DNA of 64,000 nucleotides from positions 71,695 through 135,694 of the forward strand of contig CAMPET010000200.1 in assembly GCA_946803715.1 (NCBI GenBank), given 5' to 3'. The DNA comes from Beroe ovata (lineage: Eukaryota; Ctenophora; Nuda; Beroida; Beroidae). This document shows positions 1 to 64,000 of this stretch, piece after piece (position 1 is the first letter of the stretch; each line of letters begins with the position of its first letter). The translations under genes and the position numbers were made by a program. Under the pieces are notes generated by a model. The model ran no database searches, had not been told where the DNA came from, and saw only the letters and a program-made list of their open reading frames with translations.

Positions 1-183
1 TTCTAAATGGGCAGGCGCAAAGTTGAATATTGACGCTCACATCAAAGGGTGAAGAGAACTGCACTGCGTCTCCTCTAATATGGAGACATTCCACTGCTAG
101 TATGGCTGGCTATGATAATACTATTGTCCAGGACCTAATTTTATAAACTACATTCCACTGATGGACTTAATCATAACACCAGT
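1..183. other. Intergenic, no gene seen
   Basis: No open frame of note and no recognisable repeat. It leads directly into the tandem duplication in front of the FAS/PKS-like gene, so it may contain that gene's promoter, but no motif can be pointed to. Confidence 0.5.
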
Positions 184-445
184 ACTCTTGAATGTTATAC
201 GTCATGTTTATAGCGATATCTGTTATCTTGAAATTATCACAGGGTTCATTGAGCAACTGATAGAATATATTTGATCCCAATCCATCTCTAGGTATCATGG
301 AGAGTGACATTGTCACTCTTGAATGGTATACGTCAAGTTCATAGCGATATCTGTAACTTTGAAATTGTCACAGGGTACATTGAGCGACCGATAGAATATA
401 TTTGATCCAAATCCATCTCTAGGTATCATGGAGAGTGATATTGTC
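184..445 (+). repeat. 131-bp tandem duplication spanning the start codon of the FAS/PKS-like gene
   Basis: Two head-to-tail copies (about 184-314 and 315-445) share nearly all bases with a few substitutions. Each ends in the same context, ATCATGGAGAGTGA. The second ATG (428) opens the long frame. The first ATG (297) is the equivalent position in copy one and opens a frame of only 15 codons that stops at 342-344. Because 131 is not a multiple of three, the upstream ATG is out of frame with the main gene and would behave as an upstream ORF if transcribed. Confidence 0.9.
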
Positions 446-3400
446 ATAGCTGGAGTTTCTTGTCGATACCCAGGGATCCGAAACGCAGACCATTTCGCCC
501 AATTTGTCCGTTCCCCCGACCCGCTAGGCTCAGGAGACTCATCCATCATCACAGACAAGCTGGACAACTCTCAGTTTTGCATGCATGCACACCAGGCAGA
601 GAACTGTGACCCGCAGATTAGAATTCTACTGGAGTGTGCGCGGGAAGCCCTCACAGACGCAGGACTACACGGATTTCAGGGTGAACCAGCTCAGGGAACC
701 ATAGGCTGCATTGTGTCGAGTGAAGTGAGCGACTATGGGGAATCAGTTGGATACGACATAGCGGCACTGTCTGGTTACGGTGTTCTGGGAGGCTGCCGAG
801 CTATGATAGCAAACAGAATCTCATTCGAGTGTAACCTAACCGGTACAAGTTACACCCTGGCTACCGGTAACAGTCTGGTGGCGTTGCATAATGCTGTGCG
901 TCTCATCACCGATAACCGGTGTGATGCGGTAGTGGTGGGTTGTGTGGAGCTGTGTATCAAGCAGAGTCACACCAGGAAAGTGGCGATGTTAGGCGCCACC
1001 ATAAGTCGTGTTGAGGGAGGGGGTGTGATTGTGTTGGCGAGAAGGGGGCTGGCAAGCAAGGTGTATGGGAGAGTTGATGCAGCCTGGGTGAGGTATCTTG
1101 GAGCCGAGATGAGAGGGGGAATTCGCGATGCTTGGAGCAATATTGGGAGAAGTGAGGGAAATTTTGAGATTGTGTTTGGAGATAGCAGTTGGAATAGAGA
1201 TGTTGGATACATAGAGAAACATATGTTCAACACTTCACAATTCAAAGGGATGTACAAGTACAAGCTCCATACCGCGATAAGAAAAATCGGTGATTTGGGA
1301 CCTGCCTCAGGATTAACAACCCTGCTCATCGCACTTTACTCCTGCCTAATGAATCGATTCTGCGTGACGGCATGCGGCATAACAGGGACTTATTGCGTGA
1401 TACACATCACACCCTCCCCACCACCTCATCTCACCCCTCGGTACCTCACAGTGTGTGCAAAAAACACAGATACAGTGAGCAGAGTTCTGCACAGGTACAA
1501 TCACTGCACTCCAGAGCAGTGCATGTTTATCGCGCACTGCTTCTCTAAAATGAGTGGTCATGTGAGAGGTATATATGATGGGGAGATAGGTACCACACAT
1601 ATTGGAACCCCCTCGACTCGACCAATTTGGCTGGTGGTGGGAGGGGTGGGGGCTAATTGGGTGGGTATGGGCCAGCATCTCATGTCTATTCCACAGTATG
1701 CAGCCTCAGTTCACACAACGCGCACGCTGATCAATGAAGATGTTAGAGATACGTCCAATGCTATCTATAATCTGTTCATGGAACTACTGGAATTTCAACT
1801 AGCTCACATTGATCTGTTGAAGTGGTTGGGACTGCACTTTGATGGTATCATTGGGCACAGTTTTGGTGAGATAGCTGCACTGTATGCTGCAGGAGCACTC
1901 ACCAGACACCAAGCCGTACAGTGTGCAGAGCAGAGGGCAGCCAGCGTGATATTGACGCGCGAAGGAGCTATGTTGGCAGTGACACTTCCCGTGAGTGTGA
2001 ACGACCCGGCACAATGGGTAGCAGATAGGGTGGGGTGTGAGGTGGACGTGGCGTGTGTGAACAGTTCACACTCTGTAGTGATATCGGGAGACAGAGTGGA
2101 AGTGGAACGCGCACGGCGTGTATTGGAGGAGGAGACGGGAGCAAGGTGTATGGGTGTGCGGAGCTTTGACAAGGCATTTCACTCGAGGTTCATGTTCCAA
2201 GCAGCAGAAGTTTACAAAGAATCACTGCAGGGCGTGTTCCAGGGTACAAGAGCCCCGGGAAACTTCATCAGCTCCAGTCATGTGGGAGAAGAGGTCACAA
2301 CTATAGATGCGGAGTATTTCACAACCAACATGGTGGGCCAAGTCAAGTTTTACAGCGCATACAGGGACAATATACCCCCTGATGCAGTGGTATTGGAGCT
2401 GTCTCCACATAGCATGTTTTGTAGGTCTATACATGAGGATATTCCTGGTACTGAGTGCATCCCACTGTCCAGTCGACACGATCACCACATTGCACAGAGT
2501 GATGCCCCGATTAGTGAGTTGGAGAAAATTGTGGAAACTCACACAGCAAACTCTCACAATAAGAGGAAACAGAGTAACGACGAATACCAATTGTTCAAAG
2601 CCCTCAAGCACATATACCTCAACACAAACAGTGAAATCCAGCTTGAAAAGCTTCCCAAATCTGGTGGATCAGATGACATCAATGCTGGCTGTCTACTGTC
2701 GTGGGATCACTCTCAAACATGGTACGTTCCTTTAGAGGAACATTTCCCAGAGGTAGGAAGAACGATGGTCAAACCCCAAAACACTTCCACTGTCGTCACC
2801 AAGACAGATAATGGAAACCCCCTACTACTACTAGACTATCACATGATGTCAGTTATGCAGTGTTTTACACACGATGTGTCCAGCTACTCATTCAACCAGG
2901 AGATGCATGGGAGTGTTCTGGTGTTTTGTATTTTAGAGCAGCTTGTAAGAAACAGCTTAGGGGGGAGGTCAGGGCTTGTGGTGAGTGGGTCATGCCCAGT
3001 TAACTGCAACAAGAGATCGTCTAACAACTTTGTTGACGTGTTCGTGATGGGGGATAGTGTAGATGTGGTGTATAATGGAGTAGGAGTGTTCTCTGGACAT
3101 ATGGCTCGAGTGGGATCGATAGGGGAGAGCATTGATGGGGACCGGGAATCTGTACTAAAGGAGTTGAGGAAAATACGAAATTGCAAAGACATTATCTTTT
3201 TCGTGAACACTACAGCTGTGATAAGTGTAGAGTCAACAAAAACAGACCCTTCCTCGATTGTGTCAAAGTATTTCATCTGTCGATTGGATGCTGAATTGGC
3301 AGGTCAAACAGAAGATGTAGGAAAAAGTTGTTTAGATTCAGAGAGCAATGACGAACGTACCAATGAAACAGAGAACTTTATTGTGAGGAAAGCTAAGAAA

Positions 3401-3571
3401 ATACTTGGAATTCGTAATGTAGTTCATCCAGATAAAAAACTCCAGGATTATGGGATTGATTCTCTGATGAGTACCGAACTTAGTGATATTTTGAATGATA
3501 ATGACACTGGACGTAGATTTTGTAGTGAGGTTATATTGAATTTGTCCTTCAATGACTTGAATGATATGTGA
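428..3571 (+). CDS. Truncated FAS/PKS-like protein: KS(inactive)-AT-DH(degenerate)-ACP
   Basis: Single-exon frame of 1047 residues. Residues 1-330 match a ketosynthase fold ('GVSCRYPG', 'NSLVALHNA', 'GPASGL'), but the catalytic Cys position is Thr146, the HGTGT histidine segment is not recognisable, and the histidine of the usual IGH motif is Asp289. The ketosynthase is therefore very probably dead. Residues about 400-740 are an acyltransferase with intact GHSFG (Ser478) and FHS (His585). A weak hotdog dehydratase-like stretch follows, with 'DYHM' around His805. The C-terminus is an acyl carrier domain with 'YGIDSL' (Ser1012 for phosphopantetheine). No KR, ER or thioesterase follows, although animal fatty acid synthase is about 2500 residues. 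It could load and carry acyl groups in trans for another synthase. The intronless structure contrasts with neighbouring genes and suggests retroposition or transfer (inference). The start at 428 is preferred because the KS motif begins almost at once. Confidence 0.85.
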   Translation: MESDIVIAGVSCRYPGIRNADHFAQFVRSPDPLGSGDSSIITDKLDNSQFCMHAHQAENCDPQIRILLECAREALTDAGLHGFQGEPAQGTIGCIVSSEVSDYGESVGYDIAALSGYGVLGGCRAMIANRISFECNLTGTSYTLATGNSLVALHNAVRLITDNRCDAVVVGCVELCIKQSHTRKVAMLGATISRVEGGGVIVLARRGLASKVYGRVDAAWVRYLGAEMRGGIRDAWSNIGRSEGNFEIVFGDSSWNRDVGYIEKHMFNTSQFKGMYKYKLHTAIRKIGDLGPASGLTTLLIALYSCLMNRFCVTACGITGTYCVIHITPSPPPHLTPRYLTVCAKNTDTVSRVLHRYNHCTPEQCMFIAHCFSKMSGHVRGIYDGEIGTTHIGTPSTRPIWLVVGGVGANWVGMGQHLMSIPQYAASVHTTRTLINEDVRDTSNAIYNLFMELLEFQLAHIDLLKWLGLHFDGIIGHSFGEIAALYAAGALTRHQAVQCAEQRAASVILTREGAMLAVTLPVSVNDPAQWVADRVGCEVDVACVNSSHSVVISGDRVEVERARRVLEEETGARCMGVRSFDKAFHSRFMFQAAEVYKESLQGVFQGTRAPGNFISSSHVGEEVTTIDAEYFTTNMVGQVKFYSAYRDNIPPDAVVLELSPHSMFCRSIHEDIPGTECIPLSSRHDHHIAQSDAPISELEKIVETHTANSHNKRKQSNDEYQLFKALKHIYLNTNSEIQLEKLPKSGGSDDINAGCLLSWDHSQTWYVPLEEHFPEVGRTMVKPQNTSTVVTKTDNGNPLLLLDYHMMSVMQCFTHDVSSYSFNQEMHGSVLVFCILEQLVRNSLGGRSGLVVSGSCPVNCNKRSSNNFVDVFVMGDSVDVVYNGVGVFSGHMARVGSIGESIDGDRESVLKELRKIRNCKDIIFFVNTTAVISVESTKTDPSSIVSKYFICRLDAELAGQTEDVGKSCLDSESNDERTNETENFIVRKAKKILGIRNVVHPDKKLQDYGIDSLMSTELSDILNDNDTGRRFCSEVILNLSFNDLNDM

Positions 3572-3667
3572 ATCAAGATAGGATTAAGTTTAGATATATT
3601 TCAATTATTTCTCTACAATGACATGCCTTTCAATGAAATAATGAGTTAGCTAGAAACATCAAGAAAT

Positions 3668-4937
3668 TTACCTCTCAGACTTTGTGCAAATAACTTCATA
3701 GGGTCTGAACTGTTCAACAGATCCCTTCCTTATGACAGTGATATCAACATTGCTGCCCGACCCAAGATCATTAACAATACCCGCTCTAATTGCATCACGT
3801 ACCAATTTCTTAGCCTCTTCTTCCTGGGTTTTGCAATATATGATGAGGCAATTGCATCATTGTAGGTATGCACAACCAGACATTATCATGTTTGGTTACT
3901 CACGCTCATTCCGACTTTAAATTTATCCTCAAACACACTCATAGCTGCCAGTGAACCTGATCCCATTGTAACATAGGGCAGCTTGTCTGATGATCCATGT
4001 GGATATACAGAGTACAGAGCAGGACCATTTACATCAACACCACCAAGAACAAGGGCTGCACTGACGTAGCCTTGATACCTGAAATACCATTCCTTATTAG
4101 TTAACTTAATCAATGATAATGTGAATACAAGAGCACACTTCACAGGTGTCAAGTTTTGGATGATAGGCACCCACTTGAACAAATACTGCTTCAACATTCT
4201 TAGAGCACTTATAACACGTCCCTCTCTCCCTGTTCTGAGCTTTAAAAGTTCCATCTTGGAGGAGACCATCCTGATGAAAATATTATTAAATATCATGGTA
4301 GACCCAGCCAGTGGCACATCATGATACTGTCACAATATTAAAACTCATGACATACTTTGTAGTGAATTCTGTATCAGCAGCAGTCCCTGCTCCACAGCAA
4401 TATATGTTATCAGCAATGTAGTGGATCTTTTCACAGTTCAAATCACAGACAATGCTTCCACCAGTTGCTCTGGTGTCAGCACCAAGCACAATTCCATCCT
4501 GGAATTGTCATTTTGTATTTCTGATTTAATGCATAATCCAATACAGAGTTTGGGAAAGCATTGCAGATTAATGCCCTGAGCAATCCTCTCCTTTTCGAAA
4601 GAACCATTGCAAAGCATATAAAAATGCATCTTTATGGTCACTTACACTATAGATTACTCCAACAATTGTTGTCCCTGTCTTCCTTGCATTGGGTAGTTTG
4701 ACACCTTGCTTTGCCATGAAAGCATTTCTGGAAAATGTTTGATGCTTTTTAAGTCAAATGGAATTATTTCATAAACTTGTGGGAAATTAAGGGAACATCA
4801 ACAGGGAAATTAAGGGAAATATCTTTTTTAGAGGACAAACATAAACTTAGAATAGCAAACCTTCTACAGTTTTCAAAAGAAAACCCTTTTGGAGCTTCTC
4901 TCTCCTTGAGCATGTTATCTATAACAGCAGTTGCCAT
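3668..4937 (-). CDS. PSMB7: Proteasome subunit beta type-7 (beta-2, trypsin-like)
   Basis: Six exons on the minus strand: 4861-4937, 4646-4727, 4356-4498, 4175-4270, 3904-4078 and 3668-3823. All have GT-AG junctions with matching phases, giving 242 residues. The propeptide contains 'GFSFENCRR', and processing before 'TTIVGV' would expose the catalytic threonine of the 20S beta-2 subunit. 'GADTRATGG', '[16 protein letters not shown]' and '[17 protein letters not shown]' are family signatures, and the C-terminal arm is retained. The product cleaves after basic residues inside the 20S proteasome. At 242 residues it is a little shorter than the vertebrate protein (about 277), mainly at the two ends. 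The start ATG at 4935-4937 gives a short prosequence as expected; an upstream in-frame extension into AT-rich DNA is unlikely to be coding. Confidence 0.95.
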
Positions 4938-6298
4938 AGCTGAGGAGGTAATTTGTATTAATAATAATAATAAATTGAAATTTATAAACACTGCTTTTAA
5001 GACTAGCTTATACTCAGCAGTGTTGAACCATAAAGAAACCTAGGAAGGCAACAAAGAAATTCTAACGATCAAAAGAGTAGTGCCCTTAAACTTAAGGTTG
5101 TACGTACTACAATAAGGCTGCACATAGCAATCAAGAAGCTCTTAATAAAGAGAACATCTTTGCTACACAATAAGCCCACCATATTGTCCCAACACCCCAA
5201 TACACACAGTGAAAACATGGAAAAGCAACATGGAAAATTACTTAAAACCACACCACATATTATCATACAATATGATGTGCACTCATGGAGATGTCAGCTA
5301 GCTAGTGAATTTAGTGTAATAATACGCCTATGAACAACTGAAATCTCCCACACCTATACTCAACATCAGTATTCATAGTTTGTAGCAAAGTTTGAAATCT
5401 AATGTCAATGTTCATACACAGTTAATATCATCTTAATTGACCCATTTCTTGTTGAAATTCTTCTAATTTATATTATTAGCCATGCTTGGCTATCCTTAGC
5501 TTCACTGATGCCAGCTGCGGTCAATATTCAATAACAAACAAAATAGCAACCAGAAAACTCTACAAAGGGTTTAATTGCCTCATATCTGTCCACTGTTTTC
5601 CCCATACATTACAGGATGTAATCTGTCTGCATTTCTCGCGCTATCCGGGCCACCAATGATCAACAGCCAATGCCTTTTGGTGGCGCTTTATCAATTTTGC
5701 GACATTTCAGATCATATCATGATCACAGAGTCAAATAAGGGGCGCCGCGCGCATGGCATAGGACAAGTAACACGCATGCACACGTTGCACTGCGCGCCCC
5801 TTATTTTACTGTGCATGTGATTGGAGTCGTAAAACTAAAACGGAGTCGCGCCGCGCGTACTGACCCAAATACTCCGCGCGCTTGGCGCTGCGCATCAGGC
5901 ATCTAGTTATACTTATAGTCTTCGTGGTTTTTACTACTTTTCAGATCACCAAGTAAAATAAGAGGCGCGCAGCGTTCGCGCGTTTGTCGATCGATGATGG
6001 ACCCTGTCGAGAAATAGAATTTCGTTTTGCGCGCGCGGCGCAAACTTATTCTAATTCTTCGCGGCTTGCATCAGCGGTCTAGCATGGGCATCGCCAGACA
6101 ACGCAGCGTGTGCACACTGCACAAGATATCGTTTTCGGAACCGGAACCCTCGGAAGGGATAAAATTTAAATACTCATAGTCATAGTATAAGTTTAGCGCA
6201 GCTCAAGCATTATTCTATTTCTAATCAGTGAAAAACACAAACATGGCACGAGTTGTCGAGTTCATTACGGTTCAACTTTTTCCGCGGAAAGTTCAATT
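4938..6298. other. Intergenic, AT-rich then GC-rich repeat
   Basis: Positions 4938-5570 are AT-rich with no supported gene. About 5590-6125 is occupied by the GC-rich repeat described separately. 6126-6298 is the 3' flank of the TPP1-like gene. Promoters of PSMB7 (minus strand) should lie just right of 4937, but no motif is obvious. Confidence 0.5.
5590..6125. repeat. GC-rich dispersed repeat (copy 1) with foldback segments
   Basis: The block is rich in GCGCGC runs in an otherwise AT-rich region. An inverted pair, 'aataaggggcgc' near 5734 and 'gcgccccttatt' near 5800, makes a hairpin. The stretch 5983-6105 ('tttgtcgatcgatgatgg', then 'ccctgtcgag', 'cggcttgcatcagcggtcta') recurs at 39196-39230 and 39558-39655. 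A segment with 'gacccaaatactccgcgcgc' at about 5862-5882 recurs in reverse complement near 39817-39836. No coding capacity is seen, so it looks like a non-autonomous mobile element. Confidence 0.75.
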
Positions 6299-9200
6299 TC
6301 AAGACTTGAGAACCACGTCCAGAAGTTTGGCAAAGTCTGGAGTTCCCATGCCAGTGACCGGGTCCCAACCCTCCGCCACGTTATAGCCTTCTAAATCATC
6401 CAGCCAGCACGCTTCACTGTTGCTACCCGAACTGATATCTGTGAATGCACCACGGTTCCGATAAATGAACGGGTTGAGGAAACCCAGGACGGGTTTCCCA
6501 GCGGCGAGGCGGGCGTCGTTTAGCAGGGCAAATATTCCCGCCACAGTGGGGGTCGCAGCTGAGGTACCCGCGACGTTCATGAGGAATCGGTCGATGATAA
6601 TCCAGAAGTTGTCAGACATGGCTGCCAGATCGGGGAATGCTCGTTTGGAGGGGTCAAAGTGTTGCGGGTCAGGGAGCTCAGTTGTGTTGAGGTAGTGAGC
6701 CACGGACTCTCTCTGCCAAGGAAAGGGTCGTTTACGAATCGTCATTCAGTAAAAATGGTAACAAAATTTCTACATTGGGCAGGGGTAAACTCTCAGCAGT
6801 AAGTCTACCTGGTATTTTGGCATTTTGAAGAGAGCACTGAAACCGCCCCCAGAGATATCGTTAGCTTGTTCATTATCATCGCTGAACATGCTCGTAAACC
6901 GAGTTCCTCCGACCGCCGTGACGAAGGGGGAAGTGGCGGGGAATTCGGGTTCGAATGTCACCGACCCATCCTCAGACCTGCGCGAGATGATTCATGTTGT
7001 TATGCCAGATCAGATGTGATTATAGTGATAGTGATAGTAGAAACTCGCTGGTTGACGCATCTCCAACTATAGCAATAGCATATTGATATAGTTTACTAAA
7101 CCATGTTTAGCAATTAGCAATTCTAAACCGGAATCCTTCCTAGATTCAATGCTCACCTGTAACATCCTGCTCCTCCGTCTCCACTAGCGAAGAGAATACT
7201 CAGTCCCCTGACCCCAGCTTTCTGGAACTCTCTGTTTATCCGAGACATGTACTCCGGGGACAAGCTCCTCTCATAGTCACCGTAACTCACACTGAGAAAA
7301 TGGAGTTTGAGTCCCGGTGTTTGGGGGAAATCACTTATCAATCAATATTGCATAAGAAGAAGGGGTTACAAATTGATATCGGAACAACTCGTGATCACAG
7401 AAGTCACCTATGGACGTAGGGGACGTTGGTTGTGTTGCTGAGGTGGATCAACCACTCCAAGAACGGTTCCTGCTTATCATGGAGACCACCAGTACTCCAG
7501 AATGTGGTTGTGATGTTAGCTCCGAGCGACATGAGATACTGCACATCGAGATTAGCTTCCAGCCCCGTCTTACCACTGTTAGGTCCCACCACGTGATCAA
7601 CCTGTATAGATATCATACACGGGCCATGGCTGTGAAAAATTTGACTCTCGATTGAGAATGAGACATAAACTGCCCCTCAGTCCACACTCCCTAACGACTA
7701 TAATAGTGTGTGATATACCCCCAGATACTCACCGTGTTACTGTGGACAAAGCCCCTTCCAAACAGGAACATAAACTCCTTCAGATCGGCTGGTGAGTAGT
7801 GTTGTCCCAGGAACTGTGCAGTTGCCTGCGAGTTATTGGAGCTCCGTCCTCCCACAGCACTGCCCACATTGTACTGCTTGCGGAGAGTGTCTGGGTGGAC
7901 GCCGTAACGGAATCCATGGATACCGTTGTCAAGGTATTGGTAACTGCTGTCAGTGTCCAGTGGAATTCTGTGCGGTTAGAGCTATCATTATATTAAGATA
8001 GTGGTGTCACTATAAAAGTGTCGCCATGGTGCCACGCGTGAGTATAATTTGGTGAGGAGAATGGGCATGCTGAGTACTTACCTCTGTCTCACCCTGAACC
8101 GCTGCTCATTACTCGGGACCCTGTGTACCCCACCCACAAAATCAAGTGAGCTGGCCACGGTGGTCGGTACTGTGTACGGTTTGCTGGCTCTGAGCACCAC
8201 TCTATCCGACGACTGAGGGGATTTGTAGTAGCTGAATTCTGTTTCCAGGAGGGATTCAGCCGTCTTGACGCTCATGAGACAGGACAAGAAGTCTCCAGTG
8301 TGGGGAGCGGTGCAGGAGTGTTGAGGGGATATGCCGTAACTTATCAACCATTGTTCAACTACCTGCGATTTGCAGGTTGAAATGACACAGGCATGGATGG
8401 TGAATTCACATATCACACACAGCTGGCGCATAAACTCAAACACAGCAACACACGTACAGTCACAGACACACGACAATTCGCACGACGCAAACGCAAATGT
8501 ACTCCACACACAGAGCAACCTGCACCATACCTGGAGATGTCGAGGATCCGGTTCCACCAACTCCCTCACTTGTTCGAGTGAGAGGTACTTCCCATAGCCA
8601 GGGGAGCTGGGATCGGAACACTCCCAGAAGTGACGTTCCAACAGATCCACATTTCTCTGTCTGAGGGCGAGCACCAGGGACACCCCCTCATCGGGTGACG
8701 CTGACCTGCAGATTATAACGGAACATGAATGAGTGGTGCAAATTCATTGTTAAAAACATTGCAATGCATCCATATTGTAGGTACAGGCGTGTCACAGGAG
8801 CTGTGTTATTCGACCATTGCCCGCGCGTCCCACTTATGAGTTAATGATTGTCTTGAAAATGGCAGGAATTAAGCTTACCCCGCATTTATCCACCCTCTTG
8901 AATGTGGTAAAGTCTGCTTTGATTCCAGCAGTACTCTTGTAGCAGCGACTGATCCCACCAGGAGACCAAGCACCAAGATATGATGTAGTGGTTTCATCCT
9001 GTTCAACACTCAATATCCAGTATACAATCGTGTTATTGTATTCAATATTGTATTCAATTGTATTCAGTATTCAATCGAGAATATTGTCAGACTTTGTCAG
9101 TCTTTTGGTATTCAAGGAGGAAATATTGAATACTTANGGATATGCCGTAACTTATCAACCATTGTTCAACAACCTGCAAATTTGCAGGGTGAACAGACAC

Positions 9201-9799
9201 AGGCATGGATGGTTCACTCACAAACACAGGCGCATAAACTCAAACACAGCCACAGACGTACAGTCACAGACACACGCAAACGACAATTCGCACGACAAAC
9301 AAACGCAATACACAGAGCAACCTGCACCATACCTGGAGATGTCGAGGATCCGGTTCCACCAACTCCCTCACTTTTTCGAGTGAGAGGTACTTCCCATAGC
9401 CAGGGGAGCTGGGATCGGAACACTCCCAGAAGTGACGTTCCAACAGATCCACATTTCTCTGTCTGAGGGCGAGCACCAGGGACACCCCCTCATCGGGTGA
9501 CGCTGACCTGCAGATTATAACGGAACATGAATGAGTGGTGCAAATTCATTGTTAAAAACATTGCAATGCATCCATATTGTAGGTACAGGCGTGTCACAGG
9601 AGCTGTGTTATTCGACCATTGCCCGCGCGTCCCACTTATGAGTTAATGATTGTCTTGAAAATGGCAGGAATTAAGCTTACCCCGCATTTATCCACCCTCT
9701 TGAATGTGGTAAAGTCTGCTTTGATTCCAGCAGTACTCTTGTAGCAGCGACTGATCCCACCAGGAGACCAAGCACCAAGATATGATGTAGTGGTTTCAT
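6299..9799 (-). CDS. TPP1: Tripeptidyl-peptidase 1 (sedolisin, CLN2 homologue)
   Basis: Minus-strand exons: E1 8879-8997 (or its twin 9681-9799), E2 8531-8705 (or 9333-9507), E3 8082-8362, E4 7733-7967, E5 7408-7601, E6 7157-7291, E7 6809-6977 and E8 6299-6712. Using one copy of E1 and E2 the phases close to 573 residues, against about 563 for human TPP1. E1 supplies a hydrophobic signal peptide. A propeptide with '[14 protein letters not shown]' follows. The mature S53 domain carries the catalytic Glu and Asp in '[13 protein letters not shown]', the oxyanion Asp in 'ASGDGGAG' and the nucleophile Ser in 'AGTSAATP'. The late '[14 protein letters not shown]' matches the C-terminal segment. The product is expected to be a lysosomal exopeptidase that removes tripeptides from N-termini. 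E1, E2 and the 5' end of E3 occur twice around a single N at 9137, so this locus is misassembled at its 5' end. Confidence 0.95.
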
Positions 9800-9938
9800 C
9801 CTGTTCAACACTCAATATCCAGTATACAATCGTGTTATTGTATTCAATATTGTATTCAATTGTATTCAGTATTCAATCGAGAATATTGTCAGACTTTGTC
9901 AGTCTTTTGGTATTCAAGGAGGAAATATTGAATACTTA
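8337..9938. repeat. 800-bp direct duplication joined by one N (assembly or allelic redundancy)
   Basis: Positions 8337-9136 and 9138-9938 are near-identical direct copies separated by a single N at 9137. Both contain exons 1 and 2 of the TPP1-like gene and the first bases of exon 3. They differ by scattered SNPs and small indels, mostly in the intron around 8370-8515 versus 9172-9320. One coding change is present: Gln in copy 1 versus Lys in copy 2, in 'LSLE(Q/K)VREL'. Copy 1 ends exactly at the N, while copy 2 runs on into unique sequence. This is the pattern expected when two haplotype contigs are butted together. A true tandem duplication is less likely because copy 2 contains only the 5' edge of exon 3. 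Confidence 0.9.
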
Positions 9939-9998
9939 TTCAATCCTATTTACATGAAATATTTGGCTAAACTGTTAAGATGAAGTAGAAAATATAGT

Positions 9999-10134
9999 CT
10001 TTATTCATGAGGTTGAGGAGTGGATGGCAGAATTATCAGTCGAGGGCGAAGCCCGAGCTGATAACTGGAGTTGAATCCGAGACCGAAGGTCGAGGATTTA
10101 ACGAGCCATCCACTCCGAAACCGAATTAATAAAG
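9999..10134. mobile_element. Foldback/cloverleaf MITE-like element
   Basis: A perfect 12-bp outer stem, 'ggagtggatggc' (10017-10028) with 'gccatccactcc' (10105-10116), is extended outward by imperfect arms ('tctttattcatgaggtt' against 'aaccgaattaataaaga'). Two internal hairpins sit inside it: 'ttatcag...ctgataa' with a GGC-GAA-GCC tip, and 'aatccgagacc' GAA 'ggtcgaggatt'. The whole folds as a three-armed cloverleaf of about 135 bases. It has no coding capacity, so a non-autonomous transposable element is the likely identity. Confidence 0.7.
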
Positions 10135-11723
10135 AATATTTTACAACGTCCACGAATGATACGTTAATTGCTTGTTACCTGTTTCGGTTAACTTCATGCC
10201 ATCATACAAAACTACTCACTATAGCATTCCCAATAGCTTGACCGCTAAAATAATTTGGGGGACTTTTTGTGCCAGTGGGAATGCGGCACCGACTGGGACA
10301 GTCTCAACCGCACGCACGTGTATAAGAAAGGCGGCATTGTCAAACCAAAGCAACAACATTTAGCTGGCTACTAATGTTGGAGTGCGCTATCGACCGGAAA
10401 GAGATAGTATCTCTGATCTTCTATTTTTGGTGTCGCCGACACGTTGAAGTTAATTGCGGTACTGTTTCGATCTAATTTCCGTGTTTTTCCGTGGGATTTT
10501 CCGGATTCAAGCTAATTCTCGAAACTCTGGATTCTCTTTTGTTTACACTGCCAAATCTCGACACTGCCAACACTGCCATGTCTTCTTCAGCAGCTTCGTT
10601 TAAGTTTGTGGAGAGATCCCCCTCAACCGTTGTAGCTGAATCATCTTTTCCTTCATTTTTTACTGTTGTGCAATTCGCTCTTCAATTTTTTTCATTGTTT
10701 ATTTTATAGTATACTGATGGATTATCGTATAGTATACAGATGAATAATCTCTCTATAACCATGTTTATTGTACACTATATGGATGAATAATCATCATCAT
10801 TGATCAATTATTGATCACCATACACAACGATAATTCCTGTCCATGACGGGTGATAGTGTAATTTTCGGCAGCATTATTCGGATAAAAGTTGTAAAATAGA
10901 GTTTCACCAAGATCAAAAAAATAACACATTCCTGCTTGAATAGCTAGTTACTAATATGAATAAGAAAATCTAACTGGAAACATTCAAAGCGCCGCAAGAA
11001 AAACATGTTCAGCTCAAAATGAATCTAGAAAATTTTTTTGAAATATAACACTGACACTTCTAAAAGCGATATATCTGTTAAAGATAAGAAAACAACGTGC
11101 TTTTTTATCATTATTCAAGAAGATCAAGTTACTGGAAATTTAAAAATAGTATGGTTACCGCGTGCTCTATGATCATTCTTATCACGAGTAATGATCGAAT
11201 CAAAAAACTTAAGCTGATGTTCGTTGTTCCCTGGTACACCTCGGAAGATATGTGGCAAAATGGACTCCTGCTCAAAATCATCATATGACTTGCAATTATT
11301 ATCGGCGCAAAAAATATTAGTTGATTACATTAAACCGAATAAGGCAATATGTGGAAGGACGCACATGATAGAAAGCAATAGAGCAACAAATATGGACATT
11401 GGAAATTGAGATACTGATTAACTTTTCTGGCCATGTAGGGGAAAGAATATCATGCCATAGGCAGATGCTCTATGACAGCTTTTATATAAAGGACAGTATA
11501 CTCTGTCATTCCATTTCCAAAGTCAACGGATAATGTTTTCAATCCTCCGTTCTTTGCTGCATACTCAGAGCTTTACTCATCCTAACCTCTTGATATCTGC
11601 TATAAAATCAATGACACTGTTGGGCGTTGACAATAACATTTGTATCACGCGTCCTTTCCTTCGAGCTACTCAAGATCATGTTTTGGTATGAGCTGATACC
11701 GGCAAAAGGGTCATAAGATTTGT

Positions 11724-11934
11724 AGATGTGTCCATTGTGTCCATCACCTGGGGAATGTCTAATGCACGTCTAATGCACGTCTAATGCACGTCCATTAGAC
11801 GTCCATTAGACATTTCACTCAGTTTGAAAATTTGGTATTTTTGTCCATTGCACACCAGTGGACACAATGGCCACAATTTGTGCATTTTCGATGTCTAATG
11901 GACATGTTCAATGGACACAATGGACATCGATCTT
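11724..11934. repeat. Inverted and direct short repeats upstream of the fusogen gene
   Basis: 'gatgtgtccattgtgtccat' near 11724-11743 is nearly the reverse complement of 'tcaatggacacaatggacat' near 11908-11928. In between, 'gtctaatgcac' is repeated three times and 'gtccattagac' follows twice (11756-11811). The arrangement suggests a small palindromic element. It ends at the N at 11935, so its right edge may be an assembly join. Confidence 0.6.
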
Positions 11935-11954
11935 NGCGCTGAACAGCGATACAA

Positions 11955-14900
11955 ATGTCAGTGATGCTTCTCATTACCATACTTTGGATGTTGTTGCAGA
12001 ACAAGTCGTGTTCAGGAGAGGAGGTTATCTGCAGTGCGACAACTGATGTCACGGTTTCCTTGGAGCACAGACAGCGATTCATGGGCACTGATATCTACCA
12101 GTCAGCTCTCATTATTGAAAACCTTTACAATGGGGCCACGGTAAGCGGGCTGGCATAGGCAATCAATTAATGACATGGTAATGAGTCAATTAACAAGGAG
12201 TTATAGTTCTAATTAATCCGAAAACTGATAGTCCAAATTTGAAATTATTCATAACTGTCTTGAAAATACTCTAAAAATCAATTTGATTTTGAGAATATTT
12301 TTCAAGAAAGTTAATTAATAAATAATAAAATAATAAAAATAATAAATAATAAAAATAGGCACATTTTCAGGCATGTTTCGATCTCAAAAACTCAGTTGAC
12401 GGGACTCTTCACCGATTCGCAGTGAAGATTGAATCTCTTTATGCGACATCTAGTTTTGAGGATCAGTACGAGTTCGGCATTCCAGAGGCAAAGGTACGCT
12501 GGCGTGTTTATTTCACATTAGATGGCAACTAGTGCCGGTGTCGATGCAACAATAAGGCAAAATAACGCAACAATAACGCAACAAAGTACTAAAATGCATA
12601 GAAACTGTTTTACCTTTATAAACTCCTCAATATCTGCTCAATGGCTAGCAGCTTTGGCTAAATCTACTCCCTTTGGCCAAAGCTGATATATGGGTACAAT
12701 TCCCGCAGGCTGTGTGTACATGCAGTTGCAAAGAGGTGATCAATGGAGGCAACTGCAATGAGGAGGTTGCTAATTTCTGCATGGGACACAACAGTGACGA
12801 TATCTGTGTGGAGATCACTGAGCAAACATCCAATACTGACGACTGTCTGCTTGACTTGGGGTCACAGAGTGCGGTATCGTGCTGTTCTGTAGGTATCCGG
12901 CAATCCAGTATCAACAGCACTTACAAAGCAATGAGAATACGAGATCAACATCAGTACAATATCAAACTTCTCGTCTACCCCGATTATAGGGATGATCAAG
13001 TGTTCTATACACAAGGTATTTTTACAATGAGTAGTCTGTGTAATATATGCAGCTAAAATCAAGTATGATGTGAAAAGCTTCAATTAGTGATCGTTCATCG
13101 GTTATTAATAAACTTGTACCAAATTTCAGAGTTCAAGCTGGCGAATTCTGTAGCTCTGAGAGAGCAAGGCTTGATGTTTGAGAAGATTATCGGAACAATA
13201 GAGAATGTCGAACAGATAGTGAGCCCTAGCGAGTGGTACATAGGTATGTACTGAGTTCGACGACTCCCAATAGACACACAAACACACACAGACACACACA
13301 TACACACTCAAATGATTCAAAAAATTATAGCTGATAACTGAAAAATAGATCTGCAACTGCAGCTGATAGTTGTGTCTGATTTACTTTACTCAATCCCCCA
13401 GGAAAGAGCAAACCTTATGACAAGAATGTCTTTGAGTCACGGAGAATGCTGGCTGGAAAAAACGAGTGGGACATCTCGAAAGCTGATTGGGCAAAGTTCA
13501 ACCCAAGAACAGAGAAGTGAGTATGAAAACTGATCTGATTGGGATCTGAAGCAACGATCAGCTGACAGCTGTGCACTATATAGATTAAAGAGGAAAGTTC
13601 AGAGTGCAATGTTTTTGCGGCAATTTAGATCTTAAATTGGCCTGCCGACAACTGCGCACATAAAAATTTATTTCCCACGGTCTAACAGGGTGCCCTGTCA
13701 ATTTTTCGGGCTAATTAGGTACCTTTTATTCTTGAAACGACAACTGCGCACATTGCATTTGCACCACAATCAAACTGAAGTCTATACCAAACGACAACTG
13801 CGCACATACTCATAGGGGCAGGGTAAGGGTTAGGGTAAGGACCAGTGTTAGGTTAGGGTCAGGGTTAGGGTCAGTGTTAGGTTAGAGTCAGGGTTAGGAT
13901 CGGGGACAGGATTAGCCGGTTACGGTTAGGGAAGAAGTTGGCTGTTTGGTTCAAGGTTAGAGATACTCTCACATGGATTTTATCACTGAATGTGCGCAGT
14001 TGTCGTTTCTAATCAGGAGGTTTTCACTGATTGGGTTGACCTCAAATTTTCCCACGTTACCCTGTCAATCGCTGACCTCCAGTGTGCGCAGTTGTCCGGC
14101 AGCCCTTATATTGACTACAAACCCTCTGCAGATTCGAGTTGAATTCCGGCGTCACAGATAGCGACATCAAGGCTGCATTTTCTGCTTCTGTAAAGAACTG
14201 TGGCAAGAGTGTCATAGAGACTTCTTTCACTGCAGTCAAGGAGCACGAGTTCATTTCAAATTTGGAATCACTGGAGAAAATGCATTCTGCATATGTACAC
14301 CAGGTTTTTAGATTAGAATATCCTCCATGAAGTTTTCGGTTAACTGAGCCAAGCAATTCGAGCAGCCGGCGCATTTCAATTGTTGCAAATCCAAGCATAG
14401 TTCTAAATGCACGATCACATGATATGACTGAAATCAAACTCTATCTCATTCTCAGGTGACATGGAAGAACGATGGTTTGAGTCATGGTTCCATGAAATGG
14501 GACTTTAGAGAGTCGGTCATCAAGACAAACTTACAGTTCATATTTGAAGGTACTTTTTTTAGCCCTATACTAGGGGCAACAAGCATCTGCACTGAGATAA
14601 TTGAGATCTTGTTAACAACGATATTAACATAACTATGATTAATCAATCAATTATCTAGTTACTATCTAACCAACTCAAATATTCACCCACAGGGAAAGAA
14701 GAAGATTATGCAGTTGAAAAGGTGAGAATTAACTATGGAAGACTCCCTGATTATTATAACGTCGTTACCTAGCTGACACCATATCGTGAATGGTGTCAGT
14801 CCTAAACCCCTTCAGTCTAGTTTTTACCGATAGGGAAGACCCTGAAGCTAGTGTTCTAATTCCCATAACCCAGGTATCTAGTCACGCTGTTATGGGGAAA

Positions 14901-16693
14901 TTCACTGCCGAAGTCGTGGTATCAGAGCATGGAAACAGGTTCCTTCACATCAACATAACTGATTCAAAAGGGACAATTGAGGCATTTTTCTATGTGAGTA
15001 AAGTTATTTTTGTTAAATTTGAAACTAATGGCATTCCTGTCAATGTAGATTAGGGAAATGACAGGGAGGTTCATCCCACAATAATTGTAGTATTGCACTG
15101 TACATAATATTTTTCAGCCTTACAGTGACAGCACATCAAATCTTATAACTTTCACGTTTGATGTTACGGAGGAGGGGGCTCAGTCAAAGTACTACAGAGA
15201 TACACAGTTGAAATGTGCAGTCAATCAACCTCCTGGTATGCAATGAGATAGAGCTGGTGGATGGATTATTTTATTTTAATTGATGTTTCAAACTCTTATT
15301 CACAGCTGATCCCTCTCATCGTCGCAGGTAAATTGTGTCTCAGATCATCATCGAGAAGTTCAAACGAGGAATGCATCAGCAATGTGATGTGCAGGGAAAC
15401 AAGAATCAAGGGTAGGTGGACATGCTATGCGTCTTCCTGAAGTACCTCAAATTTGGCTTTTTGCAATGTTATTTTAAAAAGTTGGTAATATTAACTTTCC
15501 ATCCAACAGAAGCTGAGATTCCAACTTATGACTTGGTCACTAAAACAATTGAGTCTGAGGGAATGAGCAATTTGAGTTCTTGGCTCAAGTATGCCAACCC
15601 CTTTGAGTGGTTCAATGGCATTGACAATGTACAAGTGAGTAAAACTCGACTAATTCTCCTCATCATCTAGACTCATAGACATAGATTCAGTCGATTGTAA
15701 TGATCATCGGTAATATTCTCGTACCAGAGTCCACAAACCTACGTCTCCAGGAAGTCATTGTGCTGCTGCTGGAGGTGGGCGGCACCATTGGTGGCACATT
15801 TCTGGTACTGAAAGTGCTCAAAACGATGGGTCTCCTAGGAAAGTGCTGTCACTACATGTGGTGCTGCTTCCTATGCCCTAAAGTGAGTGTGTTCAAGCGG
15901 CTGTGTGTGTGTGTGTGTGTGTGNNNNNNTGTGTGTGTGTGTGTGTGTGTGTGACTACTGCCTGTGTTATTGCATAATGCATATGCATATTGTATCAATT
16001 GCCTCTGAAAATTTATCATACACAAGGTACCAAACAAGGCAGTGGTATATGCATGATCACCCGTCATCTGACTCTGAACATATCTGAACATTTCAGACCG
16101 AAAAGAAGGTTCGGGAAAGAGCAAATACAGCACGGGACAGAGCAAGCAGCTCAATGTCACATGCGAGGAGAAAGCTCAGAGAAAGTATCTCATGGAAACG
16201 CCGAGATAGGTTTGAAATGACTGAGGAGGAAACTCAACAAGTGGATGGATACATGGATAGGAGGAGTTTCAGAGAAAGGTAATATATCTACATTTTAGTA
16301 CATTTGCATCAAAAACAATCCACTTTTTTTTGATACGCGCTTCTTTTTTTGAATGAATGGATTTATGTATTCACAAATCAACCAAAAATAGATCTATTTT
16401 TACAATTCAGTCCAACATTTTTCAATTATATCGTGGTAACTGGGTAACAATGGACAATGAACACCTTGGCATTCATATCTACTCCACCTCGCAGGCTAAG
16501 TACAGTGGCCATTGCAAAAAGACTGAGAAGAATGATGTCAATGAAAGCTAAAATGCGGGATGGTCTCATCGAAGGTGACGTAATTGCCAACAAGAATGCA
16601 ACAATGGATGAAGTTATAATTGAGAAGCACATAAATGAAAGGGAGAAAGATATTGTCGAGAAGAAAGTGAGTTTTGCAGATGATCGGGTTTGA
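11955..16693 (+). CDS. EFF-1/AFF-1 family cell-cell fusogen (fusexin superfamily)
   Basis: Fifteen phase-consistent exons: 11955-12140, 12371-12493, 12709-13015, 13130-13243, 13402-13516, 14132-14303, 14456-14549, 14693-14721, 14874-14993, 15118-15235, 15328-15411, 15510-15634, 15691-15882, 16097-16278 and 16495-16693. They encode about 719 residues. Residues 1-21 are a signal peptide. The junction of exons 2 and 3 reads 'YEFGIPEAK/AVCTCSC', and a cysteine-rich module follows (Cys 106, 108, 110, 119, 127, 136, 149 and the CC pair at 161-162). Then come 'STYKAMRI', 'SVKNCGKS' and 'NRFLHINITDSKGTIEAFF'. This order and these motifs match nematode EFF-1, as I recall it. A single transmembrane segment lies near 549-573, followed by 'CCHYMWCCFLCP' and a very basic cytoplasmic tail of about 125 residues. 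Known family members are homotypic type I membrane fusogens with a class II fold. Function in this organism is inferred. Exon 11's acceptor and exon 13's start are the least certain junctions. Confidence 0.85.
13639..14104. mobile_element. TIR element with telomere-like core, in intron 5 of the fusogen gene
   Basis: Outer inverted repeats: 'cctgccgacaactgcgcaca' from about 13641, and its complement 'tgtgcgcagttgtccggcag' to about 14102. Inner copies of 'acgacaactgcgcacat' lie at 13737-13753 and 13791-13807 in direct orientation, and at 13990-14007 inverted. The centre (about 13815-13935) is a run of degenerate GGGTTAG/GGGTCAG units resembling telomeric TTAGGG repeats. No coding frame is present. 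Its position wholly inside an intron suggests insertion of a non-autonomous element. Confidence 0.75.
15904..15953. repeat. (GT)n microsatellite with N gap 15924-15929
   Basis: A pure GT tract interrupted by six unknown bases, starting about 20 bases after the donor of fusogen exon 13 (15882). The true tract length is unknown. Confidence 0.95.
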
Positions 16694-17320
16694 ACTTTGA
16701 ATGCAGCTGATCCTGCGGTGCTCATCAGATTAAACTGAAAACTTGTGAGCTTTTGGAACCATATTAAGACAAAAGAAAAATCGAGCAAGGTATTGGCCAT
16801 GAACCACGCACGTAATTACAGTGGTTGTTTCTGTAGCTAAAATCCGCAATAAATTATGACGCGTGCTTACGTATTATAATAGCGAATATTTAGGTTAATG
16901 GCCACAAATTATTACATGACAAAATCATATTTATTTGATTATCAGTGATAGCAATAGCATTAGACTTAGTCACTTTTCATTTCCTCTTTGTACAGAGTTT
17001 GTAATTAACTTCCCATTCGATAGATATACCTAGGACCTAGGTATAATAATAGCGAATATTATTATTGCATTGTTAGCTTGAATCTTTATTTTAGTTCCTA
17101 GATAGGAGCTCTGTGTTCCAGAATTTGTTTTTTCTCTTTGAATTCTGAAATGCAGAAAGTGTTAAGTGTTAATTTCTATGATATTGGATGGAAATGTCTT
17201 GTTTATCATTATGTTATTTTACAGTTAACAATGACGGAGTTTGTACTTTTGTACAGCCAAGGACATTATTGAACTCTTGATACCTTTTCTTATACAGTTT
17301 GAAATCTTTTTCACACCATC
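16694..17320. other. Fusogen 3' flank and intergenic gap
   Basis: AT-rich with no gene. A candidate polyadenylation signal AATAAA lies at 16848-16853, about 155 bases after the fusogen stop codon. The right part is presumably the 5' flank of the glycosyltransferase gene; no promoter element is evident. Confidence 0.45.
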
Positions 17321-19003
17321 ATGAATCGAATGTTGTCTTTTCCATGCAAGTTTCAATGGCAAAATACAATTATAGCAGCCCGAGCATATACTAACTTGAA
17401 CATATTTGACTGGATGAATGATTTCAAGATGACCTGCCCAAGAAGGAGACTGAAACGTATAATATTCATCGTTTTCTGCTTTCTCATGATTTGGTTTCTT
17501 GACATTTGGAATCGATTGCTGTGTTTCATAAGCAATCGTACAGATGAACCTTCAGATGTCATCAATAACAAGAAATGGATGAACCAGGATCAAAAATTGA
17601 TTCAAATAAGACTGATATATGGCGGTTTATGCTGGTCTTCATCAAAGTATAACGAACTGATATTAGCATTCTGTAATCCTAATCGCAATGATCATTCATT
17701 CCACCTATCGATTGAAGGGGTCCTGATCAAACATCAGGGTATTGATCCAGATGAGTTGTTATGTGTCACCACCAAACAGAGCAAATTAACATTGCAGAAG
17801 TGTGGCCAACACCAATCTATCTTGTTCAGTGTTGACGATGGATTTGATAGTTATATCCAAATAACTGACCCTGTAACTGGTGTCAAGAAATGTGTGAACG
17901 CTACTTATTCGCCAAGGAAGAGAAAAGACATAATTGGGATACCTAAAAATGGGAGTGTAATGCATTTGTCTGACTGTACTGACAAACAGGAACTTCGAAT
18001 TGAGGCTGTCGATGAAAATTCTTTTCGTATTGATCGGATGGCACTCATAATACCTAATTCACCGTTACCAGTACATGATCAAAATTGTACAGGCGAGCTT
18101 TGTCATTTGAATGAGCGTCACGGACCAATAAAAACAGTGATAACAGATGGGGAAGAATGCTTAAATGCATCAGATTGTGTTACAGTGGTTACAAAGACTA
18201 CCAGGAGACCTCTCCTGGTACTACGAATGGCCAGGTCCATAAGAGAGAATCTCGGGTATGATATGCCAATCATCACTGTTGATGATGGACCTGAGGGGCA
18301 TGGGGATGAGGTGATGGGGAACATGACCATGTTTCCTCGATTGCAGTATCATATATCTGATGATGAGGATCTTGGTATTTCCCAAGGGAGAAATCTAGCA
18401 CTTTCCTTAGTGAAGACAAAGTATACCCTGTTCGTTGATGATGATAATCTATTCAATGAGCAGACATCACTTGAAGTGGCTCTACACATTCTAGAGACAA
18501 CAGATGCAACTGCTGTTGGCGGAACGTACAGCGGTAACCAAGACTTTAGCGGATTTTTAAGATTGAATGATTACGGTCCTAACAAGGTTCAAATTCTAAA
18601 GCTTTACAAAGGTTCCTGCATGGAAGCTAATTTGACTGTGCCTGGATTCCCACAGTGTGTTGATTGTGACTTAACGAGCAACATATTCTTGGCTCGGACA
18701 CACGATATGAGGGAAATAGGAGGATGGAGCAAGGAGTTGAAAGTTGGAGAACATAAAGACATCTTCATGAGATTGAAAGCAGCCGGAAAGAAGGTGGTGT
18801 ATTGTCCCCAATTCCAAGTTTTCAACAAGAGAGCTTATGCAAAGAGTGAATTGACGTCGAAGGATTACTACCAAAGAAGATTTCAACGCAAAAAACAAAT
18901 GGAGCAACTGTTTTGCAATCGTTGGAACATTGGAGGGGTAGTTGAGGTTGGGAAAAATCAATTGAACTATTCATCATTGATAAAGATGACAGATAGCAGA
19001 TAG
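17321..19003 (+). CDS. Type II Golgi glycosyltransferase, GT2/GT12-like (beta-1,4-GalNAc-transferase type)
   Basis: Intronless frame of 560 residues. A short cytoplasmic N-terminus with a basic patch ('RRRLKR') precedes one hydrophobic segment near residues 46-68 ('IIFIVFCFLMIWFLDIW'), which is type II Golgi topology. A cysteine-containing stem region of unknown fold follows (about 90-280). The catalytic GT-A domain begins near 'CVTVVTKTTRRPLLVLRMA'. It has 'IITVDDGPEG', then 'DLGISQGRNLAL', the metal-binding DDD at 373-375 ('LFVDDDNLF'), 'AVGGTYSG' and 'VGEHKDIFMRLKAAGKKV', and it ends in a basic region. The order resembles B4GALNT1/2-type enzymes, which add GalNAc to glycolipids or glycoproteins. 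Acceptor specificity cannot be read from the sequence. The ATG at 17321 is the first in frame; an internal Met at 17414 would still keep the membrane anchor. Confidence 0.8.
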   Translation: MNRMLSFPCKFQWQNTIIAARAYTNLNIFDWMNDFKMTCPRRRLKRIIFIVFCFLMIWFLDIWNRLLCFISNRTDEPSDVINNKKWMNQDQKLIQIRLIYGGLCWSSSKYNELILAFCNPNRNDHSFHLSIEGVLIKHQGIDPDELLCVTTKQSKLTLQKCGQHQSILFSVDDGFDSYIQITDPVTGVKKCVNATYSPRKRKDIIGIPKNGSVMHLSDCTDKQELRIEAVDENSFRIDRMALIIPNSPLPVHDQNCTGELCHLNERHGPIKTVITDGEECLNASDCVTVVTKTTRRPLLVLRMARSIRENLGYDMPIITVDDGPEGHGDEVMGNMTMFPRLQYHISDDEDLGISQGRNLALSLVKTKYTLFVDDDNLFNEQTSLEVALHILETTDATAVGGTYSGNQDFSGFLRLNDYGPNKVQILKLYKGSCMEANLTVPGFPQCVDCDLTSNIFLARTHDMREIGGWSKELKVGEHKDIFMRLKAAGKKVVYCPQFQVFNKRAYAKSELTSKDYYQRRFQRKKQMEQLFCNRWNIGGVVEVGKNQLNYSSLIKMTDSR

Positions 19004-19424
19004 TGAGCACAATATAGTTGCTACTTCATGTATTCAGATTTGATTGTCTGACTGAAGTGTACAATTAAGCTATTCGTTGATAGGGAGACTTGTCTGAAAT
19101 ATATAGAAATTAACAATCTGAATAGGATGAAATTATAACAACTCCAGATAAACAATATGTCATCACTGTGAATTTAACTACGGTAATTTCTTGACTTATA
19201 TTCTGAGTCAGATTGTCCAGCACAGTCACATAAGCCGTGATATTGAATTGATTACATGAAGGGGGATCGCTTCTCATATTTGAGAGGCAACTGACTTCAA
19301 TGCTCTCCTTTTACTTGCCACATTTATCTTCTGGACCAAATGAGGATCTTCAGAGTACTCTGACGCCAATTTTCCTGTGTAATTATGCAGAGCTGACGTA
19401 ATAGCATAATGATATTACTAATAT

Positions 19425-20644
19425 TCAATAATGCATCAGAAATTCTATGGGACAAGCAATATTCATGCGGCCTATCATGCATTTTAATGTATCAATGTTT
19501 ACAATCATATCAATGGAACCTTCATCTGTGACTTTGGTTGTGTCTGCTCCTCTATCAAGGAGTAATTGTGTCATTTCAGTGAGGTTGAAAGCAGCAGCAA
19601 AGTGAAGAGCTGTCCAGCCATGGGTATCCTGAGCATCAATATCACCTCCGGCATCAAGAAGTATCTCACAGGCGTCATGATCATCATACACCACACACTC
19701 ATGTAAATAACGCTTTCCCTAGGGAAAGAATATGTGCTACATAGCAGTGGGCGATTCACTTTTTCGTTTTCACATGGCATCCACTTGGAAATTCATTCAA
19801 AGTATGGTGAGTGTTTGGAAATTGGGACACCATGAAATGTGGTTTGAATTAGAAACCTCTGATGTGAGCACATTGACATCAATCTCGTCATTGTCAATGA
19901 AGTCCATCAGTGCATCATAGTCCTGCATCTTTATAGCTGATAAGATAGTTTCCTGCGAGTATAGACGGGCTTGAACGCACGTTTTCAGCAAAAATATGTT
20001 GAAATTATGATGTGTATCGCAGGATGATTGCACCTCAGAGAGATTCTGTTTAAGCTCTGATCTAACTTCTAGTTACATTCTCAGAGAGAGGGGGGGTAGT
20101 AACTGCACCTCATAATCATGCAGCAGCGTATCATCTTTCTCTCTCAAGCACCCAACATCAACTTCATTCTTTCCATTAAAATCTTCAGCAGCTGGAGTTC
20201 CCTGTACAATATCATGGAGACAATTGAACCTCAAGTAAAAAGATGGATGAGTTAAATTGATTGTAGATCACCTTCTCTTTAGGCTTTCGTCGTTTGGAGT
20301 TTCTCATAGCACTCAGAAGTCCATCCTCATTTGCATCAGGAATGGTGATTTCATCTGTGAATAATGGTTGATCACCTACGAATTTCTATTTATATTCATT
20401 ATCTGATCAGCCAATAAGGGTATCAATTAGTTCTCAAACTGATCATCTCACATGAATGTAGGTAATGAGTCAAAACATTTCATGTAAAGATGATTCTATG
20501 CTCTACTACCCTCACACCTTTGCACTTCCCGAGATGAGGATCAGGGAGGCCGAGGGGTGCAGTTTCCTGATCAACTGGACTCTTCTTCTTAGTACGAATT
20601 CTCAGACCGATAAAAGCCTTTATTCCCCGGAGTTTCTCAGTCAT
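19425..20644 (-). CDS. Small ankyrin-repeat protein
   Basis: Five minus-strand exons with consistent phases: 20518-20644 (ATG at 20642-20644), 20272-20354, 20109-20201, 19857-19952 and 19425-19718. They encode about 230 residues. The N-terminal half is charged and probably disordered, with two basic clusters ('RIRTKKK' and 'KRRKPKEK') that could act as nuclear localisation signals. The C-terminal half has about three ankyrin repeats: a helix pair around 'YDALMDFIDNDEIDVNVL', then 'GKRYLHECVVYDDHDACEILLDAG', then 'GWTALHFAAAFNLTEMTQLLL'. It is probably a binding adaptor. The layout recalls short PPP1R-type or nuclear ankyrin proteins, but no specific family is claimed. The donor at the end of exon 3 (GAG|gtgcag) is weak and the next exon could be joined differently. 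Confidence 0.7.
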
Positions 20645-22398
20645 ACTTCATCATCATGATCAAATATGAGCTAAAAATGGTGAGAATATCAATCACAGAA
20701 TAAGATGAAATTCCTATGTATTGAAGTGATAAACTTCGAAATCGATTAACGAAATATAATAGCAGACAAATAATAAAGGTCATGATAAGCATTTAAAATG
20801 CATTGACAGGGTGTGATTATATAAGCACAATGTGAGTTTATAACTGCATCACATAATGACTGATGATAGTAAGCTGAACAAAAACACTTGTTAAAACATG
20901 TAGCTTAACAGGAGGTCAAACACTTAGAAACTAGAACTTACTTGAGATGTGATCTGAGTTAATACAACCTGCATCTCATCAACACAAATAGCTCTTCTCA
21001 AATGCATGTTCCACAGTCGAGTCAAGTGTGATTGGAAACAAAAAACAATCAGGCCGAAGATCAAAGCAAAAATGCGAAGCAAGCTCAAGTATAATAAGCA
21101 AATTATTTATAGAGGAATCCTCTGTTATCTGTACGGATAGCAATAAGAACTATACAACACTCCAGAGCATTGCAAAGGACTATACAACTGAGGACTGAGG
21201 AGCATCACAGTATCTGTTCATGACTTTCAGATCACATGAAATTTCACACATCTGTTCCAATGCTAGTGCATCCTCAAGAGTGTTGGTGACATGAAGAAGC
21301 GTGCTGAATTAAGAATTAAATACACACTACACAGGCTCTATTATAGCTCCAACCCTAAACAATAACAGCAAACATGTGAATCTCAAATTTGGAGGATCGC
21401 TGCGATAATTGTCTCTATAAGACATGAGAAGCTGGCGCGCGCTCAGCTAGGCTATAGCTAAGCTAAGGATCTTGGAGACTGAATACAATACACATATACA
21501 TCCGTGCTATGTTCCATGTGTATATTAAACAGAGTGTGTGAACTGTTACTATAAAGCTATAACATAAACAATGTAAATTGTATGTGTGTGTCTTGCTATA
21601 CTTAGTTAACAGAGGTGATTATGACAATGAAATGTGTCACTGTCAGTCTGAGCTATACCCACATGTGATGGACGGTGTTTGCATGAGTTTGAACTTTTTT
21701 CATGTTTGAGAGCTTGTAGTTGTACATACGTTGAGTATTCGTACAGGTGTATCTATGACTAAATGAGAGTAGCGAGTACCTATATGATAATGATCGGGGA
21801 CTGAATGAAAGTATAGTGGTCGGGAAGTTTGATATGGAACATGATCCTAAGCGAGCTTGAGAAATTCCGGAGTCTTGAACTTGCGAGTAGTGTTCAGCTG
21901 AGGGGAATGACTATGAGAGATAGGAAATGTGTGGGATGAGTCGTGTACTGCATGCATATCATTCCTTCCCAATAAGTTACTGACCTATTATAAACATTAT
22001 CCATTGATTGATGACATATTGCATCAACTTCAATGAAATAATGCAGGTCAAATACTTCATTGATTATGCATCATATCATCTGTAATTTTCATGTTCAAAT
22101 GAATATGAGTATGACTTTATGCGAGCGAGCTTATGCGACGAAGTTGCTTTTTTCACAACGATCAGCTAAACGCTGTAGTCCAATAAGCTGTGTCAACGCA
22201 AGTTTTACATGTGAACCAATACAGTTGTTAATAGAGTTGTGGCTATGATAATACAAACACACACACACACACAAAATTGAAATATAACTTCATTGTTTGC
22301 ATGTTAGTCAGTTGCACTTTTCTCGAATTAACATGTTGGCTTAGTCTGATTTTCAATCTAATTACCTTGTGATGGTATAAACTGTAAACCCTGTCTCT
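20645..22398. other. Intergenic, no gene seen
   Basis: AT-rich sequence without supported coding exons; the short frames lack recognisable motifs. It holds the divergent 5' flanks of the ankyrin gene (left) and the unrecognised gene starting at 22399 (right), and a short (CA)n tract at about 22256-22274. Confidence 0.5.
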
Positions 22399-25300
22399 AT
22401 GTGGTTTGATAATCCTTTTGCGGGAAAAAACCCGGACAACTTGGCACTTCTTCTGAAGAACCTCGGTCTCAAACAGGTAAGCAATTGCATATTACATTGA
22501 TTGCATCCTGCATCAAAAGGATTATCTTCTGGGCCATCCCAGAACTTCTGTTATATGATAAGATGGTAAAGACAGATAAACATAATTATTCCTGGTGATG
22601 CTTAATGCTCATAGGGTCTATGCTTAATGCTATGATCGCTAATCTGATGCTGAGACTCCCTATCCAGGATAAAATCGACTTATTCAGATCGGAATCATTA
22701 TACATGTATTCAACAGGGGTATGATGAGAAGAAACGGTCGACAACTGTTGATGTGTGGAGGGGAAACTATGAAACCTTTGTTAAACCTGCTCCTAAAATA
22801 ACCATCATAAAGAAGTATGGTCAGCAGGCCAAAGACGATATAGCGTAAGTGTGACGAATACACTGACTTATGACCAATACGTCATACCATACCTCCCAAA
22901 TTCAACCCAGTCAATAAGAAGTGGTCTTTGCATTTTGAAACCTGCACATCGCACAAAACTCTTCTTACTCCACACACTCAGCGAGGTGAAGACCCTGTAC
23001 CCGGAGAATCCCACAGAGCCCTCACCGAGGACACTGCTCTGTCACCAGGCAACGGAGGAGAGCGGTCACGTGACCTGTGATCACCCCGGAAAATGCAGGT
23101 TATAATAGACTTCGGGTCAATTCCATACGCTTCTTCACCCGGCCATCATCTCATTATCTGGTTCTGAACTTGATATGTACCGAGTGTTGAATCTAATTAC
23201 AAATAGCATGTTCAAGTAAATCACGGTTACCCATTATCTGATGCGAAGAACGTTGGGTTTGAAGTGCTGTCAGGAACTGCATAGCTGAGACAGCTGATGC
23301 CTTGCAATCTTGCGCCTGAATTACATAACTCTAATCTCGCAGCAATCATCGATTGGTAAAGCCCTCTGCATTTGAGGTATCCAAGCTGGATGAGTGTCGA
23401 ACAGTGATAGATCTCTACCAACAGGTTAATGTACTTTTGCAGCCACTTTTCCGATGAGTGTCTTGTTGAGAGAGTTCTTTGATCCATCTTATTGCTTCCG
23501 TTAACAAATGAAATCAAAGGAAAAACCTAATCGGGCAAGATGCCAAACATGTGATTCTTCGTTTATCATCAGGGTGTCATGAACGGTGTAATCAACGCTG
23601 ATAATCAGATATCACGTGACTCTGACAACCAGAGGTAATCTATACTCTGACACCAAGACATAATCTAACATCTATTTTGTCGATGACACTATCCCACCAC
23701 CACTGCTGACACCATAATATGGTGTCACCACTGCTGACACCATATGTTCTCTCTCTAGATACCGGTGTTGACACCAGCTTCAAACTTAAACTTTTTAGGT
23801 ACAGCAAAGTGGAGTACAGGAGCGGCGGTGATTGTACCTCTCATACTGCCTGTGCAGGTAGTGTCATAGCCTGAACATTGTCTTCACTGCCTCATAACTT
23901 AGCTATGACTATGAGTCAGTGAAGATGATGCCACAATATTGAATACTGGTATCTCCTGAAATCTGCTCCTTTATTCATATTGATGTGGTACTTGTGACGG
24001 AAGAATGGAAGATGCTGACCCCAATTAAACCGCCAGGAAGCTGTGCCATACACCAAGCTCCAGCCAGCACAAGCCCTGCCATGATCAAGTCACCCCACCA
24101 GCCGAGCACCAGACCAGCTCACAACAAGCAGGTGGTAACTGTTGCTAGGGACCCAGGTGGGAGACAACGCGCGCGATCAGCATCACCTGATGCGCGGCGC
24201 AGTGGGAACCACGTGGGGAATCAGGTGTCACGGCGACAACACGTGGGAGAGAAACATGTAAGATTCCGGGATCAGGTGCTCGTGAAGTGCGGGTGTGCAC
24301 ATCGCTGTAACTGCGGGTGGACAGCGATACCAGGTAAAATTTACAACTGAGATACTTTTCCTTACCTGTTAATAATTTTTCATCACTAATCTTTTTCAAG
24401 GGCAGTCAAGCTGAAGCTCATTTGTTTTTAATGAAAACATTTGAGCTCCTCCATCAACTGCCCCTATTGAAACAACTCTAATACACGTACAGGTCCTGTT
24501 CCGGCCTGTGAGGTGAAAAGAGTGGCATGTGACACGAGTGATGGCACCACCATGCCATCTCCCCAAGACGAGGGAGTGCAGGAGTCTTCATGTGATGTGG
24601 AGGTGGATGGGAAGAGTGGAGGGAAAGTGAAACTACTCCCACCCTGTTACTATCGTGAGTCCTCTGAGTCTGGGGTGGTTCTACTTAGACTTAGAGAGGA
24701 GTTTTTAGAAGTACATTTAGAGGAGGGTTAAATTAGCGTTGGAGGGGATCTCTACTAAGAGATGAGCGGAGTTATTAAGGGCCATCAGGAAGTTGGAGAG
24801 GAACTGCTGTGAAACTTAGGGATGGGAGCGAGTCCGCCTCTCCCCGCTCCAAGGGGCTCACTATAACAAAATCCACATTCCCCAGAACACGCGAGACAAC
24901 GCATGAAGAGGTTGAAAGAGAAGTCGAAGACGATCGTTGAAAAGACCTATTCGGCGCCGAGTAGTCTAGCTCGACCCAAATCTGAGAGTCTCATCAAGAA
25001 ATACAACTCAGCCAAGCAAACCTCTATCAAACGGCAGAGATTCGCGATTCCTAATGTAAGCCACTAGAATATGGCCTCATCCAATTCCAATACAAGTTTC
25101 TAAGTAATTCATATAATATTCTAAGTAATTCATATAATTATAATTCATATAATAACTGACTCATATCATTCAACTCCCATTTTAATTTTTCCTCATCATT
25201 GATTAATATCGATGATGGTACTTGTTCGGACATGTGCTTCCAATCTAACCGTAACCGTAGGTGAGTCCAGACACACTATACCAGCCCACCAAACCGAAGA

Positions 25301-25749
25301 GACGGCCTAAGTCTGCCCCAGTGAGTGAACCTGACCGTTACTATAACAACAGTTGGACATTGCCCCCTCCATCGTACAGAATAGAGGGGTACCAGGAGGG
25401 CAGGAGAGGGGGCTCTCAGGATTGCAGGAGAGGGAGGGGGAAGAAGAGGAGGGAGGACACGATCAAAGTGGCGGTGGATGAAATTGGACCCTTAGTATAT
25501 GCAGTGCAGAACGGTAAGATGAGTGGTTCCTGCTTACCCTATGAGAGAGTGTGAGCTATGTGACTACCTAACTGAATACCTACCAGTACCTACCTAAGTG
25601 ACTACCTAAGTGAATACCTAAGTGAACACCTAAATTCAGTTAATTGTTTGATAGTAGCACTACGACTGATCTTCGTTTCAGGTGAGATAGTTCGTATGAA
25701 GGTGGACAGTACAGTATCAGGACCGAACAAATGTCAGATGATCATATGA
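22399..25749 (+). CDS. Unrecognised basic, low-complexity protein (multi-exon)
   Basis: I do not recognise this family. Nine exons join in phase: 22399-22476, 22717-22844, 22982-23098, 23799-23857, 24004-24333, 24493-24654, 24886-25055, 25261-25513 and 25682-25749. They give about 454 residues. The N-terminus ('MWFDNPFAGKNPDNLALLLK') may be a short folded motif. The middle has scattered Cys/His ('GKCRYSKVEYRSGGDC', 'KCGCAHRCNCGW') that could bind metal. The C-terminal half is Arg/Lys/Ser/Pro-rich ('KRLKEKSKTIVEKTYSAPSS', 'RRGRGKKRRED') and likely disordered. It shows features of a nuclear or cytoskeleton-associated protein, but that is only composition. A possible extra exon at 23573-23635 has good splice sites but does not keep phase with exon 3, so it was left out. 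The acceptor of exon 5 (24003) is weak. Confidence 0.6.
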
Positions 25750-26688
25750 TCATTCAAACCATACCCCTAGTATGAGCTATGAAGTGAATATGCGGTGTGC
25801 AAAAAAACTATGATCGTGTTTTGATCGTGAAGTCATGTTTTTGGTCATTACTTTTCAGAGATTTTCTATGGTTTAGCCTTGACATCATACAATTATTGTA
25901 TGATAAATAAAGTTTGGCGGAGTAAATTCTATAAATGAGGACTTGTGATCCATAAAGGAAGAAAGATAGTCCCCACTTTCTCCATGGATTTAGCAACACT
26001 CAACCTGCGGTTGATATAAAAGTAAGTAGAGACATGTTTTCAAGATCCAACTGTAAAACTGAGTTCATTTTATAAATGCATTTATTAAACAAAATTTGTG
26101 TTTTGAGTAACGTGGTTCCGATTAAAAATAGAGCAATACTGAAGCAGCCAACAAAGTGGACTCATAATCTTCTTGAATCAAGCCTGTTCAATGAACAGCA
26201 TCACTAATGTTTGTTGCTAATTATGTTTTCGTAGCATTTCTAATTACAGAGGCTATCCGTTAATCAGCGGATATTAATTATCATCGCAAATTTCGCAGCT
26301 TTTAACGACCCCTGCTATAACATCAGCTCATTAATGTACATTTTGGACATTTAACATGCAGTATAAAATGTATAAAAATGTAGCAAAAAGTAAGAAAATC
26401 GCTAAACTCAATTCTGATATATTTGTTAATCCGAATTTGAGTTTTCATGACTGTATGATTATTCTATGAGACCAAAATTGATAAATCTGACTATGATAGA
26501 ACTGCACTATGCAGCGCACATAGCTCCAATAACAATGCATTTTCTGTTACAGTTCCCTAAGGTACTACATTTTCTACTACAGTTCCCTATAAGCACAGGC
26601 TGATACATTTTGAAGATATAAAATGGGATAGGATCACCGTCCTTTTGAGACCTGCTCAAAGAGCAGAATCAGATTCTATAAGAGGTCA
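25750..26688. other. Intergenic, AT-rich
   Basis: No supported coding sequence. It separates the convergent 3' ends of the unrecognised gene (plus) and the MSK-like gene (minus). Nothing repetitive stands out. Confidence 0.5.
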
Positions 26689-37757
<11,069 letters not shown>

Positions 37758-40700
37758 TCATCCAGAATCAGAGTTTTAAACCTTCAATGCATAATGAAAA
37801 TTTATATCTGTACTCCTGGAGACATCCTACTAAATAACCAAATTTGTGTTAGAGGATTTATATATTATCAATCTTAAAGGGAAAATATTCAGCTATTTAA
37901 TATCTTGAATTTTGCAGTATCACTGTTATTCCTTGGGCTTAGTGAAGGGCCTTGGTAGTCAACCATGCCAGGTAACAGTCATGTGGAGGCATGAAGGCTT
38001 CCCCTGAACTCACAGCTGATGGCATGCTCTTCCTGAGTGGTTGCAGCCACTAAACTACTGGGGATATCAAGTATACAAGGAACTTGTTTACAATGACAGA
38101 CCTTGTCGAGAGATCCATTACTCACAAAAAATCCAGAAATCTAGAACCAATTACCAAATACACAATAGCTATCTTAGTAAAACATCCTTACAGCAATTCA
38201 TTCTAAATCTATATTATAATTAGGTTGTTTGATTGTTTGTGTCTTTCATGACTTCGTAAACAAAAGCGACAATATTTTAGAATCTGCCGGCGTTACTATG
38301 GTAGCATAGAAGTTGCACGTGCTGAAGACAGTGATCAACTGGAGCTCATTTATGAAGACACTACTTATGTTGCTCTCTTTCTTTGCTGATGGATAAACTG
38401 GGCATGCTGATTAAGGAATAGATATATTTCTTTACTTTCTTTCAAGTTATATCTCTTTGGACGTCCTGTAGGTAGTAAATAATTTGTTTTAACAAAACGT
38501 TAGACAACTTAGTAATGAAATCATTAACTTTAGGTGGTGCTCCTTCATAAAATTTCCACTAATTCCAGTCATAACCCAGATAGGCACTTAGCTGCCTCTC
38601 AATTCAAATTTAAAGGGCAATAATTTAATCTTGGCTACAAAGGGGTTTTGCCTTAGAAAATCATTAAACTTAGCTTTGTTAGATAGATAGTTATCTCCTT
38701 CAATTTTTATACCCTTCCATACCAATCAAAAGTTCATGACAATCGAACATGAAAAGATGACACCACTTTTCATTCCATCAGGGATGAGATAAACCAAAAT
38801 ATGAGAAATTGGCACTTCACAATCGCAAAAGGATTTGCCCCAGTATCATCTGACTGTACTGTGAACTGGTGTGTGAAATGGTATATGTACTTGTGTATGT
38901 ACTGGTGTGTGTACTGTGTACTGGTGTGGGTACACTGTGCATACACCAGTACAAGAGTGCGAATGCAAAATGATGGTTATGTTTGCATTAACTAACAATG
39001 TTTGATATTAGTTTTTGGGTGCCAAAATATTCAATACAATGATCAATTTGTAGTATGCTACTATAATACTAGTATATCATGTTTTGTTAAATTACTCCCT
39101 ACCTTTGCTAGTCTGATTTTACCCTTGACAAGGAATCAGAAAAAATTTCATGATTGCGCTGCGTAGACGGTTGTCAGATTTATATGACCTATGTTTGTCG
39201 ATCGATGATAGACCCTGTCGAGAATTTCGTTGTCAGATTTCTTGTCAGCTTCTATTCTTGTCAGATTTTATCTGACCTCTGCTCTGTCTCTTTGCTCTTG
39301 CACGCGGCGCGCGCGCCGAGAAACAGGTAAGGTCACTTCTGACATTTTGACAATATGCACTTTTTGCAATCTTGCCGAATGTAAGCTGCAATGTTTTTAT
39401 TTATATGTAGTCTGTGCACTGCTTCTCGCGCGCGTTGCGCATGCTTATGCTTCCATCGAAGATGCGTTTGCCGGATTTTATCTGTCCACTGTTTCCTGCG
39501 CGCGCCGCGCGAAAGAAACAGTGCAGTGGACAGATAACATCCGGCAAAGATGCGCATTGTCGATTGATGATAGACCCTGTCGCGTCGAGAATTTCGTAAT
39601 TTTGCGCGCGCGGCGCTTCGCGGCTTGCATCAGCGGTCTAGCATCGCCAGACAAAGTTGCGCAAAGCCAAAACAGTTTTAGCATTCGATGAAGGAGCGCG
39701 AGCGCGCGCGCGATGAACAGTTGACAGATAGTCAAATAACATCCGGCATGGGCATCTGTGCACACGTTGCGCGCCCCTATTCTTCTCAGTGAACTGAAAA
39801 GTCGTAGAAAGGAGACGCGCAGCGCGCGCGGAGTATTTGGGTCACGCAGCGCGGGAACATGGGCATCGCGGGCCGGGCATGCATGGGCTATTGGGCTAAC
39901 GCAATGAAGATTTCAAACTGCAGGCATAAACCATAAAATTCCACTGCATAAAAATCTACTCGCGTAAGGCCGTCAGTGGTCTGGCATTGCCCGACAAATA
40001 CATTTCATGCAATGCAGAGAACAATTTGATTTGCGTCTGTGTTCATAATAGTTAGGTATTACCTTGGCCCATTTCAGTTGCGGGATTGTAGCGCATTTTT
40101 AATGAATTGAATTATTGAAAATCCTATGAACATCCAACACTACTTATTACAATCAAATCTGAATTAGAATTTGAAGGTAATTTCTGGTATTCCTCTGTTT
40201 GCCAATTCAAACAATTGAAACAGTGTGGAGGAAATACTCTCAATGTACAACATCATCTTCAGTCACCTCAAATGTGTTTGTAATAAGTAGCGATGATAAG
40301 TTTAAAACTTCATTATGGTGTTTCATATAGCTCTTGAAAATAATCGCTAAGAAAATAGTTGATCTTTTGTCAAAATCAATGATCTACCAAAGTCTTTTTT
40401 AGTCTTTTTATTATGTACTTTATCCGAAAACCCAGGGACCCCTTTCTTTGTAATTTAGTTGCATGTTGCTGGAATCCATGGTGCATTTATGGTGTAAGTT
40501 TGTTTGGACTCATGGTAATCTGTTAGAGGATATTTTTGTATTATTGAACTATTGATAATATGCTGAGGTCAGCATGGGGGGTGGGGTAAGCAAAAAGATA
40601 ACCAGTGATGAGAGAGGGGGGTCGGAAATGAACCAAAAAGTGGTGATGAGATGGCTATTTGCAACAGTTCTGAAGTTAACACTCTACCTAGGCACCAGTT
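37758..40700. other. Intergenic between MSK and DNAAF10 (head to head)
   Basis: No supported gene. 37758-39165 is AT-rich unique DNA. About 39170-39900 is the GC-rich foldback repeat, and 39900-40700 is AT-rich. Short frames in the GC-rich part (for example 39230-39691) are by-products of its composition. Both flanking genes point away, so promoters of MSK and DNAAF10 should lie at the two ends. Confidence 0.5.
39170..39900. mobile_element. GC-rich foldback repeat (copy 2)
   Basis: The block contains a long imperfect hairpin. The left arm, 39467-39495 ('tttgccggattttatctgtc' onward), pairs with the right arm, 39515-39548 ('cagtggacagataacatccg' onward), around a GC-rich loop. The motif 'gacagata...catccggca' recurs at 39724-39748. 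'tttgtcgatcgatgatagac' at 39196 and its variant at 39558 recur near 5983, and 'cggcttgcatcagcggtcta' at 39621-39640 recurs near 6061. No coding sequence is present. It is best read as a composite of one non-autonomous repeat family. Confidence 0.75.
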
Positions 40701-43390
40701 ATGAGTGGAGGAGGACTGTCCAATCCACAGATCATTGCCCACCTTGAGAAGAGCTTAGATTACACAGTCTTTGATGTCAAGTGGATCCCTTGTAGTGCTA
40801 GGTAGGACTGAACACAAATTCTTGTTTAATCTGAATGAAGTCCAAACTTGCTCTTCATTAAATTAATCTATATCAGGTTTGTTGTCATTGGGAGTCATGC
40901 AAGAGGGACAGGTGCTATGCAGATTTTCGAAATGGGACAGAAAGAACTTGTGTTATCAAAGAAGGTTTGCTGTTATTCCTAGCTGACTGACCCATCCACA
41001 AGCTAGATAAAACTGGACTGATTTCCAGATACATATACACATTGTGCATGGTCAATTGCTCTTTTCAGTATGAAAAGAAGCAGTCATTGAAGTGTTGTAC
41101 CTTTGGGGCAAGTTCACTACAAGAGAGGCATCTTGCAACTGGTGATTTCTCAGGGCGCATGGAAACTTGGGACCTGGAGAAGGGTGATGTGAGTTGATTC
41201 AATGATTCATAATGATATGTCCATTGTTCTACTCAGTTCTCAGTGAATGATGCATCTGTACTTCTTACAATCAGGACTCAGGAGTGAGCACCAATCAAAT
41301 CATTTTGATAAAAGAGTGGAATAATCATTCATGAACTAAGATACTGAATATTCCAGATGCCAGTGTATTCAGTGAAAGCACACAGTGAGATAGTGAACTG
41401 TATTGATGGAGTTGGCGGCCTCGGTATTGGTGTCGGAGCTCCAGAAATAGTCACTGGATCAAGAGACGGTTTGTCTTGGCGTTATCGCATAATATTCGGG
41501 GAGTGTTATACTGCACTTGGCGGCTCCTCAGTACTATCTCTATATTATCTTGACAACGATATGCTCAAAAATCTAACCAGCTTCGTTACCAAATTCGTCT
41601 TACATGTAGGTACTGTTTTTGTCAGGAAGTGTCAAAGTGTGGGACGTGCGACAGGAAAACGACCCCGTGGCCCTAATGCAGCCAAAAGAGGGCGAGGCGA
41701 AGCGAGATTGCTGGGCTGTTGCCTTCGGTGGGTGTCTCATAGGGAATGTTTTCGTACTCCTAAACATAACTTCCTAAACATAGCCTTGAACATGAGCAGA
41801 TCTTGTCATTATAATGGATTTCAGGAAACGCCTACACCGAAGCTGAGAGGATAGTTTCAGCCGGTTATGATAATGGCGACATCAAACTATTCGACTTGCG
41901 GACAATGTCTGTCCGATGGGAAACTAACATCAAGAATGGGGTTCGTCTCAACTCTCAATTATTGTCCTTTTTAAGTATAAACAGAGAGTAGAGCTAACGT
42001 AAACATAGTTCTTCTAGTTTGATGGATAATTTCCCTGGTCTATAATCACGATGCTTGTTACAGGTTTGTGGGTTACAGTTCGACAGGAAAGACATCCTCA
42101 TGAACAAGATGGTAGCAACAACGCTGGAGGGAAAGTTCGTTACATTTGACATGAGAGTACAACATCCAAAACAAGGATTCCCATCCGTTACTGAGAAGGT
42201 TCGTTTTGACTGTTGCTCGTCCTTTTGTTGCTGTAATGTTGTCGTTTTTCGAATTTCCCTCTTATAAATTTTTCCCATAATAGGCAATGAGTAACGTCAT
42301 TGTTGCTATAGAAACACACATGGACGGCACGCGCGAAATGTAAATCATTGAACGTATCTCGCGGACACGCGCGTTCCTATTTTCTCTGCTGTGGAATTCA
42401 GTGCGGTTGGACGGTTCGAGAAAACACGTGTGGTCCTCTTTCATAGATAATTGTGTAATTAGTGTAATTATCAAGGTGCTCACTCTTTCCTAGCCCTGTT
42501 TTCTGCTGTGTCGTTTCTGCTGTATCGTTTGATGTTAGATCCTTGACACTCGCTTCCAAAATTATATTCCTACCGACGGTTGAATTTTCCGATGACATTC
42601 CTCACCGATATTTTGTTTTCTGTTTGCCAAACTCCTCCCCACTTGCAGGCACACAAATCCACGATATGGGGTGTGAGACATTTACCAACCAATAGAGATG
42701 TTTACATGACTCTAGGTGGCAATGGATCAGTATGTCTTTGGAAATAGTGAGTGCAAAATTGAAGCGAAAAACAGCTCGTCTCATCTATGACAACACAATT
42801 CTCATCACATGATCCAATACAAATGGGAAGTGGACATGACGGTTGTAATGTCCTAGTAAAATCTCTCGCTATAATTATGATTTGCTGTCAATCACTGATA
42901 CATGAGCAACTATGTATACATTACATGCTATCGGCAGATCGCAGCATTGTATTTTGCTAGCTTTGTTCAGTGATATTAGCAGCTTAGGGTCAATTTCTAT
43001 CGTTCATCAAACTTTCACAGCATTTTTCTATTCAGATTAGTGTTGCTAATATCTTACTGCCCCACCCGCAGCAATTATCCCAAAGAAAGAACGAAACAGG
43101 ACAGTGATGGCAATGAAATGGGTGTAGCAGGGACAGTTGATCAGATACAAAATGTAGTTCTTGGCACACAGCCAATTTCCGGCTTTGATTGGAGCCCAGA
43201 TAAAGTGAGCACGCAAAATAGCTTACTTTTTTAAACTAGAGATGACATGACTCTATTCAAAGGTTCATGCTGTTTGAATTAGCCAAGCTTTTAAACATTT
43301 CCCTCTCTTTTTCAGGAAGGACTGTGTGTGTGCTCAGGCTTTGATCAGACAGTGAGAGTTTGCATTGTGACACGACTCAAATCATTGTGA
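40701..43390 (+). CDS. DNAAF10: Dynein axonemal assembly factor 10 (WD-repeat protein 92/Monad)
   Basis: Ten exons in phase: 40701-40801, 40877-40964, 41069-41188, 41357-41468, 41626-41727, 41825-41940, 42064-42198, 42649-42746, 43072-43204 and 43316-43390. They encode 359 residues, about the length of human WDR92 (357). The opening '[20 protein letters not shown]' is characteristic, followed by WD repeats with '[13 protein letters not shown]', '[17 protein letters not shown]', '[13 protein letters not shown]', '[11 protein letters not shown]' and a final '[12 protein letters not shown]'. It is expected to be a seven-blade beta-propeller. WDR92 works with the R2TP-like chaperone complex in cytoplasmic preassembly of axonemal dynein arms, so it should be active in ciliated cells. 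The start Met is well placed relative to the family. Confidence 0.95.
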
Positions 43391-44563
43391 TGAACGGAGT
43401 ATGATATGATATGATGGGGATTCTTGTTTGAACTCTCATCTCTTCTTGTTTTTGTTCTTTGCTCCTGATTTTTATTTGTATTTTGGTCTGACACCGTGGT
43501 GATATAGCTATGTGGTTAAAACTTATACCCAATATTTGGCTGGTCCACTGCTGCAATCTGAAACCAATAAGGGAGCTTCACTTCTACGTTACATGGATGT
43601 CACACGATAATAACATGGTTAACTGCCGTTAAACTGCAGGCTGATTCGTCGTTGATGTTTGGTAACTCACAACTCAGAAAATGGTGCACCTGAATATGAT
43701 TGTTGTGGTGTACAAGTTATATTCTGCAAACTGCAAGTAGACCTTTGTTTCTCTAGTTTCTGCTCTTTTCAACGAGCCAACAAAACACACCCTTCTGTGA
43801 TTTCTATAGAGCATTCATTCAGAATCACAAGATTTTGCTCAATACTTCTCTCCCTCATAGCATTGATGCACAAGTGAAACTGTGAATTTTGCATATTGTG
43901 ACGAGCAAGAAGAAGCGAAGAATACTTCACCTGTTCATTGTTACAAAAACAAACATGAGTTGGTAAGTCGAAATCTTCATTTGCTCCATTTACATCGCTT
44001 TTTCTAGAGCATTCTCTCAGTCGAAACTTTAAGCAACGATTTCATTCAGGTTGTCTGTGACGTGAATTTACAGAAATTTGTCTCATTGAAGCTAGAACAA
44101 GTGAGTCATCTTCATTTTCTGCTGCAGTTGTTGACTATATTTGAAGTGCATCACTCAATATTTTTGTTTCTGTACTCCAATGTGATGCCAAAGTGTTCAC
44201 TCTAGATTACTCTGTACACTGTAGACTATTCATTTTTACCCTTTTTGTTCATAGCTCATCTGCATAGGATTGAATTTCACATTTTAATGTTCCTTCACAG
44301 CTGTTTTCATAATTGTACCATCACTGAAATCGTTGGAATGTTATCTCAATCGCTGAGATGTAGTAATGATAGCATTTTTCCAACTATTGAGCCGTCATTC
44401 AAGTAAAACTTGCTTGTTTGCTTCTTGTCAGCCCCGTGATAGAGGAAAAGATTTATAAAGGAGTCGAAAATGGTTGCCGACTTTGAGCCAAGCTCCTCAA
44501 TGCATTTTGTATCACTTCTTGGGATAATATGGGCTCGTTTTGAAGCTTGGCCACTAGCGGGCA
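43391..44563. other. Intergenic, no gene seen
   Basis: AT-rich 3' flank of DNAAF10 and 5' flank of the repeat-protein gene. Short frames on both strands, such as 44346-44564 (minus), lack family motifs and are not annotated. Confidence 0.5.
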
Positions 44564-45958
44564 ATGAGTGAGTTGTCTCTAAATATTGAGGATGTGCTCA
44601 AAGAAGAGCAGCAGTGCCCCAGGAAACCGGACCATCATCTGGACCCAATCAGTCCTACCTGGCGTATCCGACACACTTTCAACAGCGATACCTCAGTCCC
44701 GGAGGGTCTTGCTGTAGAGGATTTTGTTCAACACTTCTCAGATGAGTCACATGGTGGGGATGGTGTGATGACGCATGATGAGCAGAGTGACAGGCATGTT
44801 GGGGTTAATGACTCTTCTCCACCTCACCGTCACACAGTCAGTGTTGACGAGTTGGTTGACAGGGTTGACAGGACTGATTTTGTCAATCCCTTGTCATTCG
44901 AGGAGGGTGGTCAGTTCCGAGGCTCTACAGACATAGAAATCATCCCGACACCAAACCTACATGTCACAGTAGACGGATGTGACGTAGTGGATGACAACAG
45001 AGAGATGAGAATAGCTGACGATCTGGATTTTGACGGAAATTCCAAGACTCTGTTCCACGGCATGGACTTGAATGGGGTACATGTAGATCGAACAAGAAGC
45101 ATGGAGATTTGTCACGATTTCAAGTTTGAGTCGTCAGCTGACACATTTAACATTCCTCATGATGCTCGACTAGGGACGGATAAGCCCCATTTCTCGCTGC
45201 CTAAAGATCTAGATTTGAATACAAACCGATCCTCTACATTTGCTCTGCATGAAGACGCCAACTACAGCATTCCCCGGGCTCCCCACATTATTGGGAAGAA
45301 TGAGTGTTCTATGGACAAGAATAGACCAAGATTTGCAGTAACAGAAGTACAGAACGTTGATGTTAGAAACTCAAGGAACTTCTCAATACCCAAAGATTGT
45401 TCCGGAAACATTCGATCTAAGCCCAAATTCTTCGTTCCCTCTGACTTGACCAATAATACGAGCAGCGATCGGAGCAAAATCTCACATTTCAACATTTATC
45501 ACGACGTCGAAGCGTCGAAAGAGTCTGGAAGCAAATTCCATACTCCTGCTGAAGTATCTGGAGAGCTTGGCAACGGTTCCGTGCACCATTTCATTCCTGA
45601 ACAAGGCCCTGGTGACGTCAACACATGTACCAAGACTCATGTACCACGTGACTTGGAATTGAGCGAAACTAAATCGATATTTAACGTGCCCCCTGATGAA
45701 ACCTCGATCGTTAATTCATCCAGATTTCCAGCTCTGGTACACGATATGGATATAGCAGAGGGGTCTGCACGGTTGATCGTGACTAAAGATTACTCTGAGT
45801 TTGAATCAGCGTCTTCATTCCGATTACCTGGAGGTGATATGACCATTGTCAACACTGACGCGTTGTTTAACACTTTCACTGATATCGTCATTTCCAATGT
45901 GAACCGTGGATGTCAGTTAAATGATCTGCTTATCGATAGCAGTGAGCTGCCCTTGTGA
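44564..45958 (+). CDS. Unrecognised Ser/Asp-rich protein with degenerate internal repeats
   Basis: Intronless frame of 464 residues, hydrophilic, with no signal peptide or membrane segment. I do not recognise it. From about residue 150 onward the sequence is a chain of imperfect units of 16-25 residues, each with an aromatic residue, then a Pro, then an acidic pair, in a pattern like F-x-[IVL]-P-x-D. Examples: 'TFNIPHDARL', 'HFSLPKDLDL', 'NFSIPKDCSG', 'KFFVPSDLTN', 'HFNIYHDVEA', 'IFNVPPDETS', 'SFRLPGGDMT'. Such repeats suggest a disordered scaffold presenting many copies of a short linear motif. A first exon upstream is possible, but the ATG at 44564 is the first in frame. There is no evidence on function; codon use and continuous length argue that it is coding. 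Confidence 0.65.
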   Translation: MSELSLNIEDVLKEEQQCPRKPDHHLDPISPTWRIRHTFNSDTSVPEGLAVEDFVQHFSDESHGGDGVMTHDEQSDRHVGVNDSSPPHRHTVSVDELVDRVDRTDFVNPLSFEEGGQFRGSTDIEIIPTPNLHVTVDGCDVVDDNREMRIADDLDFDGNSKTLFHGMDLNGVHVDRTRSMEICHDFKFESSADTFNIPHDARLGTDKPHFSLPKDLDLNTNRSSTFALHEDANYSIPRAPHIIGKNECSMDKNRPRFAVTEVQNVDVRNSRNFSIPKDCSGNIRSKPKFFVPSDLTNNTSSDRSKISHFNIYHDVEASKESGSKFHTPAEVSGELGNGSVHHFIPEQGPGDVNTCTKTHVPRDLELSETKSIFNVPPDETSIVNSSRFPALVHDMDIAEGSARLIVTKDYSEFESASSFRLPGGDMTIVNTDALFNTFTDIVISNVNRGCQLNDLLIDSSELPL

Positions 45959-48519
45959 GTTGTTATTGTGAGTTGTTATTGTGACTTTATTGAAACTTTT
46001 AGCTCTTTTACCGTCTTAACATTTAGTACATTGCATCGTCATCCCACTTGGAGTTAATTAATTTCACGATTTCCCGTCTTTCCTTCTACACTCCCCGATT
46101 CAATTAAATTAATGAATTTTACCTAATTTGACCTGGTTTCCCCATAATGATGGTTAATTCGCTCTTTCATTAAATTTTTGACATTTTACAGATTCCTCCG
46201 TCAAAATTTGCAGTTACAATTCTTCGCTGATATCTGACTACGTCGCGAACAAAGTGCATTGCGATAACTACGTCATATCCATATTCCATATTCCCGTCAT
46301 ATCAATATGTTGGTTTATCACTATAATCAAAGGTTGTGACTATTACAGTTACCCCTCTCCCCATATATAGAGTGTGGGAGGAGTAAGTCATCACATAACG
46401 TAGCATTTTATACACATCGCCAACATACACAAACAAACACACACCCACACATACTCATGCACACACACACACACACACAGTATAATGTGTTGTTATTATG
46501 CACATTGTTTGGGCTCTAGCCTCTATACTATACGGGGCGAGGGTGATAGCAATGTGATATTGGGCCTTGGCCCATGGGTAACCAACTCTTGTACCCTTTC
46601 TTTTCTTTTATCACATGAAATTTTATTGTTATGAAATCAACGGTGCTTGTATCCATATAAATTAACTGTTTGTCTACAATTTTCCTGTTTGAATATCATC
46701 ATGTTTCCCGCCAAACGAGATAAACCAGTATAAACTTGGTATCTTATTCTAGGAAGGGATGGGTTGTTGAATGATGATATTTCATGAATTCAGGCTAGCA
46801 AGGTAGAATTTGCAAGTCTTCACTTGTTTTTGTGCTGTGTTTTCCTTTAAGCTGTAGAAGCACAGTAACTATACTGAGTCCTATCTCCTAATTTGTTACG
46901 TAATCACGCAATATCTAATATATGATGTGATCTCATATCCCATAATCTGTCCTCGGACCAATTATATCGCTCAATGATTGATCAAGATGCCATGGATACT
47001 CCAAACACAAATATTAGATATACGCATATCAATTGCAAGATCTGCAATCTGCATCGGAATATGCAATCTGCATCGCAATATGATATAGACGAAAGCTATC
47101 TCGATTGGTTTAGGATCAGCTATAATACCCACCCAGAAAAGAATGTTACTTAAAGTCCTTAGCAACGGCGTATAGGAATGCGAATATATTGGATGAAAGT
47201 TTGGTTTATGGAGTTTTCTACTTTCCTCTCTTTTGTTCGTTTATGTAGTTTTATGATATTAGCTTGGTACTCCACTATCATATATTTCCTTCTCGAAGTC
47301 CCGTACTCTTTTTAGAAATATTGCAGTACCGGTTAACTCACCGTCGTTGTAGTAGTGAAAACTCGGTAATATGTTGCTGGAGTTTTCCTTGTGATGAATG
47401 AATTTCAAATCAGTGTGTCATTTGTAATCTGGGGTGTATCGTATTCAAATCCGCGTCTTATTTGTAATCTGGGGTGTATTGTAGCGCGTCCATATTACGA
47501 TGAAAGATCTGATTGGTATGGCAACCCATAAGAGAAGTAACAACAACAAGTAGATAGGTATCCGTGTGTCTTATTTCAAACGTGCATCATATTTATAGCT
47601 GGCTCTATCTTCTGAGTTTGAAACTGTTTCACATCAATGTATCTCAGTGTTCGTATCTACTTTCCACTTCATGATAGGATGACTGATTATTGGTGACTGA
47701 TGACTGATGACTGATGATTGATGACTCGTATCTCATCGCATCAGTCATCAGTCACTGATGAGTGTGTCGTTCAGTTGCCGTAGTAGTGTACTTATAGTTG
47801 CCATAGCAACATATAAACCGGATATGTGTTTAATCGCTACATGTAACCAACACACATAATTAACCGCGCTAATTTCTCTACTATCGTGATGTGTTTACAT
47901 TTATGTACTTGATATATGTTATGACAACCGGATGGATTCATTACCTCCGATCAAATGACAGGTCTTTGTTCGGGCTAATTTAAACTACCCTACTAGATCA
48001 AGCACTCGCGTTTAGATTTCAAGATTAGGCCGTGTATTTGTGGTTACAACATGACGTCCTTTGATTCAAAATGAACGTTTCGATTCAATAGAGACTTTGT
48101 CCGGTTCACATTGATTCAGTTTAGCAAAGACGCAATGCGCTGGTGACACGTGATTTAAATTGCAGTCACGTGGTCGTGACATGAGTTGACTACTACGCCT
48201 GCACCCTGTTTCCAACCCTCGTCATTCATAGATATACTCATGTCATTTGTTTCACTTCCAATATACGTCAATCCCATACCCATCCTCCCTCTACACCACT
48301 CCCTCAAGTAAGCGCATTACTCCTGTTCAATCTCAAGTTTGATCAGTATTTTATACTCTTCAAGAGCTTACCTACAGCTGAATGCAGCCTAGAGTCTGAG
48401 ATTGGTCTCAGATAGTGTCTGGTATAATATAACGTCTGGCAAGCAAGCTGTCTAGTGATTGTGGAGAAGTGAGTACCGGCTTCACAGTCTACACAGATTA
48501 CTGTTTACCTCCACTCTCA

Positions 48520-48725
48520 GACATACACACAGTACACACACAGTACACACATAAACACACACACAGTATACACACAGACACACATACACACACACACTCA
48601 CACAGACACACACACGCACACACATACATACACGCACACACACGCAAACACACAGACACACACACAGACACACACATACATACACACGCACACACACACA
48701 CAGTACGCATACTCTCACACACACA
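48520..48725. repeat. Imperfect (CA)n microsatellite
   Basis: About 200 bases of CA dinucleotides broken by G, T and GCA interruptions ('acacacagtacacacacag' type). It has no coding meaning. Confidence 0.95.
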
Positions 48726-49250
48726 AACAGACACTTCCGTACTTGCATGCATGTGCTGTAGTGGTTGTGATGCTTATTATACAACTAGCAGCCGCATTTG
48801 AAAACATATATTAAATCGGTGCTTGCGATAAAATAACAAATCGGGAGGTCAACAGTAGTATAGGTGCGTATATGCGGTTCATTTTAGTCAATCATACTCT
48901 TTAGCCTAGGCTGTCAGAAAAAGGATGTTTATTGTGATCTGAGGTATCTACACAAACATTTCAAGAGTGTAGGAATGCAAAAATTTTCGAAAGTTTAAGT
49001 TTAGTAGAACGTTAGTAGCAAAATAGTGCCTGTACCTATAACGGATTTTGCATCATTGTCTCGAGGTTTGCCATTCCCCACTACTATCATAGGTCATATT
49101 CGGTTTGATTTATTTCCCTTTTTGCTGTTCTTGACTGTCTAAAATTGACTGTCGAAAGGATAATTATTGACCTATATTTTCGCTCACCTCCCATGCAGTG
49201 GCATGATTTAGTGTAGGTAACTCGCTCACTAACCAGCCTATCTCACACCC

Positions 49251-49400
49251 ACACACTCCCACACACACCCACACACACACACACACACACANNNNNNNNN
49301 NNNNNNNNNNNNNNNNNNNNNNNNNNNNNNNNNNNNNNNNNNNNNNNTCCCACCCTAACATACACACACACAAACATACACACACACACACACACACACG
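49251..49400. repeat. (CA)n microsatellite containing an N gap (49292-49347)
   Basis: CA tracts flank 56 unknown bases, so the true length of the tract is not resolved. Confidence 0.95.
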
Positions 49401-49857
49401 CACTTACACAAGGAGTATCATTGAGCTGACAGCTCCGGCCTTCGTCTTAGCTTTGATAGTATCTGTGAGTGCAAAGGGTATATATTGTGGAGTTAGTGTT
49501 GTTAAACGAGATACTTAGCCATCACCATCGCTGATTGATCTTTGTATCTTTGAGAATTGTGACATTATTTGTCATGGTTTTGTTGGTGTTTTATTGTAAC
49601 ATTGCTCTGTTGTAACAGTGCAGCTGTGTTGTGAACAAAATAAGATTCGCGAATTTTGAGCACACATTAATTCATGAATAATATCCATTGAATATGACAT
49701 GATACTTATAACTAATCAGATTGAAATCAAGGAGAAGAAGGCTTAATAAAGGTAGTTCAAATAGTCATGATATGAAATGAGTCATTAATCACAATGAACT
49801 CGCCACCGAGAGTTTCAGTCTGAGGCAGATAACTCGTCATGTATGGTTGTCGCTTTG

Positions 49858-49973
49858 CACATTATGAAGGAGTAGCTAATCATATTTGTTCATTATGAAG
49901 GAGTAGATGATCATCTCTGTTCATTATGAAGGCGTACCTAGCAGATTATTTCTTTTCATTATGAAGGAGTAGA
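49858..49973. repeat. Four tandem copies of a 29-35 bp unit abutting a receptor stop codon
   Basis: 'cattatgaaggagtag' (once 'cattatgaaggcgtac') occurs four times, at about 49860, 49890, 49921 and 49958, each with 13-19 bases of variable spacer. The last copy ends two bases before the stop codon of the receptor on the minus strand (49975-49977), so the array occupies the start of its 3' untranslated region. Confidence 0.85.
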
Positions 49974-49974
49974 C

Positions 49975-51036
49975 TCACAACTCATCCATGTCAATTTCAT
50001 CCGTCTTGTTGAGGGATGACCATGACCTGAACTTGAGCTTGCTGACAATGAAACTGTTGAAGCTCCGTACCGTAGCCAGGTATATGAAGAAGTTGCCCGC
50101 ACAGTTGAGGTAAACAATGTAGTTGAAGCCCCGTAACACATTCATGTACGCTGTTCCCCTCATGTTAGCCCCCGTGGCTAATCTGTACACGATCATACCG
50201 TACAGCGGACCGTACGACACGACGAAAACCACAGCCACCGCCACAACCGTTACTATGGCTTGCTTGCTCAAACTACGGGTTGCGTTGGAGCTGGCATCCT
50301 GGTCCAGCTGGGTGTACTTCCTGACTCTTCTGTAGAGCAGGCAGAGGAGACATCCTGTGGAGAGGATGACCACGGCAGTGGGCACCAGCTTTGACATGAA
50401 ACTCTCCACGTTGATCAGGATCCAGTGTTCATTTTCGTTAAACTTGGGGTGACATCGCAACATCTTGGGGTTGAACATCATGAATGAATCACGGGCTATG
50501 AACACCTTGAAGCCGATGAGAGCCCCAGCAGATACCCAGGCAGCAGCAGCTATCCTGTGTCCGATAGCCGATGACCAGGCTATGGAGTGTATGGGTCTGA
50601 AGAGGGAGGCTATCTTGCTGATATTGAGAGCTGCCACCATGAGACAGCTAGACCTGACGAGGAAACCGTTAACCCAGCTAACAGCCGTACAGACATCCTT
50701 GCTGTAGAAGAGAGAGTCGGACATGAGGGAAATGAGGGTTGGGAGCGTTGTCAAGATGAGCAGCAGATCGGAGACAGCGGTGTGCTGGATGAGTGTGGTG
50801 GTTACTTTGTCCAGTTGTATTGCCTTGTACTTGATACTGCCCATCAGAACGGTGATATTTCCCACAATGGCCGTGAGGAGCACTCCTATCAGCCAGATCA
50901 TCCATGTGTACTTCACCCCATCAGAGAAATTGCCGTGTTGTTGGAGAGATTGGTTGCTTGCAGGGTACATCATTATTTTAGCCACCATGGCGGACATGTT
51001 TCCACCGCCCCCTCCTGACATGATAGCAGTGATCAC
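49975..51036 (-). CDS. Rhodopsin-like G-protein-coupled receptor, DRY-less orphan
   Basis: Single coding exon of 353 residues with seven hydrophobic segments. TM1 has 'GNITVLMGS', TM2 'AVSDLLLIL', TM3 starts with the conserved Cys ('DVCTAVSW'), and TM4 has a Trp ('AAAWVSAG'). TM6 has 'FVVSYGPLYG', and TM7 has 'NCAGNFFIYLAT' in place of NPxxY. The usual DRY at the end of TM3 is replaced by 'NISKIASLF', so G-protein activation may differ. The extracellular N-terminus has potential N-glycosylation sites ('NMS', 'NQS', 'NFS'), and the C-tail is acidic at its end. Several in-frame Mets occur near the start; Met at 51036 is the first. A splice acceptor-like 'ttatag' just upstream (near 51068) suggests a 5' untranslated exon further right. 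Ligand unknown. Confidence 0.8.
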   Translation of the reverse strand: MITAIMSGGGGGNMSAMVAKIMMYPASNQSLQQHGNFSDGVKYTWMIWLIGVLLTAIVGNITVLMGSIKYKAIQLDKVTTTLIQHTAVSDLLLILTTLPTLISLMSDSLFYSKDVCTAVSWVNGFLVRSSCLMVAALNISKIASLFRPIHSIAWSSAIGHRIAAAAWVSAGALIGFKVFIARDSFMMFNPKMLRCHPKFNENEHWILINVESFMSKLVPTAVVILSTGCLLCLLYRRVRKYTQLDQDASSNATRSLSKQAIVTVVAVAVVFVVSYGPLYGMIVYRLATGANMRGTAYMNVLRGFNYIVYLNCAGNFFIYLATVRSFNSFIVSKLKFRSWSSLNKTDEIDMDEL

Positions 51037-53448
51037 ACGGGCTGCTGCGGTCCTTGGTAGTCCTTTCTATAACAGATATGAGATTAGAACAAACACCTAT
51101 TATCATTAGTATGGATCTAACTGTTTTGGGCAATGGGCAGCAAGACAGGCATTTTTCGTGATTAAATATATCACATTAAAACGGCATTAATACACGTGAT
51201 ATACCGCCAAATTAACGGTTTTGACTAGAAACTACTGTAATATACTCCATACACCTAAATCCTACTCAATTCTCAAGTTAAGATTCCCGAATTTCAGCGC
51301 CTGAAATTCGATACAAGGGAAAACTGTCAAAAACACACCTGCTGCAGGTCACCAAATATATTTCGAATCACGTAATTCACAAATGCGAAGCTAAATACAC
51401 TTTTCGCAAGAAACAGAGAGAGAGAGGTTGTATCACGCGTAATCTGTGCACTTATAACTAGCGAATACCGCTAAGTTTCCGTAATAATTCCTACATTGCT
51501 CAACTTGTCATCGATGATTCCTGGCATGTCTCGTGCCGCCAGTGGAGAGATGGGGAGTATTATAGGCTAGGTACTCACTACATTATATAGCAAGCTGTTC
51601 TAAAGGTAGTAGGTGATAAAGTTCAGCAGACGAAGCCAGGCAACTATCAATTCTAAGGAATTTTTGTTAAAATTCCTGATAACAGGAATATCATTATGAT
51701 GATGGAAATAGCATACTGTAGGTCGTAGGATACCGTGGATACATGATAGTGATACGATTAAAATCTTAGTTTAATCAACGCAAGGGCGTAGTCCATATGA
51801 TTACTGCGCGGATATATTAGTGCAAAATCTAATTTACTAGACTATATCAGGTACATGTCCACCTACTGTTCCACGTGCCCAATAGCACGTGCAATGTTCA
51901 ACCTATCGGCGCGTCACGTCCACGCGTTGTGTTCATCGGTGTACTGAAAGCGGCGCGTTTTCTGAGTAAATTTCACTTATAAAAAGTGCACATTTTCAAC
52001 ACATTCATCGGTTATCGACAACAGTGCGGCATTTCTGAGTGTGGCAGTAAATGTTACAGCAATTCGTCGGCGAATAGTGCACGACCTTGTAAGTTATAGT
52101 CAAGTCATGATATGTAAACTATAACGATCAATAAGCGACTCTTATACTAAAATTATTAGCTGGAACTTTTAATAATGATTCTGACATTTTAAGTCCAAAA
52201 ATGGAGCGGCCAAAAATGTTCGAAAACCATGACAGCTTGTAACCTAGATCAACGGAATAGATTTCATTTTAATACGAATCGGAGATACCAAAAACACGTG
52301 ATTTGACCCGAATGTGAGTAGTAGTATGATTTTGAGGCTCGTGTGTGTGACTTAAGTAACTATGTAGCAGGAAGTAGGTGACAGTAGTGTTATTTCATAC
52401 CACACGTGTGCAAGTGTCTCCATCAAATGAAAAGTATGAATTACATCATAAGTACTTAAGTATAGGTAACTGATTGGACTACTGTGAATTGGTCATAACG
52501 CGACGTATTATAATAGGTCCATGATCCTTGTCCGGTTTTTGTAGTCTCGCACTTAATGACGTAATACACGCGTCATTCATTGTGCAATGTTTTCAGGACT
52601 ACAAAAATCACCCATGGTCTATGACCTTGTCAATCGGAGCAAGGAAATGTAGGTATTTCGACAATGATTTCATCCATTTCGAGAGGGCATTGTTTTCCAT
52701 CCACACACGTATTAGAATGTTCAACACTGTACCCCACCCTGCACACACACACACACACACACACACACGCAGAAAGTGGGTGTGTCTCAAATATAAAGAG
52801 TATTTAAAGGGTGTAGCACACTGCAAAGCGAAACCGCCACTCATTCATATGCTGCGGCGGAGAGGGTGGGACTCATTTATGTACGACACTATAATATAGA
52901 TAGTTGTTCTGATCGTGATCACTGGTATGACGATTTAACTACGTTCTTGCAGCAACGCGCAGCGATTCGCAATTTAGCAACCTATAAGATTCTTCTTTAA
53001 AAGTCGAAACAGTTACTGTACAGCTGTACCTAGCTATCCCTTTCTGTGTTTTTTTGTTGTTCAAGCTCTGATATTTGAATTTATTTGAAAATAAGATCGT
53101 GAACATATTGCCAAAGACAAGAAACCACAAGACAGCACTAACATAAGTACCAATAGGAAACGCGTAAAACAATAGATATACCCCCTATTATTCAGAAGCT
53201 CGGTGAGGGAACTGAGAAGCACTCTAAAACAATGTACATCATCTGAACTGATGTCACTTAATGAACCCGTGTATAAACGGAACTGGAAGTGTCTGATGAG
53301 GTCTGATAATGAGTGGGTACTCTGGTAATTAGATTACACGAGATAATAGGGGTGGGTATAGGTGTTGATTGGTTGATATGTACGAATAGGAGATAGTATC
53401 ATGTGTACGTAACAGATGTAGTGGCGATTCCCTCTAACTGTGGCAAAG

Positions 53449-53589
53449 TGGGTGTCATGTGACCATACACGGATGTCATGTGACTATAATCGGATGTCAC
53501 GTGACCATTCTTGAGATACCACGTGACCTTTCAAAGGTTTTCACTACCATACTTAGAATTCATGTCACTATACTCGGATGTCACATGAC
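53449..53589. repeat. Interspersed short tandem repeat, 'ggatgtcayrtgac' units
   Basis: Five near copies of a GGATGTCA-Y-RTGAC word, plus one shortened 'accacgtgacc', lie 20-50 bases apart. Some contain CACGTG. The spacing is irregular, so this is either an old minisatellite or a cluster of sites for an E-box-binding factor. Confidence 0.6.
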
Positions 53590-54114
53590 AAGATGTGTGA
53601 CATCCCGGATGACGTAATTGAGGAGGCGAGTTTCGTCATATCTGCTATTTGACGTTATGCCGATAACCAAGATACTGGCCATCACGAATATCGCAATCCA
53701 ATATGACATCATTACATGCCAATGACGAGTATTATATGTCGTTGTCAGAGTTAAATTCAGGGGGAAGGTTCGTGTTTCCAAAAATAGCACCCGTTAATTA
53801 TCTCCTCAAGTCATGGTCATCAAGTTACATATTCTAAATTTCTAATGATTTCGTGCGTTTATTTCCAGGATTTAACAATTCAGCAGTCAAATATTATATG
53901 CACTAATACAAAAGGCCTGCGTGACAAAACTATAATCAGTGTAGGGTAAAGAAAAGCATGAAAAGATGCGCTTTGCAGTTCTCGTCCGATGGTCTCTAGT
54001 TGGTGTATATTCGCATAAAATAATAATAATATGACTGGTTATTTTTTCAGAACCTTCATTGTTTATGCTTACACATTAATACACAAAACCTGCCCTGGCA
54101 TTATACCGATAGGA

Positions 54115-54182
54115 AACACACAGACGCACACTCACACACACAGACACACACACACCCACACACACAGACACACACACACACT

Positions 54183-54215
<33 letters not shown>

Positions 54216-54252
54216 ACACACACAGACACACNACACACTCACACACACAATG
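54115..54252. repeat. (CA)n microsatellite with one N (54232)
   Basis: CA dinucleotides with G/T/CCC interruptions over about 138 bases. Translations through it are not genes. Confidence 0.95.
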
Positions 54253-54761
54253 TTACCCCCGTTGTTATTTGCTCGGGTGATTGTTTCCACATAGGAACAT
54301 TATTATTCATCCCACTATTCCATATTCGTTACAATGTGTTTTGCTATGCTTCAAACATTGTATACTGTTTACATTATACACATTGTACATTATACACATT
54401 ATGCACTATGCACTATACACTGTGTACACACTTTACAGTATACACTGTGCATTGCCTTTATCCATACAAAGATACCAACAAACTCTAGCCCCCTCCCGTG
54501 CACGATGTGTTTTTGTCATGAATATTACACTATCTTATACGTTTGTCATGCACTCCACAGCATAGAAAGATAGAGGTTGTGTTCGTGTAGCCTGTAACAT
54601 ACATACAGCTACACAACATACAGCTACACAACTACACCACTTGATTGTTAGCGGAACTTTTTGTCGCCATTCCTAGCATTATTTTTCCTAGTAGTTTGTC
54701 ATTCATCCGATCACAATTAGACATGGCGCATGTAACCCCTGATACCTCTCACTAAGGTACA

Positions 54762-57359
54762 ATGAGTAGAAAGAAGAAGATAGGATTCTGGATGAAGGAT
54801 GACAAGGCTAAGAGGATCAACATTCATAAGATTCGCGATATCCTTCTCAACAAATACCAAATCGGTACCTACAGCTGCTACCTGAGCTTGTCGAAAAATG
54901 AATGATTCCGAATTTTCGAAGTTTAACTTTGGGTTTAACTTTGGGTTACTATATATAGGCGTTTGGGAATTATGACCTGTGATAGATCCCCTCTATCCAA
55001 TCATTACCACGGTCTCAATTCATCATATTATCCAACCCCTCCCCCTTCCTAATGACCCCCTCCTCAGATCTGGTAAACATGATAACGGTATGCAAGGATG
55101 ACCTCCCCATAGTCGCTGTTATGTTCCACAAGATGACTGACCTCATATTCGGTGCTCAGCAGGGCAAATCTGCTGATATCCTCGAGCTCAACAGATTCGT
55201 GGTATGGAACAGATTAATTTGAAACCGACGAAAGTTTTCCATTGATCGTCCAATTTAACAAAACCTACCTAGACACAATTTAGACACAATTTTGGCCACG
55301 GTTTCCTACACCCATGTGTTCTATGGGCTCTCTATTCCATTATCTCTGTTCACTTAATCCTCCCCCCATTCCCGCAGAAGTACTTCAACACCCACACGGA
55401 TATGAAGGTGTTTGACCCCTTGCCCAACATCAAGATAGTCCTGGATAGGGTATCCATGATGGATGCTATCAAGAGGTGCAGCAAATCATGCACTATTGGT
55501 TTGTGCCCATAGTACCTGCATCATCAATCATGAGTGTATGTCGTAGGAATAAGCTTTGACGTAGAATGAAAACGAAACGCGCAGGGTCTGCGCGCGCGTT
55601 GAATCCAATCCTTTCAATGTACACAGTATCGATCCCTATACGATGACATCTCCCTTTCTCCCTTTCTCCCTTTCTCCCTTTCTCCTTTAGTCGTATGCTG
55701 CCCATAGCAGCATGTATTCACATATCAATCCCCCTCTCATAGATCAGAGATTCTACACGTGTGGTTACCACTTGGTGGAAGAAAGTGAAATATCAGAGCT
55801 AAGTGCTGCTCTGACCGCCAAGAACTTCTACTATCCGGTGATCTGCAAGTCCAGAATAGCCCAGGGGACGCAGGGACACGAGATGAGCCTCATTTTCAAC
55901 GAGCAGGGGCTGAGAGAGGCTAAAGTTAACAGTATCATAGTGCCCTTCATCGATCATGGATCAGGTTTGTACTGAAAATATCCGTGTTCAGAAGGAATAA
56001 GCCTAGTTTTATCAGTGTTTACTTTGATTCCCCATGTATTATAGACAATGAACAATGTACAATGTGGATCGAATCCCGAAACAATTTCCCGATAATAACC
56101 CTCTCTCCCTTCCTGACAGTGCTGTACAAAGTGTTCGTATGTGGGGACAAATATCACGTGACACCACGACCATCCATCAATCTGGACAAGTTACGGACGC
56201 AGAGCAACCAGTTCGATGTGTACAACTTCCATAGTGACACCGTCTCCAAAGTGAGCGAGGTGTCAACATCACAAGTGCAGGAGGTAAGTGAGGAATTAAA
56301 CGGAATTAAACGGAATTGGTCCAAAAAAGCTGTAGGCTTTTGTCTGGGGTGTCAACATCACAAGTGTAAGAGATAAGAGTGAGGTGTCAACATCACAAGT
56401 GCAGGAGGTAAGAGTAAGGTGTCAAAGTATATACAGGAGGAGAGTTATCTAAGGGAGAAAGGGTGAGGAAACTAGAGAGAGAGAGGGGGAACTACAGTGG
56501 AGACTAGAGTGGAGAAGGGGATGATGGTGAGAGTGAAGTGGGTGAGAGAGGAGAGGAGGTGAGGGTGATTGGGGGAATTGGGGAGGTGGGGGAATATGTC
56601 GCTGCAACAAAATCAAACTAAACTCACTACAAATTGCGCGCAGTAGATTCAAATCAGTGAGATTGGTAGCGGTTACATGCATGTATTAGATGTATTTAGA
56701 TGTATTAGATGTATTTAGAGCAAGCAATCACCAAGCATGATATATTTTGGAGCAGACACTATTTGGAGACTTTGTATCAAAACACAAGTAGTATGACACC
56801 ATGACATATGTCACCCATTGAGACGCCATGATATTTTGCACGGAAAGCTCACTGACGGTCAGAGCAGGACATGGTATCGATAATTTTTTGGACCAAAAGC
56901 AATCTGAAAACTCCCAACTTTGAATTTATTTACACCTGCACGCAGATTTCTCAATCTGTGACTACCTATAACCAATTTTCCGCAGGATTTGTGCGGTTCC
57001 AGTACATCATCTGACATGATTCCCCTTCCTAAAGAACATGAGCTACTCATCCCACACTGGGTCAAAGTCATGAGAAACGTGCTGGTTAGTTGTTCACTTT
57101 GCTCTAGACATTGGTAATATGCCCATTGGTAATATGCCCAATATGTGCCCGATGATCAAGATCATGAACACATAAACCCCCTTCTGCTACTCTAAATTTA
57201 TCATGATTTCAGAATTTGTCCTTGTTCGGATTTGACGTTCTATTTGAGAAGAAGACTGACAAGCCATATGTCATTGACATAAACTACTTTCCTGGCTATG
57301 ATGGTTTTGACAATTTTCATGAAGTACTGGCTGACATGCTGTTCCAAGCAACCATTTAG
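54762..57359 (+). CDS. ITPK1: Inositol-tetrakisphosphate 1-kinase
   Basis: Seven exons in phase: 54762-54864, 55068-55201, 55378-55498, 55743-55964, 56120-56283, 56986-57084 and 57213-57359. They encode 329 residues. The N-terminal 'KKIGFWMKDDKAKR' is the usual opening strand. The middle has 'FNTHTDMKVFDPLPNIKIVL' and the ATP-grasp core 'YPVICKSRIAQGTQGHEMSL'. Then come 'IVPFIDHGSVLYKVFVCGD' and the metal-binding 'NLSLFGFDVLFEKK...VIDINYFPGYDG' at the C-terminus, with the Asp and Asn residues that hold magnesium. The enzyme phosphorylates Ins(3,4,5,6)P4 and Ins(1,3,4)P3 in inositol phosphate signalling in the cytosol. It is shorter than the vertebrate protein (about 414), which carries an extra C-terminal tail. 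The 3' end of exon 5, including its donor, is repeated twice in the following intron. Confidence 0.93.
56258..56412. repeat. Three copies of an exon end plus splice donor (ITPK1 exon 5)
   Basis: 'gaggtgtcaacatcacaagt' followed by 'gcaggaggtaag' ends exon 5 at 56283. A second, diverged copy lies near 56346-56376 ('gtgtcaacatcacaagtgta', donor-like part mutated to 'gagataag'). A third, nearly perfect copy lies near 56382-56412 with an intact 'gaggtaag'. The third copy therefore carries a usable duplicate donor. Confidence 0.85.
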
Positions 57360-57829
57360 ATGAGGAGACCTTGTTTGCTGCCGAACATTTCAGTTTCGGC
57401 ATAAACTGTAACTTTGTTGTCGTAATGTCGTATTATGACTTTTATGTTACTTGAATGACTAATAAGTGATCACTTGAGGTAATATTCCTATCAGAAGATA
57501 AATTCTCTCTAATTTTGTAGCAAGAGTTGAGATCGTCAGATGATTGATAAATTTATATTTTTAAACCTTTTTATTTTACAATAATAACTGATAACGTAAA
57601 TTTTGATTTTTGGAATGTTGGTATTGCAGAAAAGTAAATCATTCTTCAGTTTTGCACATCTGATTAACGATAAAAGTTTTGAACACATTGAATTGGGAGT
57701 TACTATAGTGAGCTAGAAACTTAGTAATTAACCAGTTTTCACGAATGTTTTACATCAATCACTCGTTTCATTCAGACTCACATTGAAACTTATTCTGCTA
57801 AGTGCAACCAGTGGCAATTTTCGTCCAAA

Positions 57830-57990
57830 TTCGTACGCATTCGTACGCGGCGCGTCTCCAAAATGGACCTATTTTGATGGACGTACAGCGCGCGCCGCGC
57901 GGATATGCACACAGTGCTAACAACTGACAGATAGTTCTTTTGACAGTCCAAAACTCTATGGAGCTTCGCGCGTCACAGCTTATCGGAATG
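57830..57990. repeat. GC-rich repeat fragment (copy 3)
   Basis: It shares the GCGCGCCGCGCGGATATGCACAC-type composition and the word 'ctgacagatagt' (near 57927) with the copies at 5.6 and 39.2 kb. It includes an inverted pair around 'aaatggacctattttgatgg'. It is shorter and less certain than the other two. Confidence 0.45.
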
Positions 57991-60347
57991 AAGAACGTTT
58001 TTCGTTGGCAACCATCAAAAGGTCTCTGTGACATAATAAGTTGTAGTGGTGCAAGTCTCTCAGCCCCCTGTACGCCAATTACCAGGATGTCTGCAGATTC
58101 AAACTTGACTTGGCTAAATCTTGAGATCTATCACTCAAATGAGTGACGAGACATAAACTGACACTTCAGTGGGATGCTCCATTGATGAGAGCAGTGAGAT
58201 CTCAAGACATGCGTCACGCACAGTTGAGTCTTGAGGTTGTGCAGGACAGCACCATTATCCCCCCCATGCATGCAATCCCCAGAGCTTTTACTAGTACACT
58301 GATACCACTTATTTATATCCTTGTCTTACTGTGACCACCGGATAAGTCGTGTTTTACGATATCTTCCGGATATCTGACGAGGCCAGCTGTGACACATGCT
58401 TGTAGGGTTAACATGGACTGTGAGAATTGTGTCAGATGCATCCTGGAGTGTACAATCTGTTGCGTCTTGTTTTATGAAAATTATTGGATTAGGTAGCCAA
58501 CAACAGTGTTTAATTGAATTGCATTCCAAAATCTTTGTTGCAGTGGTGAAAAGTGAACCGGAATTTGTATCAATGTCCTTGCTCCATTCAAAATTAATTA
58601 CCATTCACCGGACGTTGTTATGGCAACGGCTCCGATAAAATGAAACGTAGGTAAGTAGGGTGTAGGTTACCCGATATATTGTGGTATGTAGTGAAACCAA
58701 GTAAATATGTCTAAAATGCTGCATAAACTGGTTTAGTGGTTTAGAACACCTGGTATATTTATGGTTAATCACTAGCTGGCAATATGAGTTATAGCTATGC
58801 TCAATGGGCATTGCTCATCGGCTGCCTTTTCAAGTTCACGAGAAAGTAACTAGAATGTTCCTTACATCAATCAGTTACATATCACTTTTACAGTTGGAAC
58901 AATGGTTTAAACCCCCTGTGAGTGCGCTTTACCGCTCCAATTTATATCCAATTGGTTGTCATGGATACACGTTACTTGAATACCTTACCTTCACTAAAGC
59001 TTTTAAACAACAGTTGTGCGCTTTGAGGGACACACACACGCTTATTTTTCTCGAAGCAACCTCTCCCATCTCGCTTATATTTTCCCATTTCGACAATTAT
59101 GCACATGATTCATGACATGTAATATGGCAAAATGAGGGGACTAATTAACTAATTAACTCCTTTCCGGCTGCCCATACAAAGGCCCGGGAAACAAGCTTTC
59201 TCCATCATTGGCCCACAGGCTGCGGCCGAATTCAGCTTGTTATCACTCAACCAATGAGAGACCCTCCTGAGTGTCACGTGACTGTGCCCGACCAATGAAA
59301 TGGTGTATATACCGACATCCTGACTAGTGGGTTGCTATCGCAACTAGAGTGGTATCCATGACAACGGGTGGTACACCCCACAATTAGGGTATGCACTTAG
59401 ACGGGGCGTGTAATTGGGATTAGGGAGGGTTGTTTCCCCGCGATTCCTGAAATACTAGCCGAGTGTTCGGATCAGCGTGGGGTATCCTGATATCTGATAA
59501 TCAAACCCGGTTAGGCTAATTATTACTCTTAATCAGGCAATTAATGGGTATTTGGTAATATGTGAGCGTGTGCGAACCAATTATAATGCTTGTTCAACTT
59601 ACACCGACACACACTGACAACATCCTGTTATCTGTACACAGCAGGTAACATAGCAAGAAATCTGAGAAATATTCAAGATTTTGGCATAACGCCATATTAT
59701 TTTGCAGGATTTCAAAATTCAAGGATTCAAGACTTCCCGAAAGGAACAAAAGGAAAATACAGTTTCAATGAAAAATAATTGCAAAATATAGAATAGAAAA
59801 TGATACACTGTACAAGAAAATAATCAAAAGAATATCCATCATACTTATTATTACGAGATAAAAATACTGAAATTGATGGTTACTGATTAGTGAATACTAC
59901 TTGGTTATTGTTAAAGCTGCTATTACCTAATTCATTATCAAATCATAGGTATTGATTACCAGAGTTGGTCATAATAAGTAAACTATCATTTCAAAACTTG
60001 TCTACTTTATCTTCGTCGTGCTATCATCGACATCAAGTTATCAAACTGAGATCATTTCTCCAGGTTAGCTTTATCGACTCAATCAATTTTTAACACTTTG
60101 ATTAGGTAGTTAATCACTTTCGAACTACGTAGCTATTTCATTTAACTCAAAACAAGCTGTAACCAGAAACTGTAAGAATTTTAAAAAAGCACGGTTACTA
60201 TCAAATTTAAGCTCAATAGTCAGGAAATATGGAACAATCACATCACCCAGTATATTATAAAAACCATGGTCCCATCCCCGATCTCATCACCGCAACAGCT
60301 CTACTTATAATCAGTCATTAGTGAACTATTTCTACATACCCGCTACT

Positions 60348-60440
60348 TGACACCACATAGCAAGCCCTTGACACCAATTTTCTTGACACCACATAGCAAA
60401 CCCTTGACACCAATTGTCTTGACACCACTATTGACCACTG
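60348..60440. repeat. Minisatellite, 'cttgacaccacatagcaa' unit
   Basis: Two near-perfect copies of a 38-base unit ('ttgacaccacatagcaarcc', then 'cttgacaccaatt'), plus partial copies after them ending near 60440. Confidence 0.8.
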
Positions 60441-60961
60441 ACACTTTCCCTTTGACACACAACCACATATAAATCTTGTGCACGTGTCAGTAGCAGAATG
60501 GGCAAACATCTGCAGCAGAAGAATCTAACAAGCACTTTAAATTTGGAGACAGAGAGCTTTATCAGATAGGTACTATAGAAACTGCTAGATGTTGAAACTA
60601 GCAAGCATTCAAAAAAACAACATCCAGAATCAGCTTGCATACGATATTTTATTAAATAACGGTTATCTTTCGAAAAAGGTGGGGAAATATGAATGTAAAC
60701 ATAGATATACTGGAAGTTTATAATAATTTAAATTGCAGTAAAATATATGTTTCAGATGACTGTTTCTGAGTCTGATCGGTAGACACATTCTGTGTTAGAG
60801 TTGTCAGTTTTTACACTCTGAAAAAACAATCCTCTTAAGTGTCCCAACTACATACCTACCTATCTAACTAACGGGCCACAATGTGACTCCAACGCGTTGC
60901 ATCTCTGTCCTCTATCTCTATGACATCTCCTAAACACCCATTCCTATGAACAAGGATAACG

Positions 60962-63900
60962 CTACAGATAGTAGTTACTCTTCATGATACTCGTATACCG
61001 AGGGGAGGGCGACAGTCTCCCCGCCTGATCCCCCCTAACCGACAAGTTGACATCGCCACCGCCGGGCGGCGTGCTATTGCCACTACTCGACCACACCTCC
61101 TTACTCCCGTCATTGTTTATCTTCTCATCAAGATACTTGTTTATGCTCTGGTTTAACCGGGCTTTCATCCGGGCCAGGGTTTCACTGGGGTCTGAGTAGT
61201 GTTTTCGGGGTGTGTGAGTGTTGATGTTCTTGTCGGGGCCGTTGTCAAGGGCAACGGGCGGTTTGTAATCGCGATAGTCACGTGTTCTGTTGTACAGGTC
61301 ACGTTGTGATTCTTCCAGAGATGTCTCCAACTGAGAAGCGAGATGTAAATTGTAAGTATATTCTATACTTCTATACAGCTGTATGACAAAGGTGACATCA
61401 TCACAAACGATACAATTCGATGACGTCATCACTAATGACGTCATCAGTCATCACTGATCATGATTGTGACAAACCTGTTTCCGTCGCTCCTGCTCCCTCT
61501 CCAGCAGTGATTTGATCATCCTGTTCTCCGATATGAGCGTGCTCGCATTCACCTGGTCCTTGGTAAGTGCTGATTTAGCCTCTGACAATTCTCTCTTCAA
61601 CTCCTCTGCTGTTTTCTCGAATCCTCGTCTCATTTTCTCCTCGTTCTCAGCCCTCATCTGCTCAATAACAGTCCGCGCGTTGCTCTGCTCTTCTAATTGC
61701 CTACACATGGATTGAGGACACATGAGTGAATGAGTGATATCACGTCATGTTGGGTGGTGATTGAGCGAAATTCGAAAATGCTTCGCGGTTCTTTCTTCAT
61801 ATTTGATGATTCAGTACCTACAACACACTCCAGAAGTCCAGAGTCAATAAAATACTGAAATAAGGGACAATGTTACTAACGCATTGATCTCTTCAAGTTT
61901 TCTGTTCAGTTCAATCCTCGCTTTTCCCTCGGCTTGTTTCCTAACGCTTTCCAACTCATCCCTGAATGCAAAGATGTGATATTACCAGGAAAACATTTTC
62001 AAGCATGCAAATACCCATATGATATGATCATTTTCCACCCTAAATGGGCATGATTGTCAGATATATGACGATTAAAAGAAACTGAGATTTTATTGATCAG
62101 GTAAGGATCAGGTAAGGACTTTATCGACATGTTTGAATACATTACTAAAGAACACATATCTCAACCACACACACATATACACACACATACCTACACAGTA
62201 CACACTCACACATTCACACTGACACACACACGCACACACTCACACATTCACACTGACACACACACGCACACACACACACAATCACACTGACACACACCCA
62301 CTCACACACACGCACACAAACAATCAAACACAATCGTAGGCCTCCATTAATTCTGATGAGAAGTAATACAGAGGTTCTTTACAAGTAGCCATTACCTTAC
62401 ATCTTGTACTTATTAGCCATGACTAGAGAGGCATGCTACTAAGAGTAAGATATACACTCTGGTACTCTACTACATGTTTGATATCTCATGATGGTTTTCA
62501 ATGCTTATCATAGGAAATCGTGTTGATTGACCGGATAGCCAATAGGATCATATCAATCACTCTGAATACTCCCGAAAATGGTGTGATACAGTACATCGTC
62601 CTATGACCCACCCTGTAACACGGATTGGGACAGCTGTCCTGTACGCAATGAGGTATTTTAAACATTACTTCACCTGCTCACTCTAAGAAATCAGCAGTGG
62701 CTAAAATCCGAATTCGCCGAATTTAAACGAATTACAGACTCGAGATTTTGAGAATTTTGGAAATTTACTGCGCCAATTTATTAATAACCATATAACAACA
62801 GTCTGAGAAGTAAGGTTAATAATTCATCAATTCAGTCAAGCTTATGAAATATATGAGCATGATTTGCATGTGGTCAGTGTCATAGGTATAAGATCATCTT
62901 GTAATCGCATTTTTCCATCCATCAAGGCTCCAACATTTGATCAATGCTTTGATTACTTGTCACAGTAATCACCACACATAACCAGCAACCACACAGCTTC
63001 CTGAGTACCTGGTGTAACCGCTGGTGGTGGAAATAATACAAATATAGGTGCAGCACCCACTTCCATTTTTATTGGCAATAAAGTAGCGGGTAATCGGTAT
63101 TTACTGTCAAATTAATGATGAGGCATGGTGCAATATCAACTGATTTGATATCCTGCATAGGTACTGATTCTAACACACTCTAGTCGATATAATGGGTGAG
63201 AAGGTGAACCACCATATTATTCTGTTGTCATGGTTACCGGGGTACTGCAAACGTGTAGTACCCACGTGAAGTGTGCAGCTCAGGGATTATCATGGACTAT
63301 ACACTGCAGTGCCGCAGTGCCTTTAGTCTTATTCTGGCATATGAGACATGAGTATGTTGGGCCTTTCTATAGACCAATTAACTAATTAACTCCAAAAGCA
63401 CGGGGCTAATGGGCATTGGGCAATCAGAGCGCACCTCTCATCGAGTGAAGGGGGACCCTGCATCCAGAAGTCTAATTGTGTAATAGGTCGAACAAAGCTT
63501 GGCCGGGGTCCAAGTTAACTCAGAATCATGCTAGTATCAGCTANGCGCGTTGCTCTGCTCTTCTAATTGCCTACACATGGATTGAGGACACATGAGTGAA
63601 TGAGTGATATCACGTCATGTTGGGTGGTGATTGAGCGAAATTCGAAAATGCTTCGCGGTTCTTTCTTCATATTTGATGATTCAGTACCTACAACACACTC
63701 CAGAAGTCCAGAGTCAATAAAATACTGAAATAAGGGACAATGTTACTAACGCATTGATCTCTTCAAGTTTTCTGTTCAGTTCAATCCTCGCTTTTCCCTC
63801 GGCTTGTTTCCTAACGCTTTCCAACTCATCCCTGAATGCAAAGATGTGATATTACCAGGAAAACATTTTCAAGCATGCAAATACCCATATGATATGATCA

Positions 63901-64000
63901 TTTTCCACCCTAAATGGGCATGATTGTCAGATATATGACGATTAAAAGAAACTGAGATTTTATTGATCAGGTAAGGATCAGGTAAGGACTTTATCGACAT
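60962..64000 (-). CDS. Coiled-coil protein with ANKRD26/CCDC144-type domain, 3' end (partial)
   Basis: Minus-strand exons seen: 61881-61961, 61475-61700 and 60962-61330 (stop at 60962-60964). The gene continues beyond the right edge. The first two exons are a continuous heptad coiled coil ('RKQAEGKARIELNRKLEEIN', then 'QLEEQSNARTVIEQMRAENE' and 'ERRKQ/LETSLEESQRDLYN'). This order resembles the conserved coiled-coil block of ANKRD26/POTE/CCDC144 proteins, where 'ELNxKLxEVNxFLQ' is followed by an 'EQIRAxxEASLRxQLE'-like stretch. The last exon leaves the coil and ends in a Pro/Ser/Gly-rich disordered tail. ANKRD26-like proteins sit at centriolar distal appendages; whether this one does is inference from the family, and the ankyrin part would lie outside the window. 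A generic coiled-coil protein is the alternative. Confidence 0.55.
61962..63543. other. Intronic sequence of the coiled-coil gene, with a (CA)n tract
   Basis: The region between the last visible exon and the duplicated block contains no supported exon. It holds an imperfect (CA)n tract at about 62161-62330 and plain AT-rich DNA. Because the duplication at its right edge is probably artificial, the true order of sequence here is uncertain. Confidence 0.5.
63545..64000. repeat. 456-bp repeat of 61675-62130 after a single N (assembly redundancy)
   Basis: From 63545 onward the sequence repeats 61675-62130 with a constant offset of 1870 and no difference noticed by eye. It includes the coiled-coil exon (63751-63831) and the edge of the next exon (63545-63570). 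It begins exactly after the N at 63544. Identical copies at an N boundary point to overlapping contigs placed side by side, not a real duplication. Confidence 0.9.

Follow-up and report, generated by a model that had tools for sequence, protein, structure and literature searches.

An intact EFF-1/AFF-1-type gene, one of at least six family members in a probable ctenophore genome

The closest described systems are EFF-1 of C. elegans and its paralogue AFF-1 (PMC9259645), somatic fusexins of the FF family. Earlier surveys place members of this family in nematodes, a few arthropods, a ctenophore, a chordate and a protist (PMC4723337). As a family feature, the tip loop of domain II is reported to be acidic, not hydrophobic (PMC4050280). 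Mnemiopsis possesses a syncytial nerve net, and the text available from its description names no fusogen (PMC7617566). Here, we describe an FF-type gene on the + strand of a 64,000-nucleotide stretch of DNA, which as a whole is called the window, and compare its predicted product with these systems.

Gene model and predicted protein

As the original prediction had proposed, fifteen exons between 11955 and 16693 (+) chain in phase and yield 699 aa followed by a stop codon. All 14 junctions are GT-AG, and each of the 14 introns would bring in-frame stops if left unspliced. At the level of sequence, this fifteen-exon FF-type gene is confirmed as real and intact.

Exon 1 (11955..12140) provides the start codon and the N-terminal part; its open frame begins at 11943, behind an in-frame stop. 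The signal peptide that had been predicted was recognized, by inspection, as a signal-peptide-like segment MSVMLLITILWMLLQNKSCS (11955..12014), whose hydrophobic core is evident but short, with a 19-residue average below the threshold used. Exon 2 (12371..12493) ends in ...YEFGIPEAK, and exon 3 (12709..13015) carries the AVCTCSC cysteine module, where a CxCxC motif (12715..12729) aligns with C131, C133 and C135 of EFF-1. The expected block and cysteine module were found here, but the junction, given as EA-AVC, reads EAK-AVC, as exon 2 ends in K. The YEFGIPEAKAVCTCSC block is also present.

Exon 4 (13130..13243) is followed by exon 5 (13402..13516) with NEWDISKADWAK, comparable to ...DRLGWYR in EFF-1, and by exon 6 (14132..14303) with SVKNC (KVKNC in EFF-1). 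Between exon 7 (14456..14549) and exon 9 (14874..14993), which holds the GNRFLHINITDSKGTIEAF block (compare SNRLFNLTVYEASGKIDG in EFF-1), lies a micro-exon of 29 nt, exon 8 (14693..14721). Downstream of exon 10 (15118..15235), exon 11 (15328..15411) contains the KLCLRS block (AICLRA in EFF-1), and exon 12 (15510..15634) encodes the membrane-proximal stem with the pre-membrane motif NPFEWFNG (15596..15619; NPAHWIKG in EFF-1).

Exon 13 (15751..15882) encodes the membrane span and the juxtamembrane cysteines; a second in-phase acceptor is predicted, which would move the exon start to 15730 and add 7 residues. Residues 531-549 (15754..15810) form the only hydrophobic window above threshold (Kyte-Doolittle, 19-residue window) and thus the single predicted span. 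The cysteine-rich juxtamembrane segment KCCHYMWCCFLCPK (15841..15882) belongs to a stretch with five cysteines. Exon 14 (16097..16278) codes for the basic cytoplasmic tail, and exon 15 (16495..16693) for its end, ...KKVSFADDRV, and the TGA stop. The tail comprises 150 aa with a pI of 9.8, and KVSF near its C-terminus is RVxF-like. Span, cysteine-rich segment and basic tail are all present as anticipated. The predicted topology is that of the FF family, type I, with a signal peptide, one span and a cytoplasmic tail.

Family membership and phylum

In a Pfam search, the predicted protein matched EFF-AFF with an E-value of 5.6e-27 and 94.9 bits (cut-off 25) over profile positions 5-467 of 467. No other family, HAP2 included, was listed at E ≤ 10, in agreement with the original assignment to the EFF-1/AFF-1 type. 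Among PDB entries, C. elegans EFF-1A, for which the structure is solved, was the only match at E ≤ 1; absent matches to PDB folds were given no weight as evidence.

For a test against chance, a family profile was built from nine relatives, leaving the window gene out. The spliced protein scored 214 bits against it, whereas the best of 200 shuffles reached 5.3 bits and the best ORF outside the gene 4.5 bits (six-frame ORFs of the window of at least 15 aa, n = 2776), indicating that the match to the EFF-AFF family is not due to chance. Seven single + strand ORFs within the gene were listed at E ≤ 10 in the correct order along the profile. Of these, five had E < 0.01 and scores of 12.7-31.9 bits, while the remaining two, with 6.6 and 3.9 bits, did not rise above background. 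The listing also included a - strand ORF within the gene (2.0 bits).

The genome had been predicted not to be that of a nematode, and glutamate-receptor sequence and gene content indeed point to a ctenophore. Where ctenophore structures exist, the predicted proteins appear closest to ctenophore proteins. The S2 segment of the ionotropic glutamate receptor L061 matched Mnemiopsis ML032222a with 118 bits and 4zdm, presumably a Pleurobrachia structure, with 91 bits; the next best match was a delta-1 receptor with 41 bits. Mnemiopsis was also the top match of the whole L061 receptor. With the whole L060 receptor, full-length kainate-2 chains (219 bits) came ahead of the 256-aa Mnemiopsis domain (196 bits). 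Ctenophores possess innexins and Wnts and are not known to have the nuclear-receptor DNA-binding domain; they do have Hormone_recep domains. We found 14 innexin matches and 9 Wnt matches, the latter on 4 contigs, and genome searches run without a positive control gave no match to zf-C4 (the nuclear-receptor DNA-binding domain) or Hormone_recep. To our knowledge, innexins are absent from placozoans and sponges, so their presence disfavours a placozoan or a sponge other than a glass sponge. A glass sponge was ruled out because Wnt genes are present here, while the glass sponge Oopsacas is reported to lack them (PMC10280926). Mitochondrial COX1 was not found. The window gene, judged by its predicted protein, belongs to the EFF-1/AFF-1 (FF) family and represents it in a ctenophore.

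Paralogues, divergence and alternative readings

What had been described as a well-preserved copy is one of at least six FF family genes in this genome, five of them full-length, and among these five it has diverged most. Its Pfam score is the lowest of the five, the other four ranging from 141.7 to 225.5 bits. The sixth gene, C84, has its 5' half in a run of N. In the C145 model the last exon was read to the first stop, though more splicing is possible; the C55 model has a weak donor at intron 2 (GTTGGT), and an inner ATG was taken as the start of C218. The paralogue on C218 is intronless and has a tail of 455 aa, next to which the long basic tail of the window protein no longer looks distinctive. 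PDZ-ligand-like ends occur in the C218 protein and in P0001-P0003. One of the 14 introns of the window gene coincides with one of the nine of C145 (column 483, phase 0), which can be chance. By eye, C55 and C84 have a phase-2 intron in common. A candidate seventh gene on C10 (E 0.355) was rejected, as the family profile gave only background there (best 4.5 bits, elsewhere in the stretch).

A tree was calculated from 12 sequences: a single EFF-1 fragment, five paralogues and six of the 12 proteins found. The window copy has the longest branch (2.6 substitutions per site), and its placement has a support of 68. With the EFF-1 fragment as its only non-ctenophore sequence, the tree does not distinguish an origin of the copies within the ctenophores from an earlier one. 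The protein collection yielded no orthologue of the window copy, which was the best match of none of the 12 family proteins found there. The core motif reads KADWAK in the window copy, RLGWYR in EFF-1 and K(L/V)GW(Y/F/L)K in the other ten aligned relatives. The EFF-1 fragment (residues 37-593) has 16 ectodomain cysteines, of which the window protein keeps 12. Cysteines 142 and 499, which EFF-1 has in common with at least nine of the ten relatives, are replaced by G and I, whereas 525 and 528 align to a gap common to all 11 other sequences. Because of the divergence, the changed core motif and the two lost cysteines, fusion activity may be altered or lost in the window copy.

These features would fit a diverged FF paralogue that is no longer fusogenic, with fold, surface display and anchor kept, and that serves instead in cell contact, in regulating or partnering the other FF proteins, or in a different kind of membrane remodelling. 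The higher scores of the other full-length copies and the endocytic scission role reported for AFF-1 (PMC5931541) are in keeping with such a protein. However, the window protein is full-length and intact, retains the membrane span and the pre-membrane motif, and two of its four missing cysteines are missing in all relatives. We consider loss of fusogenic function unlikely.

A captured class II envelope gene of an endogenous virus or retroelement, instead of a host developmental fusogen, is highly improbable. Besides the 14 introns of the window gene, two paralogues have 8 and 9. No LTR-like repeat pair of at least 40 nt was found in the stretches searched, window positions 7000-20000 and, for C218 and C321, some 10 kb around each gene; the only repeats there were tandem arrays and one local duplication. 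Reverse transcriptase, gag and integrase domains were found in none of 20 ORFs tested (10 of the 27 window ORFs of at least 130 aa, three each from C218 and C321, and four from elsewhere). Among 98 IMG/VR matches to two peptide patterns, no relative was confirmed, and the best relative in sequence and, judged from a modelled relative, in fold is cellular EFF-1. The FF family as a whole may have an ancient viral origin. A HAP2/GCS1-type gamete fusogen can practically be dismissed, given the exclusive EFF-AFF match and a class II fold that in a modelled relative (not the window protein itself) is closest to EFF-1, about 8 Z units ahead of HAP2. A search for HAP2 elsewhere in the genome, run without a positive control, found none.

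Proposed function and comparison with known systems

The window protein is probably a real somatic fusogen of the FF family that, by analogy with EFF-1, would assemble homotypically in trans. It would be a type I membrane protein with a class II fusion ectodomain, one anchor and a cytoplasmic tail that is basic and rich in cysteines. Monomers on two facing plasma membranes would meet head-to-head and then join into trimers in trans, which would zipper both membranes together, the outcome being stable cell-cell fusion timed by development. We infer surface delivery and membrane merger of the window protein and, by analogy with EFF-1 work, the homotypic mechanism.

As a tentative possibility, ctenophores may have an expanded, anciently diversified EFF-1-type set in which differing cytoplasmic tails direct each member to cell contacts of its own, with at least one member building the syncytial nerve net. 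If true, neuron-neuron fusion by a dedicated fusogen would be an original feature of nervous systems, not a nematode repair trick. At least six EFF-1-type genes make a short candidate list for the protein that fuses ctenophore neurons. They are also concrete candidates for ctenophore cell merging, perhaps including the fused nerve net, and deep outgroups for nematode EFF-1/AFF-1 proteins, and their widely differing tails offer material for studying how fusion is aimed and limited.

Identity between EFF-1 and the window protein is 16.7% across 515 aligned positions, and the predicted ectodomain conforms to the EFF-1 cysteine pattern. The NPxxW pre-membrane motif, the type I anchor, the cysteine-rich juxtamembrane segment and a charged tail resemble EFF-1/AFF-1; the tail itself is unrelated to that of EFF-1. 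HAP2/GCS1 and class II viral glycoproteins have the class II fold in common with the family, according to the model of a relative, but their fold scores lie below that of EFF-1 and their sequence match is not significant. C. elegans has two genes, EFF-1 and AFF-1, compared with at least six in this genome. We take the ctenophore FF protein of earlier surveys to be a Pleurobrachia transcript. It belongs to the same family and, by the gene evidence here, to the same phylum, so the family is not new to ctenophores (PMC4723337), and the surprise lies in the number and diversity of its members, at least six genes, rather than in their presence.

An intact fusogen gene of the EFF-1 type

The gene at 11955-16693 on the + strand had been proposed to consist of fifteen exons. 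A splice and translation check bears this model out: the 14 introns all have GT-AG boundaries, the frame is kept across every join, and 699 residues are encoded before the stop. When read through, each of the 14 introns contains at least one in-frame stop. Intron 5, the longest in this gene, carries degenerate GGTTAGGG-like (telomere-like) repeats at about 13815-13945.

The Pfam search suggested in the original prediction gave a match to EFF-AFF, the family of the EFF-1/AFF-1 somatic fusogens (FF family), at 94.9 bits (cut-off 25). Residues 61-523 align with nearly the whole profile (positions 5-467 of 467), and no other Pfam family was found at E <= 10. In the PDB, C. elegans EFF-1A was the sole molecule at E <= 1, with four distinct sequences (best 2.5e-9). 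As a chance control, we built a profile from nine relatives, leaving the window gene out, and scored 200 shuffles of the window protein as well as the ORFs of the window. The spliced protein reached 214 bits, the best shuffle 5.3 bits, and the best window ORF outside the gene 4.5 bits. Of the seven + strand ORFs that the profile matched within the gene, all in the correct order, five reached E < 0.01, and the other two lay in the background range (6.6 and 3.9 bits); a single ORF on the - strand scored 2.0 bits.

The predicted layout of the protein (leader, ordered blocks, one span, cysteine-rich juxtamembrane segment, basic tail) is present. A hydrophobic leader and a block ending in YEFGIPEAKAVCTCSC are followed, in this order, by NEWDISKADWAK, SVKNC, GNRFLHINITDSKGTIEAF, KLCLRS and the pre-membrane motif NPFEWFNG. 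A single membrane span is predicted at residues 531-549, the juxtamembrane run has five cysteines, and the tail comprises 150 residues with a pI of 9.8. The putative fold is assigned by homology.

A ctenophore genome with at least six family members

The gene content agrees with the claim that this is not a nematode genome. A genome search (77.8 Mb assembly, 534 contigs) gave Wnt matches on four contigs; according to a passage in PMC10280926, the glass sponge Oopsacas is without Wnt. A glass-sponge origin, to which the size of the genome and possible syncytial tissue had pointed, was rejected on this ground. One short Wnt match (C64:262688-262834) lies within a 6033-aa open frame, oddly long to be without interruption. 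Innexin matches numbered 14. No nuclear-receptor DNA-binding domain was found in a genome search run without a positive control. Ctenophores have the nuclear-receptor ligand domain; none was found in the genome search, in which introns may hide such domains, and its absence makes for a poorer fit to a ctenophore. Sequence similarity carries the most weight: two open frames for ionotropic glutamate receptors were compared with the PDB. The top match of L061 was the ligand domain (256 residues) of ML032222a, which we take to be a Mnemiopsis protein, above full-length chains of other animals. In the S2 segment of L061, Mnemiopsis scored 118 bits, 4zdm (presumably a Pleurobrachia structure) 91 bits, and the next match, a delta-1 receptor, 41 bits. 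For L060, full-length kainate-2 chains scored 219 bits and the short Mnemiopsis domain 196 bits. Judged by these affinities, the genome can be assigned to a ctenophore with high confidence.

The EFF-AFF search of the genome gave six matches at four loci (contigs C218, C321, C55 and C145). The window gene itself was missed, its exons being too short to be picked up in this way. C218 and C321 each hold a single intronless open frame, which may reflect retroposition or intron loss, and the C55 and C145 models have 9 and 10 exons. All four exceed the Pfam cut-off (C218 195.4, C55 192.2, C145 225.5 and C321 141.7 bits, some scored with a truncated tail). The sixth family member lies on C84; what can be read of it is the 3' half, with the RFLNISIINGKGTLHG block, VNPLEW, FNGI and the membrane span, and a run of N of at least 5.1 kb (L058 1-5123) masks the 5' half. 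Another candidate, on C10, was rejected. Across the six genes, introns are absent from two (C218, C321) and number 8, 9 and 14 in three. The tails of the five full-length copies range from 35 to 455 residues and from pI 4.8 to 10.1. The window copy scores lowest of these five with Pfam and forms the longest branch in a tree with one outgroup sequence.

The family was said to be known mainly from nematodes with sporadic members elsewhere, and a passage in PMC4723337 indeed lists nematodes, a small number of arthropods, a ctenophore, a chordate and a protist. That ctenophores can have the family was therefore known already; what this analysis adds is at least six FF genes within a single ctenophore genome, five of them with complete models. 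No paper on ctenophore fusogens was found in a literature search that largely left out subscription papers and preprints. In the two ctenophore reviews found, EFF-1 occurs in a cited title only, and the accessible part of a Mnemiopsis nerve-net paper (PMC7617566) names no fusogen of its own.

Neighbouring genes and relatives in public collections

Ordinary host genes surround two of the paralogues: the C55 gene adjoins an RPB1-like CTD repeat frame, and the C145 gene an M24 peptidase. In the window, Pfam identified part of a polyketide/fatty-acid-type synthase at 395-3568 (+; a frame of 1058 aa that combines ketoacyl-synthase, acyltransferase and carrier domains), a Pro-kumamolisin activation domain frame at 8081-9595 (-), a glycosyltransferase-2 at 17303-19000 (566-aa single frame, shortly 3' of the fusogen gene on the same + strand) and a single-frame rhodopsin-type GPCR at 49978-51066 (-). 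Long open frames at 31042-32253 (+, 404 aa) and 44558-45955 (+, 466 aa) have no Pfam match at E <= 0.01. Within 8081-9595, the 300 nt at 8494-8793 recur at 9296-9595 with 98% identity, and more repeated blocks lie nearby; about 800 bp were either duplicated in tandem recently or doubled in the assembly.

Searched alone against a collection of 5.8 billion proteins, the window protein yielded no relative among 6063 candidates, nor did exon 3 alone. A profile of the five paralogues found 12 proteins (P0001-P0012) there. C218 was the best match of 11, ten of them at 47-60% identity and P0012 at 37% over 134 residues only; P0010 matched C55 best (36%), and none of the 12 matched the window copy best. 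Such a skew would be expected if the collection was predicted largely without introns. Relatives of C218 make up most of the FF proteins found in public data. The C-termini of P0001, P0002, P0003 and C218 share GHSRNGSRVLLLKN, followed by SSDV, SSEL, SSDL or GTDI, and these ends resemble the class I PDZ ligand motif; the ends of P0004-P0009 differ from those of P0001-P0003. A scan of IMG/VR with two peptide patterns gave 98 matching stretches and no confirmed relative. Against the PDB, the five-paralogue profile matched EFF-1A at 7.8e-61; the next molecule, 'Envelope protein E' (7l30), was insignificant (0.34).

Possible function and comparison with EFF-1

EFF-1 is an upright monomer before fusion and a trimer afterwards, is proposed to meet its like head-to-head on the opposite membrane, and has an acidic rather than hydrophobic tip loop, as described in part of PMC4050280. 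Passages in two other papers state that it is needed in both membranes (PMC9259645) and that its tail influences fusion timing (PMC4723337). The conservation of the family ectodomain, anchor and tail makes homotypic fusion the simplest reading for the window protein, which would fuse like cells in the manner of EFF-1. The differing tails of the FF copies may set where and when each acts. The main rival to homotypic fusion is that this rapidly diverging copy now has a function other than fusion; its core motif would point that way, as it reads KADWAK where the ten other aligned relatives have K(L/V)GW(Y/F/L)K. Recent viral capture of the gene is disfavoured, as far as tested, by its 14 introns, by the lack of LTR-like flanking pairs near it (7000-20000 searched) and near the intronless C218 and C321 (about 10 kb each), and by retroelement domains in none of 20 ORFs tested around FF genes (10 in the window, where 27 ORFs have at least 130 aa, and 10 elsewhere).

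With 16.7% identity over 515 aligned positions, the window protein is a remote relative of EFF-1. Of the 19 cysteines in the aligned EFF-1 fragment (residues 37-593), 16 belong to the ectodomain, one lies within the span and two follow directly after it. Twelve of the 16 ectodomain cysteines and both juxtamembrane ones are conserved in the window protein. EFF-1 C142 and C499 are replaced by G117 and I476, and C525 and C528 belong to a stretch absent from all 11 other aligned sequences. The window protein and all ten other relatives, but not EFF-1, share cysteines in two further columns (C453 and C481 in window numbering).
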